The notes beneath the pieces are model-generated. The model did not search any database and had not been told where the DNA came from. It saw only the letters and a program-made list of their open reading frames with translations. A stretch of DNA of 64,000 nucleotides from a virus. How positions within the stretch are numbered: the first letter of the stretch is position 1; each line of letters opens with the position of its first letter. The DNA lies in the IMG/VR virus record IMGVR_UViG_3300027759_000063, positions 35,594 through 99,593 of that record; one strand, written 5' to 3'. The position numbers and the translations under genes are program-made. Shown here piece after piece: positions 1 through 64,000 of the stretch.

Positions 1-695
1 TGATTGATGTAATCTTGCATGCCTGCCAGTTTGGGTCTTAGATCTTGATCATACATGGTTACATTGAAGTCAGCACTGTAGTAACCAAACGGGCGAAACG
101 CATCATCACCTATGTATGTATCATTGTCGTGTGCAAGATGTTCTAGAGTTTTTCCTATTTCACAATAATTGAGATATACAGTGCCAAATTTGATCTCAAG
201 CTCACCATGCTCACGCATGATTTCTGAATTTAACCATTTGGTTTTTGGCATGCCAAACCAAGTACAAACGAATCTAGGACAAGGTGAATTCAGTGCAGTT
301 TCACATCTGTGAACTGCCAAATTCAAATTGGCCAATGCTGTGCGTACTTCGACCGGAGCATCAAGCCAATACTGTGATGTTTGTTGGTCTAGCAAACCGT
401 GATACTGTTCAAAAATATTGTGCAAATAGTTTAAACAATCTTGTGTGTATTCAAATTCGCGATCAACTATTGGCTGGTGTTGATTGATCGTAGCAATGCA
501 TTGTTGAATCATATCAACTGCTCGATCTTGCTCTTGTTGGGCGGTGCCAAATCCATAAAATCTATCCGGATTGTCCATGGGCCAAGCATGTCGTTGGCTC
601 ATGCGCTCAAGCCACAGTTTGGCCAAGGGTGTTTGTCTTATGTTAAAACACAATTCAAAATTGTCGGCCAATGTAATTACAAGATGCTGAGACAT
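1..695 (-). CDS. Conserved-type hypothetical protein, 3' end outside the window
   Basis: An open minus-strand frame begins with ATG at 695 and runs without a stop for 231 codons to the window edge, so its C-terminus is missing. The product starts MSQHLVITLADNFELCFN and is rich in aromatic residues and Gln/Asn. It has no signal peptide or membrane segment and no motif I recognise. It lies just downstream of two tandem minus-strand terminators, so it probably has its own promoter between about 696 and 727, though I see no clear consensus there and only a poor ribosome site. Plus-strand frames across the same bases look like its shadows. Function unknown; the call rests on the long open frame and ordinary amino-acid composition. 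Confidence 0.7.
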   Translation of the reverse strand, partial: MSQHLVITLADNFELCFNIRQTPLAKLWLERMSQRHAWPMDNPDRFYGFGTAQQEQDRAVDMIQQCIATINQHQPIVDREFEYTQDCLNYLHNIFEQYHGLLDQQTSQYWLDAPVEVRTALANLNLAVHRCETALNSPCPRFVCTWFGMPKTKWLNSEIMREHGELEIKFGTVYLNYCEIGKTLEHLAHDNDTYIGDDAFRPFGYYSADFNVTMYDQDLRPKLAGMQDYIN

Positions 696-727
696 AACAC
701 AGTATATACTCTTGCAAAACAAAAGTC

Positions 728-752
728 AAAAAAACAGGCTCCGAAGAGCCTG
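728..752 (-). terminator. Rho-independent terminator with UUCG loop
   Basis: Read on the minus strand, the stem CAGGCTC/GAGCCTG (7 bp) closes a TTCG tetraloop and is followed by seven T residues. It ends the transcript of the AAA ATPase and the 30-residue membrane peptide. Confidence 0.85.
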
Positions 753-756
753 TTGT

Positions 757-791
757 AAAAACCCGGGGCGGAGCCAACCAATCCCCGGGGT
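757..791 (-). terminator. Second tandem hairpin terminator
   Basis: Minus-strand arms CCCGGGG (789-783) and CCCCGGG (768-762) enclose a loop of about 14 nt and are followed by five T residues. It sits immediately upstream of the UUCG terminator, giving a double stop for the same transcript. Confidence 0.6.
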
Positions 792-796
792 AAAAC

Positions 797-889
797 TCAA
801 TCAGTGAATATTAATAGCAGTACAGTTAAGAACAGTGCCCACCACAGTTCACCTAACAGTACTAAGATGAGCACTCCAATCCAAGCCAT
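797..889 (-). CDS. Small hydrophobic membrane peptide (30 aa)
   Basis: ATG at 889 begins one base after the ATPase stop codon (891-893) and the frame ends with TGA at 797-799. The 30-residue product starts MAWIGVLILVLLGELWW and is almost wholly hydrophobic, fitting a single transmembrane helix with an acidic C-terminal end. A GAAGAG stretch within the end of the upstream gene could act as ribosome site, suggesting translational coupling. The tandem terminators follow directly, so it is the last gene of that transcript. Function unknown; small membrane peptides of this kind occur among T4-like early genes. The composition is convincing, but the length leaves real doubt. Confidence 0.5.
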   Translation of the reverse strand: MAWIGVLILVLLGELWWALFLTVLLLIFTD

Positions 890-890
890 G

Positions 891-1919
891 TTAGGCACTC
901 TTCATACAAGTTGTCTCAGCCATGCGCTTCCAATTGCCTGCAAAGCTCTTGCGCAAGTCTGCAATCTTCAGGGCCATGCGCAAGCTCATCTCACGCAAGC
1001 GATTCTGATTTGCTTCCATGAACTCCACAATCTCGTCCTGTACTACAGGCTCAAAATCGTAATCTGAAAACAGCACACCGTCCTTGGCAATCTGCTTGAT
1101 ACGCAACACCTTGTCACGCATGGTGTCAAGTGTCAAGTCCAGGTAGTGACAGCGTGATTGCAGTGCATCCAAGTGATCACGCAACTTTTGCGATTTCATT
1201 GTGTCAAACTTCAAGTTGGTGATAAAAATCACACTGCCTTTGAACTCGAAACGATCTGGGATGCCTTCACGACGCAGAGCACTAGACTCTGACAACCATG
1301 AAATTGTGCGCTTCTTGCCTGAGTCCAAGGCACCCTTCAGCAAGTTCAAGGCTACGTCATCAAGCAAAATGCTGTCACAGTCATCAAACACCAACACACA
1401 ATTGGCATCTGAATACTTGTACAGTGTCTGATACAAGCCAATAGGCGTTGCACTACCTTTCACAACTTCAGCACGGAGGCGCTTGCCTGCCAACTTGTCA
1501 AACAAGGTGGCCTTTTCGATCTCACGCTCGACGCCAAAGCTCTTGCCAACTCCAGGAGGGCCGCTCACAATCATGGCACGGATGTCACCGTTCACACAAG
1601 CCTTTGTCATCTCATTCAAGATGTCAAAACGCTCGCGAATGCGAGTCATAATTTGATCTTCAGTTTCAGTTTCAGTCTGTGCGGCAACAAAGGCCACGGT
1701 GTTGTCATTACTCACTGCTTCTCCATTGACATACTCGATGTCGCTAATGTTGTTGACTTTGATACGAACTACATCAAACTCGGGACCAAAGTAGCCTGCG
1801 CTTTGTACAGTCACAAAGCCACCCTTGGCACCAGTTTGAAATCCTTTTACAAGATTGAATGTTGCATTCTTAACTGGGTTGTTGCGATACACACCATTAA
1901 TCACTCGAATTGCACTCAT
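891..1919 (-). CDS. AAA-family ATPase
   Basis: A 342-residue P-loop ATPase. Walker A is GPPGVGKS at residues 120-127, Walker B is CVLVFDDCDS near 174-182, and a sensor-1-like Asn lies in IFITNLK near 235. The roughly 110-residue N-terminal part has no recognised domain. The architecture fits a single-ring AAA+ protein that remodels a partner protein or DNA; the substrate cannot be read from the sequence. The start at 1919 is supported by AAAGGAG nine bases upstream. A consensus promoter lies at 1965-1993 and tandem terminators lie downstream, so it is expressed with the 30-residue membrane peptide as an early unit. It is not a clamp loader (gp44) or gp41-type helicase by its visible motifs. 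Confidence 0.85.
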   Translation of the reverse strand: MSAIRVINGVYRNNPVKNATFNLVKGFQTGAKGGFVTVQSAGYFGPEFDVVRIKVNNISDIEYVNGEAVSNDNTVAFVAAQTETETEDQIMTRIRERFDILNEMTKACVNGDIRAMIVSGPPGVGKSFGVEREIEKATLFDKLAGKRLRAEVVKGSATPIGLYQTLYKYSDANCVLVFDDCDSILLDDVALNLLKGALDSGKKRTISWLSESSALRREGIPDRFEFKGSVIFITNLKFDTMKSQKLRDHLDALQSRCHYLDLTLDTMRDKVLRIKQIAKDGVLFSDYDFEPVVQDEIVEFMEANQNRLREMSLRMALKIADLRKSFAGNWKRMAETTCMKSA

Positions 1920-1964
1920 TGTTGGCTCCTTTGAAATGCGTTGTTGTTTACTGTTTATGTTTCT

Positions 1965-1993
1965 ATTATAGCAAAAGTTGAATTAATGGTCAA
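1965..1993 (-). promoter_or_regulatory. Early sigma70-type promoter (ATPase unit)
   Basis: Minus strand TTGACC (1993-1988), 17-nt spacer, TATAAT (1970-1965), with TGC before the -10 (extended -10). It drives the AAA ATPase. The -35 box overlaps the last codons of the upstream small gene (Val-Asp-His-stop). Confidence 0.85.
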
Positions 1994-2165
1994 CCGGGGC
2001 AAACAGTTCTTGCCCTTGTTGCACAAAAACAACAAACGCTTCCATTGTGCGTTCACTGTAGATCATGAGACCATGTTGTTTGATGTCTTGTAAAACTTCC
2101 AACAGGCCCATGCCCTGAAAGTCTGCTTCTTTTTGTATTTGTTTGACTGCTGTTGCAATCTGCAT
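1983..2165 (-). CDS. Small early protein (60 aa), unknown function
   Basis: The start is placed at ATG 2165 because AAGGAG precedes it at normal spacing in the shared AGGAGCCAGCAATG context. The frame is open further upstream to 2213, but that extension lies between the -10 and -35 of its own promoter and so cannot be transcribed from it. The 60-residue product begins MQIATAVKQIQKEADFQ, is soluble, and shows no known motif. It is one of four short tandem genes, each with a near-identical promoter, typical of phage early genes that act on the host. Its last codons contain the -35 hexamer for the next gene. Confidence 0.75.
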   Translation of the reverse strand: MQIATAVKQIQKEADFQGMGLLEVLQDIKQHGLMIYSERTMEAFVVFVQQGQELFAPVDH

Positions 2166-2195
2166 TGCTGGCTCCTTTTTGCTTTGTATGTGGTT

Positions 2196-2224
2196 ATTAT
2201 AGCATTTTGGCAATTATTGGTCAA
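2196..2224 (-). promoter_or_regulatory. Early sigma70-type promoter
   Basis: Minus strand TTGACC (2224-2219), 17-nt spacer, TATAAT (2201-2196), TGC extended -10. Drives the 60-residue gene. The -35 box encodes Leu-Asp-Gln at the end of the gene upstream. Confidence 0.88.
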
Positions 2225-2474
2225 GTGCTACAAAAGTGTTACTTTTTGTTTTCTCAGCGCCAACAATTTCCCAATGACTTCCGTCACACTTGACAAAAAT
2301 CTTACGACCAAAAACCGTCACAAAACCATACTCACCGTCTTGATACACATTGACCGGATCAGGAATAATGGTCACTGTACGGGGCGTCTCACAGTAATCC
2401 CAGCGTCTGGTGGGCAGTTTATTTTTGAAGTACATGTAATTTTGACTACCTGTAACAAAAAGTTTTACCTTCAT
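2214..2474 (-). CDS. Small early protein (86 aa), unknown function
   Basis: ATG at 2474 follows AGAGGG, a reasonable ribosome site, and the gene has its own promoter at 2505-2533. The 86-residue product begins MKVKLFVTGSQNYMYF and has alternating aromatic, charged and Val/Ile residues suggesting a small beta-rich fold; Cys28 and Cys63 are isolated. There is no membrane segment or catalytic motif. It ends VALDQ-stop, where the last three residues are encoded by the -35 box of the following promoter. Probable early host-takeover or accessory gene by position only. Confidence 0.7.
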   Translation of the reverse strand: MKVKLFVTGSQNYMYFKNKLPTRRWDYCETPRTVTIIPDPVNVYQDGEYGFVTVFGRKIFVKCDGSHWEIVGAEKTKSNTFVALDQ

Positions 2475-2504
2475 AATCTGCCCTCTTTTGCGTTGTATGT
2501 CCGT

Positions 2505-2533
2505 ATTATAGCATTTTGGGAATTATTGGTCAA
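2505..2533 (-). promoter_or_regulatory. Early sigma70-type promoter
   Basis: Minus strand TTGACC (2533-2528), 17-nt spacer, TATAAT (2510-2505), TGC extended -10. The bases upstream of the -35 (to about 2550) are nearly identical to those upstream of the 2787-2815 promoter, as in a copied UP-element-like block. Confidence 0.88.
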
Positions 2534-2547
2534 GTACTACTAGAGTG

Positions 2548-2757
2548 TTACTTTTTAAAAGCTTCAAAGAAACGAGTATTTATTTCGTCCATTTCTGCTT
2601 GCTCCACATAGAAGTCAGTAGTAGGATCGTAGTACTGGCCCTCTTTGTTGTCATAATACAACACACGGCCACTAAAGTTAAACGGGCCTTCCAGTCCTGC
2701 ACGAGCACTGTATCGGTCACGCATGACGTCTTGGGTGTCAACCACACGATATCCCAT
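2548..2757 (-). CDS. Small early protein (69 aa), unknown function
   Basis: The start is ATG 2757, preceded by CAGGAG in the common AGGAGCCAGCAATG context. An upstream in-frame ATG at 2787 overlaps the -10 box and is rejected. The 69-residue product starts MGYRVVDTQDVMRDRY and is hydrophilic and acidic toward its C-terminal half, with a run of Tyr/Asp (YYDPTTDFY) and a basic FKK end. No domain recognised. It is expressed from the promoter at 2787-2815. Likely an early accessory gene. Confidence 0.75.
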   Translation of the reverse strand: MGYRVVDTQDVMRDRYSARAGLEGPFNFSGRVLYYDNKEGQYYDPTTDFYVEQAEMDEINTRFFEAFKK

Positions 2758-2786
2758 TGCTGGCTCCTGTTTGTTTGTAAGCCACA

Positions 2787-2815
2787 ATTATAGCATTTTG
2801 AGAATTATTGGTCAA
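2787..2815 (-). promoter_or_regulatory. Early sigma70-type promoter
   Basis: Minus strand TTGACC (2815-2810), 17-nt spacer, TATAAT (2792-2787), TGC extended -10, same upstream block as the previous promoter. Drives the 69-residue gene. Confidence 0.88.
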
Positions 2816-2829
2816 GTACTACTAGAGTA

Positions 2830-3570
2830 TTACTGCCAAAAATTGGCTATTATGGGGTCATTGATTTCGTGTGGCTTGGGACGACCGTGGAATACTAGTA
2901 CACTGGTGCCTGGATTAAGTTTAGCCCCGGACCCAGGATTGATAGCCTGCCGGCGTTGAAAATTGTATCCACCATCTGCCACTTGCCAACGCCAACTTTG
3001 AATATATTGTTGATCAAAATTTCTTCTCTGCCGGTGATCAATTACTGCACCCAAGTAGTCTTGATCGCCTTGATATCTACGCACAGTGTCATCAATGTTG
3101 AGTCGATCAAAATCTGTCCAAACGTGTGCAAATCGTTCGGTGTTCCAATACATTATGCTTGAATTCATTCCTGAAAAAGAAGCCTGTTGCAAATATCTAA
3201 AATCTCGTATGGTCCAAAAATAATCAAGATGACAGTCTAACATCCAATCCAGTTGATCTATTATAACCACGTCAAGATCCATGTACAACAAATTGCCTGA
3301 ATGATGCTCGGGATTGAACAACTGCATCTTGTACCACCATTCACGTTTGGGTCCTGAAATGCCGGGCCATTCTTTCACCACATGTTTGATCATGTGCGAG
3401 GGCACTGACCTGTCTGCTTCAGTGTACACATGAAAACGTATACCATCTTGCAAATTACGGCTCAGCATGTTGTACAGTTTTTCCACATACTGCCAGTCAT
3501 AACCTGTACCGTGAATAACACAAGCACAGTCAGTTATGCTGTCAGGGCGGGCGCGATTCTTTTTAGCCAT
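2830..3570 (-). CDS. Glycosyltransferase, GT-A type
   Basis: A 246-residue protein with the layout of retaining GT-A sugar transferases such as GT8: an N-terminal Rossmann-like stretch, then YMDLDVV with a DxD motif at residues 98-100 for metal and nucleotide-sugar binding, a DQDYLGAV acceptor-site-like element, and a terminal FHGRPKPHE motif of the kind that often supplies a catalytic or metal-ligand His. It probably adds a sugar to a phage or host glycan. It overlaps the upstream glycosyltransferase by 37 nt, indicating co-transcription, and it ends just before a strong early promoter. Sugar and acceptor are unknown. Confidence 0.8.
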   Translation of the reverse strand: MAKKNRARPDSITDCACVIHGTGYDWQYVEKLYNMLSRNLQDGIRFHVYTEADRSVPSHMIKHVVKEWPGISGPKREWWYKMQLFNPEHHSGNLLYMDLDVVIIDQLDWMLDCHLDYFWTIRDFRYLQQASFSGMNSSIMYWNTERFAHVWTDFDRLNIDDTVRRYQGDQDYLGAVIDHRQRRNFDQQYIQSWRWQVADGGYNFQRRQAINPGSGAKLNPGTSVLVFHGRPKPHEINDPIIANFWQ

Positions 3571-4385
3571 AGTCCTTGTCTCAATTCTTCCACAGTGTAT
3601 TCAGTGTGGCATATTTTAGCCAGCCATAATTCTCTATCAATATCATAAGGTTGTTCAATGTCAGGCATGCCCACTGCCACGGGATATGCCAGACTGCTGT
3701 GTGCCACAATGGGCCTGCAGCCTGCAATGCCTGCTTGGATGCCTGGTCCTGAGTTGTGATTTACCACAGCATGACAATTGAAGTGCATGTCAAAACTGTC
3801 GTAGGTGTTGGCCATGGGTTTAGCAACTTCCATTGTAACGTTGTCAGGCAGGTGTGGCATGCGTAATGGTGAACGTGGGTGAGCACGAATGCGTATGGGA
3901 CGGTCAGTGGAGTTGCGTAACTGTTGAATTTGCATCAACACCCATGATTCCATGCTGTCAATGCCAGCAACTTGCAAACTGTTTCGATGTTGTGCGGCAA
4001 TAATAATTTCGGGACCTGGATTCACCTGTTGGGCTAAACTTATTTGCAGATGCCGTGGACGACCTAGATCTAAATTGTGCTCATGACCGTAATAGCCATC
4101 TCTGGTGATGTGATTAACTGCCAGTTTCCAGGTTGTGCCACGATACAGCGCACCAATGTCTATCACAATCACCGGCCGGTTTTGGCTGCGATAATGTTCG
4201 TACACGGCTTGGTTAGGCCGCATTCTGCCATTCCACAGCACTGACCAAATCACTGCGGCATCTGCGGTCATGGAGTTTTCTTGTGTTTGTATGCCTGCGG
4301 CTTGGCAGCAGTCCAAAAACGCCGACATCACAGGTTTACTGTTCAATGCACATTGGGCAGGAAAATAGGCTATGGTTTTGATCAA
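3534..4385 (-). CDS. GT-B-like capsule/LPS-type glycosyltransferase (paralogue A)
   Basis: The 283-residue product appears to start with TTG at 4385, since an in-frame TAA lies five codons upstream and the first ATG at 4328 would remove a well-formed N-terminal strand (IAYFPAQ). The C-terminal half has the pattern RPIRIRAHPRSP, then FNCHAVVNHNSGPGIQAG and GCRPIVA. This His/Pro-then-Asn-Ser-Gly arrangement resembles the C-terminal nucleotide-sugar domain of capsule-type GT-B enzymes. The same layout recurs in the genes at 5200, 9173 and 10107, so these are paralogues. It is divergent from the 4400 gene with only 14 bp between them. Activity is inferred from fold pattern only. Confidence 0.7.
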   Translation of the reverse strand: MIKTIAYFPAQCALNSKPVMSAFLDCCQAAGIQTQENSMTADAAVIWSVLWNGRMRPNQAVYEHYRSQNRPVIVIDIGALYRGTTWKLAVNHITRDGYYGHEHNLDLGRPRHLQISLAQQVNPGPEIIIAAQHRNSLQVAGIDSMESWVLMQIQQLRNSTDRPIRIRAHPRSPLRMPHLPDNVTMEVAKPMANTYDSFDMHFNCHAVVNHNSGPGIQAGIAGCRPIVAHSSLAYPVAVGMPDIEQPYDIDRELWLAKICHTEYTVEELRQGLWLKRIAPALTA

Positions 4386-4386
4386 C

Positions 4387-4394
4387 TGTAAATA
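4387..4394 (+). promoter_or_regulatory. Late-promoter-like box abutting a start codon
   Basis: TGTAAATA followed by five bases and then ATG at 4400. It differs by one base from the T4 late box TATAAATA. The same box and spacing precede the glycosyltransferase at 62073. If used, the mRNA would begin at or next to the ATG. Confidence 0.4.
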
Positions 4395-4399
4395 CTCTT

Positions 4400-5203
4400 A
4401 TGAAATACACTGTAGTTACCACTTTTAATGCTGATGGATACAAGACCTATGGATCCAGAATGATTGATACTTTTTTGCGCACTTGGCCCAAAGAAGTGCA
4501 ACTACAAGTGTACGCCGAAGGTTGTGTTGTCAATCAGACTGCACCCAATTTACAAGTGTTAAGTTTAGAAGGGTCAAGCCCTAAACTTGTGGCATTTAAA
4601 AATACCTGGCGTGATGTGCCCAAGGCCAATGGTGATGTTTCTGCAGATCTTGTTAGATCAAAAAGAAAAGATGCAGGCAAAGGATTCAAATGGCATGCTG
4701 TGAGATTTGCTCACAAGGTGTATGCTATATTTCATGCCGCCCAGCATGCCACAACAGATTGGTTGATCTGGATGGATGCTGATATGATTTGCCATAGTCC
4801 CATGACAGTGGCAAAACTATCCGAGTTTTTTCCAGACTCCGCAGATCTTTGTTTTGCTGGACGCAGTAGAAAATTCACCGAATGTGGCCTGTACGGCATG
4901 CGCATAACCGAGCCTACAATCAAATCCTGGTTGTCAGATTTCCAACACATGTATGATCATGCTGAATCAGGTATATTTGCCCTGGATGAATGGCATGACA
5001 GTTATGTATTTGACGCCGTAAGAAAACGTCATGCCTTGCGTGAACTCAACTGGACGGCACACCTGCAAATGGGCGAAGGTCATCCACTAATCAATTGCGA
5101 ATGGGGTGCATATATTGATCACCTCAAGGGTGAGAGAAAAAGTCTTGGCCGTAGCCGGTCATCAGACATACGAGTCAAAAGAAACGAAAGTTACTGGAGA
5201 TGA
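4400..5203 (+). CDS. Glycosyltransferase, GT-A type
   Basis: A 267-residue protein opening MKYTVVTTFNADGY, the first strand of a nucleotide-sugar-binding domain, with WLIWMDADM carrying a DxD motif at residues 126-128. A basic segment follows the DAD region and the C-terminus is strongly basic (RSRSSDIRVKRNESYWR), possibly contacting a lipid- or nucleic-acid-like acceptor. First gene of a plus-strand operon of six genes that run to 9200 with constant overlaps; its stop overlaps the next start as ATGA. It is divergent from the gene at 3534. No ribosome site is evident, consistent with a leaderless or very short-leader mRNA from the box at 4387. Acceptor unknown. Confidence 0.75.
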   Translation: MKYTVVTTFNADGYKTYGSRMIDTFLRTWPKEVQLQVYAEGCVVNQTAPNLQVLSLEGSSPKLVAFKNTWRDVPKANGDVSADLVRSKRKDAGKGFKWHAVRFAHKVYAIFHAAQHATTDWLIWMDADMICHSPMTVAKLSEFFPDSADLCFAGRSRKFTECGLYGMRITEPTIKSWLSDFQHMYDHAESGIFALDEWHDSYVFDAVRKRHALRELNWTAHLQMGEGHPLINCEWGAYIDHLKGERKSLGRSRSSDIRVKRNESYWR

Positions 5204-6003
5204 TATTTCTCAGCAAGAACGGTGATGACGAGTACATTGATATGTATGCACAAGGACTTGGACTTGAGCCCACACCGTTGGAGTCATGGCGTTATGAGGA
5301 CAGCACAGAGCCACTCATGCTACGTGGCATCATGAAACACAAGATCATCAAACAGTGCTGGGCAGATAACCGACCGTTTAGATACATGGATTCAGGTTAC
5401 CTGGGTAATCGTCCCAGTTTTAAAAATCCACATGGCTGGAAGCACTGGCATAGGATTGTGCCCAACAACCTACAACATGATCAAGTGATACCACGACCCA
5501 GTGATCGATGGAATCAACTGGGACTAGAAGCGGCCAATCGCCGACGTGGCAGTGCAATACTGATTGTGGCACCAGATGAAAAGCCTTGCAAGTTTTATGA
5601 CATAGAATTAGACACCTGGCTGGCAGAAACTGTGGCCACTATCAAACAACATACTGATAGACCCATCGTCATACGTGAACGCAACAAGAGTCGTACTGAT
5701 AGAAAAATCAATCGTGTGGAACATGCACTAAATGATGTGCATGCAGTTGTGACCTTTAACAGCATAGCAGGTACTGAAGCCATATTGGCAGGTACCCCAG
5801 TATTTGCCATGGCACCATCAAACGCTGCCAGACCAGTCAGCAACACAGACTTGAGTTGCATAGACAATCCATGGTTTCCAGATCGGGATCAGGTGTTGGC
5901 CTGGGCATATCATTTGGCCTATGCGCAGTTTCACATAGACGAATTCAAGAACGGACGAGCAGAACGTATAATTAAACAAACTGAGGAGATACTGAATGGT
6001 TGA
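5200..6003 (+). CDS. GT-B-like capsule/LPS-type glycosyltransferase (paralogue B)
   Basis: This 267-residue product is plainly paralogous to the product of 10107-11069. Both contain LRGI-x-K-x-K, then Y-x-D-[ST]-GY-x-GN, HRI, IxRPSDR, a YDI[ED]LxTWL segment, TDR-x-[IV]VIR, and a Ser-Ile-Ala-[GA]-x-EAIL-x-G-x-P block near the C-terminus. That last block matches the donor-binding half of capsule-synthesis GT-B enzymes. It has ATGA overlap with the previous gene and an 8-nt overlap with the next, so it is translated with them. Probably a sugar or polyol-phosphate transferase; the substrate is not visible. Confidence 0.72.
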   Translation: MIFLSKNGDDEYIDMYAQGLGLEPTPLESWRYEDSTEPLMLRGIMKHKIIKQCWADNRPFRYMDSGYLGNRPSFKNPHGWKHWHRIVPNNLQHDQVIPRPSDRWNQLGLEAANRRRGSAILIVAPDEKPCKFYDIELDTWLAETVATIKQHTDRPIVIRERNKSRTDRKINRVEHALNDVHAVVTFNSIAGTEAILAGTPVFAMAPSNAARPVSNTDLSCIDNPWFPDRDQVLAWAYHLAYAQFHIDEFKNGRAERIIKQTEEILNG

Positions 6004-6643
6004 GCATTATGGATGGAAATTCCCGGACTTTGAAACACACCTTCCGCGAATGTTGAAGAAAAGTGTGGACAAAGGTCTCTCAGCTGAATATCAAGTTGCT
6101 GTGCGACGCCGAAGTATTGAACTGTGTAAAAATCGGGACCTGGCTCTGGACATTGGCGCTAATGTGGGCTTGTGGAGTCGTGACTTTGTTGGCAGTTTTG
6201 CTCGTGTGATAGCATTTGAACCAGTGGCTGTGTTCAGAGAATGTTTAGAACACAATGTGCAAGGCACAAATTTTGAAGTTCAACCAATTGCCTTGGGCGA
6301 TCAAGACACCCAAGGCACCATGATCATCACAGAAGATAATTCTGGTCACAGTCACCTGGACCCTGCTACCATGGGCACAGGCAACGTGCAAGTTGTTCGA
6401 TTGGACACACTGAATTTTCATGATGTCAGTTATATCAAAATTGACTGCGAAGGATATGAGTATCGTATTTTGCAAGGTGCAGAACAAACCATTCGCCGTT
6501 GTAGGCCTGTGATAGTGATAGAGCAAAAACCACATGATGCCTACAGCAAACAATACGGGCAGTTTGCGGCAGTGAAACTGTTGCAAGAATGGGGCATGAT
6601 CAAACTAGATCAAGTACGTGACGACTGGATCATGGGGTGGTAA
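5996..6643 (+). CDS. FkbM-family SAM methyltransferase
   Basis: A 215-residue class I methyltransferase. The SAM-binding motif I LDIGANVG is at residues 51-58, followed by an acidic strand end in IAFEPV. A YIKIDCEGYEY block typical of FkbM enzymes lies near 145-155, then VIVIEQKP. FkbM enzymes usually O-methylate sugars or polyketides, and within this island a sugar-capping role is the natural reading. It overlaps the preceding gene by 8 nt, and the next gene begins in its stop codon. Solid at family level, with substrate inferred from context. Confidence 0.85.
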   Translation: MVEHYGWKFPDFETHLPRMLKKSVDKGLSAEYQVAVRRRSIELCKNRDLALDIGANVGLWSRDFVGSFARVIAFEPVAVFRECLEHNVQGTNFEVQPIALGDQDTQGTMIITEDNSGHSHLDPATMGTGNVQVVRLDTLNFHDVSYIKIDCEGYEYRILQGAEQTIRRCRPVIVIEQKPHDAYSKQYGQFAAVKLLQEWGMIKLDQVRDDWIMGW

Positions 6644-7293
6644 TGACTGCACTTGATCTAGTAGAAATTAAAGAAGGATGGTATTGGCCAAAAGATGATA
6701 CCAATACTTGGAAATTTTTATTAGAAAATTTTGATTTGCCCGGCCGAATATCCAGTTATGTTGATGACAAAAAAGTTGTGGTACAAGCTGGCGGCAACTG
6801 CGGTATGTATCCAAAACAATATTCAAAAATTTTTGATGCTGTTTATACTTTTGAACCAGACTGGCTAAATTTTTATTGTTTAGCAATGAATTGCCCTGAA
6901 GAAAATATAGTTAAATCTCAAGGATGTCTTGGTAGTGATCCTGGATTGGTCGATCTTCATATCAAATCTAAGAGTAGAGGAAAAAGTTTTATCAACGGTG
7001 ATGGTCTTTATCCAATCTATCTGATAGATAATTTGGGACTGACAGCATGTGATTTGATACACTTGGACATAGAAGGCTATGAATATTTTGCTCTTAGCGG
7101 TGCTGTGTCTACTATCAAAAAATTCCAACCAATCATAGCCATCGAAATGTGGGATCCACCTCCAAATAAATATCTAAATAGATTTGGGGACAACATCAAT
7201 CAAAAAACCAAAGACCTACTGGCATCATTGGGGTACTCACATGTTGATACACTGAACGAATCTGATTGGATATACACATGCAAACAAAAATAA
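6643..7293 (+). CDS. FkbM-like SAM methyltransferase, divergent
   Basis: The start is the ATG at 6643, which overlaps the upstream TAA (TAATG); a GTG six bases earlier is in frame but less likely. The 216-residue protein has a modified motif I (VVVQAGGNCGMYP), an acidic FEPDW, and a DLIHLDIEGYEY block like the FkbM gene just upstream, ending IIAIEMW. The Asp of motif I is replaced by Gln, so SAM binding may be altered or the enzyme specialised. The region is more AT-rich than its neighbours. Probably a second sugar O-methyltransferase; the tandem pair suggests duplication followed by divergence. Confidence 0.78.
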   Translation: MTALDLVEIKEGWYWPKDDTNTWKFLLENFDLPGRISSYVDDKKVVVQAGGNCGMYPKQYSKIFDAVYTFEPDWLNFYCLAMNCPEENIVKSQGCLGSDPGLVDLHIKSKSRGKSFINGDGLYPIYLIDNLGLTACDLIHLDIEGYEYFALSGAVSTIKKFQPIIAIEMWDPPPNKYLNRFGDNINQKTKDLLASLGYSHVDTLNESDWIYTCKQK

Positions 7294-7964
7294 TTGTGTT
7301 ACAAAATAATCAGCTGTCGCAAACAGTGGCACAGGATTGCATAGAACAGGCCGCAAAATTTGGAATCACTGCTGAAGTGTTTGATGCTGTAAACGGATTT
7401 GATGCGCCAAGACATTTGGAATTATTAAACATCAAACCACTGGGAAAATTCAAAAAAGGGCGAGTGGGGATAATTGGCTGTTTTTTAAGTCATTATTACT
7501 TGTGGCTTGATTGTGTCAAACACAATGTTCCGTATCTTGTGCTAGAACACGATGGATATTTAATCAAACCACTGCCAGACAACATTTTAGACTTGTTTGA
7601 TGATGTTATAAAATTAGATTCTGGAAATCCTTACAGCAATTTGTATGAACACTGGTTGGCCACACACTCAAATGATTCATCATCAATTTGGACCATTCGA
7701 GATGGTGAACACGGCAGAGGTAATCACGAAACTGCTGCTGGCTGGAATACCATGGGAGCCTATGCCTACATCATCAAACCACATGCCGCAGTCAAGCTGA
7801 TTGACTGGGTCAAAGACCATGGTTTTCTTCCAACTGACTGGTTGATAGGTACAAAAATTGTGTCGGTGAGCCATCACTGTCCCTCTATTGCAAGATTACA
7901 TCCACTGTATGCAAAAGATGGTAATATTAAAAAATTATCTACAGAAATGAATCTGGAGAAATAA
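7278..7964 (+). CDS. GT25-like LPS glycosyltransferase
   Basis: The start is ATG 7278, inside the end of the previous gene (16-nt overlap); a TTG four codons earlier is less likely. The 228-residue product has the GT25 (LPS galactosyltransferase) pattern: VFDAVNG near 34-40, GCFLSHYYLW near 67-76, then VPYLVLEHDGYL near 84-95 with the acidic metal-binding positions. Such enzymes add galactose or glucose to lipooligosaccharide. It ends with TGGAG close to its stop, which provides a ribosome site for the next gene. Family call is fairly secure; substrate is inferred. Confidence 0.78.
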   Translation: MQTKIIVLQNNQLSQTVAQDCIEQAAKFGITAEVFDAVNGFDAPRHLELLNIKPLGKFKKGRVGIIGCFLSHYYLWLDCVKHNVPYLVLEHDGYLIKPLPDNILDLFDDVIKLDSGNPYSNLYEHWLATHSNDSSSIWTIRDGEHGRGNHETAAGWNTMGAYAYIIKPHAAVKLIDWVKDHGFLPTDWLIGTKIVSVSHHCPSIARLHPLYAKDGNIKKLSTEMNLEK

Positions 7965-7965
7965 A

Positions 7966-8646
7966 ATTACAAGCCCTAGCCAATATTATGAAGAATCAGT
8001 ACGACTGGGTCGTGAGTTTCAACTTAGCAACAAAAATTGGGCTGGATATGATGTTGTAAAATATCAAAAGCTCATCAAGGACCTGGTGACTCGATACAAT
8101 GCTAAAACTCTATTAGACTATGGCTGCGGCAAAGGACAACAATACCAAGACCCACTGCCATATGGCATGTTGTCTGGTGAGGCTATGCCTGAAAGTCAGT
8201 GGCAAACTTTTGATCAATATCTTGGTGTCACTGTGTATCGTTACGATCCTTGTGTGGCAGAATTTGAAACCCCACCGCCTACAGATGCCAAATTTGATGG
8301 TGTGATATGTACACAGGTATTGAACAGCATACCCGATGATGACATGACCTGGGTGCGTGAGAAACTTGAGTATCATGCTGAAAAGTTTTGTTTTGTTGGC
8401 ATAAATTTTCAACGTGCTGCCAAGGGCAAAAAAATCATATACGATTCTGACTATTTTCGTGTGCCACGCACTAGAGAATTTTTCCGCAGCTACTATCAAG
8501 ATTGGACCGGAAGTGACTTGTTTTGGTGGTTCAAAGATCGTCCATACTACGCGGAGTGGGCCGACGATCAATTGAGCGGCACCTGGCATGATGTACCAGA
8601 AACATTTGTTGGTAAGTATGAGTTTGTGGAAGTGAACCATCGATGA
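7966..8646 (+). CDS. SAM-dependent methyltransferase, probable ATT start
   Basis: The first standard start codon in frame is GTG at 8086, but the frame is open and protein-like for 40 codons upstream, giving ITSPSQYYESVRLGREFQ and then NWAGYDVVKYQKLIKDLV before motif I. In related phage methyltransferases this segment precedes LLDYGCGKG. The upstream stop is the TGA at 7948-7950, and no ATG, GTG or TTG occurs between it and 8086. The best candidate is ATT at 7966, with GGAG seven bases before it. From there the protein has 226 residues, motif I DYGCGKG near 51-57, and an RVPRTREFFRSYY segment near the C-terminus. The acceptor is unknown; a glycan or small metabolite is likely from context. 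Confidence 0.75.
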   Translation: MTSPSQYYEESVRLGREFQLSNKNWAGYDVVKYQKLIKDLVTRYNAKTLLDYGCGKGQQYQDPLPYGMLSGEAMPESQWQTFDQYLGVTVYRYDPCVAEFETPPPTDAKFDGVICTQVLNSIPDDDMTWVREKLEYHAEKFCFVGINFQRAAKGKKIIYDSDYFRVPRTREFFRSYYQDWTGSDLFWWFKDRPYYAEWADDQLSGTWHDVPETFVGKYEFVEVNHR

Positions 8647-9200
8647 TAATTGATCCTGAATATCAAGCCCAACTGGCTGACATGCACAGTCAAGGAAAAT
8701 TTACTAACGGCAGTAAAGTTATTAAAAACATAAAGAGATTTCTAAATCAATATAATTTGACTAGTGTGTTAGATTTTGGATGTGGTCATGGTGCCCTGAT
8801 GGCTAGTATCAATCAAGCATATCCCAACATAGCAATAGATGGCTATGACCCCGGCAATCCCAAACACAATCGCATGCCTCAACGATCATTTGATGCAGTG
8901 GTCAGTGCTGATGTATTTGAACACATAGAGCCTGAACACCTAGCCAGCACGTTGCAGTTGATCAGTAGTAAGATACAAGTTGCAGGATGGTTTAGAATTG
9001 CCTGCTATCCTGCAAAAAAACACCTGCCCGACGGACGCAATGCTCACTTGATTGTACAATCACCCACGTGGTGGCGCCAACAACTGTTGGCCAACATGAA
9101 TGTGACCATAGTTGCGGAAGAGATTGCTGTGTTTGACAAAAGCCACAAATGGCCAGGCATTGTGGGCGAAGTTTACGACGTCACTGTAGAAGTCAAGTAA
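8643..9200 (+). CDS. SAM-dependent methyltransferase (class I)
   Basis: A 185-residue protein with motif I VLDFGCGHG near 42-50, DGYDPGN as the acidic second strand, FDAVVSADVFEHI as the motif IV/post-motif segment, and AGWFRIACYPAKK downstream. This is the methyltransferase-11/23 type. It overlaps the preceding gene as ATGA and is the last gene of the plus-strand glycan operon. Its 3' end overlaps the convergent gene on the minus strand by 28 nt, with no terminator hairpin between the two operons. Probable methyl transfer to a sugar intermediate. Confidence 0.8.
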   Translation: MIIDPEYQAQLADMHSQGKFTNGSKVIKNIKRFLNQYNLTSVLDFGCGHGALMASINQAYPNIAIDGYDPGNPKHNRMPQRSFDAVVSADVFEHIEPEHLASTLQLISSKIQVAGWFRIACYPAKKHLPDGRNAHLIVQSPTWWRQQLLANMNVTIVAEEIAVFDKSHKWPGIVGEVYDVTVEVK

Positions 9201-10141
9201 GGCAAAAATTTTTGATAGACACGACCTTGGCTGGCATCTGCATCACTCCAGTGTGCGGCTGCTAGATCATAAATCCACTGTTGCCTTTTAAATTCAACAG
9301 GAGATTCAATAGTTAGAATATCATGATTGGCCACTGCCCATGCCACACAACTGCAATCATCCACAAACACCGGTATGCCAGCACACACCGCTGCCACACT
9401 GGCCGAGCTGTTGAAAAACACCGCTGAGTGTGCATTTTGCAAATTGTCTACTAGTCGGCTGTGGCTGGGATCAATCAATTTGATGTTTTGTCGTTTAGCG
9501 TGTTTTTCAGTATAAGCACTGAATTCCAGCATGTCATACTTGCCTGGATGTGGTCTAACGTGTATGGCACGTTGTGTCACAGTTCTAATTTGATTTATTT
9601 TGTCTCGTAGCCAATCCATGGGATTCAAAGTTTTCATTGCAAATCCACCATCGCGTTGCATGCAAATCAAGATATGCCCATGCTCGTTATGTTGTGTTGG
9701 TTGCAAACTCACGCCTAAATTGTGACTGATCTCTTGCCACTTGGCATCAGTACTGCTGTGATTGGCGTATTCTGCACGATCATAAAATGGTCCGCCAAGG
9801 CTGTATCGCAAGTAGCTGCCGTGGTTGTCAAGATATTTCCAACAACTGGCATCAATACACATGGTGTGATTGCCAAGTCTTCGTTGATCAGCAATGATTT
9901 GTTTGCGCAAGGTGATATTGCGACCACCGGTGTTTGTTGTGGCCCATCCTAACATCACGGCTAGTCGGCTGGGGGTGTATTGATGTTCCCATTCTACCAC
10001 AACCGAATCTCCGGTGGCACGTACACCTTGGGCAAAGCTCTCTAAACACTCAATTTTCCTTGTGTGTTTTCGAGCATTGGCCACACTACTGATGTACACC
10101 ACAACGTCAACCACCTTGCAAGATTCTCCAGGCTGTGCCAT
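9173..10141 (-). CDS. GT-B-like capsule/LPS-type glycosyltransferase (paralogue C)
   Basis: A 322-residue protein whose C-terminal half reads AIHVRPHPGKYD, then SAVFFNSSASVAAVCAGIPVFVDD. This is the HPG and SSASVAA-type donor-binding signature of capsule polysaccharide GT-B enzymes (KpsS/KpsC-like). The N-terminal half is a Rossmann-like acceptor domain with no membrane segment. It starts inside the end of the upstream paralogue (35-nt overlap) and ends 28 nt inside the convergent methyltransferase. It is the last gene of the minus-strand operon that begins with the recombination genes. Confidence 0.72.
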   Translation of the reverse strand: MAQPGESCKVVDVVVYISSVANARKHTRKIECLESFAQGVRATGDSVVVEWEHQYTPSRLAVMLGWATTNTGGRNITLRKQIIADQRRLGNHTMCIDASCWKYLDNHGSYLRYSLGGPFYDRAEYANHSSTDAKWQEISHNLGVSLQPTQHNEHGHILICMQRDGGFAMKTLNPMDWLRDKINQIRTVTQRAIHVRPHPGKYDMLEFSAYTEKHAKRQNIKLIDPSHSRLVDNLQNAHSAVFFNSSASVAAVCAGIPVFVDDCSCVAWAVANHDILTIESPVEFKRQQWIYDLAAAHWSDADASQGRVYQKFLPYLTSTVTS

Positions 10142-11069
10142 CGCGCATTTCTACTTCGGTGAATTGGCAGTAGGCCATATGATGTGCCCAGGCTCTAATT
10201 TCGTCAAGACTGGGTCGTCGAATTTTTTCTATATCTGCAATAGAAGTACTACACACCGCGGCTGCGGCGTTGGGCCCAAGTGTGATGGCTGGTTTGCCAT
10301 GCAGTATGGCTTCGCCGGCAGCAATGCTGGAGTAAGTTATCAAACAATATATGTCTTGATCCAAGGCCATTTCTATTGTGTCGTCATTGATTCGAACACT
10401 GCGCCCTTGTTTGCGACGAATCACCACTTCCCTATCAGTATGAGCACTAATTTCTGCTAATGTCTGTTTCAACCATGTTTCAAGATCTATGTCGTACAGA
10501 TTCAATAGTTTTTGACTGGGTGGTGCCAACAGTATCTTACTGCCATCCGCACGTACTTTTTTAAGTTGAACTCCTGTGCAATCAAATCTATCACTAGGAC
10601 GAGCAATCACGGGCCCAAAGTTTTGTACATCATTTTTTGTAATTCTGTGATAGAGTTTTTTCTTGCCATTGCCAAAGTAACCAGTGTCAATATAGTAAAA
10701 GTCTTTGCCCAGGGCTCGACACGCATCCATTTGTTTACGTTTGGTAATACCACGCAACACCACAGGAGTAGGCGTTGATTCAGTTTTACTCCAGGTAGTT
10801 ATTTGTCCGCCACAACCGCGCACAAAACTTTCTAATGTAGGATCGTACATATATCCTTTTCTTTCATATCTATATTCGCTGTCTATGGCGTGTACTGCCT
10901 GTGTGTCCAACGCACAAATTTTTGCCGACAATGTGTCAAAGTTCATACCATAATAATCGCCTGCAGGATCCACACGATATTTTATTATGTCGTAAAATAT
11001 ATCACGAACTTCGGCTGGCAGTAAATCAAATTCGTGTTGTTCAAATGGTATTAGTTCTTCATCATCCAT
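10107..11069 (-). CDS. GT-B-like capsule/LPS-type glycosyltransferase (paralogue D)
   Basis: The start is set at ATG 11069, eight bases inside the end of the previous gene; longer starts would lie wholly within that gene. The 320-residue product is the clear relative of the protein at 5200-6003. Shared elements include LRGI-x-K-x-K, DTGYFGN, HRI, VIARPSDR, YDIDLETWL, TDREVVIR and SSIAAGEAILHGKP. It has about 60 extra acidic N-terminal residues (MDDEELIPFEQHEFDLL) absent from the relative. Likely sugar or polyol-phosphate transferase. The two copies lie in opposite arms of the island, suggesting duplication with inversion or separate acquisition. Confidence 0.72.
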   Translation of the reverse strand: MDDEELIPFEQHEFDLLPAEVRDIFYDIIKYRVDPAGDYYGMNFDTLSAKICALDTQAVHAIDSEYRYERKGYMYDPTLESFVRGCGGQITTWSKTESTPTPVVLRGITKRKQMDACRALGKDFYYIDTGYFGNGKKKLYHRITKNDVQNFGPVIARPSDRFDCTGVQLKKVRADGSKILLAPPSQKLLNLYDIDLETWLKQTLAEISAHTDREVVIRRKQGRSVRINDDTIEMALDQDIYCLITYSSIAAGEAILHGKPAITLGPNAAAAVCSTSIADIEKIRRPSLDEIRAWAHHMAYCQFTEVEMRDGTAWRILQGG

Positions 11070-11754
11070 TATGTGTTCTTTGCTGACAGTGGTCGGTAAG
11101 TGTGCGTTCGTGATGCCAGTCTGGTGCAAAGTCACCAGCTGTAGCAAATTCATCAAAGCAGGGCGTTCCCAAAGTGTAGTGTACTAATTTTGCTAGAGGA
11201 TTCCATTCATACTCAACATCCAGCCAATTCCACTCAGGCGGTAGTTCACCTATGCGTTCATCTTCTATCCAGGAGAATCTGTGCAGTTCGGCACCTGTTG
11301 ATTTTTGCACAAACTCAGGAGTTAGTTTGCGGTTAGGAAAACTGTTGCAGTTCCACAGTATCACACTTGACCAATTTTTGCGTGGATAGTCTTCGTTTGG
11401 GCTGCCAAGATATTTCACAGGCATGCGAGTTTTGTAGTCGTGTTTGACCACCATGACGTCTTTGGAGACATCGCGCAAGTTCCACAGTTTCACAATGTCG
11501 TCACGCAGGATCATGTCACCGTCAATGAATATGGCCCAGCCCGAATAGCCCATTAGATGCGGCACAAGGAAACGGCTGTAGATAAATTGGTTGCTGCCGT
11601 CAGTGTGCGTTTCGTCATAATCTCGAAACAGGTTCAAGGCCACAGGGATAATGGCCACTGGCTGGCTGGCATGTCTAATAATTGAGTTTACACACACATG
11701 ATAGGCCACTGCTTCTCTAGGATCGTAGCCCACAAAGATTGGTATAGGGGTCAT
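11062..11754 (-). CDS. Glycosyltransferase, GT-A type
   Basis: A 230-residue protein opening IPIFVGYDPREAVAYHV, a motif common in bacterial and phage GT8-like transferases, with FIDGDM supplying a DxD at 78-80. It also carries FIYSRFLVPHLMGY before the DxD and NWSSVILWNC after it. It starts in the stop codon of the nucleotidyltransferase-cupin gene (ATGA) and overlaps the next gene by 8 nt, so it is part of one long operon. Close relatives of this architecture are common in aquatic T4-like phages. Sugar and acceptor unknown. Confidence 0.8.
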   Translation of the reverse strand: MTPIPIFVGYDPREAVAYHVCVNSIIRHASQPVAIIPVALNLFRDYDETHTDGSNQFIYSRFLVPHLMGYSGWAIFIDGDMILRDDIVKLWNLRDVSKDVMVVKHDYKTRMPVKYLGSPNEDYPRKNWSSVILWNCNSFPNRKLTPEFVQKSTGAELHRFSWIEDERIGELPPEWNWLDVEYEWNPLAKLVHYTLGTPCFDEFATAGDFAPDWHHERTLTDHCQQRTHNG

Positions 11755-12518
11755 GTCTTGCGCTCTATATCTTCCTCAACACAGTGTTCACCGTATTGTA
11801 TTTCAATCAATTTGAGTGGTTGATCACTTTCGTTGCAAAGTTGATGCCATTCATTCACAGCAATAAAAGTGTTCTCATGCACAGTCAAGTGGCATTTGAT
11901 TTCTTGATCAGTGCTGGCTTCGTCCAAGGTGTACACAGTAGCGTCACCTTCGGCCACAAACCAAAACTCTGCACGACTATTATGGCGTTGCATACTCAAG
12001 CATGTGTTAGGCATGACTGTGAGTTCTTTTAGTTTGGTACTTGGTGGCACCTCATGCAACACTCGATAGTAACCCCAGGTGCGTTCAGTCTTGGGTTTTT
12101 TCCAATCTTCAAGTATCCAAGAGCTGGAATTCTTTTTGTTCTTGCCTCCTACCCCAAACGCAAATTCTACATCGGGTTCGGTCATTTCGGGAATGTTGTC
12201 CTGAGTCCTGTCGCCGCCATTGGCAAAGATAAATTTAGAGCCAGGCATGGGATAGTACAACTTGGCCAGGCGGATGGCATCTCGAGCACTGTCATCAGAG
12301 TCGTCAAACTCAATCACTCGATCTACCATGGAGAGATTTTCCACAATGGCTCTACGCTCGGTCATGGGCATGAAAGGTCTGCCCTTTTTGCGTATCAACC
12401 AGTCGTCGGAATTAAGTCCAACAACCAGTCTGTGCCCCAAGGCCTTGGCTGCTTGGAAGTAGGCTATGTGCCCGGAATGTAGTGGGTCAAATCCACCCGT
12501 GACAATTATGATTTTCAT
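11751..12518 (-). CDS. Nucleotidyltransferase fused to a cupin domain
   Basis: Start ATG 12518; an upstream in-frame TTG/ATG-poor extension is rejected. The 255-residue product has two domains. Residues 1 to about 130 are a cytidylyl-/adenylyltransferase of the HxGH superfamily (GGFDPLHSGH with H14 and H17, later MPMTERRAIVENL), as in RfaE-type or TagD-type sugar-nucleotide activation. From about 145 to 250 lies a single-stranded beta-helix cupin with MQRHNSRAEFWFVAEG, like the C-terminal domain of type II mannose-6-phosphate isomerase/mannose-1-phosphate guanylyltransferase. It probably activates a sugar phosphate for the glycosyltransferases encoded downstream. The gene follows the recombination genes directly in one operon. 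Confidence 0.82.
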   Translation of the reverse strand: MKIIIVTGGFDPLHSGHIAYFQAAKALGHRLVVGLNSDDWLIRKKGRPFMPMTERRAIVENLSMVDRVIEFDDSDDSARDAIRLAKLYYPMPGSKFIFANGGDRTQDNIPEMTEPDVEFAFGVGGKNKKNSSSWILEDWKKPKTERTWGYYRVLHEVPPSTKLKELTVMPNTCLSMQRHNSRAEFWFVAEGDATVYTLDEASTDQEIKCHLTVHENTFIAVNEWHQLCNESDQPLKLIEIQYGEHCVEEDIERKT

Positions 12519-12526
12519 GTGGATAT

Positions 12527-12640
12527 TTAACTGACATGACTCACACACCACCAAAAAGCTGTCCAGGCCTCAATGAACAATATCAGCAGAAAGAATTCCA
12601 TTTCTGCCAGATCTCTTTGCCAACGTTCTTGATCAGTCAT
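12527..12640 (-). CDS. Small membrane-associated peptide (37 aa)
   Basis: ATG at 12640 starts one base after the uvsY stop codon and the frame ends with TAA at 12527. The product begins MTDQERWQRDLAEMEFF, a charged head, and continues as a hydrophobic Trp/Phe-rich helix (LLILFIEAWTAFWW) with a short polar tail. The layout suggests a single-span membrane peptide. It sits exactly between uvsY and the glycan operon with only 8 nt before the next start, so it is either a real small gene or a fortuitous frame in a linker. Tight packing on both sides favours a gene. Function unknown. Confidence 0.5.
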   Translation of the reverse strand: MTDQERWQRDLAEMEFFLLILFIEAWTAFWWCVSHVS

Positions 12641-12641
12641 G

Positions 12642-13094
12642 TTATACTGTGATGTCTTCCATGCCGGCTGTGCGCAGTCTGACCACGTGACCCATTTGCC
12701 ACTGCTTGGTGTCCAGGCCCTTCATGATGCCTAACCAACGATTACGTAGTAATGCCACTTCGTTGATGATGGTTTCAAAGTCCACAACTTCTTCTTCACC
12801 ATCCACGTACTTTTCAGCATCTCGTGCTGTGAGCGCACGAGCATAGCCTTCAAGATATTTCTTGAAGTGCCGAGTACGTATCTTGCGCAGTTGGATGTTG
12901 AGAAAGTTTAGCACAGCCTCGATCTCTTGTAACTGATTGAATCTGTGCTCGGTTATACCCGGCAAGGCAGTGATGTTCTTTTCTACTAGGCCGCCAATTT
13001 TGCAGTCACGCTTGGCATCAGTCAATTCTGATTCAAAGTGTGCAATGAAATCAGGTATGTTGCCAAGATCAGCGACTACTCGGCTGTACCACAT
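12642..13094 (-). CDS. uvsY: UvsY-like recombination mediator
   Basis: A 150-residue, highly charged helical protein placed in the uvsX operon. The C-terminal half (LEGYARALTARDAEKYVDG, then LLRNRWLGIMKGLDTKQWQ, then HVVRLRTAGMEDITV) resembles the UvsY proteins of cyanophage-type T4 relatives. UvsY loads UvsX onto ssDNA covered with gp32-type protein during recombination-dependent replication. The start codon overlaps the stop of the acidic protein upstream (TGATG), showing translational coupling. T4 UvsY has 137 residues, so the length fits. Main evidence is resemblance plus gene order. Confidence 0.75.
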   Translation of the reverse strand: MWYSRVVADLGNIPDFIAHFESELTDAKRDCKIGGLVEKNITALPGITEHRFNQLQEIEAVLNFLNIQLRKIRTRHFKKYLEGYARALTARDAEKYVDGEEEVVDFETIINEVALLRNRWLGIMKGLDTKQWQMGHVVRLRTAGMEDITV

Positions 13095-13357
13095 CAGTAG
13101 TCATCTTCTTGGTTGTAGTTGTCCTCTTCGTCCAAATCTTCTTCTTCCTCTTCTGCGTAGTCTTTGTCGTTGTCCAAATATGCAGTCAAGGCTTTCTTGA
13201 TGTCCGAATCACCTTTAAATGCGTTTCGAATTTCTTCAACATCATGATCGTGATCAATCAGGATAGACACAATGCTTTCGGCAGCATCTATACGATCCAC
13301 CACATTGACATATCTTTTTAATTCGCCCCAAATTTCGCTTGCTACTTCTGCTGACAT
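13094..13357 (-). CDS. Acidic protein of the recombination operon
   Basis: An 87-residue protein between uvsX and uvsY. Residues 1-60 are an amphipathic helical stretch (MSAEVASEIWGELKRYVNVV) and the C-terminus is extremely acidic (AEEEEEDLDEEDNY). Acidic tails like this occur in ssDNA-binding proteins and DNA mimics, where they modulate partner binding. A role with UvsX, UvsY or ssDNA-binding protein is plausible but inferred only from position and charge. It starts just after the uvsX stop (TAAAATG) and overlaps the uvsY start by one base. Confidence 0.75.
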   Translation of the reverse strand: MSAEVASEIWGELKRYVNVVDRIDAAESIVSILIDHDHDVEEIRNAFKGDSDIKKALTAYLDNDKDYAEEEEEDLDEEDNYNQEDDY

Positions 13358-13358
13358 T

Positions 13359-14414
13359 TTATTCCTCCGTTGTGTCGGCTGTACTTACCTCAGTCTTGAT
13401 ATTCTTGAAGTCAATCATCACCTTGTCCAAGCAACCATCATCATTCTTTTCCCATGCTTTGCGAAACTTCTTGATAACTTCGCCATCACTTGTGGTAAAC
13501 ACCAGACTGTTGCCTTCACGCTTGAGCATTTCTTTTTTCTCAATCAAGTCCACCAGGCCTGAGTAAGGACTCATGCCTGTTGTGTAAGGAATCTTGACCT
13601 GCACACCTTCAAACGGTTTGGCATAGCGTGTTTTCATGACTTTGCAGCCTGCACGAATACCGTTTACGTCACTCACCTTGTTGCCATCCTCGTCCTCTTT
13701 CAGCTTCATCTTCTTCATGGCCACAACAATTGAGCTGGCGTAAATGAAACCTTGACCGCCGGAGATCTTGTCATCTGGATCAAACATATCCTGGCTGGCG
13801 TAGGTGTGGTTGGTACAAACCAAACCTACGTTGTATGAACCAAACATGTTCACACAGTTACGCACCAAGGCAGTGAGAGCTTTGGGTTTACGACCCAAGT
13901 CGCCCTTCATTTCACCTGCATCAAATTGGTTCACGTCTGTGGGAGTTAACAACATGCCCAATGAGTCAATCACAAACATGACCTTGGGACGTTCGCCTTC
14001 GGGCAGAGCTTTGTAGTCGCTCATGAATGTGGAGATGGTCTTGGCCACGTCATCTATCATGGCCATGCTCAACTTCAACAGTTTGTTTTCACTAGTGTCC
14101 ACACCCAAGGCTTTGAGCCAATCTTCGTCTAGTGCGTTCTCCGAATCAATCAACACCACAAAGATGCCTTGCTCTTGTGCGTTCTTGATAATGTTGCCTG
14201 AACAGATGTAGCTTTTGCCTGCACCTGAGTCGCCAGCAAATACTGTGACCTTGCCCAGGGGAATGCCACGATTGAAGTCACCGCTGATCAAATAGTTCAA
14301 AGCGTAGTTGCCTGTTGAGATCCAGTCTGTTGGATCGTTGAAACCGATGCTTAATCCATCGATTGATTTTGTAATTTCTTTACGGAATTTTGAAACGTCA
14401 AAGGGTTTGCCCAT
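13359..14414 (-). CDS. uvsX: UvsX/RecA-like recombinase
   Basis: A 351-residue RecA-family ATPase. Walker A GDSGAGKS is at residues 61-68, the catalytic-Glu-type segment VVLIDSENA near 86-94, and Walker B VMFVIDSLG near 145-153. The L2/DNA-binding region (GGQGFIYASSIVVAM) and the rest of the RecA fold follow. It catalyses homologous strand exchange in phage recombination-dependent replication, with UvsY and ssDNA-binding protein as partners; both are encoded next to it. AGGTGA lies before the ATG. A 10-bp hairpin separates it from the ssDNA-binding protein gene. Confidence 0.93.
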   Translation of the reverse strand: MGKPFDVSKFRKEITKSIDGLSIGFNDPTDWISTGNYALNYLISGDFNRGIPLGKVTVFAGDSGAGKSYICSGNIIKNAQEQGIFVVLIDSENALDEDWLKALGVDTSENKLLKLSMAMIDDVAKTISTFMSDYKALPEGERPKVMFVIDSLGMLLTPTDVNQFDAGEMKGDLGRKPKALTALVRNCVNMFGSYNVGLVCTNHTYASQDMFDPDDKISGGQGFIYASSIVVAMKKMKLKEDEDGNKVSDVNGIRAGCKVMKTRYAKPFEGVQVKIPYTTGMSPYSGLVDLIEKKEMLKREGNSLVFTTSDGEVIKKFRKAWEKNDDGCLDKVMIDFKNIKTEVSTADTTEE

Positions 14415-14439
14415 GAATCACCTATTATTTTTTTAAAGA

Positions 14440-14464
14440 ACACAGAGGGAGAGCCCCTCTGTGT
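14440..14464 (-). terminator. Intergenic hairpin between ssb and uvsX
   Basis: Arms ACACAGAGGG (minus 14464-14455 side) and CCCTCTGTGT pair over 10 bp around a 5-nt loop and are followed by TCTTT. It would act as a terminator or partial attenuator, giving more ssDNA-binding protein than UvsX; the weak T-run suggests partial read-through. Confidence 0.65.
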
Positions 14465-14475
14465 AGTATTGTCAA

Positions 14476-15468
14476 TTACTTGGCTTGACGGCTACGGATC
14501 ATGGCCAAGATGTCCTGGGCATTTTGTCCACTGGCTGCAGGCCTGGCAACTGGTGCGGCTGCTACCGGAACATCGTCCTCGTCAAAGTCACTTGCTGGCG
14601 CAGGTGTTGTCTTGATCGTGGGCTTGGCTGCTGGTGCAGGTGTGTCCTCATCCACCGGTGCGGCTCCAGCTCCACCCGGTGTTTGAACACCAGCAGGACG
14701 GAAGTACTGACCCCAACGTTCTGTGTCGTAAGGTTGTCCATCCACGCTTGCCTCAAACATCTCTTTGATCACCTTCAACTCAACATCGCCTGGCTTCTTG
14801 GGCAGGAATGTGCTCAAGTCAAATGCGCCATGCGTGGCAACAGCGGCTTGTTCGGCTTCGGTCAATGCGGATTCTTTACGTGCCCACTTTGAAGTGCTGT
14901 AGTCAGCGTAGCCACCTTTGGATGTCTTGGTGATACGGAAGTCCAAGCCACGCAGGGTGTCTGTGGGCATTTCTTCCAGCTCAGGGTCCATCAGTGCCCC
15001 TTTGATGGTGGCAAAGATTTGTGGTCCAATGATGAAACGTCGGATGGGATTCTCTGGAGTCTTGTCTTCACTCAGGGGGTTCTCACGCACAAAGCCTTGA
15101 AAGATGTATGAACGTTTCTTCCAATACTTGCGACCCATTTCTTCAAGGCTCTTGTCCTTGAACCAGGTGCGTACTTCTGCCAAGATGGGACAGGCTTCGC
15201 CCCACATTTCCACACAAGGCACTTGCACGTACACCTGTTTGCTATCGCCTTCGCCCCGGATGCCAGCAAAAGGCAAACGAATCATTGCTCGTTCTTGCCA
15301 GAAAAATGTGTTTTTGGTATTTGCATCGGGAAGGAATCGCAGTGTTGCACTTTGTCCTTCTTCCATGTTCCAGTGAGCGTAAATGGAATTGTCTCCACCT
15401 GTTTGTCCGCCACCTTTGTTGCCTTCTGCTGCCTGTAGTCGTGCTCTGATTTCTGCTAATGATGCCAT
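14476..15468 (-). CDS. 32: Single-stranded DNA-binding protein, gp32-like
   Basis: Start ATG 15468 is preceded by AAGGAG; a longer frame to 15549 runs through promoter and hairpin and is rejected. The 330-residue product has a basic N-terminus (LAEIRARLQAAEG), an OB-fold core with ATLRFLPDAN and FFWQERAMIRLPFAG, a Cys pair in VPCVEMWGEACPI matching part of the T4 gp32 zinc region, and a long Ala/Pro-rich acidic linker (about 255-310). Unlike T4 gp32 it ends with a short basic segment (AQDILAMIRSRQAK). It coats ssDNA for replication, recombination and repair. It has both an early-type and a late-type promoter upstream. Confidence 0.88.
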   Translation of the reverse strand: MASLAEIRARLQAAEGNKGGGQTGGDNSIYAHWNMEEGQSATLRFLPDANTKNTFFWQERAMIRLPFAGIRGEGDSKQVYVQVPCVEMWGEACPILAEVRTWFKDKSLEEMGRKYWKKRSYIFQGFVRENPLSEDKTPENPIRRFIIGPQIFATIKGALMDPELEEMPTDTLRGLDFRITKTSKGGYADYSTSKWARKESALTEAEQAAVATHGAFDLSTFLPKKPGDVELKVIKEMFEASVDGQPYDTERWGQYFRPAGVQTPGGAGAAPVDEDTPAPAAKPTIKTTPAPASDFDEDDVPVAAAPVARPAASGQNAQDILAMIRSRQAK

Positions 15469-15547
15469 AGTTTTTCTCCTTAGTAAGTTGCCTATGTTAT
15501 GTTGCCTATCTAAATGTTTAGATCTTGGTTGCCTGTGACTCACAAAC

Positions 15548-15585
15548 AAAAAAGCGCAAACACTGTAGTAGTATATGCGCTTTTT
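15548..15585 (-). repeat. Inverted repeat overlapping the ssb promoter
   Basis: Minus-strand AAAAAGCGCA and TGCGCTTTTTT form a 10-bp stem with a loop of about 17 nt that contains the -10 element TATACT. It could terminate upstream transcription (T6 tail) or serve as a protein-binding or cruciform operator over the ssb promoter. Confidence 0.6.
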
Positions 15586-15598
15586 GTCTACGTGTCAA
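15570..15598 (-). promoter_or_regulatory. Sigma70-type promoter for ssb
   Basis: TTGACA (15598-15593), 17-nt spacer, TATACT (15575-15570) on the minus strand. The -35 is a full consensus match, unlike the TTGACC of the small early genes. Confidence 0.75.
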
Positions 15599-15601
15599 GT
15601 G

Positions 15602-15609
15602 TATTTATA
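15602..15609 (-). promoter_or_regulatory. T4-type late promoter box upstream of ssb
   Basis: Exact TATAAATA on the minus strand, directly after the stop of the 1075-residue gene and just upstream of the sigma70 -35. It would allow late expression of ssb. Confidence 0.55.
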
Positions 15610-18600
15610 TCATCTGAGCAAAGCCAGTGATTTTATTCTTGCCAGAAGCGCATCGCCTTCTTGAATGTCCGTTTCTTTGCCTTCGTAGTATGAACCGGTC
15701 ATTGCACTGTTGCTGTTGATTGGATCATCTACGCCTTCGCCCATGCTGTAGGGCATGCCCACTGCACCACCATCTTCCTGCATCCCTGGCTGCACAGGAC
15801 GAAGTGCTTCTTTATTAACTTTAAGTGGGTCTCTAACACCGCCGCCGCCTGTTTTGGATATTCCATACCACTCTGCGCCACCAAGACCACCATCTGCAGG
15901 AAATGGTTTGGCTTCAAATTTGTTTTGATATTCGCCAGTTCCAACGGTTACATATTCGTGATCAACAGGATCATAGTATATGGTAAACTTATCATAGACC
16001 ATATAAGGTCTTAATTCTCCTGCGGCTTTTTTCTTCTTCTCTGTGCCAAATAACTTTCCAAGGAAACCTTCTTCCATGTAACATTCAGCCAAGCCGTGTT
16101 CCGGGCAGTATTCACCTTCAGCTGTCATATTGCAGGAGCCTTCACTCACAGGTTTTTGCTGTTGTTTTTGTAATTTCTGGCGGGCGTTGTATTCTTTATC
16201 TGGATCACTAAATCCTTGGTCACCTAATTTGTGCCCTGCATAAGCACCAGCAATACCGCCAGCCACAGTGCCTAGGGCAGGAACCACACTGCCCAATCCT
16301 GCACCAGCAAGTCCTCCGGCCAGGGCACCTTTCCAACCTTCGTCAAGACCGATGTCTTGGGCAAAGCGATCACTGATCCATTCATGAGGATCACCATCTC
16401 TGGCTTTCTTTGTGCCATAGGGCATGTCATCAAAGTAGTAGTCATACAGCGCATCATACAGTGCATCACTCATGTCACCGGTTTGAGTGAAGTCTTTGAC
16501 GTCACGTCGGAATGTGTCTTTGATGTGTTCCAGTGTGCTGCCTGTGGAATCTGTCAACACACTTTCTTTCACAGGTACGCCGGCGTATTTCAGCATTTCA
16601 GCCAATTCACGATCTTGCTCAAATGTACTCATGTTGTCGCCTTCTGCCACACCTTTGCCGTCACCTGCACTAGGTATCATTTTCCATTTTTTAGGATTAG
16701 CTACTGCGTTATCGTGTTGCGCTCTAACCCGTGAGTTCTCATCTTCGGGCGCTTTCCATACACCGTCCCAACCAAATGATCCCGATTGAGCTCCTGTTCT
16801 AGGGGTGCCAGACTTACTAAAGTCTTTGTTATCTTTTCTATTCTTTTTTACTGCGGCAGCAAGTTCATCACGTCCAGCTTGGTTATAAGGTCTGCTTAAC
16901 TGAGTTGTAGGAGCACCATATGCACCCTGGCGTTGCGTATGCTTCCAGTCTGGTACTACGTAGCCAGCACGAACAGCTTCATCCATTTCACCTTCTGCCA
17001 TGCCTTGTTGTATATCATGAATATTCACAGTGGTCATATCACCATTTGATGCCTTGACTGTGACAGTGTTGCCTTCTACAGAGACCACAGTCCCGTATTG
17101 AGTTTTCATGCCAGGTTTGATCTGTGAGTCACCGGAGTCTTCTGCTACCCCTTGCTGTTGTGGTCCTTTGATGGCCTGCAACAATGCTCGTGCAACCACA
17201 CGGTCTTTTTCTTTTTCTTCTTCAGGCAACTGAGCATAATTTTGTTTCATCAACTGTGCTCGTTGTTGAAGCTTGGCTTCTAGTTTGCCGGCTGCTGCCA
17301 ACTTTGCTGTGTCATCGAACTGGTCTGGATCTTGCACAAATGCTTGAGCAGTGGTGTTCCAACCTTTGTGAATAGCATCACTGATGGCTTCAATGTCTGT
17401 GACGCCTTGATCAATCATTTGTTTGGCATAGGCTGCTGACTTCAAGTTGGCTTGCCATCCAAATGTGTTGCCTGGTGCGCTACGTCCATAGCCATATGCT
17501 TTGTCCAGTGCTTCATCACTGATGGTAGCCAGTTGTTGAACACTGAGTTGGCCAGCGTTTTCTTTCACAGGGGGTGCTGTGTCTTGTGGCACATCAGCAG
17601 GTTCTGCCTCAGTGCTTTGAGGGGTTTGTACACCCAGTTCGGCCAGTCTGCGTTGCACATCTGAGTCGTCCCAAATGTTGGCACGGCCTTGACTCTTTTC
17701 AGCTAAGTCGTTAAGAATGTCAAACAGTTCATCATCGCCCACAATGTCATACAACAACTCGGTGGCATTGGTGGCATCAGGACCAACGATCAATTCTGCA
17801 CTCATGAGTTGATTGAGTTTTTCCATTTGGTCAGGAGTTTCTGGCAGGGCCCAGGTGCCTTCACTTAGATTGTTGATCCAGCTTTCAAATATTTCGGCTT
17901 CTTTCATGTTGTTTCCTTGTTGTTGTATCTTGGCCAGTGTGGGCAAGGCAGCTTCAATTCTAGCGTCCAAGGTCTGTTCCACAAACAGGTCGCGTAGATT
18001 TTCTACCAGGGCTTCGGCTTCACCAATGTGATCAGGAGCCCAGGTTTCAAAGTATGCTTGATAGCCACGTGGGCTGCCAAGATGCTTCATTGTTTCTTGT
18101 AGATTATGATAGTATTGTCTTGCGTTTTCCACCAGCTCTTGTGTGACACCTTCGTATACACGGCGGTGTTGCGCACGGTTGAATCGACTTAGCACAGCCA
18201 TTTCACGCACAATCTCTGTTATGTGGTTGCCACGTACATCGTATGGTCGACCACCTTGGCGCACATGTTCCAGCATGGCTCTACCGCCTGCTAAACTTTT
18301 GAATCCCAGTCGAAAACGTTCTTGGTCAGCTGTTTCAATAAACAAACTTTCCACATAGCGAAAACGCTTGTCCTCTTCGCCTAGCTGACGATTGTGATTG
18401 ATTACTAGTCGGGCTTGTGTCTGCTCGCCCATGTAGCTGGTCTTGCGATTGCCGTAGTAGCCTTCAAACAGGCCTTCCTTGATGGCAGCAATGCCAGCAA
18501 GTGTGTGCTTGAGTTGATTGATGTCTTTGGGGCTCCAGGTTACACCATTACTGGCCGCATGGTTGCTGAGTTGCTCTAAAAAGTTGTACCATTCTTCTTT

Positions 18601-18837
18601 GTCGTCAGGTTCCATGCCCCGGCCCAAATTGTCGCCATAAAACAACCCCAAATCGTCATCACCGATTACAACAACTGCTGTGCCGTAGTTTTTGCCTGTT
18701 TCGGCCACGTAGTCAAATTTTATAGTTTTGGCGTCGCCGGCTTCGGCAGGTTGCCCTTGCTTGTCAAAGTATTCAGGGTCAAAATTCTTTGTGACCAGGA
18801 AATCTGCTAGATCTTGAGATAATGCTTCTTTTGCCAT
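15610..18837 (-). CDS. Large phage protein with glycine-zipper segment, probable virion component
   Basis: Start taken as ATG 18837 (MAKEALSQDLADFL); an upstream in-frame ATG overlaps the terminase. The 1075-residue protein has an N-terminal soluble half (LFYGDNLGRGMEPDD, KEGLFEGYYGNRKTSY) and a C-terminal half of segments joined by short VAEG/MAEG/VSEG-type motifs. One segment is beta-rich (YGTVVSVEGNTVTVKASNGD) and a glycine zipper (GALAGGLAGAGLGS to AYAGHKLG) lies near residues 835-877, able to insert in or perturb a membrane. The repeated x-A/S-E-G sites resemble T4 prohead-protease cleavage contexts. A packaged head protein is an inference; no enzyme motif is seen. Confidence 0.7.
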   Translation of the reverse strand: MAKEALSQDLADFLVTKNFDPEYFDKQGQPAEAGDAKTIKFDYVAETGKNYGTAVVVIGDDDLGLFYGDNLGRGMEPDDKEEWYNFLEQLSNHAASNGVTWSPKDINQLKHTLAGIAAIKEGLFEGYYGNRKTSYMGEQTQARLVINHNRQLGEEDKRFRYVESLFIETADQERFRLGFKSLAGGRAMLEHVRQGGRPYDVRGNHITEIVREMAVLSRFNRAQHRRVYEGVTQELVENARQYYHNLQETMKHLGSPRGYQAYFETWAPDHIGEAEALVENLRDLFVEQTLDARIEAALPTLAKIQQQGNNMKEAEIFESWINNLSEGTWALPETPDQMEKLNQLMSAELIVGPDATNATELLYDIVGDDELFDILNDLAEKSQGRANIWDDSDVQRRLAELGVQTPQSTEAEPADVPQDTAPPVKENAGQLSVQQLATISDEALDKAYGYGRSAPGNTFGWQANLKSAAYAKQMIDQGVTDIEAISDAIHKGWNTTAQAFVQDPDQFDDTAKLAAAGKLEAKLQQRAQLMKQNYAQLPEEEKEKDRVVARALLQAIKGPQQQGVAEDSGDSQIKPGMKTQYGTVVSVEGNTVTVKASNGDMTTVNIHDIQQGMAEGEMDEAVRAGYVVPDWKHTQRQGAYGAPTTQLSRPYNQAGRDELAAAVKKNRKDNKDFSKSGTPRTGAQSGSFGWDGVWKAPEDENSRVRAQHDNAVANPKKWKMIPSAGDGKGVAEGDNMSTFEQDRELAEMLKYAGVPVKESVLTDSTGSTLEHIKDTFRRDVKDFTQTGDMSDALYDALYDYYFDDMPYGTKKARDGDPHEWISDRFAQDIGLDEGWKGALAGGLAGAGLGSVVPALGTVAGGIAGAYAGHKLGDQGFSDPDKEYNARQKLQKQQQKPVSEGSCNMTAEGEYCPEHGLAECYMEEGFLGKLFGTEKKKKAAGELRPYMVYDKFTIYYDPVDHEYVTVGTGEYQNKFEAKPFPADGGLGGAEWYGISKTGGGGVRDPLKVNKEALRPVQPGMQEDGGAVGMPYSMGEGVDDPINSNSAMTGSYYEGKETDIQEGDALLARIKSLALLR

Positions 18838-18847
18838 AGTGGTGTAT

Positions 18848-20437
18848 TTAGCGCAACATTGATATGAACGGCATTGGTTCAATGATGTTGTCGCCGTGAT
18901 CTTTCATGTGTGTGTCCAGTTCAGCATGATAAGTCTGTAACAGCATGAGCATGCGCACCACCAACAACGAACTCATCACAAGATCATCAGTTTCTCCAGG
19001 TTTGGCAGCATAACTACCGCCAGATGCAACAAAAGTTTTGAGCTCTGAGATCAAGGGTCTGCTGTGCAGTCGCATGCGCCCAGACTCCACAAGGATTTTA
19101 AACTTGTTACAGGCAGTGAGTTTGGCCTTGTTTGTGGTGTTGAATCCTTTGCGGAATCTACGTCCTGTAGTGCCTGTTACTGAGTTGTCGCTTAAAAAGT
19201 AGCCACGGATGTTTTCTTCCCCATATTCGTTTATTGAAATCAAGGCAGCTTCACCAATGGTGTTGTTTTCTACGCTGTAATAAATTTTCTTGTCATCTTT
19301 TACCACATCATATAATTCATTCACAATGTCTACCAATAGCTTGATCTGTGTGGGAATGTCTGTTTTGTTGTGGCGCCATTCAGCCACTTGCTCTGTGGTT
19401 TCTGCTTCAAACACCTGTATGGCAGCAGGATCGCCTCCGGTGCCTAGACTTGGATCCAAGGCCACAATGTATATCTTGTCTTTGGCAGGAGTTTTGTACC
19501 AACGCACTTGTCCTGTGCGGCGGTTGGGTTCTATTCCTTCCAGATCAATCAATTTGGTAGGAGCAATCAGTGTTTCATCATTGATGACGAAATCACAATC
19601 CATTTCTCTGCGGAATCGATCTTCTCCCAGTTGTGCCAGCTGCTCTGCACCCCAGGTATCGTCACGATCGGGGTGTTCACGCCAGTAACTTCTAAACGCA
19701 CGAAATCCATTGATACCTAACTTGGTGGTGTTGCCATGCTCGTCCTGCGTTTTGTTTGCTCCTTTCCACAGCAGTGCAAACTGATCTTCGTCTGAGTTGG
19801 GAGTACTTGTGATAATGGCCTTACCACCTGTGGCCAGGGTGGGTGAGATAGAAGTCCAGAACTCTCGAGCAATGGTGGGTCGCACAAACGCAAATTCGTC
19901 AGCATACAAGAGTGAAATACTCATACCCCGACCAGTTGTTTCAGTAGTGGTCTGCGCCACAATACGTGATCCGTTTTCAAATTCCAAGCTGTTCTTGTTG
20001 TAACTGGTGGCACCGGCTCTGATATGATTGGGGCACAGTTCATATGCATACCGAATACGTTGCATGATCTCTTGTGCGCCTGTGTATTTGTGTGCGGCCA
20101 CAAGGATAGTTGAGTCTGGCACAAACATTGCATACCACAGCAGGTAGCCGGCGGCCGATGTTGATTTGCCGGTTTGTCGAGGCATTAGACTTATTGAATA
20201 TCTGTAGTTGTGATAGGTTTCAATCAGTCGTTTCTGATATTCAAATGGATGATACAACATCTTGCCGCGTGTGGGGTGTTGAATCATAAAGAAGTTGTCC
20301 ATGAAGTACAAGGGACCTGTCACAGGATCTGCGCAGGCAGCAAACTCAACAAGTTCTTGTTCAGTGTAGACTTCTTTGCGGTGTGGTGCCTTGACCAGCA
20401 CCGTTTCTAGATTCTTACTTGGTGTTGGTGAAATCAT
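18848..20437 (-). CDS. 17: Terminase large subunit gp17
   Basis: A 529-residue motor-nuclease. Walker A MPRQTGKS is at 85-92, Walker B SLLYADE at 175-181, and the coupling motif STP at 211-213. The RNase H-like nuclease has IVALDPS (D328), SVENN (E390) and ETDDLVMS (D484/D485). It pumps DNA into proheads at the portal and cuts the concatemer. Its start overlaps the end of the SGNH hydrolase gene by 23 nt, linking packaging to the cassette upstream. Probable small subunit gp16 is encoded 9 kb away at 29787. T4 gp17 is 610 residues, so this is a compact version. Confidence 0.96.
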   Translation of the reverse strand: MISPTPSKNLETVLVKAPHRKEVYTEQELVEFAACADPVTGPLYFMDNFFMIQHPTRGKMLYHPFEYQKRLIETYHNYRYSISLMPRQTGKSTSAAGYLLWYAMFVPDSTILVAAHKYTGAQEIMQRIRYAYELCPNHIRAGATSYNKNSLEFENGSRIVAQTTTETTGRGMSISLLYADEFAFVRPTIAREFWTSISPTLATGGKAIITSTPNSDEDQFALLWKGANKTQDEHGNTTKLGINGFRAFRSYWREHPDRDDTWGAEQLAQLGEDRFRREMDCDFVINDETLIAPTKLIDLEGIEPNRRTGQVRWYKTPAKDKIYIVALDPSLGTGGDPAAIQVFEAETTEQVAEWRHNKTDIPTQIKLLVDIVNELYDVVKDDKKIYYSVENNTIGEAALISINEYGEENIRGYFLSDNSVTGTTGRRFRKGFNTTNKAKLTACNKFKILVESGRMRLHSRPLISELKTFVASGGSYAAKPGETDDLVMSSLLVVRMLMLLQTYHAELDTHMKDHGDNIIEPMPFISMLR

Positions 20438-21170
20438 TTATAATTCTCTCTGCAAATATTGCATGTCCTCGTGGACCAGCATGCATGCGATCCCTGGCAT
20501 ATTCTACTTCTTCACGGCTTTTGGCAAACCAATCATGTGCATTGTAAGTCAAACAACGGATGCCCAGTCTGGTGCACAATCCTTCAACAGCTAAACGGTT
20601 ACGTGCATTATTTAAGTCTGCATTGCGATCATTCAAAAACCAAGTTTTAATATAACCATCTTGATCAGCACCGCCAATTTCACTGCTGGGCATGTAGGTA
20701 TCATGCGTGTGATCAGTTTTTTCTGTTATCAAATCAAATCGATGTTTTGGGGGTGCTGCCATTACCACCAATTTAGGTTGTAGTATTGGCAGCCAATGCT
20801 CTGCTATCATAAAACAAGTATCTGCGCTGGTCCCTCCCCAGGCCAGGTTATAATTTTTCAAGCCCAAGGCCTGTGATACCAAATAACTCCATGTGGCTTG
20901 TTCTGGTAACCCAATACCAATGGTATAACTACACCCCAGTGATACCATGCTAGTCGCTTGCGGATCAAACTCTTCAGATCTAAATCCTGAACTGTTAATA
21001 CGATATGTTATAGCATCTGGTTCGAGCCAGCCTTTGGTGCGAAAATATTCTCGATATTCTTCATTCTGAATCAGTCGCTGAAAACTTTCTTCGGTGTCTG
21101 TGGGCATCCACTGTAATGTTTTTCCAGCTGACTTTGTGCCAAAGTGCCAAAGTGTTTTATTTTTCTTCAT
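20415..21170 (-). CDS. SGNH/GDSL-type hydrolase
   Basis: A 251-residue protein with the SGNH blocks in order: SLGCSYTIGIG near 78-87 (nucleophile Ser81), LAWGGTSAD near 109-117 (Gly and oxyanion residues), and ARDRMHAGPRGH near 225-236, where D227 and H230 give the DxxH pair. Enzymes of this family remove acyl groups, often acetyl, from sugars. The gene overlaps both neighbours (radical SAM upstream by 14 nt, terminase downstream by 23 nt). The oxyanion block is NLAWGGTSAD rather than the usual GxND, so activity should be regarded as probable. It may edit a glycan or modified peptide made by the adjacent enzymes. Confidence 0.8.
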   Translation of the reverse strand: MKKNKTLWHFGTKSAGKTLQWMPTDTEESFQRLIQNEEYREYFRTKGWLEPDAITYRINSSGFRSEEFDPQATSMVSLGCSYTIGIGLPEQATWSYLVSQALGLKNYNLAWGGTSADTCFMIAEHWLPILQPKLVVMAAPPKHRFDLITEKTDHTHDTYMPSSEIGGADQDGYIKTWFLNDRNADLNNARNRLAVEGLCTRLGIRCLTYNAHDWFAKSREEVEYARDRMHAGPRGHAIFAERIINDFTNTK

Positions 21171-22326
21171 TATATTCCTTTACGATATTGGGCCACAGGT
21201 CCGCAAACCTTGTGGTTTTCTTTAGTGTTGTTTCCATGTCTGTGTGCCAGGCCAATACATCGGGCACAAAATCCTGGTTGATCAAATAACTGTTGTCTTT
21301 CAATGTTGCACGATATCTGTTAAGCACCTCAACGTTGAGATTTATTTGGTTTTGTTTTTGATATTTTTCAACCACACGATCAATTTCATCTACCGCAAGT
21401 TGCCTTAACCTGGCTGATTGGCGTCTAATATCTAGTGTCCAAGGATTGGTTAACTCGCACCAAAAGATACCCAAATTCTCTTTGGCACAAAAATCGTAGT
21501 ATGCCATGAGATCCAACGCACAATAAACGGAATAAGCCGGATGTGCTTTTATCAACAAATTGTGTTGTTTCATGACGTGAATATTTTTCACAAACTGCGC
21601 CCAGCTTGCACCATGACGTACATATTCAAATTTATCCGCGTCAGCGTTGTCAAAACTGATCATCCACTCCACTTGTGGCCAGGTCCTAAGCCGCTGGTAA
21701 ATGGCATTGGTTTCAAGATCCATGCTAAGATTTGTGGTGATCATAACCCGTGTTGTGGCAGGGTTGATATAGTCAAGAAACTGTTCTAGTCCTTTTTGCA
21801 ACAAGGGTTCACCGCCGCCTAGGCTGAGTCCTTGAATGTTGTGCCCTTGTGTGCGGGCAAGTTCAATCAGGTCTGCGTGTTCATTTTTGACATGATTGAT
21901 GGGAATCTTTTTTATGCTCTGCCAGGCTGTGCTGGTTTCAGGATTGCAGTACACACAGGCAAGATTGCACAGGTTACTCCAGTTTACCACTAAATGCTCT
22001 AGTTTAAAAAAGTCTGGGTCTGAGTCAATGGCTGCCAGGGTTTCCTGAGAAGTATACTTCACTGTGCGGCCACTAGACCCGGTGGTTTCTTCCAGTCGCT
22101 TACACCACAAGCATCCAGGTGCCCACTCGCCTCGTGCCATGGCCTGCTTCATACTTGTGACCACTGGCCCTTTGATAATTTCTTGAATGGAGTTTTTCTT
22201 TGCATTGCCAATCATGTCCACACAATGAAAACATGGGCTAACTTCCCCTGCTTGATCAATATTAAGAGTGGTCCAAGGTGCAGGACAAAATGTAGGGCTT
22301 TGAGATATCATTTTGGGTGTATCCAT
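21157..22326 (-). CDS. Radical SAM protein, twitch/SPASM type (copy 1)
   Basis: A 389-residue radical SAM enzyme. The [4Fe-4S]-SAM motif is CNLACVYC with C120, C124 and C127, followed by SLGGGEPLL at about 168-176. A Cys-rich N-terminal region (C14 in FCPAPWTTL; CFHC at 32-35; CLWC at 72-75) probably holds an auxiliary cluster, a twitch-like arrangement placed before the barrel. VEWMISFDNADADKFEYVRHG matches the second copy closely. Such proteins modify peptides, tRNA or sugars by radical chemistry. It overlaps the 2OG oxygenase gene by 19 nt and the SGNH gene by 14 nt. Substrate unknown. Confidence 0.88.
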   Translation of the reverse strand: MDTPKMISQSPTFCPAPWTTLNIDQAGEVSPCFHCVDMIGNAKKNSIQEIIKGPVVTSMKQAMARGEWAPGCLWCKRLEETTGSSGRTVKYTSQETLAAIDSDPDFFKLEHLVVNWSNLCNLACVYCNPETSTAWQSIKKIPINHVKNEHADLIELARTQGHNIQGLSLGGGEPLLQKGLEQFLDYINPATTRVMITTNLSMDLETNAIYQRLRTWPQVEWMISFDNADADKFEYVRHGASWAQFVKNIHVMKQHNLLIKAHPAYSVYCALDLMAYYDFCAKENLGIFWCELTNPWTLDIRRQSARLRQLAVDEIDRVVEKYQKQNQINLNVEVLNRYRATLKDNSYLINQDFVPDVLAWHTDMETTLKKTTRFADLWPNIVKEYNEEK

Positions 22327-22865
22327 GTGTATGAGGTTACTCTATAAGAGTCTGCGGGTGTAAGCATGGCATGCCATATCAGCGGCCTATATCCTGTGCT
22401 GTCTGCTTGATTGATCATGATATACCCAGCATTGGGCTGTTCTGGTGTTTGATAGCGCAAAGTTTTGGGATCCTTGTACCAGTAAAAGGCAGTGCCAGGA
22501 CCCTGCCAGGTCAGATGCATGCTGCCCGGCATCTCGCCGTCGGTGTGCATGCCACAAGTGAATCCTGGTTCATCTAGCCACCATGCTGTGCCCGAGTAAG
22601 GGTGTAATTTTCTACCCACACCCTGTTCCAGTGTTGACCATTGTTGACCGAGTTCACTGTGCCATTGATCAATCCAAGGTATAGCCGTGTCTGTTATGCG
22701 CCGTCGTGCCCAGTTTTCTTGTCCTTCTTGACGTTGCCAAGGTAGACTGATCCAGTCTGTGGTCAAGACTTGAGCAGCCAGTTCCTTACTCACAGCATGT
22801 GCTACCCTGAACAAATTCATTTCAGAATCTACTGCTGTCACAAGCATTGTGCAATCTCCGGCCAT
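22308..22865 (-). CDS. 2OG-Fe(II) oxygenase
   Basis: A 185-residue dioxygenase of the prolyl-hydroxylase-like double-stranded beta-helix type. The facial triad is H107-x-D109 in CGMHTDGEMP and H165 in LIWHAML, with R175 in SYRVTSY placed to bind 2-oxoglutarate. Such enzymes hydroxylate proteins, nucleic acids or small molecules. It lies between two radical SAM genes with overlaps of 28 and 19 nt, so all three are translated together and likely act on one target. The start could be ATG 22865 or the internal ATG 18 nt downstream (MLVTAVDSEMN). Confidence 0.85.
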   Translation of the reverse strand: MAGDCTMLVTAVDSEMNLFRVAHAVSKELAAQVLTTDWISLPWQRQEGQENWARRRITDTAIPWIDQWHSELGQQWSTLEQGVGRKLHPYSGTAWWLDEPGFTCGMHTDGEMPGSMHLTWQGPGTAFYWYKDPKTLRYQTPEQPNAGYIMINQADSTGYRPLIWHAMLTPADSYRVTSYTWIHPK

Positions 22866-23977
22866 AGTTGCGCAAACTTACCAGCGGTGTCAGGATGATA
22901 CCGGGTTTCATTATCGTGTATGTGCTGGCGAAACTGCTGTGCAATTCTGCCACGTGCTTGTGCTACTGAATTGTAATTGCCTAATGCTTGATCAAAAAAC
23001 TGATGTTCAGCTGGTGTAGCAATGTTCATGGTATAGAACCGTTCAATCTCTTGTGCAGCCAATTCAGCCACCCGAGGACCATGCAAGAAAGGATCAAGGT
23101 ATTCGGGTTGAAACAAGTTTTGCCATAACACAGTGGCGCCTGCATCTTGCACAAACTGTCTAAACTCACAGATGCGTGTGGCATTGTACATGTTGTACAC
23201 TGCATGAACACCACCCCATTGGCCTTGTGACTTCATTAGGCCTTGTATAGTCTTCAAGTTCTCTTGCAACACAGTCCAGTTGCCGCCGTGACGCACATAT
23301 TCAAAGCGATCCGCAATGTTGTCAAAGCTCATGCTCCAGCCCACTCGCTTGCGTTCGGCCAGCTTGCGGAATATCCGGTTGATCTGCAGATCCACATTCA
23401 AGTTGGTAATCAGGGTCACAATGGCAGTGTCTGGGATCACATCCAGCAGTCGGTTGTTTTCGGGCAACAACAGTGGCTCGCCACCTACCAAGGCAACTTC
23501 ATGTATGTGTTCATAGTGCTGTTCAATAAAGTCACACACCTGTTCATAGTAAGGCCTTGCACCAGACTTAAACGGTATGTTTTTGATTCCTGCCCATTTT
23601 GAACTGCATGCTTCGCCACAATAGTTGCAACTCAGGTTGCATGTGGTGTTCCAACGCACATCTACTATAACAGGATAGTGATACTGATCACCTGCGGCGG
23701 CATAATCAAAATCAGGATTAACATTGTTGTGCCAGGCACGTTCTGAATCTGCACCAAAGCGTTCGGCACGAACACAGTTAGAGCAATAGTCATGCGCTTG
23801 CCCTTGTGAGAGACTGGTGCGTATTTCTGCCATCAAGTCGGAATTGAGTACTTGTTCTATTGACTGTGAGTTGAGGTTGCCCAGCATGTTGGGGTTGCCA
23901 GCACAGCAGGTTTTAACATCGCCACGGGGATTGATATGCAGGCCACGCCAGGGCGCAGCACAGTAGAAATTGCTCAT
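22838..23977 (-). CDS. Radical SAM protein, twitch/SPASM type (copy 2)
   Basis: A 379-residue radical SAM enzyme with CNLSCNYC (C113, C117, C120), LVGGEPLL near 163-170, and an N-terminal Cys-rich part (YCAAPWRGL; TCCAG; YCSNC near 65-68). The core segment WSMSFDNIADRFEYVRHGG is nearly the same as in copy 1, and both open with a C-x-A/P-PW motif, so they are paralogues. A TAAATA box four bases before the ATG suggests late, possibly leaderless, expression as first gene of the cassette. Substrate unknown; an in-trans modification of a phage or host peptide or glycan is possible. Confidence 0.88.
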   Translation of the reverse strand: MSNFYCAAPWRGLHINPRGDVKTCCAGNPNMLGNLNSQSIEQVLNSDLMAEIRTSLSQGQAHDYCSNCVRAERFGADSERAWHNNVNPDFDYAAAGDQYHYPVIVDVRWNTTCNLSCNYCGEACSSKWAGIKNIPFKSGARPYYEQVCDFIEQHYEHIHEVALVGGEPLLLPENNRLLDVIPDTAIVTLITNLNVDLQINRIFRKLAERKRVGWSMSFDNIADRFEYVRHGGNWTVLQENLKTIQGLMKSQGQWGGVHAVYNMYNATRICEFRQFVQDAGATVLWQNLFQPEYLDPFLHGPRVAELAAQEIERFYTMNIATPAEHQFFDQALGNYNSVAQARGRIAQQFRQHIHDNETRYHPDTAGKFAQLWPEIAQCL

Positions 23978-23981
23978 GCCT

Positions 23982-23989
23982 TATTTACG
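23982..23989 (-). promoter_or_regulatory. Late-promoter-like box abutting radical SAM start
   Basis: Minus-strand CGTAAATA, then AGGC, then ATG at 23977. Differs from TATAAATA at the first two bases. It is the only clear promoter candidate for the radical SAM/2OG/SGNH/terminase unit. Confidence 0.4.
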
Positions 23990-23995
23990 GCAGTG

Positions 23996-24433
23996 TTATT
24001 GACACCAACTTGTTTTGGCTTCGCCGTAGTATTCTCTGGCATAGCCATTGGCAATCAACATTTGACGCAGGCTTTGCCCGTTGAGTATGACATCGCCCAA
24101 CACACGCCCGCCATACTTGTCCCAGTCCATGAGCACAATTTGGCGTTGTGTGGCTTGTGCAATAGCATTTTTAGTAAATGCTGTGGCTGCTTGACCACGC
24201 TCATTTTCACTCTCGCACTGTGCTCGGTGCCCTTTTTCAGGAGTGTCCACACCAAACACACGGATGCTGAGTTCTTTCTTCAGTGGGTCTGGCAGGAACG
24301 GTGCGTGGAATGCCACTGTGTCCCCATCAATCACCCGAGTGATTTGTGCGTCATATGTGACACCAGGCTTTTGTTTGCCTTGGGCTATGGCCAACGCAGG
24401 AACAATGAGTAAGAGTAGGATGAGTTTTTTCAT
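23996..24433 (-). CDS. Secreted thermonuclease-like (SNase) protein
   Basis: A 145-residue protein. It has a signal peptide (MKKLILLLLIVPALAIAQ, with an A-x-A cleavage context) and then a staphylococcal-nuclease fold: TRVIDGDTV near 32-40, IRVFGVDTPE near 57-66, RGQAATAF, and DKYGGRVLGDV. These carry the usual Ca2+-binding Asp residues and catalytic Arg/Glu. It would cut DNA or RNA in the periplasm or outside. In a phage this might clear extracellular DNA, degrade host or competitor DNA at entry, or be packaged. It lies between a fibre gene and the radical SAM cassette, which is unusual for T4-like phages. Cys78 and Cys144 could form a disulfide. Confidence 0.87.
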   Translation of the reverse strand: MKKLILLLLIVPALAIAQGKQKPGVTYDAQITRVIDGDTVAFHAPFLPDPLKKELSIRVFGVDTPEKGHRAQCESENERGQAATAFTKNAIAQATQRQIVLMDWDKYGGRVLGDVILNGQSLRQMLIANGYAREYYGEAKTSWCQ

Positions 24434-24442
24434 GTTGAAATT

Positions 24443-25441
24443 TTAAGTTGTTATAACAATAATCTCACCTGTGGTGGGATTGTAGTACATGGGTGAGAAT
24501 CCTGCAGGTATTGAGCCTGCAGTTGGCGCGGCAAAAGTCACACTGGTCACTGCTCGCACAGGTTTCACTGTGAATGTGTTGGCAGTGGTTTGATTCAAGT
24601 TGGCGTTTGTAGCGTTTATAATGATTGAATTGTTGGCTTGTGAGGTGCGACCAGCAAGGTAGCCAACAGCTACTGAATAGTTACCTTGTCCTGTTTCGGC
24701 TGCACCTGTTCCAATGGCCACTGCTTGAGTACCTTGTGAAGTTAAGCCGGCATTTTGACCAATAGCCACTGATTGAGTACCTTGTAACGCGGCTCCGGCC
24801 TGCGTACCAATGGCTATTGTGTTGTTTCCTTGTCCCCCGGCACCATAGCCTACGGCCACTGCATTGATACCTTGATTGGTTAATCCAGCAATTGCACCAA
24901 TAGCCACTGCATTTTCACCCTGAAGGGTTTCACCAGCCCGACTGCCAACGGCTACTGAATTTATACCTTGGGTGCTATATCCGGCATTATTTCCAACTGC
25001 TACCGCGCCAACACCTTGTGAGGTTACAGCAGAACGCACACCAACAGCCACTGCATTATTGCCTTGTGACGCGGCTCCAGCCTGCGTACCAATGGCCACT
25101 GTATCTATGCCTTGTGCGTTGCCGGCCGCGTAGCCAATGGCCACTGAGAAGTTACCTTGAACAATGCCAGCATTGGTTCCCAGGGCTATCTTACTAGGAC
25201 CACTGGCATTGTTTTTATCGCCCAATGTAGCCCAGGTTGTTGCAACAGCTGATGCCACCAGGGTCAATTGACCAACGTTGTTACCTACATATAACAACGG
25301 CGGATCTGTTTCAAGATTTACTACAAGTTCGCCTGGTCTAGCATTGCCGTCATAGTTGACCAGCGTTACTTGAGCATTGTCCTTCATTGCGGCACGGCTA
25401 ATGCCTGTGATGTTGTCGTATGGTGGGGGTGGATTGGCCAT
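24443..25441 (-). CDS. Fibre protein with YadA-head-like repeats
   Basis: A 332-residue protein. After an N-terminal beta domain (ELVVNLETDPPLLYVGN) there are about 12 repeats of about 16 residues with the pattern QG-x-x-AVAIG-x-x-AG, from about residue 80 to 270. This matches the left-handed beta-roll of trimeric autotransporter heads (YadA/Hep_Hag). A short beta-rich C-terminus follows (FSPMYYNPTTGEIIVITT). It is probably a trimeric receptor-binding or decoration fibre. A CTAAATA box lies upstream and a weak TAGGA ribosome site precedes the ATG. The repeats at DNA level are only partly conserved, so the array is old or selected to diverge. Confidence 0.8.
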   Translation of the reverse strand: MANPPPPYDNITGISRAAMKDNAQVTLVNYDGNARPGELVVNLETDPPLLYVGNNVGQLTLVASAVATTWATLGDKNNASGPSKIALGTNAGIVQGNFSVAIGYAAGNAQGIDTVAIGTQAGAASQGNNAVAVGVRSAVTSQGVGAVAVGNNAGYSTQGINSVAVGSRAGETLQGENAVAIGAIAGLTNQGINAVAVGYGAGGQGNNTIAIGTQAGAALQGTQSVAIGQNAGLTSQGTQAVAIGTGAAETGQGNYSVAVGYLAGRTSQANNSIIINATNANLNQTTANTFTVKPVRAVTSVTFAAPTAGSIPAGFSPMYYNPTTGEIIVITT

Positions 25442-25503
25442 GTTCTAAATATTCCTAGTTAGAGTATTTAGCAAAAACGCACTGTTGTTAAACTGCGGAA
25501 GAT

Positions 25504-25890
25504 TTAACGAGGGTATCCAGCAAATGCCCGTACAGGACTTTGTTTCTGCACAGATGCAGGTTCCAGGCTGTTTGGTGTGCTGATTTGTACTTTTTTAACA
25601 GGCAAACCAGCCATTTTCAATGCTTGATCAATTATGGGTTCAACACTGGCATTGAATCCACCAACCACTGCTTCTTCCCCAAACGCAGCCTTGGGCGACC
25701 AAGCCGGCAACTTAGCAGTGATGCCATCTGTGCCGGCGTCACTTCTGGCACGGGCCATGGCCACACCCAGTCGATAGATCTGATATGGATCGCTGGACTG
25801 TACTCCGGGCAATGTGAACACATGGTTCATGGGATCTGCTTGCTCAGGAGGCAGTGTTGTTTCTTCAGTGATAAACTCTCTGGCTCTCAT
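25504..25890 (-). CDS. Small head-associated-type protein, MRAREF family (copy 1)
   Basis: A 128-residue protein that begins MRAREFITEE and ends SPVRAFAGYPR. The neighbour upstream begins MRATEFVAED and ends SPVKAFAGYPR. The middle portions differ, so the pair shares terminal tags around different centres. The MRAREF-type N-terminus is recurrent in aquatic T4-like phage virion-associated proteins, where the E-x-x-E-like site may be cut by the prohead protease. Its start overlaps the neighbour's stop as ATGA. Function unknown; virion association is inferred. Confidence 0.75.
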   Translation of the reverse strand: MRAREFITEETTLPPEQADPMNHVFTLPGVQSSDPYQIYRLGVAMARARSDAGTDGITAKLPAWSPKAAFGEEAVVGGFNASVEPIIDQALKMAGLPVKKVQISTPNSLEPASVQKQSPVRAFAGYPR

Positions 25891-26258
25891 CTGGGATAGC
25901 CCGCAAATGCTTTTACAGGACTGCTTGTGTTCACAGCAGGATGTTCTTGACTGCGGAGGTCACCGTGATTTAAATCTTCATGATGACTGCCCACAGCCTT
26001 GTAGGCCATTTTCATCATGTCTTGTTCTTCAGGGGTATACGGTGCGGCAATGTTGTTGCGTCCTGCCCAACTCTCGCCATCTATTTCAGGTACAAATGTG
26101 CCATCTGTTGAGGCCACAGCCATCATGATACGATTGAGTTCATACACACGGTCAGCAAATTGCGCATCACGAAACTTGTTCAAGCCCACTGTGCCTATGT
26201 CAAGTCGTTTGCTAATTTTGCCAACTTTGTCTTCAGCAACAAACTCTGTGGCTCTCAC
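25887..26258 (-). CDS. Small head-associated-type protein, MRAREF family (copy 2)
   Basis: A 123-residue product starting at GTG 26258, since the initiator codon on the minus strand is GTG (GTGAGAGCC). It begins MRATEFVAED and ends SPVKAFAGYPR, mirroring the next gene at both ends. The centre (LNKFRDAQFADRVYELN, YTPEEQDMMKMAYKAVG) is helical and may be a small cytoplasmic or capsid-internal protein. Translation is coupled to both neighbours (CAGTG after the previous TAA; ATGA to the next). No enzyme motif. Confidence 0.72.
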   Translation of the reverse strand: MRATEFVAEDKVGKISKRLDIGTVGLNKFRDAQFADRVYELNRIMMAVASTDGTFVPEIDGESWAGRNNIAAPYTPEEQDMMKMAYKAVGSHHEDLNHGDLRSQEHPAVNTSSPVKAFAGYPR

Positions 26259-26260
26259 TG

Positions 26261-26587
26261 TTAAATTCCGTTGCTGCCTGCTGTGGCACTTGTGGCTGTG
26301 CCCAATGCGACGGCTGAAAAATTCGTGCCGGTTATGATCAAATAGTTGCCTGCGCCCACATAAATCTCTGTAGTAGTTCCGTTGGGCACACTTACTGCAT
26401 TGGCATATAGATTGCCAACTGCGCCAGCGCCCATGCTGGCATTGGCAGGTGTGCCATTTGCCTGTTGATAAGTCAACTGCACAGCTTGAACTTGATAGGT
26501 AACATTGTTACTTTCAGAATTGATCTGTGCTTTGTCTGTGGTCCACAACACATTGCCTGCTGTGTCTTTGACTACTTGAACAGCCAT
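26261..26587 (-). CDS. Small beta-rich structural protein
   Basis: A 108-residue Gly/Ala/Thr/Asn-rich protein (MAVQVVKDTAGNVLWTTD) with alternating hydrophobic residues (TTEIYVGAGNYLIITGT) as in small phage capsid-decoration or tail beta-sandwich proteins. The ATG overlaps the upstream stop by one base (TAATG), with AAGGTGA before it. It sits in a run of virion genes. No close family recognised. Confidence 0.65.
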   Translation of the reverse strand: MAVQVVKDTAGNVLWTTDKAQINSESNNVTYQVQAVQLTYQQANGTPANASMGAGAVGNLYANAVSVPNGTTTEIYVGAGNYLIITGTNFSAVALGTATSATAGSNGI

Positions 26588-26775
26588 TATTGATCACCTT
26601 CAGGGTTGGAGACTATGGGTTGAAATATTTCTCGTGCTTGGTACATTACACCTGGAATTTCCACAGGTGTTTGTTTCACGCTGGGCACAGCAGGTGGCAC
26701 ATAATTGTTGGCATTGCGCTGAGAAATTTCTGCTGCTACTTCACTGTAGGGTCTCATCATGTTGTTTGAACTCAT
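26587..26775 (-). CDS. Small protein of the virion gene run (62 aa)
   Basis: The start is set at ATG 26775, which follows AAAGGAT, and lies four bases after the end of the 790-residue gene. A longer frame to 26877 lies inside that gene and is rejected. The 62-residue product (MSSNNMMRPYSEVAAEI) is polar and Pro-rich (PPAVPSVKQTPVEIPG), probably extended or disordered. Unknown function. Confidence 0.65.
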   Translation of the reverse strand: MSSNNMMRPYSEVAAEISQRNANNYVPPAVPSVKQTPVEIPGVMYQAREIFQPIVSNPEGDQ

Positions 26776-26779
26776 GTTA

Positions 26780-29152
26780 TTATCCTTTGTATGCTTGCCA
26801 CTGGTTGGTGAGAGCAAAAATGCTTTCATCAATATCTTTTTTCTTGATTGCATTTGTTCCTGGAATGGTGTCACCAATTTTTACATCATCGTCTTTGAGT
26901 CCTTTGGTGAACAAGTTGCCTTCTTCAGTTTTTTGTTCGTCCATGGGCTTTTTCTTTACGCCTGCAATTTCCATCATTCTGCGAATGCTTTCTTTTACTG
27001 TGTCTTCTTCTTCGTCGGCATCAGCAGCAGCGTCTTTCATGGACTCTTCTTTGTCGCCGTCCTTGTCAAGATCAATGTAATCAGGCTTGGCTGCTTCTGC
27101 AAGTCCGGCCATTTCCATCATTCTACGCAAGGCATCTTCATCTTGTGTGTGCGCAGCCACAACAGGCACAGTGGTTTGTCCATCACCTGCAACGTCTGTC
27201 TTGGGCCTGTTCAAGCCACCTGCATAGCCAAAGTTGTTGTCAGCCTGTTCAGTGTTGGTGGGATAGTCTGGAGCATTGTCGTCCACTGCTTCTTGTACAT
27301 CGCCGCAACCACAGTCTGGCATGCCGCATGTGGCACATGGCTCTTCACCATGTGAGTGCATGTCGCCACCGTGTGCATCTCCGCTGCCAAGCCCGGCGTT
27401 CTTCAGCATTATGCCCAGTTTCAGTGCGTCTTCATCTGTGGCAGTTATGGTCAAACTTTTTCCACCTTCGGTTGAGTCACTCATGTTGATGGTCATTGAT
27501 TCGGCAATCATGTTTTCTAATTCACGATTCATTGAATCGTAAATGCCTTTGCCAACCATGCCGGCGCCGCCGCTTTTGGCAGCAGAACTTGTGGCAACTG
27601 AACCACTAGTGGTTGACTCTTCAACATCTTCCTCTTTCTTTTTGCTCTTGGCCTTGTCAGGCAAGCCTTTGTGTTTGGTCTTGGCAAAATCTTCAACGTC
27701 TTTTGGCTTCATGGTGCTGGCAACTTTTTTAAGTTCTTTGCTGGCGCCCTTGACCTTTTCACCTTTTTGCATGGCATGTGCCATGCCCATGAACTTTTGT
27801 TGTTGCTTGCTTACTGCTTTTTCAGCAATGGGTTCTTCTTCATCATCTTCTTCTTGATTCTGCATGTACTCGTCGATAGAGATCATCATGCCTTCGATCT
27901 TGGACAACTTTGATTGTACCCATTCTGGCAAGTTGTCGTTGTCACCCAACACTTTGCTCAAGGCCTGCGCATGACGCACAATGGTCTTGATGTCATCTTT
28001 GGCCATGTCGCCTTCTTGATCGTATTCGCCTTGATCACGGATGTCTACTTCGCCTTCTTTGGTCATCAACTTGGAACGACCGCTGGGTCCTTTGGCACCA
28101 ATGGCGCCTTTGGTACCTTTTGGACGTCCACGTCCACGCGGTCCTGCTTGTGTGTCAGAATCATCATCTGCGCCAACACTATTGCCTTGGTCGTCTACTC
28201 TGCGTGTTACCATACGGCCTGTGGCAGTATGTTTGATGTCGTGTTTGTGACCGCGTTCAATGCTGCCAACTTTAGGAGCAGCAGCTCTTGGTGTGCTCAT
28301 GTCAAATGCAGTGCCTTTGGATTTTTCTTCATCCATCTCAGCATTACGACCTTTGCCGCCGCCCAGGGCTTTACGCATGGCTTCAGCGGCCACGTCACCC
28401 AGCATTTCGTCAACTTCTTTTTTGGCATTGGCAATTTTGTCAGCAAAGTTAGGCTTCTTGCCTGTTGGTGGCACGCCTGCTTTGCGTTGTACATCCTTAC
28501 GCATGTCTTCGTCCGAGCCATGGCCAACCAGTCGGTTGACGCCGCCGGCAACTTTCTTGCCAATCTTTTTGACTGTGTCCATTGGACCTTCTTCCATCTG
28601 TCCACGATAATCGTATTTTGCACTCTCTTCACCAGATATGTTAGAAGCCACTGCCTTGCGGTCGTATGTGTGATGTTTCACTGGAATCGCAGGCTTGGTA
28701 CCAGTACCTGACACTTTTGGTGGGTTGGCAGCGTTTATAGCATCAACCTTGGCGTCGTCATGATAAGGGTCGCCCCACATTTCATTAACTTCTTCATTGT
28801 CATACTGATTTAATTCTTTGCGGGTCTTCCGCATTGTTTCTGGGCTGGCACCTGCTGCCTTTTTCTGTCGTAGCTTTGCCAAGCCGTCATCGCCAAACTT
28901 TTTGCGGGCCGCCTGAATCCTTGGAAAGCCTTCTTCTTCCAACTTGCCTTGGTCTCCAAGTTTGTTGCGCACAGCACCAGCCACACGCTCGCCAGCAGCC
29001 TTGCTGCCATAGCGTTCGCCAGCATCCTTGGCAATCTTGGCAAAGTTCTTGCCTGGCTTGCCTTCGTCACGCTCGTTCAACTGCTTGTGTGTGACTTCAG
29101 GAGTGGCACGGATGCTGTCTAGTTTTTTGTTTAAATCGTAAAAGAAACTCAT
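26780..29152 (-). CDS. Multi-motif charged protein with AT-hook-like and DUF3008-like segments
   Basis: A 790-residue, mostly disordered, highly charged protein. In order, roughly: a basic Ala/Lys/Arg N-terminus to 130; an AT-hook-like GPRGRGRPKGTKG near 336-348; a KQQQKFMGMAHAMQKGE to TKHKGLPDKAKSK segment near 447-500 resembling DUF3008; a Cys cluster (CATCGMPDCGC, near 603-613) that could bind metal; an EF-hand-like loop (DLDKDGDKEES, near 691-701); and two copies of a [RK]RMMEMAG/RRMMEIAG motif. Such mixtures are found in packaged or core/scaffold proteins of aquatic T4-like phages. It may bind DNA inside the head. Function not established. Confidence 0.72.
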   Translation of the reverse strand: MSFFYDLNKKLDSIRATPEVTHKQLNERDEGKPGKNFAKIAKDAGERYGSKAAGERVAGAVRNKLGDQGKLEEEGFPRIQAARKKFGDDGLAKLRQKKAAGASPETMRKTRKELNQYDNEEVNEMWGDPYHDDAKVDAINAANPPKVSGTGTKPAIPVKHHTYDRKAVASNISGEESAKYDYRGQMEEGPMDTVKKIGKKVAGGVNRLVGHGSDEDMRKDVQRKAGVPPTGKKPNFADKIANAKKEVDEMLGDVAAEAMRKALGGGKGRNAEMDEEKSKGTAFDMSTPRAAAPKVGSIERGHKHDIKHTATGRMVTRRVDDQGNSVGADDDSDTQAGPRGRGRPKGTKGAIGAKGPSGRSKLMTKEGEVDIRDQGEYDQEGDMAKDDIKTIVRHAQALSKVLGDNDNLPEWVQSKLSKIEGMMISIDEYMQNQEEDDEEEPIAEKAVSKQQQKFMGMAHAMQKGEKVKGASKELKKVASTMKPKDVEDFAKTKHKGLPDKAKSKKKEEDVEESTTSGSVATSSAAKSGGAGMVGKGIYDSMNRELENMIAESMTINMSDSTEGGKSLTITATDEDALKLGIMLKNAGLGSGDAHGGDMHSHGEEPCATCGMPDCGCGDVQEAVDDNAPDYPTNTEQADNNFGYAGGLNRPKTDVAGDGQTTVPVVAAHTQDEDALRRMMEMAGLAEAAKPDYIDLDKDGDKEESMKDAAADADEEEDTVKESIRRMMEIAGVKKKPMDEQKTEEGNLFTKGLKDDDVKIGDTIPGTNAIKKKDIDESIFALTNQWQAYKG

Positions 29153-29157
29153 TTGTA

Positions 29158-29766
29158 TTATCCTCGGGGTTGTGCGCCAGTGGCTGGCTTGGGTGGACGA
29201 TTGATCTTGGTCATTGGGCTAGTATCGCCCGTAGCAATATCATTTGTGGTTTTGGCTGCGGGTGTTTTGCCCCCAGCCACGGTGAAGTCTGAACGATAAG
29301 CATTTTTCAACACAGCATGATCATAAGGACCAGTTGCGTAGTCTTTCTTCAATGCACGTTGTTCTGCATCAGGTGCAGGGTAGTCTGTGTCACCCAACAA
29401 GTCTTTGTTTTCAGCATCAATCTTTTCATACTCATCTACCAGCCCATCCACATAAGGTGTGGTCTGCATGATGATGTGATTGGGATCAAAGCCCAACAAC
29501 TGTGCCAATTGTTTGATTTGTGGCTCAATGGCTGGATACCGGAAACTGACATCAAACATGGTGACTGAGTCATTTTTGTTGTTGGGGAAGTCCGTGGGGA
29601 TCACTTGTATAGGGGTGGTCCGGGGATCACCCATCTTTACAGGATCAAATTGATCCAGCTTTTTCTTCAACTGTGACACCAAATCGCCGGGTGGTTTGCC
29701 CAGCAGTTTGATACGATAGTTGTATGTACGTTCGCTTTCAGCGAGGTAATGGGCAAAATTTTTCAT
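29158..29766 (-). CDS. Conserved-type virion/assembly protein, function unknown
   Basis: The start is ATG 29766, preceded by CAGGA; an upstream in-frame start is rejected. The 202-residue product begins MKNFAHYLAESERTYNYRI, has a compact alpha/beta core (FRYPAIEPQIKQLAQLLG, DPNHIIMQTTPYVDG) and a polar low-complexity tail rich in Pro, Thr and Gly. The N-terminal MK-F-x-x-Y-L-x-E motif resembles the tags on other head-region proteins here and may be a prohead-protease or assembly signal. It lies between gp16 and the 790-residue protein. No enzymatic motif. Confidence 0.72.
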   Translation of the reverse strand: MKNFAHYLAESERTYNYRIKLLGKPPGDLVSQLKKKLDQFDPVKMGDPRTTPIQVIPTDFPNNKNDSVTMFDVSFRYPAIEPQIKQLAQLLGFDPNHIIMQTTPYVDGLVDEYEKIDAENKDLLGDTDYPAPDAEQRALKKDYATGPYDHAVLKNAYRSDFTVAGGKTPAAKTTNDIATGDTSPMTKINRPPKPATGAQPRG

Positions 29767-29786
29767 ATCAGGTTCCTGTAACATAT

Positions 29787-30308
29787 TTATTCTTTTTTAT
29801 CTTTTTGATTGTTGCCGGCCAGCAGTCGATCCAGCAGATCATTACGGCTCAACACCATGCCCTGTGCTGTTTGCATGGTTTCTGGATCACCAACGGTGGC
29901 GGCTTTGGCATCTATAACTTGTTGTTGTTGATCTAATCGCATCTTTTTCATCTGCAGATCAATCATCTTCAGCTTCTTGTCCAACTTGGCTGTTTTGGCT
30001 GTGATTGCATGCCCCAGCATGTTGCTGGCCACTGAGAAGATTTCGCTGGCAAATCTTGAATCAACTTGCATGCCCAGATCCATGAGATCTTTGTAGCTGT
30101 CTTTGGCCAGTTCGGCCAAGCCGTCCATTTCCTCATCACTGCTTTCAAGTCCACGCACACCAGGCAAGGCAGCATCTACTTTGTCTATGTTTTCGTCTAG
30201 GATTTGCAGTTGGCTACGCAGGTCTTCCACAGGGAGTGATCCAGCATCCGCCTCAGGGGCATCTTCAGCAGGGAGTAGTTCAAAAAGTTCTTCGAGTTTA
30301 CGAGTCAT
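29787..30308 (-). CDS. 16: Terminase small subunit, gp16-like (probable)
   Basis: A 173-residue acidic-then-basic helical protein (MTRKLEELFELLPAEDAPE, later LGHAITAKTAKLDKKLKMID and QMKKMRLDQQQQ). The long central coiled-coil-like helices and a Met/Gln-rich tail resemble gp16 small terminases of T4-like phages, which form rings that recognise DNA and stimulate gp17. It lies beside the head-completion gene gp4. A perfect TATAAATA box ends 4 nt before its ATG, so it may be made from a leaderless late mRNA. Assignment rests on size, helix pattern and place rather than a catalytic motif. Confidence 0.65.
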   Translation of the reverse strand: MTRKLEELFELLPAEDAPEADAGSLPVEDLRSQLQILDENIDKVDAALPGVRGLESSDEEMDGLAELAKDSYKDLMDLGMQVDSRFASEIFSVASNMLGHAITAKTAKLDKKLKMIDLQMKKMRLDQQQQVIDAKAATVGDPETMQTAQGMVLSRNDLLDRLLAGNNQKDKKE

Positions 30309-30312
30309 GCCC

Positions 30313-30320
30313 TATTTATA
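30313..30320 (-). promoter_or_regulatory. T4-type late promoter box abutting gp16 start
   Basis: Exact TATAAATA on the minus strand, then GGGC, then ATG at 30308. The expected start of transcription falls on or next to the ATG. Confidence 0.65.
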
Positions 30321-30322
30321 GG

Positions 30323-30754
30323 TCACGCCCGACCGTTGTGAAACATATCGTTCTCGGTAATAACCCTAAAAGTTAGGCCGTTGTTTCTGGCCCACTTGGT
30401 TGCAGCGTCCCATTTGGCATAGTTAATGGCCACAACGGCACGATCTCGGTTGCTCATTTTTGATTCGATCACACTCTGCTTTTTGGGTTTGATTTCGATC
30501 AACTCAGCCTTTACGGTGTTGTTACGGGTTCGATAAGTGATCAAGAAATCTGGAATGTACTGTGTGATCTTGCCTGTGAGTGGATGACGATAGGGAATAG
30601 CAATGCTTTCTGACGCCCACTGCAACACATTGTCATTGGTGTCGCAAAACTTCATAAAGCTCAGTTCCCAGCCAGATCTGTAACGCGGTGTGCCGTTGCC
30701 CGCATATTTCTCACGGTTGATCACAGTATAAGGACCTTGTGCCCAGTGGCTCAT
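30323..30754 (-). CDS. 4: Head completion protein gp4-like
   Basis: A 143-residue protein with the gp4 signature: YRSGWELSFMKFCDTND, then a Trp-containing WASESIAIPYRHP, PDFLITYRT, and the nuclease-like ELIEIKPKKQ segment followed by a helical AINYAKWDAATKWARNNG and FRVITEND. T4 gp4 is needed to complete the head after packaging and has a PD-(D/E)xK-like fold; the PDF...E-x-K residues are present here. Overlaps its neighbour as ATGA. Confidence 0.87.
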   Translation of the reverse strand: MSHWAQGPYTVINREKYAGNGTPRYRSGWELSFMKFCDTNDNVLQWASESIAIPYRHPLTGKITQYIPDFLITYRTRNNTVKAELIEIKPKKQSVIESKMSNRDRAVVAINYAKWDAATKWARNNGLTFRVITENDMFHNGRA

Positions 30755-31110
30755 GGCAAAGCGTTTCTGGCCTGATAAAAGTTGGGTGTCACAGTGGCGC
30801 CCACACCCAACAGTGTGGCTCTTGATCGTATGGCGTTGAGATAGTACGCCAAGTTGACATTTATATTCATGCCATTATTGGTTTTCAACTCTTCCAGCAG
30901 TGTCAACACTGGTATACCAGTATCTTCGGCTACTCTAAACAAACTCACTGTGAAATTACCAGCTGCCTGTCGAGTGGTCATGATACTTAAAAAATAACTG
31001 TGTACAATATCATACTCGGCAGCAGGTACGTTGACGTCATAATCATAAAATTGATCGTACACACGCACGGTTAGATCTAGGTTGGGGTTGGTGTAATTAA
31101 CAGTACTCAC
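30751..31110 (-). CDS. Small conserved structural-type protein
   Basis: A 119-residue protein starting at GTG 31110 (GTGAGTACT), with GGAG about nine bases before it inside the end of the upstream gene. MSTVNYTNPNLDLTVRVYDQ opens a beta-rich N-terminus, followed by a helical region (YDIVHSYFLSIMTTRQAAG, VLTLLEELKTNNG) and TPNFYQARNALP. It lies between tail and head-completion genes and overlaps gp4 as ATGA. Proteins of this type recur at this position in aquatic T4-like phages as virion proteins. Exact role unknown. Confidence 0.72.
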   Translation of the reverse strand: MSTVNYTNPNLDLTVRVYDQFYDYDVNVPAAEYDIVHSYFLSIMTTRQAAGNFTVSLFRVAEDTGIPVLTLLEELKTNNGMNINVNLAYYLNAIRSRATLLGVGATVTPNFYQARNALP

Positions 31111-31113
31111 AAA

Positions 31114-32295
31114 TTATGCTCCAGGATTTGGATTGTTTCTACCTGCGGTCTGTGCCTGACGTGCTGCTTGTTGTTGTGGAAATATCCAACCATCAGCTTT
31201 GTTGGTCACTGCTCGAGTGGCACCAGGCAGTGACCCAATTACAACATTTTTGCCCAGGGATGTGGCCTCACTCTTGGTGATGGCTGCAAGATTTTTACCT
31301 TTAAAGGTTTGGTTGACTCTGACTGCTTTTTGCGCGGCACCAATAAGACCCAACACACTTCCGCTTTGCAAATCACCAAGAATACCAGCACCAGCATCCA
31401 GCAAACCACCCTGGCCAAACACTGTGGCAGTTGACCCAGGTCTAGAAAGCGGACTTGTTGTTGTGTCATAATGGGAAACATCAGCGAACCCTTGAATATT
31501 TTGATCGCCGCCACGCTTGCTGTCGCCCACAGCGCCGGCATAGTACTTTACAGTTTCATAAGCAATGGTCATTGAGTTTTGCATGACACCACCACCTTCT
31601 GCGTAACTGTATTGATCATGACTCCAGTTTGTGATCAAAGGATTGATCAAGATGTACTCGGCAAACTTGTGTTGATCCATGCCGTAGATTCTAATGTCAC
31701 GAAAGAATGGTGGTTTGCCAGACGTTGCACTACTGCCGCCGTCATTGTAGGCCTCACCAATGTAGCCCCAGTCGTTGACATTGCCTATTCGTTGTTTGGC
31801 GTATATGTCTCTTGAGTTGTATCCAAATCCAGCCTGACGATTGGCGCTGGCACCATTTTCACCATTGTTGTTGTTGGCTTCAAGATACTGCTGGGCAGGA
31901 TCTTTATAGTAATAGCTCATGTAGTAGTACCACATTTTTCTCACTAGATCGCCACTGGTGTCGTGCAGAGTCACTGACACTGGTTCGTAATTGATTTTCT
32001 TTTGTATTATACGTTTGCGGTTGTACTGGTTCAGTGTTTCAGTATCAATATTGTACTTGGGCAAGTCAATGGTTTTTACCGCAAGACTCAACATACTGAT
32101 TTCATCATTGCCCAGCGCACCTCGTAGAAAAGGAATCTCTTGTATGTTAAGCGTGAAGCTCACATGAAAGAGAAACTTGTATCGGGGCTTTAGTTCGTAG
32201 GCGTTGGTGGTAAAAGTTTTGCTTGCGTGAGTGTAATCACGCAAGCTGTTGTTGCCTACGAACCCTTTTAAGAAGTCCTGGCCAAATGTTGGCAT
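31114..32295 (-). CDS. Tail-tube-like virion protein
   Basis: A 393-residue protein. The N-terminal 150 residues (YELKPRYKFLFHVSF, VKTIDLPKYNIDTETLNQYN, EPVSVTLHDTSGD) read like a gp19/gp54-type tube fold, and the C-terminal half is Gly/Ser-rich. The gene is adjacent to gp19, which suits a tube-initiator (gp54-like) or tail-associated role, but direct similarity to T4 gp54 is not visible to me. Starts three bases after the gp19 stop, with a weak ribosome site. The C-terminal 100 residues are low in complexity and basic. Confidence 0.7.
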   Translation of the reverse strand: MPTFGQDFLKGFVGNNSLRDYTHASKTFTTNAYELKPRYKFLFHVSFTLNIQEIPFLRGALGNDEISMLSLAVKTIDLPKYNIDTETLNQYNRKRIIQKKINYEPVSVTLHDTSGDLVRKMWYYYMSYYYKDPAQQYLEANNNNGENGASANRQAGFGYNSRDIYAKQRIGNVNDWGYIGEAYNDGGSSATSGKPPFFRDIRIYGMDQHKFAEYILINPLITNWSHDQYSYAEGGGVMQNSMTIAYETVKYYAGAVGDSKRGGDQNIQGFADVSHYDTTTSPLSRPGSTATVFGQGGLLDAGAGILGDLQSGSVLGLIGAAQKAVRVNQTFKGKNLAAITKSEATSLGKNVVIGSLPGATRAVTNKADGWIFPQQQAARQAQTAGRNNPNPGA

Positions 32296-32298
32296 TTG

Positions 32299-32925
32299 TT
32301 AGATACCAGCGCCGGTTACCACATCGCCTAAAGTTCTACCAACTTCAGTGCCCACACCAGTACCTTCAGGTGTTTGATTGGCGTTATCGTAAGCAATGCT
32401 CATTTCAATTGTGACTGCTTCGTTCGTGCCGTAGTTGAGGTCTTGATAGTTAGCACCTTTGAGGTAGCAGCCATACAGTTCCCAAGTTTCTAACACAACT
32501 GGTTCATTGGCACCATTGCCACCATCAAGGATTTCAATCTTGGTTAAAAATTTGTAATCAATACCTGACGCCGCAGAACTCATTTCCAAGAAGTCCATTT
32601 GTTTCTGCAATTGCTCGCCAATCAATCTACTCACCGCACCGCTGGCGTCATCTCTAACGCTGCAAGTAATATCTGCCCAGGTATGACGACCAGCCAATTT
32701 CAATGTTGAGTTGTAGATCGGCAATGCAATTTCTTCAAAAGTCAAATTGGGACGAGCCACACTGATCACTTGTTTGGTCAATTCTGTTCTGGGTGTACTT
32801 ACACCAAAATTTTCAAACATCACTCTAAAGCGATATTTGAGCTTGGGCATCAACAGGCCTTGGGTTGGTGAGCTTTGGCCACTTGCCAAGGGTACTGTCA
32901 TTCTCTGTAATGATGAAACTGCCAT
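32299..32925 (-). CDS. 19: Tail tube protein gp19
   Basis: A 208-residue protein (MAVSSLQRMTVPLASG, YRFRVMFENFG, RPNLTFEEIALPIYNST, HTWADITCSVRDDASG, ETWELYGCYLKGANYQDL). This is the beta-rich tube protein of T4-like phages, which forms the inner tail tube under the gp18 sheath. T4 gp19 has 163 residues, so the loops are enlarged here. Preceded by AGGAG with a GTAAATA box further upstream, and followed directly by the tube-like protein gene. Confidence 0.85.
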   Translation of the reverse strand: MAVSSLQRMTVPLASGQSSPTQGLLMPKLKYRFRVMFENFGVSTPRTELTKQVISVARPNLTFEEIALPIYNSTLKLAGRHTWADITCSVRDDASGAVSRLIGEQLQKQMDFLEMSSAASGIDYKFLTKIEILDGGNGANEPVVLETWELYGCYLKGANYQDLNYGTNEAVTIEMSIAYDNANQTPEGTGVGTEVGRTLGDVVTGAGI

Positions 32926-32990
32926 TTGTTATATCTCCTGTTGTGTTTATTTACCTGAAATGGAGGCCCGGTAAAAGGCCCCCTGTTTCA

Positions 32991-35900
32991 TCACCCTGCT
33001 GTGCCGCCTGCGATTTCACCAGTGTTCTTGATACGCAATGGAATGTAGATAAACTCCACAGCCTTCACAGGCTCAATAGCAACATCCATCCACAGTTCGT
33101 TGGCGTCAATACGTGCTGGTGTGTTATTGCTTAGGTCACACACAACCAAGTAGTCATAGATGGCACGTTTGGCCACAAGGTCAATCATCAAACTGTTGGC
33201 GGTGTTGGCAATTTCATTACGAGTAATTTGATCATTGGGTTCAAACAAATACAGTTTACCAATTTCTTCTAGTCGTCCACGCAAGAAGCAAATCAGTCGA
33301 GCAACGTTGATACGGTCCAGGGCTGTTGTGGCACCTTGACGTGTTTTGTTACCAAAGTTTGTGATGCCAACACCTGGAATGAATGTGATTGGATTGATAT
33401 TGTTTGAATACAACACGTCACGCAACCCTTGTCCAATAGCAGTTTGTACAAATTCACCAGTGGTGGCTTCAATGTAACCAATAGCTGTGGCATTGTCAAT
33501 CACACCACGGCGGGTACCAGCGGGTGCCAACCATGGATAGCTCACAGCATCGCTGCGCAGGATAGTGCGCATCATCATGTGGCTTGGAGGTGCCACCACT
33601 GTGTTACCACTCAAGTCTGTGGTTTGACAGCTGGGGTAGAACACCGCAGCATAAGCACTTCCAATAGTGAGTCCGTCACCAGTTGGCAATCCAAGTCCAC
33701 CGTTGTCTGTAGCATAAGTCACAAGATCTGTGCCATTGGCAGCCAGTCGCATGGGAGTATCGCCCACAACAAACAGTGTGTTGGCACGTTCGTTGCTGAG
33801 TGCAACCATGTTTGTGGCCAACTCAGGGTATGCAGGAGCAGCAATCAAGTTGAATTGATTTTGTTCTTCTCTAGCTGCCAAGCTGGTGTCAATACCGGCT
33901 TTCATGGCCTTGACCACCAAGGCACGTTGAGCTTGGCGTCCAGCATACATACTGCCGTTGGCTTTGTTGCCACTGGTGGTTACCCAAGTAAAACTGTATT
34001 CAGGCAAGTTGGCAGTGTTTGTGGGTGCTGCAGGATTGTATGCCCCGGCATCTGGATAGTTGTTTGCAGTAAAGTAGTTGGTGGTGAATGCCTTGACATT
34101 GTATCCTGAACGACGTGTGTTGAACAGCAACATGCCTTGTGGATACAGTGCAGGATCAGGTGCATCCAGATCCAAGTAATCACTGGTCAGCAAACTTTCA
34201 ATTGTGGGTATGGTATCGCTTACTGGATTGATAGCGCCGCTTGTGCCCCAACGTGCATCTGTAAACAGTATACCATTTTGTGTGACCTGATCTGTGGTGT
34301 CAACTGCCACCCATTGTTCAGTACCGTTGACTTGTTCCCAACGATACAATTTGGGATAATTTTCCAAGTCGCTGGTGTCGACCCACAAATCGCCCAATTC
34401 CAGCGCAGATTCTGCTGTGTTGGTTTGAGTAGTGGGTGCGGTCGCCGCTATGATTGGTCCAGCAGCATTGGTCAAACTCAGATCAAAACCGCGAACATCG
34501 TTGGTGACATTCTGATAACCTTGCCAAGTGCCGTTGTCTTGAATCATGATATCCACATCACTTACTGAGCTGTAGTACCACAGGCGTCCATCTGCTGGAT
34601 TCTGATCTGGACTGGTAGCACTGGCAGTGTAGGTAAATGTTGGATCACTAACCCAATTTGACAAGTCCAAGTACCCGCCACCGTTGCTGTTGGCGCTGAC
34701 ATAAGTGGTGGCAGTTGTGAAACCAGCCGTGGTCAAAGGTGTGCCCACATTTGGCCCAACTGTGATGGTACCACCTTGTGAATGAGACAGCACAATATTA
34801 CCAGCACTGCTGACACTGGCGCTGACATAAGGAATGTTGGCCAAGCTCACTGCTGTGATAAAATCTGACACAGTACCTGTACCACCAATGGTCACAGTGT
34901 ATTGATCTCCAACTGCGGCTGTTCCTGCCTGAGTTGAGTATGCATAAAAACTGTTGCCAGGAACAAATGCAGCACCAGTTGGGGTGGTTGTTCCTGTTAC
35001 TATTGTGGCCCCCAGTACAGCTCGTTCAAAAATTTTAAATGTACTGTTGCTATTAGGAGCAGTGGTTGATATGGCAGCATTGTATTGCACATAAGTGGTG
35101 CCAACTGGAATATTTTTGCCGCCACCTGTGGGATCTAAAGCGTACAAGGCTGCTGCGTCATTGAGATAAACTCCAGATGTTTGTGACACAAAGGTATCCA
35201 ATGCGGCACTGTATACCTTGACTTTCAAACTCATGCCATCATTGGCTGAACTGAGATTTTGCCACACTGATCCTGTGGGTTCTGGAGCAGTGTCTGTGCT
35301 TCTCCAACGTGGGGCTTGATAACTGTATCCTGGGAAATAATTTGGTGCACGATATTCATCGTTGGCAATACCAAGCGCAGTCAACAAAGCTGTGCCGGCA
35401 TTGGGTCCAGGCAAAACAGAAACCACACCACCACTGGCAGTTGATCCATCATTTGTGGCCAAGGAGCTGACAAACAATGCCAAGCTGCCGCCTACATTGG
35501 CAGCAGTCACACCAGTCACAGCGGCAGTGTTAATTGCTGCTGCAAATCCAGTGACAGTGTTGTTGGGGCTGGCAGGAACTGTTACTAAAGTACCATTAAG
35601 AAATAAAGTGCTGCCAACAGTCAAACTTGCAGGGGTTGTGGTTCCGACCACTGCAGGCCATGATGTTTTCCAGGCGTCGCTGCCAAGAAACACCCAGGTA
35701 TTGCTGGAATTTTTATAATAACCTGGATTGGTCAATGCCACTGCACTCACCGCATAGTCGCCGATGCTGCCCACAGTTGACAATGGAGTATAATTGCCAC
35801 CTGCATAGTTAACTACCAAACTGGTGTCAGTAATCACAATTGGGGTAATTGTGGTAAAAGTTGCAGAAGTTTGGTTCCATTCTTGAATTCCCCACACAGA

Positions 35901-36323
35901 TGTTGAAGTATCCAACCAGTATGTGCCGTTGTTGGGATTGCCTGTAGGGCGGCTCAAACTGGCTGTGAGCTCAGTCAAGTCAATGTCCGCACGTTGAATA
36001 TAAGCGCGGTTTGTAACACCCAGTGACGAATACGCTGCCAACAAGCCGTACTCGTTGAGTTCATATCCGTTGATGGGAGTGCCAGTTGTGGTGTTGTAAA
36101 AGAATGGCACACCAAATGTGGCTGCCAAATCTCGCTGACTGGTGATAAGATACGTTTTATTTGCATTGGCAGCGGTGGTACCAGCTGCAACGCCAACGCC
36201 AGCTGCATCAGCTTTGTTCTGTGCTGTGGCAATTAAAAAATAGGGTACTGTGTTGACAGCGGAAGGGATATATTGACTCTCGTCAATTACTTGTACTTCT
36301 ACGCCTGGTGATGCTAGTGCCAT
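32991..36323 (-). CDS. 18: Tail sheath protein gp18, enlarged
   Basis: A 1110-residue sheath protein. The N-terminus MALASPGVEVQVIDESQY and the C-terminus (TRNEIANTANSLMIDLVAKR, ELWMDVAIEPVKAVEFIYIP) are the conserved inner-domain regions of T4-type gp18. Between them about 500 residues of Thr/Gly/Ser-rich beta sequence (roughly 110-700) form outward insertion domains. T4 gp18 has 659 residues, so about 450 extra residues decorate the outside of the sheath. AAAGGA precedes the start. Contracts to drive the tube through the host envelope. Confidence 0.92.
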   Translation of the reverse strand: MALASPGVEVQVIDESQYIPSAVNTVPYFLIATAQNKADAAGVGVAAGTTAANANKTYLITSQRDLAATFGVPFFYNTTTGTPINGYELNEYGLLAAYSSLGVTNRAYIQRADIDLTELTASLSRPTGNPNNGTYWLDTSTSVWGIQEWNQTSATFTTITPIVITDTSLVVNYAGGNYTPLSTVGSIGDYAVSAVALTNPGYYKNSSNTWVFLGSDAWKTSWPAVVGTTTPASLTVGSTLFLNGTLVTVPASPNNTVTGFAAAINTAAVTGVTAANVGGSLALFVSSLATNDGSTASGGVVSVLPGPNAGTALLTALGIANDEYRAPNYFPGYSYQAPRWRSTDTAPEPTGSVWQNLSSANDGMSLKVKVYSAALDTFVSQTSGVYLNDAAALYALDPTGGGKNIPVGTTYVQYNAAISTTAPNSNSTFKIFERAVLGATIVTGTTTPTGAAFVPGNSFYAYSTQAGTAAVGDQYTVTIGGTGTVSDFITAVSLANIPYVSASVSSAGNIVLSHSQGGTITVGPNVGTPLTTAGFTTATTYVSANSNGGGYLDLSNWVSDPTFTYTASATSPDQNPADGRLWYYSSVSDVDIMIQDNGTWQGYQNVTNDVRGFDLSLTNAAGPIIAATAPTTQTNTAESALELGDLWVDTSDLENYPKLYRWEQVNGTEQWVAVDTTDQVTQNGILFTDARWGTSGAINPVSDTIPTIESLLTSDYLDLDAPDPALYPQGMLLFNTRRSGYNVKAFTTNYFTANNYPDAGAYNPAAPTNTANLPEYSFTWVTTSGNKANGSMYAGRQAQRALVVKAMKAGIDTSLAAREEQNQFNLIAAPAYPELATNMVALSNERANTLFVVGDTPMRLAANGTDLVTYATDNGGLGLPTGDGLTIGSAYAAVFYPSCQTTDLSGNTVVAPPSHMMMRTILRSDAVSYPWLAPAGTRRGVIDNATAIGYIEATTGEFVQTAIGQGLRDVLYSNNINPITFIPGVGITNFGNKTRQGATTALDRINVARLICFLRGRLEEIGKLYLFEPNDQITRNEIANTANSLMIDLVAKRAIYDYLVVCDLSNNTPARIDANELWMDVAIEPVKAVEFIYIPLRIKNTGEIAGGTAG

Positions 36324-36344
36324 GATTGGTTCCTTTTCAAGTTA

Positions 36345-36764
36345 TTGATATTTATTGGTATACCTAAAAAAACCCAGTTTACAGCGCCCTTTGGCAAAGG
36401 TCCAGGTGCTAAATACCCCATGAGACCCGTATGTAAAGCCTGCAATCAACGGCCTTGTGCTGTGAATTATATTCGTGAAGACGTCACACACTATCGCAGT
36501 AAATGCGAAACTTGTCAGCGTCGAGGACGTGGAATCAAACCCAGGGAACCGCGTTGGAAATCCTCAGGGTACAAGAAAAAACCCGCATGTGATAGGTGCG
36601 GGTTTCGAGCAAGATTTGCCAGTCAGTTGTTGGTGTATCACATTGACGGAGATCTCAACAACACCACACTAAAAAACCTAAAAACAATTTGTAGGAATTG
36701 TGTGGAAGAGATTGCTCGCACAGAAGTTACTTGGCGGGCGGGCGATCTTGAACCAGACGCTTGA
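36345..36764 (+). CDS. Zinc-ribbon protein with HNH-like motif
   Basis: A 139-residue basic protein with four Cys pairs (CKACNQRPC, CETCQRRG, CDRCGFRARF, CRNCVEEI) and a central HIDGDLNNTTLKNLKTIC resembling the HNH/treble-clef nuclease core. The first usable start is TTG at 36345 (ATG at 36420 would cut off a conserved-looking KKTQFTAPFGKGPG). No ribosome site is evident, as for the 7966 gene. The 3' end overlaps the convergent dNMP kinase by 38 nt. Probably binds nucleic acid, perhaps as a nuclease; true start uncertain. Confidence 0.7.
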   Translation: MIFIGIPKKTQFTAPFGKGPGAKYPMRPVCKACNQRPCAVNYIREDVTHYRSKCETCQRRGRGIKPREPRWKSSGYKKKPACDRCGFRARFASQLLVYHIDGDLNNTTLKNLKTICRNCVEEIARTEVTWRAGDLEPDA

Positions 36765-37377
36765 CTTGTTGATACAAGTCATCTAGTGTGCCATTGTTGT
36801 CCAGCACTGAGTTGAATTTCGTTCCAACCCAAGAAGTTTCTGATGCATGTACGCCCAGTTGTTCTAGTCGGCGTCCGCTCAATGCCCAGGTTGAGTTGCC
36901 GTTGGGCCCACGATTTACACTCACAGCCGCATCATACCACTCGGGTTCAGGACCACGTACCACACGCACCACAATACCACCTGCTTGTTTGATGGCTTTA
37001 ATTTCGTTGGGAAATCTGCAATCGCTTATGACAACATCATCTTTTGAATTGCGCAGTTTGTTTTCCAAGCTGGCAATCCAAATATCATCGTGAAAGTTTT
37101 TGCGACAAACTTCTGTGCCCCATTGTTGTAAAATAAAACGTGGGGTCAAGTGCGGTATGCCCAGTCGTTGAGCCCACCAAGGATCCACTTGCTCGCGCCA
37201 TTCACGGGCTTGTTTAGTACGCCCTTCCAGCATCATTCTGTCCCAACCAAACACCTGTGCCACAGCATCTTTCAGTGTGTTGGCAAAACTTTCTCTGCGA
37301 AAATGATGCAGATTCACAAGATAGTCTGCAATGGTATCTTTACCTGATCCAATAAATCCGCAAACGCCAATGATCAT
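36727..37377 (-). CDS. 1: Deoxynucleoside monophosphate kinase-like protein
   Basis: A 216-residue P-loop kinase of the T4 gp1 type. Walker A GFIGSGKDT is at residues 7-15, then FRRESFANTLKDAV, GTEVCRKNFHDDIWI, and a VVISDCRFPNEIKAI strand. It phosphorylates dNMPs to feed phage DNA synthesis. Its start overlaps the exonuclease gene as ATGA, and its 3' end overlaps a convergent gene. T4 gp1 has 241 residues. Confidence 0.85.
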   Translation of the reverse strand: MIIGVCGFIGSGKDTIADYLVNLHHFRRESFANTLKDAVAQVFGWDRMMLEGRTKQAREWREQVDPWWAQRLGIPHLTPRFILQQWGTEVCRKNFHDDIWIASLENKLRNSKDDVVISDCRFPNEIKAIKQAGGIVVRVVRGPEPEWYDAAVSVNRGPNGNSTWALSGRRLEQLGVHASETSWVGTKFNSVLDNNGTLDDLYQQVKRLVQDRPPAK

Positions 37378-37892
37378 GACAGTTCCTTGATATCTAAGTG
37401 TTTCAAGGTTGCTTGCAACATGTCAATTTGTCTGCGACAGTCTTCCAGCGCATGATGGCTGGTCGGCGGCCTAGGCAACCCTGGATACAAACTGTATATT
37501 GTTCGAGCATCACGAATCTTGTAATACTGCCAGGGCAAGGGTTTGTTGTAGCTTTTGTAGGCATGCTCCAAGATATTAGCATCGTATGTGGGACCGTTCA
37601 TCCAGATGCGGTTGCACTTCCAGCATAACTTATGAAGTTCGTCTAGTGCTTGGTCTAGTGGTATACGCCCATCTTCTGCGAAGGCTTCGTCCTGTGCAGC
37701 ACCTTGAAGAGCCCACCAGTTGATGGTGCCTTGTTCAATGGTACGAGTCTCTTGACTCTCTAGATCAACTCGAGCATAGTATTGTTGCTGGTAGTAGCCT
37801 GTGCCAAGAGGATCAAATGCCTGAGCTGCAATGGTTAAAATTGTTGCTTCAGGGCCTGTTGCCAAACCTTCAATGTCGATCATCAAGTCCAT
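37374..37892 (-). CDS. DEDDh 3'-5' exonuclease, DnaQ-like
   Basis: A 172-residue exonuclease of the DnaQ/RNase T-like type. The metal-binding acidic residues are D6 and E8 in LMIDIEG, the middle Asp in NGPTYDANIL, and H/D in SHHALEDC near the C-terminus. It degrades DNA or RNA from the 3' end. The promoter -10 lies only six bases from the ATG, which predicts a leaderless mRNA or use of the internal Met4. It overlaps the dNMP kinase as ATGA, forming a nucleotide-metabolism pair. Confidence 0.85.
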   Translation of the reverse strand: MDLMIDIEGLATGPEATILTIAAQAFDPLGTGYYQQQYYARVDLESQETRTIEQGTINWWALQGAAQDEAFAEDGRIPLDQALDELHKLCWKCNRIWMNGPTYDANILEHAYKSYNKPLPWQYYKIRDARTIYSLYPGLPRPPTSHHALEDCRRQIDMLQATLKHLDIKELS

Positions 37893-37897
37893 GCTTG

Positions 37898-37927
37898 ATT
37901 ATAGCACAATTTTAGATAAAAGTACAA
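37898..37927 (-). promoter_or_regulatory. Early-type promoter with an almost leaderless start
   Basis: Minus strand TTGTAC (37927-37922), 18-nt spacer, TGC then TATAAT (37903-37898). The expected start point (about 37891) coincides with the first base of the exonuclease ATG. Confidence 0.65.
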
Positions 37928-37932
37928 GTAGT

Positions 37933-38703
37933 TTAGCCAATAACAAATGTAAGAGGCTGTGAGCCGTCCACATACATTTTGAGTTGTTCAATCAGGCCAT
38001 CCATTTGTGTCTGTGCTTCGGATTTCATGGCAGTGCCATTTAGGCTGCCGCCGCCCTGCGGTCCAGCAATGGTGCCAAATTTCTCACGTGCTTCGCCAAT
38101 GATCATTTTGCAGTTGGCCACCATGTAATCGCGGATCCACTGCGATATCTGATAATCATTCAGCAGATTGAATTCAGGTTTTAGATTGTAACTCCACAAC
38201 AACACAGTTTCACCCGAGCCCTTGGGATCACGGATCAGTTGCAATTTTTTGGTAACTGGATTCCAGGTGTAGTTCATGTAGGCACCGAACATACGCCCAG
38301 CCAGTTCAATATACTGACTGTAGAAGTCGTAGGTGGCCAGGCCACCTGCCACGTTGAAGTTCATCAGGTACACGTTGATACTTGCCTGTGCAAACGGATC
38401 AAAGTTTGAGGCAAATGGTCCCGAACTGTCACCAAATGTTCTGCGGAATATTTGACGTACACTCACCACTTCCTGGGGCAGTTCGTATATATTGACATCT
38501 GCTACCAACTGCATGAAGCTGTAGCTTTCTTCATAGGCATTGTTGGCTCGTTGGCGGTATGTGCCAATGGTCTTTTGATAAGCCGCTTCGTAGTGTGAGG
38601 GGTCTAGTTCTAGGTCAATGATGTCACCGCCTAACTGAAGCTTGACATACTCTATCAAGTTTTGCTTCAGTGTGGGCAGTGATTGTTGTTGCTGTTCTGG
38701 CAT
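37933..38703 (-). CDS. 13: Neck protein gp13-like
   Basis: The start is ATG 38703 with TTGGAG before it; a TTG four codons upstream is rejected. The 256-residue product (TLKQNLIEYVKLQLGGDII, YELPQEVVSVRQIFRRTFG, RMFGAYMNYTWNPVTKKLQL) has the layout of T4-type neck proteins gp13 that form the head-tail connector with gp14. gp14 and gp15 homologues lie 2 kb away on the opposite strand, supporting the assignment. GTAAATA lies upstream, with a small hairpin (38706-38720) that covers the ribosome site. Confidence 0.7.
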   Translation of the reverse strand: MPEQQQQSLPTLKQNLIEYVKLQLGGDIIDLELDPSHYEAAYQKTIGTYRQRANNAYEESYSFMQLVADVNIYELPQEVVSVRQIFRRTFGDSSGPFASNFDPFAQASINVYLMNFNVAGGLATYDFYSQYIELAGRMFGAYMNYTWNPVTKKLQLIRDPKGSGETVLLWSYNLKPEFNLLNDYQISQWIRDYMVANCKMIIGEAREKFGTIAGPQGGGSLNGTAMKSEAQTQMDGLIEQLKMYVDGSQPLTFVIG

Positions 38704-38705
38704 GT

Positions 38706-38720
38706 GGGACTCCAAGTCCC
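38706..38720 (-). repeat. Small hairpin over the gp13 ribosome site
   Basis: Minus-strand GGGACT-TGG-AGTCCC, a 6-bp stem whose loop and 3' arm contain the Shine-Dalgarno TTGGAG of gp13. It could limit initiation. Confidence 0.4.
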
Positions 38721-38725
38721 TGTAT

Positions 38726-39865
38726 TTACCAGGCCTTGAGTATGACCAAGTTCTCAGTTCCGCGTCCGTTGAACGGTGTTTCTGTTGTGGTAAGATCCTT
38801 GTAGATCTTACGTGCTGCCGGCTTGCCTGCGGCCTGCACAGCCTTTACAACATCTGCTGGCTTGCGCACAGTTTTTTGCATGGTCTCAACAGTGCTGAAA
38901 CCAATGATGCTGTTGCTTTTGACAGTGAATGCCTGTGTGTGGCTGTCAGCCACAAGATGGATCAACTTGCGCTTTTTGGTGTCGTATAACCAGGCTTCGG
39001 CTTTGTCCACTAGACTTGCGGCTGGCAAGCCCTTGAGCTTGAGTTCGGCAAATTCCATTAGCACCTTGAACTTTGCCGCACGTTTTTCAGGGCTCACTGC
39101 CTTGACCTTGCGTGGTTTGCGTTCCACTTTTTTAATTTGCACATATGCGCCACAGTCATTTATGACCGCTTCGCAAAACTTCACAAGATTGCGCATTTGA
39201 ATTTTGGTGAGATGACTGTAGCCCTCAACCAGTTGTGCATCTTTGCCTTCAATTACAGTTTCAAACTCTGCAAGTTTGTGTTTCCAGATGTCGGCAATGT
39301 TGGAGATCATTTGCGGAGCCACATTCATGCCACGGATAACTGTGATGGGCTTGTAGTCTGCTGACATTTTAGCACCGTTAACCAGGAACTCGTCAAACAT
39401 GCCGTCCAGTTCGCCTGCACACTCTGATACCTTTTCACGCAGGCGATCTTGGATATTGGGTCGTGCAGGTTCGTCTTCTGCAACCGCTTCCACCACGGCT
39501 TGTTGTTTTAGAGCCAGCAATTCTGAAATCAATGTTTGTAATTTGATTTCTTCTTGTGCTGTCAAGTCCAGGCCCATCATCTGCATGCGGCACAACCAGC
39601 CTGTGGTGAGTCGCATTTGTGAGTCTGGTAGGGTGCGGATTTGTCGGGCCTCTTTTGTGCGATTGTGTGCATCCAAATATGCCGCCACCATGTCCTTGGC
39701 TTCTTTCTTGCCGTAGAAGTAATTATACCAGCCAAACGCATAACTCATTGTGCTAACACGATTATCCTCTGTGGGCTGAGTTTTCCATGCAGGCTCAAGC
39801 CCAACATACTTGGTGTCGGCGCTTTTGGGATTCATGGGTCGTAATGCTGTGCGGGTTGCATTCAT
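38726..39865 (-). CDS. Unknown conserved-type protein (379 aa)
   Basis: The start is ATG 39865 with CAGGAG upstream. The frame continues to 39925, but that part overlaps its promoter. The 379-residue product (MNATRTALRPMNPKSADTKY) is charged and helical with Trp/Tyr-rich N-terminal parts (SYAFGWYNYFYGKKEAKDM) and a basic C-terminal half (KKVERKPRKVKAVSPEKRA), suggesting nucleic-acid contact. No recognised domain. It has a near-consensus early promoter (TTGCCC/TATAAT) and is alone in its unit. Confidence 0.7.
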   Translation of the reverse strand: MNATRTALRPMNPKSADTKYVGLEPAWKTQPTEDNRVSTMSYAFGWYNYFYGKKEAKDMVAAYLDAHNRTKEARQIRTLPDSQMRLTTGWLCRMQMMGLDLTAQEEIKLQTLISELLALKQQAVVEAVAEDEPARPNIQDRLREKVSECAGELDGMFDEFLVNGAKMSADYKPITVIRGMNVAPQMISNIADIWKHKLAEFETVIEGKDAQLVEGYSHLTKIQMRNLVKFCEAVINDCGAYVQIKKVERKPRKVKAVSPEKRAAKFKVLMEFAELKLKGLPAASLVDKAEAWLYDTKKRKLIHLVADSHTQAFTVKSNSIIGFSTVETMQKTVRKPADVVKAVQAAGKPAARKIYKDLTTTETPFNGRGTENLVILKAW

Positions 39866-39890
39866 GTGGGCTCCTGGTAAATTATAGTTA

Positions 39891-39919
39891 ATTATAGCAG
39901 AAACAGAATTATTGGGCAA
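39891..39919 (-). promoter_or_regulatory. Early sigma70-type promoter
   Basis: Minus strand TTGCCC (39919-39914), 17-nt spacer, TGC TATAAT (39896-39891). Drives the 379-residue gene. Confidence 0.8.
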
Positions 39920-39925
39920 GCCCAA

Positions 39926-39939
39926 AGCCCTTTCGGGCT
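39926..39939 (-). terminator. Short hairpin after the 89-residue gene
   Basis: Minus-strand AGCCC-GAAA-GGGCT, a GNRA-looped 5-bp stem followed by TTGGG. A weak terminator at best, located just downstream of the 39947 stop. Confidence 0.45.
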
Positions 39940-39946
39940 CAGGGTT

Positions 39947-40216
39947 TTAGAACACATGCCCTTTAAATTGCTCGTAATCATAAAATGCAACCAAAGTACT
40001 ACCACGGAAAAATACTGTGAGCCCACCCAAGTCCTCACGCACATCTGCCCCAGTCGTCTCTGCAATAAAGTCCGTAGCACGAGTCTCAAGTGCTTCCATC
40101 AAGTCATCACCGGTGGCGTTGTAACTGGCAAGAGCCTCTGCTTCATAGTTAATACTATAGTTTGGCGCTACGCTGTTGATCATCTCATCATGCAAATCGG
40201 TAACTAAATCACTCAT
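39947..40216 (-). CDS. Small early protein (89 aa), unknown function
   Basis: Start ATG 40216 in the shared AGGAGCCAGCAATG context; the upstream in-frame start overlaps its promoter. The 89-residue product (MSDLVTDLHDEMINSV) is acidic and mixed alpha/beta (LGGLTVFFRGSTLVAFYDY at the end). It has the same promoter/ribosome-site block as the small early genes at 1983-2757, although it lies 37 kb away among virion genes. Divergent from gp14. Confidence 0.75.
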   Translation of the reverse strand: MSDLVTDLHDEMINSVAPNYSINYEAEALASYNATGDDLMEALETRATDFIAETTGADVREDLGGLTVFFRGSTLVAFYDYEQFKGHVF

Positions 40217-40243
40217 TGCTGGCTCCTTTGTTGTTAAGTCCAT

Positions 40244-40272
40244 ATTATAGCATTTTGGGCATTATTGGTCAA
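40244..40272 (-). promoter_or_regulatory. Early sigma70-type promoter
   Basis: Minus strand TTGACC (40272-40267), 17-nt spacer, TGC TATAAT (40249-40244), with the same flanks as at 1965-1993. Confidence 0.88.
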
Positions 40273-40296
40273 CCGGACACAACCCATCAATTCTGC

Positions 40297-40304
40297 TATA
40301 AATA
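40297..40304 (+). promoter_or_regulatory. T4-type late promoter box abutting gp14 start
   Basis: Exact TATAAATA on the plus strand, then CGCT, then ATG at 40309. It predicts a leaderless mRNA for the gp14-gp15-Nudix operon. Confidence 0.65.
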
Positions 40305-40308
40305 CGCT

Positions 40309-41649
40309 ATGCCAAGATTATCACTCTATAGACCCAATCGAACTCGCGATTACCAATTCCTGGACCGCACCATACGCGAAATGTACACTGTGGGTGGTCT
40401 TGACATTTATATTCATCGCTATCTGGGCCCACAGGCAGGTGGCAATGATTCGGCATTTAGTGGCAACTTTGATGCCACACAACCCACCTATGCAGATGTG
40501 GATGTGCTGAACATTCAAGACTTGCTGTTGTTGGAAAACCGTGATAGAATTTATGACCCCGACGTATATGTCATGCGAGGTGTGTACAACACACAGGACG
40601 TGGATTTTGATCTAACACAATTTGGCCTGTTCCTAAACAATGACACCATATTCATGACCTTTCACTACAACACCATGATTGACACATTTGGGCGCAAGCT
40701 CATGAACGGTGATGTAATAGAGATTCCCAACCTAACAGATTACCATCCTCTCAACAAAGAAATTTCGCGAGCACTGCCCAGATATTATGTAATCCAAGAT
40801 GCTGACTTTGCGTCAGAAGGTTTCTCACAAACTTGGTTGCCTCACTTGTGGCGTGTGAAATGCACCCCAATGAAGGATCAACAGGAGTTCAACCAGATTA
40901 CCAACAAACCGTTTGTGGCAGAAAACATCTGGGATCCAGGCAACTTCTACCCCACAGGTAGCATTGTTAACTACGGTGATACCTATTATCAAGCACAAAG
41001 CAATGTGCCTGCTGATACTGCCATTACCAATACCAACTTTTGGGCTCCGTACACACCGCCTACCATCAGTGATGTACAAGGCACACGTGAAAAAGATTAC
41101 GAAATCAATGATGCTATCTTGGCACAAGCAGATGCAGAAGTGCCTCTGTCGGGCTACGACAACACCACGTTCTACATTGAGCCCACCACAACCACAGGTG
41201 GCCCTGCCAATCCTACCAGTTTGACTGCTGACGAAGGTCTCACAGTGGATGGCACCCAAGGTGGCATGAACGTTACCCCGTCTGGAGAAGGCTATGCTGC
41301 CGGCTATCTCACTGGCGGTGGCGCAGCACCCAATGGCTTGCCAGTTACTCCTGCTGTGAACTTCCCGCCAAACCCGGTGGCAGGTGCTTATGTGTTACGC
41401 TTGGACTACAAACCCAATCGCTTGTTCCGCTATGATGGCGCACGTTGGGTCAAGGTTGATGACAAGGTACGTACCAATCTCAACAACGACCCAACAAATA
41501 AAACATTGCGCAGCGGCTTCGTAAATAACACTGCTACTGTCAATACCAAAGACTTGGGCAATATTCCAAGTCGTCAAAGTTTGAGCGAAATTCTTCGTCC
41601 CCGAGCAGACAATGGTGATCAAGGTGGCTTCTTACCGCCAGGAACATAA
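40309..41649 (+). CDS. 14: Neck protein gp14-like
   Basis: Start ATG 40309 (MPRLSLYRPNRTRDYQF). A TTG far upstream is rejected because it would overlap two promoters. The 446-residue product has the gp14 features RTIREMYTVGGLDIYIHRY, RIYDPDVYVMRGVYN, NGDVIEIPNLTDY, PRYYVIQDADFASEGFSQTW and RVKCTPM, followed by a long Gly/Pro/Thr-rich extension. gp14 with gp13 forms the neck collar. T4 gp14 has 256 residues; this one carries about 190 extra, in which a DGARWVKVDDKVR segment looks like a surface repeat. Its stop overlaps the next ATG by one base. Confidence 0.75.
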   Translation: MPRLSLYRPNRTRDYQFLDRTIREMYTVGGLDIYIHRYLGPQAGGNDSAFSGNFDATQPTYADVDVLNIQDLLLLENRDRIYDPDVYVMRGVYNTQDVDFDLTQFGLFLNNDTIFMTFHYNTMIDTFGRKLMNGDVIEIPNLTDYHPLNKEISRALPRYYVIQDADFASEGFSQTWLPHLWRVKCTPMKDQQEFNQITNKPFVAENIWDPGNFYPTGSIVNYGDTYYQAQSNVPADTAITNTNFWAPYTPPTISDVQGTREKDYEINDAILAQADAEVPLSGYDNTTFYIEPTTTTGGPANPTSLTADEGLTVDGTQGGMNVTPSGEGYAAGYLTGGGAAPNGLPVTPAVNFPPNPVAGAYVLRLDYKPNRLFRYDGARWVKVDDKVRTNLNNDPTNKTLRSGFVNNTATVNTKDLGNIPSRQSLSEILRPRADNGDQGGFLPPGT

Positions 41650-43049
41650 TGCAACAATTTTTTTATGACGAACAGATACGCAGATTCTTGTTGCAGTTCA
41701 CAAGAATCTTTTCAGGTTTTCAAGTGGAATATGCCAACGAAAACGACGGAGTAAATGCTGCCGCATTGTTGAGGGTTCCTGTGCGCTATGGTGACGCTAG
41801 TCGTAATGCACAAACCATCATACAAGAAAACTCACGCAACAGTTTGCCGTCAACTCCGTTGATGACTTTTTACATAACTGGCTTGGACTATGAACAAAGT
41901 CGCATGCAAGATCCTTACTTTGTGAGCAAGATCAATGTGCGTCAACAAACTTACGATCCTGCCACAGAAACTTATGAATCTACACAGGGCAATGCATTCA
42001 CCATTGCACGATTGATGCCTGTGCCATTCAAACTCACCATTAACTTGGACATATGGACGTCCAACACCAATCAAAAGTTGCAGTTGTTAGAACAAGTTCT
42101 CACACTGTTCAATCCCAGTTTGGAAATTCAAAGCACAGACAACTACATTGACTGGACCAGTTTGAGTGTGATGTACTTGGATCGTACATCGTGGACCAGT
42201 CGTACTATTCCCATTGGCACAGACAATCCTATTGATGTAGCTACCTTGACATTCAGCATGCCTATCTGGATATCACCGCCTGCCAAGGTGTTGAAACTGG
42301 GTGTGGTTGAACGTGTGATTGCTTCAATGTATGATTCTCAAGGCGACTTGAACAACGCCATTGACAATGAAGACCTGCTAATGGGCACTAGACAAGTTAT
42401 CACACCATTCAACTGGGCTGTTGTGTTGATTGGCAACAAACTACAGTGCTTGCAACAACAATATCTAGCACAAGAACCCAGTAATGACAGCATCGCAGCC
42501 ACAGAAATTGTGCCTGACAGCAACCTGTTGTGGCCAACAGTGATCGATTTGTACGGATCATTACGTCCAGGTATCAGTCAAATACGTTTGATACAGCCCG
42601 ACGAAACTGAAGTTGTGGGCACTGTTGCATTAGATCCCAACGATGACAGATTCTTGTTGTTTGATGTGGACATTGATTCCACTCCGCAAAACACCTTGTC
42701 TCCTATTGACGCTGTGATCAATCCTCTAACTGCTGGTCCACAGGATGGCCTGGACTCGGCCATTGAAGGACAACGATACTTGTTGACCGAAGACACAGGA
42801 TCCTTGGACAATTCCAATCCTGCCAGTTCTTGGGTTGGTGCCAATGGTCGTGGACTTGTGGCAAAGGCCAACGATATTATTCAATACTCAAACAACTACT
42901 GGCGTGTGGTCTTTATTTCCTCTACACAACCAGCTGATCAATATGTCACCAACATCACCACAGGATTACAGTATCGATGGACCGGTGAGGCCTGGGTCAA
43001 GAGTTATCAAGGTGCGTATCCAGGAGGTACCTGGAGAATTGTGCTGTGA
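41649..43049 (+). CDS. 15: Tail sheath stabiliser/completion protein gp15-like
   Basis: A 466-residue protein. The N-terminal 250 residues (QQFFYDEQIRRFLLQFTRIF, VPVRYGDASRNAQTII, LTLFNPSLEIQSTDNYIDW, WISPPAKVLKLGVVE) match the gp15 tail terminators of T4-like phages, which cap the sheath and tube. The C-terminal 200 residues are an extra beta-rich extension. It starts in the gp14 stop codon and ends in the GTGA start of the Nudix gene. T4 gp15 has 272 residues. Confidence 0.85.
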   Translation: MQQFFYDEQIRRFLLQFTRIFSGFQVEYANENDGVNAAALLRVPVRYGDASRNAQTIIQENSRNSLPSTPLMTFYITGLDYEQSRMQDPYFVSKINVRQQTYDPATETYESTQGNAFTIARLMPVPFKLTINLDIWTSNTNQKLQLLEQVLTLFNPSLEIQSTDNYIDWTSLSVMYLDRTSWTSRTIPIGTDNPIDVATLTFSMPIWISPPAKVLKLGVVERVIASMYDSQGDLNNAIDNEDLLMGTRQVITPFNWAVVLIGNKLQCLQQQYLAQEPSNDSIAATEIVPDSNLLWPTVIDLYGSLRPGISQIRLIQPDETEVVGTVALDPNDDRFLLFDVDIDSTPQNTLSPIDAVINPLTAGPQDGLDSAIEGQRYLLTEDTGSLDNSNPASSWVGANGRGLVAKANDIIQYSNNYWRVVFISSTQPADQYVTNITTGLQYRWTGEAWVKSYQGAYPGGTWRIVL

Positions 43050-43471
43050 AAGCTGTGGGAGTTTGGTTTCGTAGCAGTGCCACAGGACGCTACCTGTACT
43101 TGCTACGCAACGACACACGACATCCAGGATCCTGGGGACTGCCTGGTGGCAAAGTAGAAACAGGTGAAACCTTGCTGGGTGCCATGGAACGTGAGTGCAT
43201 CGAAGAACTGGGTAACATGCCCGAGTATCAACGCCTGGTTCCACTAGAAAAATTTACATCATCCGACGCACAATTTGAATACAACACCTGGGTGTGTGTT
43301 GTCACAGATGAATTTGTGCCGGTGCTGAACGATGAACACATGGGCTATGCCTGGATTGATCGTGGTCAATGGCCCAGACCCATGCATCCTGGCTTGTGGT
43401 CAACTGTGAACATTGAGGCAGTACAAAGCAAGATAGACACTGTGGAGCGGTATCTTGCTGCTGGCGTTTAA
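43046..43471 (+). CDS. Nudix hydrolase
   Basis: A 141-residue protein with a full Nudix box: G35-x5-E41-x7-R49-E50-x2-E53-E54-x-G56, within GGKVETGETLLGAMEREC. The start is GTG, overlapping the gp15 stop as GTGA, with GGAG upstream. It hydrolyses nucleoside diphosphates linked to another moiety (T4 NudE-like or ADP-ribose/8-oxo-dGTP type); the substrate cannot be told. The 3' end overlaps the convergent 1318-residue gene by 4 nt. It is co-expressed with late structural genes, which is unusual for this class. Confidence 0.88.
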   Translation: MKAVGVWFRSSATGRYLYLLRNDTRHPGSWGLPGGKVETGETLLGAMERECIEELGNMPEYQRLVPLEKFTSSDAQFEYNTWVCVVTDEFVPVLNDEHMGYAWIDRGQWPRPMHPGLWSTVNIEAVQSKIDTVERYLAAGV

Positions 43472-46400
43472 GCCTGGCTTTCTTGGAAACTCAACTGAAT
43501 CTCACCCACTGGTGCTGACTGTGTGCTCAGCGCAGTGATCACTACGGCCAACACTTCTGGTCCATTGGGGTAGGTGCCTGTGCCCGGAATTGAACTTTGG
43601 CCAATCTGTTTGATGTTGGTCAAGTTCAAATTGTTCACACCTGTGGCCTGAATTGGGATACTAAACAATCGTTCACCACCGGTGATGTCTGCTGACACAG
43701 CAGCCACTGTCAAGAACAAATCATTTGCAGTGGTACTTCCGCCTATAAGATTGCCAAGAATCTTCACAGTGTCGCCCACAGCATAACCTGTGCCGGGGTT
43801 TTGAATAGTGATTGCAGTTGTGGTATCACTATAGGCAGTTTTCAATGCTTGCAATGTCACAGTAACGTTGGCACCTGATCCTGAACTTGATATATTGGTC
43901 AGGCTCAGTCCAGCAAACGTTCTAATAGCACCTGATGACGTCATGGTTCCTGAACGTGTGAAACCACCTGTGGTATTGAGTGGTGCAGCCTGTACGCCAC
44001 CTGTGGTTTCGTTATTGTATCGAGGCGCAACTGCAAATTGTGTAAAACTGGGTTGAAAGCCGCCACCAGCATTGTTCAGGCCAGCCCACACAGTGTTGGC
44101 CGAGTCAATGTTGTTGGGATTTAAAATACCTGTCACAATGTATCGTCCCGCGCTAACATTCACAGTGAGTGTTTCTAGTGTCAACTGCGCACGATTGATA
44201 AGATCACGTTGACCCAAGTCACCAATCACACTGTTTGAAACACTGGGAGCCAGTCGCATCAAAAATGCAGTCTGGCTGGCGCCTGTTGTGGCGGGTAAAC
44301 CGTAGTTGCTTCTGTTGTATGTAAAAGAGAAGCCCTCGTCACCGTTGAAGTTACCGTCCATGATAACCGCTGAACCCCAGTGACTTACTAGGGGTACACA
44401 AGTGTTAGAGATCAGTATTACACCTGCATTGTCCAGGTGACTGGTGGCTGCCGAACTGGTGTAACTGCGGCTTTGTCCTTCAGCCCACTGTGTAAATGTT
44501 GCGGCACGTGTACAACCAGTCAAGTCGTTACCAGCCTTGCCTGAATACTTGATGACCTCACTATCAATCATCACATACGAAGGATATGTCACACTGGCTG
44601 GTGGATAGTCTGTGGCATCTCTCAATGAGATAGTGGTTTGACTATTTGTAATGGCACCGTTCAATGAATTCACCGGAGTCTCATTAATGGCTTCATAACG
44701 TGCAGGCAAGTTACCTGAACGCATGTATGCTTCATTGCTCACGTTGTTGTTGGGACGTCTGTGTGCCCAATTGAACTTGCCATCTTGACCGCGCAACATC
44801 CAAATAACTGTACCAGCACCGTACCAGGAATATTCCAAGGCATACATCTGCATCTTGCTGGCGTCAAGATTGAAGCCCGATGCGCCTGTGCCGTTGAGTG
44901 GATCAATGTTGAAATCTTGTTGGCGCACACGAATTTCATTTCGCAGGGCCATTTTCACTCGAGTTTGATTGGCCACGCCACGGAATGTGGGCACCACTGT
45001 CATTCTGTTGTTGTTGATGATACTTGCAACGCTGTGTGTCATACCACGGATCACAACCACGTCGCCCACATTCAGTTGATCTTGGAATCGACAATTGCCA
45101 TCGCCTGTGACCAAGTTGGAGCCAACGCTGACGTTGACCAAGCCTGCTGTTTGAAATGTGCTGGTACGTTGTACTGCATTCACAGTGATACCGTTGTTTT
45201 CCCAGAACAAGCCATTTTGATCATCAAACAGGCCTGCACGAATACATGACCCGCTCCAACCAGTGACATTGATACGAGGTTGTTGCCCCAGCACAGGAGT
45301 TGCACTACCCAATGTGCCTTGTGCTTGAACTACAAACGCTGTGTCACTGGTAATATTTGTAACAATGTATCCCGAAGCATCGTAGCCCGATGTGGTAATA
45401 CCACTCAATCTGATGGTGGCACCAGCATTGAGCCCGTGTTCAAGATCTGTAGTGATTGTGATATTGCTGTTGACTGTGGTTCCATCTGCAGAGACATTGC
45501 TTACATCCAAAGTGGGAGCCAACACAGTACCTGTGCTGAACAAAATGCCTTTACCAGATTGGTAGCGGAAGTATTTTTTGGTCACACGGGTCGCACTTGC
45601 TCCGCGTGTGGGAGTTCCTGGTCCCATGAGCACACCGCCATCAAACGGTCTTGACTGGAACACAGCATTACTTCGCACGTTGATCACGGCTGCTAAACTG
45701 CCACTTACCACAGCACCTGTCTTGGCTTGGAATTGAAATGTGGTAGTGCTGGGAATGGCATTTATAATAAACGAACCTTCAGCATAACTGGCGTTGGTAC
45801 CTGAGGTCATGTCCACTGTGATTGGACACCCTGGGAACAAGCCATGCGCATACAGTGTGGTCACAGTGATAATACTGGGATTGCCGCCATCGCTGACCAC
45901 GCTCACAATGTCAAAGTCAGCACCGGTGTAGGGAAATGCTTGACGTACCGAAGTGTCAGTTTGATTGACTGGGTATCCAGGCGCCACCCCAAGTGATCTG
46001 CGTGGGTAGTAGGCAAAGTTGTTGGTTTCGCCCAAGAACACAATGTTGATACCTTCACCATTGGTTGCTGAAGTATTTTGTAAACTCACATATTCGTTGG
46101 CATCCAGTGGAGTATCTGTTACGTTGACTGTGACTGTGGGAATGGTGTTTGAACCACCATAGAATACACCGGTCATGCGGATTAGCGGTGATCCAATGCC
46201 TGCAGTTGTGAGTGCTGTGGTGTTGAACTGTGTGCGGCTGATGGTTTGTGTGCCGTTGACTGCGGTACTGACGCCAGTCATTTTTACCAATTCTACGTTA
46301 GAACTTAGTTTCTGGAACACTGAGCCTGTGACAAATACATTGGCTGCTGAAATGTTGTACCAACCACGATTGAGTTGTAGTGTTGTGCCGTCAGTAACTT

Positions 46401-47424
46401 CTTGTACTTGTGCAACTTCAATGGTGCTGGCAACAAATATATTGGCACCAATGTTGATGTTTGCGGAACTGGGATTGGTACCATTGCTTTGACGCACCAC
46501 AGTGAGTGCATTGGTTGACACTGAAGTTACTGCCATGACTTCATAAACGTTGGCAGTGGCAGTTTGAGCAATAACATAAGTACCAGCCACAATACCAGCA
46601 CCTGCTGCTGATGTCACGTTGACTGTGGTTGTGGCATTACTGGTAATATTTGCCACTGCAACAGTGGTTCCACCTGCGGTGGGCAATCCAATCAACATAA
46701 TGTTGTCTAGTGCAGACAGACCTGTGGTTGATGCCACAGTGAATGTACGTTCTGCTGAACTATTGACATTGGCAGTGAGATAACTTGATACAAACGGAGT
46801 GACGTTGCCTTGTGTTTGGCTGATCAACAGTGCATAGTCATTGGCAATCCAAGGTGGTGTTCCTGCATCGGCTGAGTTGACTGACGTGTCAACGTTGCTG
46901 GTCAACAAGTTGGTACTGCTCAACAATGTGGCATAGCCGTTGGTGTTGTACACCAAGTCAGCACCAACATCTTCATAGAATGAAGGAATGTTGTTGATGG
47001 TACTAACGTTCTGCCATTTGGTATTTTGCAGGCCGTATTCAAAGTCAGCGTCGATCAATGACTCTGGATTGCTGGTTCTTGCACGACCAATGGCATCTAG
47101 TCCAAACTCCCAGGGTTGTGTGCTGATGTTGCGATCTTCCACATAGATGGCCAGTTTATCACTGGCACTCAATGTTGAGGTATCCAAGTCCAAGTTTAGT
47201 GTGGTGACTCCGGCATAGGCTGTGGGCAAACCAGCAATGGTACCTGTGCTAAAACTCACTGTGCCACCTTGTGTGGGTGCTCCAAAGTTGTAGATTGACG
47301 TGTTGGTGGTGGTATCGTATATGGCCAAAAAGTCCTCCAGATTGATACGATCCTGGACTTGTACAGTGCCTAGACCTGCTGTGCCTGGTGTGAATACGTA
47401 CTCGTATATTCTTTTTCTTGCCAT
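43468..47424 (-). CDS. Large virion structural protein (1318 aa), tail/fibre type
   Basis: A beta-rich, Thr/Ser/Asn/Gly-rich 1318-residue protein beginning MARKRIYEYVFTPGTAGLG. It contains FQSRPFDGGVLMGPGTPTRG and VTKKYFRYQSGKGILFSTGT, motifs typical of large structural proteins of aquatic T4-like phages, plus Ig-like repeats and a compact WYGAGTVIWMLRGQDGKFNW domain. A baseplate-wedge or long-tail-fibre role is likely; gp10-like or another wedge part cannot be decided. Its 3' end overlaps the Nudix gene. It lies three bases after the small protein at 47428. Confidence 0.75.
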   Translation of the reverse strand: MARKRIYEYVFTPGTAGLGTVQVQDRINLEDFLAIYDTTTNTSIYNFGAPTQGGTVSFSTGTIAGLPTAYAGVTTLNLDLDTSTLSASDKLAIYVEDRNISTQPWEFGLDAIGRARTSNPESLIDADFEYGLQNTKWQNVSTINNIPSFYEDVGADLVYNTNGYATLLSSTNLLTSNVDTSVNSADAGTPPWIANDYALLISQTQGNVTPFVSSYLTANVNSSAERTFTVASTTGLSALDNIMLIGLPTAGGTTVAVANITSNATTTVNVTSAAGAGIVAGTYVIAQTATANVYEVMAVTSVSTNALTVVRQSNGTNPSSANINIGANIFVASTIEVAQVQEVTDGTTLQLNRGWYNISAANVFVTGSVFQKLSSNVELVKMTGVSTAVNGTQTISRTQFNTTALTTAGIGSPLIRMTGVFYGGSNTIPTVTVNVTDTPLDANEYVSLQNTSATNGEGINIVFLGETNNFAYYPRRSLGVAPGYPVNQTDTSVRQAFPYTGADFDIVSVVSDGGNPSIITVTTLYAHGLFPGCPITVDMTSGTNASYAEGSFIINAIPSTTTFQFQAKTGAVVSGSLAAVINVRSNAVFQSRPFDGGVLMGPGTPTRGASATRVTKKYFRYQSGKGILFSTGTVLAPTLDVSNVSADGTTVNSNITITTDLEHGLNAGATIRLSGITTSGYDASGYIVTNITSDTAFVVQAQGTLGSATPVLGQQPRINVTGWSGSCIRAGLFDDQNGLFWENNGITVNAVQRTSTFQTAGLVNVSVGSNLVTGDGNCRFQDQLNVGDVVVIRGMTHSVASIINNNRMTVVPTFRGVANQTRVKMALRNEIRVRQQDFNIDPLNGTGASGFNLDASKMQMYALEYSWYGAGTVIWMLRGQDGKFNWAHRRPNNNVSNEAYMRSGNLPARYEAINETPVNSLNGAITNSQTTISLRDATDYPPASVTYPSYVMIDSEVIKYSGKAGNDLTGCTRAATFTQWAEGQSRSYTSSAATSHLDNAGVILISNTCVPLVSHWGSAVIMDGNFNGDEGFSFTYNRSNYGLPATTGASQTAFLMRLAPSVSNSVIGDLGQRDLINRAQLTLETLTVNVSAGRYIVTGILNPNNIDSANTVWAGLNNAGGGFQPSFTQFAVAPRYNNETTGGVQAAPLNTTGGFTRSGTMTSSGAIRTFAGLSLTNISSSGSGANVTVTLQALKTAYSDTTTAITIQNPGTGYAVGDTVKILGNLIGGSTTANDLFLTVAAVSADITGGERLFSIPIQATGVNNLNLTNIKQIGQSSIPGTGTYPNGPEVLAVVITALSTQSAPVGEIQLSFQESQA

Positions 47425-47427
47425 TTC

Positions 47428-47820
47428 TTAAACTCCAAATATAATTTGATTTGCTGTCAACGTTGCTTGAGTGTTGACACTGAACCGGTCGTAATTGATT
47501 GTACCTGCTGCGATTTTGCTGTTTGTGACAGTGGCATCGCTGGGTGTACCTGTATATAGCGTATCTCCAAAGATGAGTCCAAAGAACGGTGTCAGTGCGG
47601 CAGGTGGTGTTGCAAAACTGATCTGTGATCCTGATATGGAAAAACTAACACCAGGGTTCAGTACCACATTGTTTAGACTCACCATCATGGCATACGCGGT
47701 GGGCGGGTTGAACGGCACTCCACTGATGTTGATGTCAAATGTTTGTTGTACTCCATCAAATACCAAGTTGTCCATTTTACGATACTGACCAATTTGCGGT
47801 GTGTTACCTAAATAACTCAT
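47428..47820 (-). CDS. Small fibre-related protein (130 aa)
   Basis: A 130-residue protein starting MSYLGNTPQIGQYRKMDN, the same MSYLG opening as the 1078-residue fibre upstream (MSYLGLQPNTPLLNTST), with a beta-rich core and no repeats. The start overlaps the fibre stop by one base. It may be a fibre-attachment or cap protein, or a short paralogue of the fibre's N-terminal domain. Confidence 0.7.
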   Translation of the reverse strand: MSYLGNTPQIGQYRKMDNLVFDGVQQTFDINISGVPFNPPTAYAMMVSLNNVVLNPGVSFSISGSQISFATPPAALTPFFGLIFGDTLYTGTPSDATVTNSKIAAGTINYDRFSVNTQATLTANQIIFGV

Positions 47821-50800
47821 TATAATCTTCCCACAACAATTTCAATTGTGCCCTGACCACCTGAGTGATCTTGCACTGCCTTGCCAATCACAGTGCCAAG
47901 AATAGGCGTGGCACAGGCTTTGGCTCTGCCGCCTCCGGCACTGACCATCATGTCGCCTTTGGCCACTGCACCAACCACTAGGGTAGGTACTCGTCCTGTC
48001 AGGGCCAGGGCCACTGAGTGAGCAGCTTCAATGGCAGTGTTCATGGCATAGGCAGGAGTAGTAGAAACCACTCCTGCCACACGCACATCATTTATGCCTG
48101 TGGTCATGGTGACTTCTTGGTCACCACCAAAACTCAATACAGTACCTGGCGCATAATCAGCATCTGCTGAGTAATATTCTGCCAAGTCAGCGTATTGTGC
48201 TGATGTTGCTTTGGCAAACACAGTGTTAAAGTAAGTTGTTGCTGATCCAATATTGCCCACACCATTGCCATTGGCATTGACAATGCTGCCCAGTGTAACT
48301 GCGCCAGTTGATACTGTCAAACTAGCACCTGTTATTGCGCCAGTGACTGATACGGTGGTACCGGTGTGTGTGGTGGCATTGACATTGGCGCCACCCAAGA
48401 TATTACCACCTGTGATGTTGCCTGTGGCACTGATTGTTCCACCTGTGGTAACAGCGCCAAAATTGCCAGTGCCATTTGTACTAACAATGCCTGTTCCAGT
48501 AAGCAGTAAGTTACCGCCAGTGACATTGCCTACGGCTGACACAATACCAGTTGTAATTAAATTACCACCGGTGATATTAGCAGTTGTGCTAATACCTGAA
48601 ATTACATTGCCTGACAGGCTAATACCAGTGCCCAAAAAGTATGCACCGCTGACATTGGCTGTGGCAAACACATTGGCTGTTGCACTGAGTATGCCACCTT
48701 GCACCAAATTGGCAGTGAGTATGTTGCCACCTGACACATTACCCACTGCTTGAACATTGCCTGTCACAGTTATCAATCCGGCTGTGTTGATATTACCACC
48801 AGTGACATTGCCGGTTCCTGATATCAATCCACCAGTGAGTATGTTACCACCAGTGATGTTGCCCACACCAATAACTGTAGAACTAGCACTTACTGAAGCA
48901 GCACTAAATGCACCTGCTGTGATAATATTGCCACCTGTGACGTTGCCTGTTGCGGTAATCAATCCTGCTGTGGCCACGTTACCGCCAACAATATTTCCTG
49001 TAGCGGTAGCACTACCGCCAGTGAGTATGTTTGCACCAGTAATGTTACCAGCCACGCTGAGTGCCGTTGCACTAGTATTAGCAATGGCCACTCTGGTGGC
49101 TGTGTTGAATGTTACCAAGCCAGCGGCTGTGGTTGCTGTGACAGGACCAACATCAATCAGTGTAGTTGATCCAGCAGCACCGTTTTCACCAATCTGAATG
49201 GTTTTTGTAGTACCTGACCCTGCCACACCATGACCGATGTTTATGGTTTGACTGGCCGTTGACACACCAATTTCAATAAGTCCAGTTTGACTTGTTCCAC
49301 CTACATTAACATTACCTGTAGTTTGACTAGTACCAATGTTGATGTTTTGTGTGGTTCCTGTAAATGCAATGTTACCACCAGCATTCAAGTTGCCAGTTGC
49401 GCCAATCCAGCCAGTGACATTGGCACCCAGTGTACTGAACACTGCTACGTTTGCTGTGCCGGCAATGCCAACTGCAACATTGCCACTTGAACTCACAACT
49501 CGCACATTGCTGTTGCCGCTTTGAATACCTGCGGCATCAATACCTGTGAGTGCAGCACCGTTGCCAATAAAATAACTGCCAGTTATGTTGGCTGTGGCCG
49601 ATATCAATCCACCAGTGAGCACATTTCCACCAATCACATTGCCAGCTGCGCTGACATCAACTGAAGCTGTGACATTGGTTGTGGCATTGAAGTTATTGCC
49701 ATAGACATCACCTGTGGCTGACATCAGTCCAGCAGTTTTTATGTTTCCACCTGTGACATTACCACCTGTACTGACAGCAGTGGTGCCAAATATATTACCT
49801 CCTGTGACATTGCCTGACGCAACAACTGCGCCGCCTGTTGTCAAATTACCAGCTGATACATTGGCAGCCGAAGTTATATTGCCGGTAGCACTGAATATAC
49901 CGGCAGTTTGAATATTACCACCAATGATATTGGCTGTGGCGCTGAGTGTGGTGCTGGCTGCTACTGCACCAACCACACTTATTCCGCCCGACCACACATT
50001 GGCAATTTGCGCACTGTTGACCACTATGTTTACATTGGCATTGACTGCGGCAATGGCCACTGATGTGTTGGCATTAAAAATATTGCTAGTGACAGTTGAA
50101 ATGCCAGTAAGAGCAGCGCCATTGCCAACAAAGTATGTGCCTGTGACATTGCCTGTTGCGCTCAAATTGGCCAAGATCAAATCAGTGTATTGAAAACTGG
50201 GGTCTGTGGTGTCAACTGTGGTGGTGGGCTGTGTCAACAAATTGGTGAACAACTTGTACTTGGCATCTGTGATGTCACGGAAATATCCACTGTAACGAAT
50301 GTTGGCGCCATCATAAAACTGTGTTATCACACCTGAGTCGTAGGTGTCGCCTGGATTGTTATTGGCCAAGAAGATAAACGGGTCTGTCACTGCCAAGCTG
50401 TCTGTGCCTGTAGTGGTAAATGTTCCGTTGACCGTGAAATCGCCCACACAGGTGATATCACCGCCCACATTTAAATTACCAACAATTCCTGCGCCGCCGG
50501 CTGTTTTGAAGCTGCCGGTAGAAACACTGGTGCTTTCAGTCGTGTCAGCTATTGCAACTCTTCCGCCAATGTTGACATTGCCGTCAACACCCAGCCCGCC
50601 GTCCACAATCAACGCACCTGTATCAGTGCTGACACTGGTAGCATTGGCCATGAATGTGGCACGGTTGGTACCACTCACTGTCACACTCATTGATGATGCA
50701 TTGGCCCAGTACAGGCCACTGTTGTTTGCAGCCAGGCTCACCACACTGGGGTTGGCCACGGTGCCTGCATTGAATACTGACGCTGATAAATTCAAACTGT

Positions 50801-51056
50801 TCAGTGCACCAGCACGATAGGTGACTGTGATGTTGTTGGCGCCAGTGGCAGGAGCACTGGTAAACTGCAAAACTATGTTGCCAGCAATGTAATCTGTAAA
50901 TGGTCTTTGTAGTGTGCTGCCAATCATGACGTCTAGGTCAGACGCTGATGCTACTGATCTAGCCAGATTGAACTGTGTGGCCACACTGTTGCCACTGAAC
51001 GTTTCAGTGCTGGTATTCAGCAGTGGCGTGTTGGGTTGAAGACCAAGATAGCTCAT
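47820..51056 (-). CDS. Tail fibre with TGN-repeat shaft and C-terminal G2-like domain
   Basis: A 1078-residue protein. Domains: an MSYLG anchor (1-120), a head with DPFIFLANNNPGDTYDSG and YSGYFRDITDAKYKLF (near 225-270), a long shaft of imperfect [ST]ATGNVTGGN[IL]-x repeats (near 300-920), and a C-terminal domain with YADLAEYYSADADYAPGTVL and VIGKAVQDHSG resembling an intramolecular-chaperone/peptidase-G2-like cap. The shaft shares a stretch with the 2519-residue protein (GGANVNATTHTGTTVSVTG vs GATVSVTG). Presumed receptor-binding fibre. Confidence 0.82.
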   Translation of the reverse strand: MSYLGLQPNTPLLNTSTETFSGNSVATQFNLARSVASASDLDVMIGSTLQRPFTDYIAGNIVLQFTSAPATGANNITVTYRAGALNSLNLSASVFNAGTVANPSVVSLAANNSGLYWANASSMSVTVSGTNRATFMANATSVSTDTGALIVDGGLGVDGNVNIGGRVAIADTTESTSVSTGSFKTAGGAGIVGNLNVGGDITCVGDFTVNGTFTTTGTDSLAVTDPFIFLANNNPGDTYDSGVITQFYDGANIRYSGYFRDITDAKYKLFTNLLTQPTTTVDTTDPSFQYTDLILANLSATGNVTGTYFVGNGAALTGISTVTSNIFNANTSVAIAAVNANVNIVVNSAQIANVWSGGISVVGAVAASTTLSATANIIGGNIQTAGIFSATGNITSAANVSAGNLTTGGAVVASGNVTGGNIFGTTAVSTGGNVTGGNIKTAGLMSATGDVYGNNFNATTNVTASVDVSAAGNVIGGNVLTGGLISATANITGSYFIGNGAALTGIDAAGIQSGNSNVRVVSSSGNVAVGIAGTANVAVFSTLGANVTGWIGATGNLNAGGNIAFTGTTQNINIGTSQTTGNVNVGGTSQTGLIEIGVSTASQTINIGHGVAGSGTTKTIQIGENGAAGSTTLIDVGPVTATTAAGLVTFNTATRVAIANTSATALSVAGNITGANILTGGSATATGNIVGGNVATAGLITATGNVTGGNIITAGAFSAASVSASSTVIGVGNITGGNILTGGLISGTGNVTGGNINTAGLITVTGNVQAVGNVSGGNILTANLVQGGILSATANVFATANVSGAYFLGTGISLSGNVISGISTTANITGGNLITTGIVSAVGNVTGGNLLLTGTGIVSTNGTGNFGAVTTGGTISATGNITGGNILGGANVNATTHTGTTVSVTGAITGASLTVSTGAVTLGSIVNANGNGVGNIGSATTYFNTVFAKATSAQYADLAEYYSADADYAPGTVLSFGGDQEVTMTTGINDVRVAGVVSTTPAYAMNTAIEAAHSVALALTGRVPTLVVGAVAKGDMMVSAGGGRAKACATPILGTVIGKAVQDHSGGQGTIEIVVGRL
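48250..50160 (-). repeat. Coding repeat array of the 1078-residue fibre
   Basis: Dense imperfect repeats such as CACCAGTGACATTGCC on the plus strand, encoding ATGNVTGGN units. Homologous to the arrays in the 51392 and 59002 genes. Confidence 0.8.
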
Positions 51057-51388
51057 TAGGTGATTTCCATTATGCTCAAAATTGCATCAATGCTGGTGGC
51101 AGCACTGCTTTGCACGTATATTTTGTCCCCGGTGATCATCACAATCTTTTGATCTCCACCAATGGGAATCAACGAAGCTCCAGAACTAATGGGTGCGTTG
51201 GCCACAATGTAGGTGTTGGCTGTAGCATTGGCCAAGAACACATTGGCTGTGATTGCACTGCCAGTGGTATTGGTACAAGTTAAGCCAATCACAATAGTGG
51301 TTGTACTTGCCGGCACTGTGTAATTGCCAATTATGCCAGGGCTTGCGCCAACATTTTGTGAAGTTTTTCGTGTGAAAGTATTTGCCAT
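51056..51388 (-). CDS. Small beta-rich virion protein (110 aa)
   Basis: A 110-residue protein (MANTFTRKTSQNVGASPG) of alternating hydrophobic residues (TTTIVIGLTCTNTTG, QKIVMITGDKIYVQSSA) typical of a small phage beta-sandwich structural or fibre-associated protein. It lies between the two fibre genes and overlaps the next gene by one base. Probably a fibre adaptor or decoration; no exact family recognised. Confidence 0.7.
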   Translation of the reverse strand: MANTFTRKTSQNVGASPGIIGNYTVPASTTTIVIGLTCTNTTGSAITANVFLANATANTYIVANAPISSGASLIPIGGDQKIVMITGDKIYVQSSAATSIDAILSIMEIT

Positions 51389-51391
51389 TTG

Positions 51392-54300
51392 TTATCCTAA
51401 TGCTATTGCCAGTGCAGCCGCGTCATCTATTGTGGCTACTCTAGCGTTGTTGATATTTATCGTGCTAGTAGCGTTGATGTTGTTGGCGTTGACATTGGCT
51501 GTTGTTGTGATGTTTGCGGTCATGTTGATTGCGCTGATCACATTGCCACTCAGGCTCAATCCTGCTGCATTCAGATTGCCACCAGTGATGTTGCCTGTGG
51601 CAAACACAAATCCACTATTGGTTATCAAATTGCCACCAACCACGTTGCCGGTCACGGCCAAACTGCCCAGCGTACCCACGCTGGTAATATTGGTTTGTGC
51701 GGCTGTGGTCAATGTGCCCACAATACTAATACCGCTCAAGTTGCCACCAATGATGTTGCCTGCTGCAGAGATCAAGCCACCTGTGTTGATGTTGCCGCCA
51801 CTGACATTGCCAGTTGCTATAACTTGAGCACCGGTGATAAAATTAGCAGCGTTAACATTACCAGTGGCTGTGATTAGCCCTGCTGTGCTGACATTGCCAC
51901 CTATGACATTGGCTGTGGCACTGACTGTGAGCCCTTGCACCAATGCGGCTGTGACAATGTTGCCACCTGTGACGTTGCCTGTGGCAGTGATTAGTCCTGC
52001 TGTGACTACATTACCACCAGTTATGTTGCCTGTGACGCTGACCAATCCTGCGGTGTTGATATTGCCGCCAATCACATTGCCTGTTGAGCTGACTACACCG
52101 CCTGTGTTGATGTTGGCGCCAATCACGTTGCCTGCAGAGCTCAGCAGTGTTGTGGCCAGTACGTTGCCGCCACCAATGTTACCAATTGTGGTTGAGATAT
52201 TGCCTGTAATTGTGGCTTTTCCGCCCACAGTCAAGTCGCCACCGTTTGTGGTTACTAATGCTCCGCCCACTGTGAGTGCGTTGGCTGTGTAATCAAATAT
52301 CAATCCTGAATCGCCAACCAACAATCCATCACTGTTGAACAGCACTTGACTGTTGCTAGAATTGGTCAATGCAATATTACCAAGTAAATTACCAATGAAA
52401 TTTTGACCTTGAACGTTGCCTGCGGCAATGACGTTACCTGCGGCTGAAATCAATGCACCTGACACAATGTTACCAGTGGCTGTGACCAATCCTGCTGTGC
52501 TGATATTGCCACCAATCACGTTGCCTGTGACACTGGTCAAACCGCCAGTGATCAAGTTACCGCCAGTGACGTTGCCAGTTGCGCTGGTCAATCCGCCAGT
52601 GATCAAGTTACCACCAGTGACATTGCCAGTAACAGTGGCCAGTCCTGCTGTGGCCAAGTTACCGCCAGTGACATTGCCGCCGGCACTGACTAGACCAGAA
52701 ATATTGACATTACCGCCAACCACGTTGGCTGTGGCACTTACAGTGAGACCTTGTACCAATGCGGCTGTAATTATGTTGCCACCAACCACGTTGGCTGTTG
52801 ATACAATCTGTCCCACTGCTGTGATCAATCCTGCTGTGACGATATTGCCACCTGTTACATTACCACTTGCACTGACAGATGCTGCTGATACTGCACCAGT
52901 TGTGATTACATTGCCGCCGGTGACATTACCAGTTGCAGTGATTAGCCCTGCTGTGGCTACATTGCCACTTGTGACGTTGCCTGTGATATTGAGTGGACTA
53001 ACAACATTGCCGCTCAGGCTCAATGCCACAGCGTTCAAATTACCACTTGTGACGTTGCCTGTGATATTGAGTGGGCTGATGACGTTGCCACTCAGGCTCA
53101 ATTCTACTGCATTTAGACTGTTAGCAAATATATTTCCCACTGCTGATATCAGTCCAGCAGTGAGTAAGTTGCCACCTGTGATGTTGGCACTGGCACTGAC
53201 TGAGGCAGCACTCACAGCGGCTGCTGTGACAAGATTACCACCAGTGACGTTGCCTGTGGCAGTGATTAGCCCTGCTGTGCTGACATTGCCACCTATGACA
53301 TTGGCTGTGGCGCTGACCTGGCCAGCACTGTTGATATTGGCGCCAGTGATGTTGGATGTGACATTTAGTGCGCTAACCACATTACCATTTAGGCTCATTC
53401 CTGTGGCATTCAAATTAGCACCGGTGATGTTGCCACTTGCATTGACACTAGCGCCCGATATTGCTGCAGGTGATATAATATTGCCGCCTACAACATTGCC
53501 TGTGGCATTGAGTTGTTCTATTGCACTCAAATTGCCTGTCACAATGTTGCCTGTAACACTCAAACTTGGCAGTGTACCAATGCTGGTGGCCACAACACCA
53601 GTCAACAGACTACCATTACCAATGTAGTAATTGCCAGCAACGTTGCCAGTGACACTTACTGTGGCACCTTGCAAATTGCCAACTACAAAACTTCCATAAC
53701 TGTTGACTGTAACTATTTCGTTGGCAATACTGACATCAGTAGCCGCAAACATCTTTTTAGATGTGTCGTTGAAACCCACAAACGCTTGTTTTTCTGTGGT
53801 ATCAAAATACCATAAATCAGTACCACGGTCTTTGCCGTCATCAACAGTCAACGGTGTGTTGTTGGCACCACGGCCTAATCCAATAATTGGATCTTCAACA
53901 TTGAAACTGCTTACATTGTTATACGTTATGTCGCCATTGACTGTTAAGTTGCCGCCTACCAGAACATTACCAGTTGTGGTTATTGAGGCTGCTGACATAG
54001 CCGCCGCACTGATGATGTTGCCACCAGTTATATTGCCTGTGACATTGAGTGGGCTAACAACATTGCCGCTCAAACTCAATGCCACGGCATTCAAATTACC
54101 ACCTGTGATGTTGCCTGTTACGTTCAGTGGGCTAACAACATTGCCACTCAGACTCAATGCCACGGCATTTAAATTGCCGCCAGTGACGTTGCCTGTAGCA
54201 GTGATTAATCCAGCGGTGCGTAAGTTGCCACCATCAATATTGGCAGTCACAGCCATTGAGGCTGCACTTACTACCCCTGCAGTGATCATATTGCCACCAG

Positions 54301-57300
54301 TGATGTTGCCAGCGGCTGACAGAGTGGTACTACTGATTACATTAGCACCTGTGATGTTGCCGCTTGCTCCTGAAATGGAAATATTGCTTGCTATCACATT
54401 GCCAGTGACACTTACAAAATCGGTGTTGACGTTGCCACTGGTTATGTTACCTGTAGCACTGATCAATCCTGCTGTGGTGATGTTGCCACCAGTGATGTTG
54501 CCAGTTACTGCGGCATTGCTGGTGACGCTTAAATTACCACCAGCTATGTTGGCAGTGGTTGTGATATTAGCGGCACTGGTCAATGCGCTGACCACGTTGC
54601 CACTCAAACTCAATCCAACTGAATTTATGTTACCACCAAAGATATTGCCAGTGGCACTGACTTGACCTGCTGTGCGTATATTGCCGCCTGTGACATTGCC
54701 GGCACCAGAAACAATACCACCTGTGACAATGTTACCACCAGCTACGTTGGCTGTGGCACTGATTTGACCTGTGGCCAGCACAGCACCACCAGTTAATATG
54801 TTACCACCTGTGATGTTGGCAGTGACGCTGACTACACCACCAGTCAATATGTTACCACCAGTGATGTTGGCGGTTGTGATTACATTGCCTGTGAGTGCAA
54901 TCAAGTTGCCCGTATAGGTGGGCAAGTATGCAGCCACATTGGCATTGCCATATGTGGCTGGCAGCCCGGTCAATTGCGATCCATTGCCAATGAAAAACGA
55001 ACCAGCAATGTTGCCCACAGCTGAAATGTTGGCAGTGGCATTGACGTTGGCGCCAACAATGTTGGCAGTGGCACTGAGTGTGGTTGACGTTATCACGTTG
55101 GCGCCTGTGATGTTACCACCCGAACCTGCTGTGATCAAATTACCAGCAAGTACGTTGCCCACAGCACTGACATTACCTGCTGTGGAAACCAAGCCTGCAG
55201 TGTTGATATTGCCGCCAGCAACATTACCAGTGACATTTAGCGCACTTACAACGTTTGAACTCAAACTCAGCCCAGCAGCGTTCAAGTTCCCGCCAGTGAT
55301 GTTGCCAGTTACCGAAACAGTGGCACCTGTGTGTGTTGTGGCATTGACATTGGCTCCACCCAGTATATTACCACCAGTGATGTTGCCAGTTGCTGACACT
55401 TGACCAGCAGTACGCAAATTGCCTGTATCAATGTTGCCTGTCACGCTCAAACTTGGCAACGTTCCAATACTAGTAGCTGTGACACCGGTCAGTAGTGAGC
55501 CATTACCAATGTAATAATTGCCAGTGATGTTGCCAGTTGCTGATACTTGTCCTGCAGTGGTCAAGTTGCCACCAGCAATGTTGGCTGTCACCGCCAAACT
55601 GCCCAATGTACCTACTGAAGTAATATTGGTTTGTGCGGCTGTGATCAATGTACCTGCAATGCTAGTACCCGATAAGTTGCCACCAATGATGTTGCCTATG
55701 GCGCTGACTACGCCAGCAGTGTTTATGTTTCCGCCAGTGACATTGGCGCTGGCGCTGACTGAAGCAGCACTTACAGCAGCCGCTGTACTCAAATTACCAC
55801 CAGTTACATTTCCTGACGCACTGATCGTGACCGCACTTACTGCGGCAGAACTAATTACATTGCCACCAATCACATTGCCTGTGGCCGACACATTGCCTGT
55901 GGCACTTACGGCACCTGTTGTAACAACGTTACCTGCATTGACGTTGCCGGCAGCAGAAACCAGTCCTGTGGTTCTCAAGTTGCCTGACTGTGTATTACCT
56001 GCCACTGTGAGCAAGTTTGGTCCAGCGGTGTCAAAAGTCAATCCTGCTGTGGCACCAGCGTTGCCGTTGTTGTTGAATATGACTTGTGTGTTTGATCCAG
56101 GCACAGTCAAGTTGCCTGTTACGTTGCCTGAGAAGTTACCAACAAAGTATCCAGCAGTTGTGATGTTGCCTGCTGATGATATCTGACCAGCAGTGGTCAA
56201 ATTTCCACCAGCCACATTGCCTGTAGCAGTGAGTGTACTAGGAGCAAATGCTCCTGTGATGCTTAGATTACCACCAGCAATGTTGGCTGTGGTTGTGATG
56301 TTGCCTGTGGCAGTGATCTGACCAGCAGTTGAAATATTTCCACCAATCACATTACCAGTTGACGATAATAGACCACCAGTGTTGATATTTCCGCCAGTGA
56401 TGTTGGCTGTGGTGGTAATTGCAGATGTTGAGTTAATTGCGCTGACCACGTTGCCGCTCAAACTCAAGCCTACACCATTTAATGTATTGGCACTGGTAAT
56501 ATTACCCAGCGCACTTATGGTGCCACCAGTTATGCCTGGGCCAACTCTAATGTCTTGAGCTATGACATTGCCCGCGGTAGAAACATTTCCACCTGTGTTG
56601 ATGTTGCCACCAATCACATTGCCTGTGGCCGACACTGTGTTGGTAGATAGCAACACACCTGATACAATTACGTTACCGCCAGTGATGTTGCCGGTGCCCG
56701 ACACTGTACCAATACCAAATGCCACGTTACCATTGAATACTGCGCCGTTGACGTTGCCACCAGTGCTGATCACACCTGATCCGGCCAATATGTTGCCGCC
56801 AGTGATGTTGCCAGTTGTGACAATAACACCTGATCCAGCCAGCAAGTTACCGCCCGTGACATTGGCAGTGGCGCTGATGTTACCGCCAGTTATGATATTG
56901 CCCGTTGCACTTATAATATTACCAACAACAAGATTGCCAACGCCTGGACCATTACTAACAGTTAAATTACCAACTTGTGCATCGCCATTACCTAGTAATT
57001 TGAATATGCCAAACAGAATGTTACCGCCAGTGATGTTACCAGTTGCACTGATTACACCTGTGACATATTCACCTGTTGTGGCAAACACTGCCACGTTACC
57101 GGTTCCGCCTACTCCAACTGATACATTGCCCCCTGAATTCACAATAGTAACATTACTTGTACCATTGTTGATATTGGCCACACTGGTGATCACACCAGTC
57201 AACAATGCACCGTTGCCTAAAATGTATCCGCCAGTGATATTGCCGGCTGTGGATATGGGGTTGGTGCCAAACGCAGCTAAGTTGGCAGCCACATTGGCAT

Positions 57301-58951
57301 TGCCATAACTGGCAGCGACACCAGTCAAGAACGCACCATTGCCCAAAACATAATTGCCTTGAACATTGGCCGTTGTGATAACATTGCCTGTAAGTGCTGC
57401 CAAATTGCCAGTGTATATAGGCAAGTATGCAGCCACGTTGGCATTGCCATAACTGGCAGCAATGCCTGTGAGTTGACTGCCGTTACCAATAAAATAGTTA
57501 CCAGTCACGTTGCCAATGGCACTGACCACACCACCAGTTATGACATTTCCAATCTGCGCATTGCCACTCAAGGTCAGTAAATTGGCAGTGTAGTCAAATG
57601 TCAATCCTGCTGACGCACCTGCATTACCAAAGTCGTTGTACAGTACCTGTGTGTTAACACCTGGTACGACAATGTTACCAGTGACGTTGCCTGAGAAATT
57701 ACCAATAAAGAATCCAGTTGTGGTAATATTGCCTGTGGAACTTATTTGTCCAGCTGTAGTAATGTTGCCACCACGCACGTTGCCAATGGCACTAACCACA
57801 CCTGCGGTATTTAAATTGCCGCCAGTGACATTACCGGTTGATGATACCACGCCAGAAGTGTTGACATTACCACCAGTGATGTTTCCACTTGCAACAACTG
57901 ACACTGCTGACACAGCAGCAGTAGCTATTAAATTGCCGCCAGTTACGTTACCAGCAGTAATCACAGCACCAGCTACTAAGTTTCCAGTGCTGGAAACAAT
58001 ACCAGAAATAACTATATTGCCACCAGCAATATTGCCAGAGTACACTGGCAAATATGCGGCTACATTGGCATTGCTGTAAGTTTCAGGCAAACCACTGAGC
58101 AAGGCACCATTACCAAGAATGTATCCACCAGATATGTTTGCAACAGTGACAATGTTTCCTGTTGTGTTTACTTGCCCAGCAACAGACAGCCCAGCGGTGG
58201 AAAATGTGCCACGTGTGGTGTTGTTTACTGCAACTACAACATTGCCCCCGGCCACTGCTATGGCAACATTGCTGTTGCCGTTGCTGATTGTGTTGGCACC
58301 TGCAGATCCTGAGCCGGCAACAACAAATGTTCCGCCAGCTTGATTGGTGAATACCAAAGCAGTGGCGTTGGAAGAAATTGTGGCATTGTTGAGATAGATT
58401 GTGTTGCCACTGAGGTATAAATCATTCCAGGCCTGTGTGGCACTACCTAGGTCATAAGTTACGTTGGCTGCTGGCAGTACATTCCCAGCAAATGCAGTGG
58501 CAAATTTTGTGAACACCACTGTATTGGAACTGTTTTGAACGCCAACAGTGATGTTGCCGCCTGGAGTTACTGTGACATTGCTGGTGCCCAAAGAAATACT
58601 TGGAGAGGCCGAGGCCTGCACTCCAGTTAATTGACTGCCATTACCTACAAAATATTGGGCATATACTGTGTCTATGCGTTGTGTTGATGCACCAATATCA
58701 TACACAGCGTCAATACTGGGTATGATTGTAGAATTGGCTTGAATGTTGCCAATGCCGTTAGCTCGCAACACCAGATTGTTGTTGACCCCAGTAACAGTGA
58801 TGGTATTGCCGGAGATAACGACATTGCTGCCAACAGGGCCAGCGGTATAAATCTCAGTAAAATTTTCGTTTACCGCGGTGAATGCATCGCGTAACGGTTC
58901 ACCAGTGCCGTCATTTGCGGCAGCACCTGTGTCAATAATCTGTTGTGCCAT
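51392..58951 (-). CDS. Giant repeat fibre protein (2519 aa)
   Basis: The largest gene here. The N-terminus (MAQQIIDTGAAANDGTGEPL, then FTAVNENFTEIYTA) is the adhesion/anchor segment seen in aquatic phage fibres. Residues from about 200 to 2450 are built from degenerate units such as VSATGNVTGGNINTAGL, interspersed with YFIGNGSQLTGV pivots, and one distinct head-like insert near 1684-1760 (NVEDPIIGLGRGANNTP, DLWYFDTTEKQAF). Tandem near-identical copies of LNAVALSLSGNVVSPL show recent duplication. At over 2500 residues it would form a shaft much longer than T4 long tail fibres unless processed or folded back. A TAAATA box lies upstream, with GAGGA 14 nt from the ATG. Confidence 0.85.
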   Translation of the reverse strand: MAQQIIDTGAAANDGTGEPLRDAFTAVNENFTEIYTAGPVGSNVVISGNTITVTGVNNNLVLRANGIGNIQANSTIIPSIDAVYDIGASTQRIDTVYAQYFVGNGSQLTGVQASASPSISLGTSNVTVTPGGNITVGVQNSSNTVVFTKFATAFAGNVLPAANVTYDLGSATQAWNDLYLSGNTIYLNNATISSNATALVFTNQAGGTFVVAGSGSAGANTISNGNSNVAIAVAGGNVVVAVNNTTRGTFSTAGLSVAGQVNTTGNIVTVANISGGYILGNGALLSGLPETYSNANVAAYLPVYSGNIAGGNIVISGIVSSTGNLVAGAVITAGNVTGGNLIATAAVSAVSVVASGNITGGNVNTSGVVSSTGNVTGGNLNTAGVVSAIGNVRGGNITTAGQISSTGNITTTGFFIGNFSGNVTGNIVVPGVNTQVLYNDFGNAGASAGLTFDYTANLLTLSGNAQIGNVITGGVVSAIGNVTGNYFIGNGSQLTGIAASYGNANVAAYLPIYTGNLAALTGNVITTANVQGNYVLGNGAFLTGVAASYGNANVAANLAAFGTNPISTAGNITGGYILGNGALLTGVITSVANINNGTSNVTIVNSGGNVSVGVGGTGNVAVFATTGEYVTGVISATGNITGGNILFGIFKLLGNGDAQVGNLTVSNGPGVGNLVVGNIISATGNIITGGNISATANVTGGNLLAGSGVIVTTGNITGGNILAGSGVISTGGNVNGAVFNGNVAFGIGTVSGTGNITGGNVIVSGVLLSTNTVSATGNVIGGNINTGGNVSTAGNVIAQDIRVGPGITGGTISALGNITSANTLNGVGLSLSGNVVSAINSTSAITTTANITGGNINTGGLLSSTGNVIGGNISTAGQITATGNITTTANIAGGNLSITGAFAPSTLTATGNVAGGNLTTAGQISSAGNITTAGYFVGNFSGNVTGNLTVPGSNTQVIFNNNGNAGATAGLTFDTAGPNLLTVAGNTQSGNLRTTGLVSAAGNVNAGNVVTTGAVSATGNVSATGNVIGGNVISSAAVSAVTISASGNVTGGNLSTAAAVSAASVSASANVTGGNINTAGVVSAIGNIIGGNLSGTSIAGTLITAAQTNITSVGTLGSLAVTANIAGGNLTTAGQVSATGNITGNYYIGNGSLLTGVTATSIGTLPSLSVTGNIDTGNLRTAGQVSATGNITGGNILGGANVNATTHTGATVSVTGNITGGNLNAAGLSLSSNVVSALNVTGNVAGGNINTAGLVSTAGNVSAVGNVLAGNLITAGSGGNITGANVITSTTLSATANIVGANVNATANISAVGNIAGSFFIGNGSQLTGLPATYGNANVAAYLPTYTGNLIALTGNVITTANITGGNILTGGVVSVTANITGGNILTGGAVLATGQISATANVAGGNIVTGGIVSGAGNVTGGNIRTAGQVSATGNIFGGNINSVGLSLSGNVVSALTSAANITTTANIAGGNLSVTSNAAVTGNITGGNITTAGLISATGNITSGNVNTDFVSVTGNVIASNISISGASGNITGANVISSTTLSAAGNITGGNMITAGVVSAASMAVTANIDGGNLRTAGLITATGNVTGGNLNAVALSLSGNVVSPLNVTGNITGGNLNAVALSLSGNVVSPLNVTGNITGGNIISAAAMSAASITTTGNVLVGGNLTVNGDITYNNVSSFNVEDPIIGLGRGANNTPLTVDDGKDRGTDLWYFDTTEKQAFVGFNDTSKKMFAATDVSIANEIVTVNSYGSFVVGNLQGATVSVTGNVAGNYYIGNGSLLTGVVATSIGTLPSLSVTGNIVTGNLSAIEQLNATGNVVGGNIISPAAISGASVNASGNITGANLNATGMSLNGNVVSALNVTSNITGANINSAGQVSATANVIGGNVSTAGLITATGNVTGGNLVTAAAVSAASVSASANITGGNLLTAGLISAVGNIFANSLNAVELSLSGNVISPLNITGNVTSGNLNAVALSLSGNVVSPLNITGNVTSGNVATAGLITATGNVTGGNVITTGAVSAASVSASGNVTGGNIVTAGLITAVGQIVSTANVVGGNIITAALVQGLTVSATANVVGGNVNISGLVSAGGNVTGGNLATAGLATVTGNVTGGNLITGGLTSATGNVTGGNLITGGLTSVTGNVIGGNISTAGLVTATGNIVSGALISAAGNVIAAGNVQGQNFIGNLLGNIALTNSSNSQVLFNSDGLLVGDSGLIFDYTANALTVGGALVTTNGGDLTVGGKATITGNISTTIGNIGGGNVLATTLLSSAGNVIGANINTGGVVSSTGNVIGGNINTAGLVSVTGNITGGNVVTAGLITATGNVTGGNIVTAALVQGLTVSATANVIGGNVSTAGLITATGNVNAANFITGAQVIATGNVSGGNINTGGLISAAGNIIGGNLSGISIVGTLTTAAQTNITSVGTLGSLAVTGNVVGGNLITNSGFVFATGNITGGNLNAAGLSLSGNVISAINMTANITTTANVNANNINATSTININNARVATIDDAAALAIALG
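51500..58200 (-). repeat. Coding repeat array of the 2519-residue fibre
   Basis: Continuous degenerate direct repeats (GCCACCAGTGACATTGCC-like on the plus strand) with local perfect duplications, for example around 52980-53100 and 54040-54170. Proline-rich plus-strand open frames in this region are antisense shadows of the repeats. Confidence 0.85.
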
Positions 58952-59001
58952 AGATCTACAATGTCCTCTGATGTATTTACCAAAAGGACTTGTTTGCTAT
59001 T

Positions 59002-60507
59002 TTAGGATAATCTGGTGTAGGTTAAATAACTGCCACTCTGTATGTTGATGTTTGCCGCACTGGTTTGTGCTTGAATTGCAACATTGGCGTTGCCAGCACT
59101 GTAGATGGTGCCGGTTATTCTGGCTGTTCTGGGTGTGGTTCCAGTCATGGCCTGAGTGGCAGCGGCGGTGGCTGACACATTGGAAGTTGATGTGCTAAAT
59201 GCTGAAGTTTGTGTGGTTTGCGCTTCCACAGTGTAGTAACAGGTTCCTGCGTCAAAATATGTGCTGAATCCAGTGGTGGTACCACCAGCAGGCAATATAG
59301 GCATGTATGCTTCAAACTTGTAGGTGTATCCGCCCAGCATGAAGAATCCCAAACTGCCAATGTTGGCCATTGATGCACTGGCAAAAGCCACAGTGGTGGG
59401 TTGCCAAACTACATTTTCTACCCCAATGCCCGTGCCCGAACTGTTGCCAGAGATGCTGATATTAGCACCAACAATATTACCCGACGCAGTGACAGTACCA
59501 CTGCGCACGTTGCCTGTTGTGCTGAAATTTTGAGTAGCATTGAAGTTGGCAGCATTCACATTGCCAGTTACTGAAACTTGGTCATCACTGTTGATGTTGC
59601 CGCCACGAATGTTGCCTGTGGCAGTTATGCCAGCAGCACCTGCACTGATCGCGCCCAAACTGATGATGTTACCACCTGTGATGTTACCGGTCACTGTGGC
59701 CAGTCCTCCAGTGATCAAGTTACCACCAGTGACGTTGCCAGTGGTACTGGTCAGTCCTGAATTTAAGATATTGCCAGAGCTGACGTTGCCAATCACACTG
59801 GCATTGCCACTTATGTAAGCATTACCAGTCACAGCAAAAGTGTGCAAAGGTGCAGCATTGGCAATGCCCACATTGCCCGAACTGCCAATCACAGTGATTC
59901 TTGTTGTGGGTGTGGCACCACTGCCTGTTTGAATTTGAATGTTGGCGTTGCCATTGGTGTCTTCATATACAGCTTGAATTCTGGCTGTGATTCTAGGGCC
60001 AGCCCCTGTTAAGTCCCCTGTGAACCATTCTATGGCACCAATGTTGCCTGCTACACCAACTGTGGTATTAGCGTCTTGAAATCTAATCATCTGACTGGTT
60101 GTAGCGCCAGTTGTTTGTGTCAACACAATGTTGCCTGTGGCAACAGTTAAATTACCACCATTAACATTGCCTGTGGCCGAAACTTGCCCTGCGGTGTTGA
60201 TATTACCGCCAGTGACATTGCCAGTGACACTTTGTAATCCAGTAATGAATTGACCAGTGGTGGCAAAAACTGCTACATTGCTCACAGCACCAATTGTGAT
60301 GTTGGCGTTGCCGTTGACCACAGGGATTTCCATGCTGGTGGTGCCATTAAATATCTTGTCAGCGTTGATATTACCTGTCAACACAGCATTACCTGTAACT
60401 GTGAGATTGCCCACAATATTAACATTGGTGCTTTGTAAGGTGACTAAATCACCTGCATTTATGGTTTCTATGGTGTAATCGCCACTGACACGTTTGACTG
60501 TTGACAT
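59002..60507 (-). CDS. Tail fibre with TGN repeats and C-terminal jelly-roll-like domain
   Basis: A 501-residue protein. Residues 1-150 are an anchor and first repeats, and about 240-350 contain ATGNVTGGN units like the other fibres. The insert MIRFQDANTTVGVAGNIG, EWFTGDLTGAGPRI and VIGSSGNVGIANAAPLH resembles a phage fibre head. The C-terminal 140 residues (FFMLGGYTYKFEAYMPI, YYTVEAQTTQTSAF) look like a C1q/TNF-like beta jelly-roll that could bind receptor. The start follows AAAGGA, and a TATAAATA box sits within the end of the gene upstream. Confidence 0.8.
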   Translation of the reverse strand: MSTVKRVSGDYTIETINAGDLVTLQSTNVNIVGNLTVTGNAVLTGNINADKIFNGTTSMEIPVVNGNANITIGAVSNVAVFATTGQFITGLQSVTGNVTGGNINTAGQVSATGNVNGGNLTVATGNIVLTQTTGATTSQMIRFQDANTTVGVAGNIGAIEWFTGDLTGAGPRITARIQAVYEDTNGNANIQIQTGSGATPTTRITVIGSSGNVGIANAAPLHTFAVTGNAYISGNASVIGNVSSGNILNSGLTSTTGNVTGGNLITGGLATVTGNITGGNIISLGAISAGAAGITATGNIRGGNINSDDQVSVTGNVNAANFNATQNFSTTGNVRSGTVTASGNIVGANISISGNSSGTGIGVENVVWQPTTVAFASASMANIGSLGFFMLGGYTYKFEAYMPILPAGGTTTGFSTYFDAGTCYYTVEAQTTQTSAFSTSTSNVSATAAATQAMTGTTPRTARITGTIYSAGNANVAIQAQTSAANINIQSGSYLTYTRLS

Positions 60508-61095
60508 TTAAAAGTCCTTTGTGTTATTTATACGGTTTAGGAAGTCTGCAATAGGCATATGCCTTAGATTAGGCAATCCATTGAGTTCGGCAACGGTGGC
60601 TGTGGTTTCCCCTTGAACTCGATAAAAACTAATTTTTGGAAAATCTTTTACCACTGTGACTATTTGTCTAGACCAGTTTCCAGTGTATGTGGGAGGTGAT
60701 GAGCTTTTTTTATAAAATTCCGTATCAGCGTACACATTGTTGAATCGATTGCCAGCAGTAGGACCCATGTCAAATCCTATGAGATACACTGCAACATTAC
60801 GATCCAGTGCTGCCACTGACACTGCAATGGGTCCAGAGCTGTAGCCAAAATACTTTTGAGGCACATTTTTGGCACCCAGTCCCGGCAGGGGTTTTCGGGT
60901 GTACATCAAGTTTTTTTCAGCATATCCAGAATGCTGAATTTCATGGGCAATGCCTTTGTCTGTGCTGACCAGTACATCTGGTACAAATTCTCTGTACAAG
61001 GCATTGCAACCGTAAACACGCCCACACGATTTTAATACCAGCAGATCCACTGCCAATCTGCTGACTCCGTTACCCAAAACAAATGCTGCACTCAT
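60508..61095 (-). CDS. DUF115-like/MptE-like protein
   Basis: A 195-residue protein with VLGNGVSRLAVDLLV, RVYGCNALYREFVPDVLVST, SGPIAVSVAALDRNVAVYLIGFDM, a layout like the DUF115/6-hydroxymethylpterin pyrophosphokinase-like fold, some members of which act in flagellin or glycan modification. Its ribosome site (GGGAGGA) lies in the 3' arm of a hairpin. It follows a virion protein and precedes a fibre gene, suggesting a role in modification of structural proteins, which is speculative. Confidence 0.68.
   Translation of the reverse strand: MSAAFVLGNGVSRLAVDLLVLKSCGRVYGCNALYREFVPDVLVSTDKGIAHEIQHSGYAEKNLMYTRKPLPGLGAKNVPQKYFGYSSGPIAVSVAALDRNVAVYLIGFDMGPTAGNRFNNVYADTEFYKKSSSPPTYTGNWSRQIVTVVKDFPKISFYRVQGETTATVAELNGLPNLRHMPIADFLNRINNTKDF
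60525..60532 (-). promoter_or_regulatory. T4-type late promoter box upstream of fibre gene
   Basis: Exact TATAAATA on the minus strand, inside the last codons of the upstream gene, followed 18 nt later by ATG 60507 with AAAGGA between. Confidence 0.5.
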
Positions 61096-61101
61096 AGAAA
61101 A

Positions 61102-61126
61102 TCCTCCCAGTATGTAGCTGGGAGGA
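61102..61126 (-). terminator. Hairpin that is both terminator-like and ribosome-site-covering
   Basis: Minus-strand TCCTCCCAG, loop CTACATA, CTGGGAGGA, then TTTTC and ATG 61095. The 9-bp stem resembles a terminator of the upstream structural gene, and its 3' arm carries the ribosome site of the next gene, which would be blocked when folded. Confidence 0.6.
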
Positions 61127-61143
61127 CCAGGTTGTGTTACAAA

Positions 61144-61929
61144 TTAAGAAGTAACGTTGTCTACAATGGCTAGATCTAACAAGTTTTGTTGACCAGCGGC
61201 CACAGTGCCAGTGTTGGCAGCGCCAGTGGTTCCTGACTTGATCACTGTGCCTTCGTCAGTGAAGAAGTTGGTGGCATATCGTTTGTCTGCAATCACCGAA
61301 GTGGCTGCGTAAGTTGATCCGCCAGTCCAATCCAACAAGAATTTGTTGGTCAGCTTGCTGACAGTGGTAGCAGTTGAATCGCCTGTGGTAAAAGTAATGG
61401 CCATGAGTCCTGCAGCAGGAGTCACATCATCATCCAGCACACACACGCCTACACTGAAGGCTGCGCCGTTGCCGGATCCTCCAACAGAAGTTGCTGTGAA
61501 AATTGTGCCTAACCCAAAGTTGGTAGGAGCACCGGCAGCAGTCCAGTTGGTGGTTGTGCCCACAGTGCTGATTTGATAGGCTTGACCCACCACAAACGAG
61601 CCGTCGTTGACGCCGGTGGCATCGCCCACTAGATATTTGTGACTGCCTTTTTGGCGGATGATATAGCCCGTGGCCACACCAATGCCTGTGCCTGACGGAT
61701 TGGCAATGTTCACAGTGACATCAACTCTGGGGTTGGTTGCACTAGGGGTATCAGTTGGTGCTGCACCGCCTACAACACCTAGATATTCAGTGGTGTTGAG
61801 TGTGTCAGCAGTATTGACCACCGGTGCGGTCAATGACCCAAAGTTGGGAAAGCCAAGATCCACACTGACGCTTGCGCCGCCATTGCCAGATCCTGTGCTT
61901 GATTTTTGTATTTTAAGAGGACGTCCCAT
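61144..61929 (-). CDS. Virion structural protein (261 aa)
   Basis: A Gly/Thr/Ala-rich 261-residue protein beginning MGRPLKIQKSSTGSGNGG. The MGRPLKI opening and KGSHKYLVGDATG segment are characteristic of structural proteins found near the capsid gene in aquatic T4-like phages. Preceded by AAGGAG and by a CATAAATA box at 62018. Possibly a head-decoration or vertex protein; exact role unknown. Confidence 0.7.
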   Translation of the reverse strand: MGRPLKIQKSSTGSGNGGASVSVDLGFPNFGSLTAPVVNTADTLNTTEYLGVVGGAAPTDTPSATNPRVDVTVNIANPSGTGIGVATGYIIRQKGSHKYLVGDATGVNDGSFVVGQAYQISTVGTTTNWTAAGAPTNFGLGTIFTATSVGGSGNGAAFSVGVCVLDDDVTPAAGLMAITFTTGDSTATTVSKLTNKFLLDWTGGSTYAATSVIADKRYATNFFTDEGTVIKSGTTGAANTGTVAAGQQNLLDLAIVDNVTS

Positions 61930-62017
61930 TTTTGTTTCTCCTTAAAGAAGTCCGATCGGAGTTCTAGTCCGTACGCGGCGGGTTAAACCGCATAAAACGC
62001 CGTATTGCGTTGACTTT

Positions 62018-62025
62018 TATTTATG
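62018..62025 (-). promoter_or_regulatory. Late-promoter-like box
   Basis: CATAAATA on the minus strand upstream of the 61144-61929 gene; one mismatch from TATAAATA. Confidence 0.4.
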
Positions 62026-62059
62026 GATCTGTTAAAATAATAAACCACACTGTATAACC

Positions 62060-62067
62060 TGTAAATA
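62060..62067 (+). promoter_or_regulatory. Late-promoter-like box abutting a start codon
   Basis: TGTAAATA, five bases, then ATG 62073, the same layout as at 4387-4400. Confidence 0.45.
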
Positions 62068-62072
62068 TTGCC

Positions 62073-63242
62073 ATGAGCACAACTGAACAAATTGTAGACC
62101 CTGCCAAACTTATTGAAGAAGGCAACCGACTGCGCGGTGAGAATCGCCCAGACCAAGCACTGAAATGTTACATGCTGGCCATGTGTCATGATCCTGACTC
62201 GTCGGCAGCATTCAACAACTATGGCAATGTATTACGTGAGTGTGGACATCCCAAACGAGGCATTCCGTTCTTGGAACATGCTACCATACTCGACCCCACC
62301 AGTGTCACAGCCCAATTTAACCTGGCAGTGAGTCATCTCATCATGGGCGATTATGCCCGTGGTTGGCCGGCATACGAAGCACGTTGGCAATACGAACATC
62401 TTGCCGGCACCGAGCCACAGCACAAACAACCGCGTTGGACTGGTGAAGATCTGAAAGACAAAACTATTCTTGTGGTAGGCGAGCAAGGACACGGGGACAA
62501 CATACAGTTTTGTAGATTCTTGTTTAACTTGCATGCTGCCGGTGCTAATGTGTTGTTTCAAGTCACAGATGGCATGATTCCATTGTTGACCAATACCAGC
62601 GTGATCAACTGGGTTGGTAGGTACACAGACCAACCTCCTGAATTTGACTACTGGATTCCTATCATGAGCATCCCCGGAGTGCTGGGTATTACGTTGGACA
62701 ATCTTCCCCGTCCCATCAATTACATTACTGCACAAGAAACACAAGTGAAAGAATGGTTAAGACTCATGGGTCCTAAAACACGCATGCGAGTGGGTTTTTC
62801 TTGGTCAGGACGCAGAGATGCCTGGCTGAACCAACACAAAGGTATGCCGTTTGAAAACATGTTGGAGTTGATCAAAAAAAATCCAGAGTATGAATGGATT
62901 AACTTGCAAGTAGATGCCACTGACGAAGAAACTCAAGCCCTGACTGCGGCTGGAGTAACAATGTATCCAGGAACTATTGCTAGTTTTGCCGACACTGCAG
63001 CCTTGATCATGTGCTTGGACGTTGTGATTTCAGTAGATACTGCCATTACACATCTAGCAGGAGCACTGGGCAGGCCCACCTGGCTGATGTTGCAGTGGTT
63101 TGCCACAGACTGGCGTTGGATGTTGGATCGCGACTCAAGTCCTTGGTACAGCACTGTTCGTATATTCCGCCAACCCGGCATGGGTGACTGGGCGTCAGTA
63201 ACTAAAAAGATAGCACAGTATCTCTCTTGGTTCAAAGTATAA
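62073..63242 (+). CDS. TPR-containing glycosyltransferase, GT9/OGT-like
   Basis: A 389-residue protein with two to three TPR helices near residues 8-105 (IEEGNRLRGENRPDQALKCY, SSAAFNNYGNVLREC, HATILDPTSVTAQFN) and a GT-B half with ILVVGEQGHGDNIQFCRF and VISVDTAITHLAGALGRP (GT9 heptosyltransferase-like donor loop). It likely transfers a sugar to a protein or lipid acceptor. It is the only plus-strand gene between capsid and fibre genes, with a shared terminator to the right. Confidence 0.85.
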   Translation: MSTTEQIVDPAKLIEEGNRLRGENRPDQALKCYMLAMCHDPDSSAAFNNYGNVLRECGHPKRGIPFLEHATILDPTSVTAQFNLAVSHLIMGDYARGWPAYEARWQYEHLAGTEPQHKQPRWTGEDLKDKTILVVGEQGHGDNIQFCRFLFNLHAAGANVLFQVTDGMIPLLTNTSVINWVGRYTDQPPEFDYWIPIMSIPGVLGITLDNLPRPINYITAQETQVKEWLRLMGPKTRMRVGFSWSGRRDAWLNQHKGMPFENMLELIKKNPEYEWINLQVDATDEETQALTAAGVTMYPGTIASFADTAALIMCLDVVISVDTAITHLAGALGRPTWLMLQWFATDWRWMLDRDSSPWYSTVRIFRQPGMGDWASVTKKIAQYLSWFKV

Positions 63243-63260
63243 ACAAAATTGCAGCCAACA

Positions 63261-63284
63261 AAAAAGCCCCTTTCGGGGCTTTTT
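63261..63284. terminator. Bidirectional terminator
   Basis: AAAAAGCCCC, loop TTTC, GGGGCTTTTT: a 10-bp stem with A- and T-tracts on both sides. Ends the TPR-glycosyltransferase transcript on the plus strand and gp23 on the minus strand. Confidence 0.9.
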
Positions 63285-63316
63285 CGTCCTTCCCATCCCT
63301 GGAAAAGATTCTCTGA

Positions 63317-64000
63317 TTAGGAGAATGACAAGTTGGAAACTGCGATCTCGCCAACATAGTCACCAGCATTGCCGAATGAACTAGCTGTGTTGGTCAATTC
63401 GATGTAACCATAACGTGTCATAAATGACACGACTGGTTCGAATGTTGAAGGATCAAGCACAACACCGCTGCTCATCAAAGGAATGTATGGGCAGTAGAAT
63501 GCTGGTGCATCAGCTTCTGAAGAGCCTTTGTAACCGACCAACACGCTTTGTGTGTCAGCAGCATAGCTGTCAACGAACACACGCATAGAGCCGTTCAGGG
63601 TACCAACAAACTTGGTGTTGGTAGGTGCTTCGAATGTACCTTCTGTAGTGCGAGCAAAAGCAGAAGTTGTTGCAGATTGCAACACTGTCAGTGCAGCTGA
63701 AGAAACTACAGCGTAGTTACCAGCGCCACGACGTGTGCGTTGAGCAATCAAGTTAGCAACGCGGTTAACCAACACAGCCAGTGCGGCGTGTTCGTCACCA
63801 ACGAATGTTGCTGTACCAGAAACGGTAGCTTGGTTGTATGTGAACTCAGTAGCTGCCAGTGAACGCAAGCTCAAGAGAATCTCTTGGTCGATTTCAGCTG
63901 TAATCTCTTGAGCCAATGCTGCCATGATTTCTGCTTCAACGTCAATACCATGCATGGCTTGTGCGTCTTGTGCAGATTCAAATGTCCAGCGAGCTTGCAA
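63317..64000 (-). CDS. 23: Major capsid protein gp23, C-terminal part
   Basis: The last 227 residues of gp23; the gene runs off the right edge, and the codon at the edge (TTG) is interior, not a start. ARWTFESAQDAQAMHGIDVE, IDQEILLSLRSLAATEF, YKGSSEADAPAFYCPYIPLM and DPSTFEPVVSFMTRYGYIEL match the HK97-fold C-terminal region of T4-like capsid proteins. Forms the hexamer lattice of the head. Confidence 0.94.
   Translation of the reverse strand: MQARWTFESAQDAQAMHGIDVEAEIMAALAQEITAEIDQEILLSLRSLAATEFTYNQATVSGTATFVGDEHAALAVLVNRVANLIAQRTRRGAGNYAVVSSAALTVLQSATTSAFARTTEGTFEAPTNTKFVGTLNGSMRVFVDSYAADTQSVLVGYKGSSEADAPAFYCPYIPLMSSGVVLDPSTFEPVVSFMTRYGYIELTNTASSFGNAGDYVGEIAVSNLSFS

Follow-up and report, generated by a model that had tools for sequence, protein, structure and literature searches.

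Four overlapping genes next to the terminase

The stretch of DNA analyzed here (the window) comprises 64,000 nt of the virus record IMGVR_UViG_3300027759_000063 (record positions 35,594-99,593); all coordinates below are those of the window. Four genes, all on the minus strand, occupy positions 20415-23977. The first, rSAM1 (22838-23977, 379 aa), codes for a radical SAM enzyme with an N-terminal twitch domain. It is followed by a gene for a 2OG-Fe(II) oxygenase of predicted prolyl-4-hydroxylase (P4H) fold (22308-22865, 185 aa), by rSAM2, which codes for a second N-terminal-twitch radical SAM enzyme (21157-22326, 389 aa), and by a gene for a divergent SGNH/GDSL hydrolase (20415-21170, 251 aa). 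The next gene on the same strand, at 18848-20437, codes for the terminase large subunit gp17 (Terminase_6N, phrog_36964); it marks the edge of the insertion slot and stands outside the chemistry of the cassette. On the other side, at 23996-24433 of the minus strand, lies a variable neighbor that is likewise not part of the cassette, a staphylococcal-nuclease-like protein (PF00565) with a signal-peptide-like N-terminus. In relatives, this position is occupied by a DNA/RNA non-specific endonuclease.

An earlier reading of the sequence alone had described four genes with overlapping frames leading into gp17, and all four proved to be intact. When the longest start codons are taken, consecutive open reading frames from rSAM1 to the terminase overlap by 28, 19, 14 and 23 bp. 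Start codons conserved in homologues suggest shorter overlaps for the oxygenase and rSAM2: the oxygenase probably starts at 22847 (179 aa, which reduces its overlap with rSAM1 to 10 bp) and rSAM2 at 22311 (ATGA). The motif AAAGGA is found 5′ of the SGNH start codon. The dN/dS ratio is 0.05-0.13 for the four cassette genes compared with 0.06-0.07 for the terminase. All four genes are under purifying selection, and the four-gene set is real, far beyond chance.

Families and catalytic residues of the cassette proteins

With 205.3 bits for rSAM1 and 193.2 bits for rSAM2, the two radical SAM proteins exceed the 170-bit curated cut-off of the N_Twi_rSAM family NF033640, and they share with it the order of an N-terminal twitch followed by the radical SAM domain. 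In a tree, the rSAM1 and rSAM2 groups form supported sister clades, so the two enzymes are paralogous, as had been proposed; what sets them apart from NF033640 at large is that two sister lineages are here linked to a phage packaging locus. The CxxxCxxC motif (C113, C117 and C120 in rSAM1) and four N-terminal cysteines (C6, C24, C65 and C68 in the same protein) are invariant in the alignment of both groups. Matches to the radical SAM cores include YydG, a peptide enzyme, and anSME, a sulfatase maturase, and many twitch/SPASM enzymes modify peptides. The twitch domain matches that of BtrN, the butirosin 2-deoxy-scyllo-inosamine dehydrogenase (E 2.5e-6), and C6, C24, C65 and C68 align with the BtrN auxiliary-cluster domain. 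However, the twitch of BtrN is C-terminal while that of rSAM1 is N-terminal, and beyond this domain the radical SAM motif is the sole match. BtrN oxidizes an aminocyclitol, and its auxiliary cluster is the likely electron acceptor (PMC9012708). Function within this radical SAM subfamily is, as one paper cautions, hard to predict from sequence (PMC6231123). The earlier reading had named different, already assigned substrates of the two proteins as a result that would speak against it. Our literature search found no substrate assigned to either protein or to any other phage N_Twi_rSAM member, and no reaction assigned to the NF033640 family.

The AlphaFold model of the oxygenase (pLDDT 92.3) was matched by Foldseek to PolD, the Pseudomonas putida P4H and PHD2 (E ~1e-5, TM ~0.6). 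All 38 sequences compared share residues H107, D109, H165 and R175, and the predicted model places an HxD...H motif and a 2OG-binding arginine in a double-stranded beta-helix, as expected of a 2OG-Fe(II) oxygenase. The cassette oxygenase thus has the fold and the HxD...H...R residues in common with P4H-fold oxygenases, which frequently act on proteins; identity to them is, however, 9-16%, with no match by sequence profile. Searches with the window protein retrieved no Pfam or PHROG family and, by sequence, nothing meaningful in the PDB; none of the 38 members matches a P4H or 2OG-oxygenase Pfam family, and a PDB profile search retrieved no P4H.

Foldseek matched the SGNH model (pLDDT 92.4) to TesA, CgnD and CE2 acetyl-xylan esterases. 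Across 49 sequences, S81 and H230 never vary and at least 90% have D227, so that the predicted SGNH fold carries both the block I serine and the block V DxxH of SGNH/GDSL enzymes. The protein also has an extra N-terminal region of ~70 residues. Its match to Lipase_GDSL_2 is weak (19.3 bits against a Pfam cut-off of 32.9), and 24 of the 49 relatives match this family at E up to 0.1. Judged by their residues, all four proteins are catalytically intact, in line with the near-complete catalytic residues noted before. The profile and structure searches that had been called for identified the radical SAM pair by profile and the oxygenase and SGNH protein by predicted fold, and left the oxygenase outside any sequence family. 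By tblastn, rSAM1, the oxygenase and the SGNH protein have no relatives among catalogued phages, and rSAM2 has no bacterial relatives in genome contigs.

One order, variable content

We surveyed 84 related loci, a sample enriched for the cassette. While rSAM1 is nearly constant (75/84 loci), the complete set of four is found in 15 of the 84 loci; among 57 sampled by terminase alone, 5 have it. On the terminase tree, the oxygenase changes state 20 times, rSAM2 15 times and the SGNH gene 17 times. Such frequent gain and loss suggests that the modules are able to act alone. Gene order, in contrast, is one and the same in every locus. The SGNH gene accompanies rSAM2 in 22 of 22 loci and rSAM2 is never found without it, although a tree-aware test of this association was not significant (median p 0.25, with too few supported pairs); the oxygenase varies independently of the SGNH gene on the same tree. 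Natural fusions of rSAM1 are of two kinds: one lineage has it joined to the oxygenase, another to an SGNH domain. A further fused frame, of the nuclease and rSAM1 (L023/L183), was taken as a chance joining of neighboring frames rather than a functional fusion; it indicates that such frames can also arise by chance.

These results bear on the proposal that the four genes form one modification pathway. The fixed, recurrent order and the fusions speak for it, while the co-occurrence counts and the 15-20 changes of state per module leave an obligatory four-gene pathway unsupported. Rare co-occurrence had been named in advance as evidence against the proposal; a strict one-pathway reading is weakened by the counts, not refuted.

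The slot is longer in some relatives, where it additionally contains a small ORF, ORF330 and an NAD-dependent epimerase (PF01370, E 4e-41). Jumbo phages repeatedly have ORF330 homologues next to further genes of the N_Twi radical SAM family. Neither ORF330 nor a 342-356 aa ORF upstream of rSAM1 has a Pfam or PDB match. The most likely picture is a modular tailoring set lodged in a hotspot that lies between the terminase and virion genes.

By their terminase, the phages that carry the cassette, an uncultured lineage, are jumbo relatives of Arenbergviridae. Their genomes provide a context wider than the sequence-only reading could cover, with further family copies, phage Fe-S genes and, elsewhere, glycan-type neighbors. 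In nine related records of more than 200 kb, 7-16 radical SAM proteins per record score above the family cut-off; away from the cassette, radical SAM genes also occur one by one between core genes. Of 15 records, 13 carry IscU together with an A-type Fe-S carrier, and FkbM methyltransferases are present in 11 of 12.

Candidate substrates of the cassette

A surface sugar or a virion protein is most likely what the cassette decorates. We put the chance at about one in two that it is a modular glycan-tailoring set whose targets are sugars in a surface glycan, of either the virion or the host envelope; we infer the glycan as substrate, the choice between these targets and the chemistry of each step. 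rSAM1, and its paralogue rSAM2 where present, would abstract one hydrogen atom from a carbon of the sugar through the 5′-deoxyadenosyl radical. The substrate radical may then be oxidized through the four-cysteine auxiliary cluster, as in BtrN, with a keto sugar or a similar alteration as the outcome. Hydroxylation of this glycan, or of its aglycone, would fall to the P4H-fold oxygenase, the SGNH protein could remove or transfer an acyl ester, and phage IscU and the A-type carrier would help to load the many Fe-S enzymes. If each module were one optional decoration, gene sets would be expected to differ among related phages.

Several observations point to a glycan. A NodU/CmcH-type carbamoyltransferase lies within a cluster of radical SAM paralogues, and in the cultured Vibrio phage K566, GT8 and GT4 glycosyltransferase genes are interleaved with radical SAM genes, with PagP downstream. 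In bacterial MAGs and genomes, homologues were found, as examples rather than a count, near DegT aminotransferase, UDP-glucose/GDP-mannose dehydrogenase, carbamoyltransferase and GT2 genes and in one sulfotransferase fusion. We also count in favor the near-constant rSAM1 with optional partners in one order, the epimerase in the slot, the recurrence of ORF330, the BtrN match, and the FkbM and IscU/A-type carrier genes. Pelagimyophages carry radical SAM cassettes within a glycosyltransferase-rich hypervariable region (PMC7029224). Like the clusters for polysaccharide modification in jumbo cyanophages (Iyer 2021, PMC7824862), these regions resemble the cassette as phage accessory loci with either 2OG oxygenases, carbamoyltransferases and glycosyltransferases or radical SAM cassettes. 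The cassette differs from them in that its oxygenase belongs to a separate sequence family and in its position at the terminase, and radical SAM goes unmentioned in the survey of jumbo phages (Iyer 2021, PMC7824862).

Against a glycan stands the content of the window itself: its cassette encodes neither a glycosyltransferase nor another sugar enzyme, and sugar genes come no closer than 4400-9197, ~11 kb off on the opposite strand; weighed against this, a few relatives have the epimerase in the slot. Module turnover and the unmatched ORFs speak against a glycan too, as do P4H-fold and twitch enzymes that act on proteins and peptides, the caution about predicting function in this subfamily and the chance-fused frame of nuclease and rSAM1.

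Turnover is also what would be expected if the genes were independent accessory morons sharing an insertion hotspot and no common substrate, a serious competitor that we nevertheless place below even odds. The independence of the oxygenase from the SGNH gene, the single radical SAM genes scattered elsewhere and the cultured phages PA5oct and Phosso, whose terminase genes lack a cassette upstream, agree with it. The fixed order, the overlapping gene ends, the rSAM1 fusions and, with the reservation on its significance given above, the constant pairing of rSAM2 with SGNH do not. Direct modification of a virion protein encoded in the same region appears rather unlikely; here the oxygenase would hydroxylate side chains, and the radical SAM enzymes would cross-link or oxidize residues of a tail fiber or head protein. 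It draws on the location among structural genes (PA5oct, a cultured relative, has directly upstream of its terminase a gene for a structural protein detected by mass spectrometry), on the best PDB folds of the oxygenase, which include the P4H of EF-Tu, PHD2 and viral collagen P4H, and on the YydG and anSME matches. Some neighboring fibers start with MANPPPPY, yet such a fiber is present in 8 of 33 loci with the oxygenase and 11 of 51 without it (truncated loci included), and we rejected prolyl hydroxylation of this N-terminus. In addition, the radical SAM family adjoins sugar genes in other kinds of phages and in bacteria.

Action on phage bases or a nucleotide precursor is improbable. Carbamoyltransferases have been reported in phage cytosine modification (eLife 2021, PMC8670742), and the window contains a dNMP kinase gene (phrog_139). 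However, a thymidylate-synthase-type enzyme (PF00303) is absent from 12 records, nine of them >200 kb, in a search whose control worked, which disfavors a hydroxymethyl-base modification and which we count for a glycan. The P4H-like predicted fold argues against a TET/JBP-type DNA oxygenase, an identity we discarded on the strength of that model; the Tet_JBP (PF12851) search gave no match, and its control was likewise silent. Maturation of a small precursor peptide by the radical SAM enzymes, as in RiPP pathways, is very improbable. Twitch/SPASM enzymes commonly mature peptides and the crocagin protein CgnD is among the SGNH fold matches, but the overlapping genes leave no room for a precursor between them, and a search for an RRE/PqqD domain found none.

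Returning to the glycan as substrate, the 7-16 radical SAM enzymes and the phage Fe-S genes tentatively suggest a combinatorial decoration by radical chemistry, in which rSAM1 with a swappable oxygenase, rSAM2 and SGNH protein might make sugar structures, on the virion or host surface, that are new among phages. Were the substrate a glycan, glycosyl transfer would no longer be the limit of phage surface decoration, which would come to include radical and oxygenase chemistry, and the presence of Fe-S assembly genes in these phages would be explained. The locus offers a tractable entry: a single enzyme is nearly constant, its three partners are optional, and nature supplies both fusions and contrasts of presence and absence. 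Radical SAM expansions in phages had been noted in passing: the T4-like marine virus TARA_ERS488813_N000010, for which the part of the description consulted gives no cassette, order or substrate, carries an A-type carrier and 12 radical SAM genes (Nishimura 2017, PMC5332604), and so combines many radical SAM genes with phage Fe-S assembly genes, as do the phages studied here.

Gene layout at the terminase

The source record comprises 99,593 bases, of which positions 35594-99593 (64 kb) make up the window. Four overlapping minus-strand genes at 23977-20415 encode, in this order, the radical SAM protein rSAM1 (379 aa), a 2OG oxygenase (185 aa), a second radical SAM protein, rSAM2 (389 aa), and an SGNH hydrolase (251 aa), the end of whose gene overlaps the terminase gene. 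Upstream of this cassette lie genes for a staphylococcal-type nuclease (23996-24433) with a signal-peptide-like N-terminus and for a fibre-like protein bearing YadA head repeats. A large protein encoded downstream of the terminase region matches a virion protein. Judged by gene position, the cassette may be expressed late. Tail tube family matches were found in two adjoining genes (31114-32295, 393 aa, and 32299-32925, 208 aa).

Across the related loci, the nuclease slot before rSAM1 houses either the staphylococcal-type enzyme or an unrelated DNA/RNA non-specific endonuclease (L099:6905 and L106:3527). The starts of both alternative nucleases are signal-peptide-like, and these proteins are possibly exported and aimed at competing phages. 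Some relatives carry an additional ORF of 342-356 aa, of no known family, between the nuclease and rSAM1.

Judged by the terminase, the closest catalogued phages belong to the Wroclawvirus group (PA5oct, Paride; Arenbergviridae; 53% identity). PA5oct has no cassette at its terminase; the place immediately upstream, taken by the cassette in the window, is occupied there by a structural protein that was seen by mass spectrometry. A tblastn search of 50,697 phage records with rSAM1, the oxygenase and the SGNH protein retrieved no relative, and a more typical member of the radical SAM family, used as query, retrieved two Vibrio phages, K566 and K567, along with a marine single-cell virus.

Distribution of the cassette genes

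Five IMG/VR searches yielded more than 200 loci, and 84 were kept after near-duplicates had been dropped and the region upstream of the terminase was found to be readable. rSAM1 was present in 75 of the 84, alone in 23, with SGNH in 13, with the oxygenase in 9, with both in 9 and with rSAM2 and SGNH in 6, and all four genes were present in 15; since part of the sample was drawn using cassette genes as queries, these counts overstate the frequency of the cassette. When the terminase was the only query (best 80 matches, giving 57 loci), rSAM1 was found in 48, SGNH in 26, the oxygenase in 15, rSAM2 in 7 and all four genes in 5.

The gene order was invariable across the surveyed loci. On the terminase tree, a minimum of 6 changes is required for rSAM1, 20 for the oxygenase, 15 for rSAM2 and 17 for SGNH. 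SGNH accompanies rSAM2 in all 22 rSAM2 loci; in independent pairs on the tree it changes with rSAM2 and never in the opposite direction, the supported pairs being few and the trend not significant (median p 0.25). Catalytic residues vary little or not at all in alignments of 38 oxygenases, 49 SGNH proteins and 25 radical SAM proteins. In pairwise comparison with three relatives, the cassette genes have dN/dS values of 0.05-0.13, close to those of the terminase (0.06-0.07).

rSAM1 and the oxygenase are joined in a single 564-aa frame in L071 and L072 (an identical protein on two contigs), and rSAM1 and an SGNH domain form one 618-aa frame in L101. A nuclease-rSAM1 frame in L023 and L183 indicates that frames of neighbours also join without obvious purpose, and the rSAM1 fusions are therefore modest evidence. 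In L040, L046 and L104 the interval between SGNH and the terminase additionally contains an NAD-dependent epimerase, a small ORF and ORF330, which belongs to no known family; the N-terminus of the small ORF appears SGNH-like on our reading of its sequence, without Pfam support.

The encoded proteins and the radical SAM family

Both rSAM1 and rSAM2 exceed the NF033640 (N_Twi_rSAM) cut-off, and in a tree of 42 family members built by a quick method they form sister clades (SH-aLRT 99). Matched separately, the core domain of the radical SAM profile corresponds to ChlB and the twitch domain to BtrN, with C6, C24, C65 and C68 of the query aligning with BtrN C169, C187, C232 and C235, which we take to be the auxiliary-cluster ligands. 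The twitch follows the core in BtrN, whereas it precedes the core in rSAM1 and rSAM2. The BtrN auxiliary cluster is held by four Cys and is the probable acceptor of the substrate electron (PMC9012708).

Pfam and PHROG searches with the oxygenase gave no match, and there was no meaningful PDB match by sequence. Its confident structure model (pLDDT 92.3) points to a prolyl-4-hydroxylase fold by structure match; the closest viral model (TM 0.9) is that of an uncharacterised protein from an uncultured phage. The SGNH model (pLDDT 92.4) resembles TesA, CgnD and CE2 esterases at the level of fold, which leaves the substrate unfixed.

The family model was run against 14 related virus records of 88-364 kb, and matches above the cut-off were found in each. 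The nine records larger than 200 kb encode 7-16 such proteins apiece; ten records contain 10-21 matches at E ≤0.001, a figure that includes weak matches to other radical SAM proteins. The window's own record has two family matches. Besides rSAM1 and rSAM2, there are at least 26 further lineages (<60% identity). Genes for IscU (NifU_N) and for an A-type Fe-S carrier are each present in 13 of 15 records; the remaining two records are fragmentary, about 90 and 108 kb long. At locus L268 of the window's own record, outside the window, IscU (record 16702-17073) and the carrier (record 14666-14989) are separated by a gene for a 565-aa B12-binding radical SAM protein. These findings agree with a published account of T4-like marine viruses that carry Fe-S assembly genes, one of them together with 12 radical SAM genes (PMC5332604).

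Gene company and possible substrates

A paralogue cluster of the jumbo phages combines radical SAM genes with a carbamoyltransferase and ORF330 homologues. In cultured Vibrio phage K566 (L286, 8971-19173), a possible laboratory model, radical SAM genes are interleaved with GT8 and GT4 glycosyltransferases, followed by PagP. Bacterial MAGs and genomes place the family near DegT aminotransferase, UDP-glucose/GDP-mannose dehydrogenase, carbamoyltransferase and GT2 genes, and a 1597-aa Synechocystis salina protein (L300:7116-11906) joins a sulfotransferase, an N-terminal-twitch radical SAM domain and a class III aminotransferase; since the bacterial loci were found by motif search and inspected by eye, with Pfam run on selected neighbours, they serve as examples and not as a count. 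Eleven of 12 records, the window's own among them, encode FkbM methyltransferases. On the plus strand at 4400-9197, 11 kb from the cassette, genes for a GT2, two FkbM methyltransferases, a GT25 and a class I methyltransferase are clustered, likely for a surface glycan.

We consider the chance about even (0.5) that the cassette is a modular set tailoring a glycan on the virion or the host, a sugar substrate being favoured by the gene company and the match to BtrN. A protein target is still conceivable, given the oxygenase fold and the location of the cassette amid structural genes. DNA modification through a hydroxymethyl base is disfavoured, because a search of 12 records for thymidylate-synthase homologues found none. 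The rival reading of independent morons can partly coexist with modular glycan tailoring, so the confidences in the readings are not intended to add up to one.

Earlier work has described glycan clusters of phages that include 2OG oxygenases and carbamoyltransferases (PMC7824862) and, in the hypervariable regions of pelagimyophages, radical SAM cassettes (PMC7029224). As far as our searches reach, what is new is a swappable cassette of fixed order beside the terminase, an oxygenase sequence family for which neither Pfam nor PHROG has a model, the rSAM1/rSAM2 paralogue pair with its fusions, and the scale of the radical SAM family alongside Fe-S genes in jumbo relatives.

A Bdellovibrionia MAG (G019, contig C1 745513-774880) carries more than 12 members of this radical SAM family within 30 kb, and the expansion is therefore not confined to phages. 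A 335 kb contig of a Neomarinimicrobiota MAG (L299) has a gene content, with desaturase, B12 radical SAM and sugar genes, suggestive of a jumbo virus placed in a bacterial bin.
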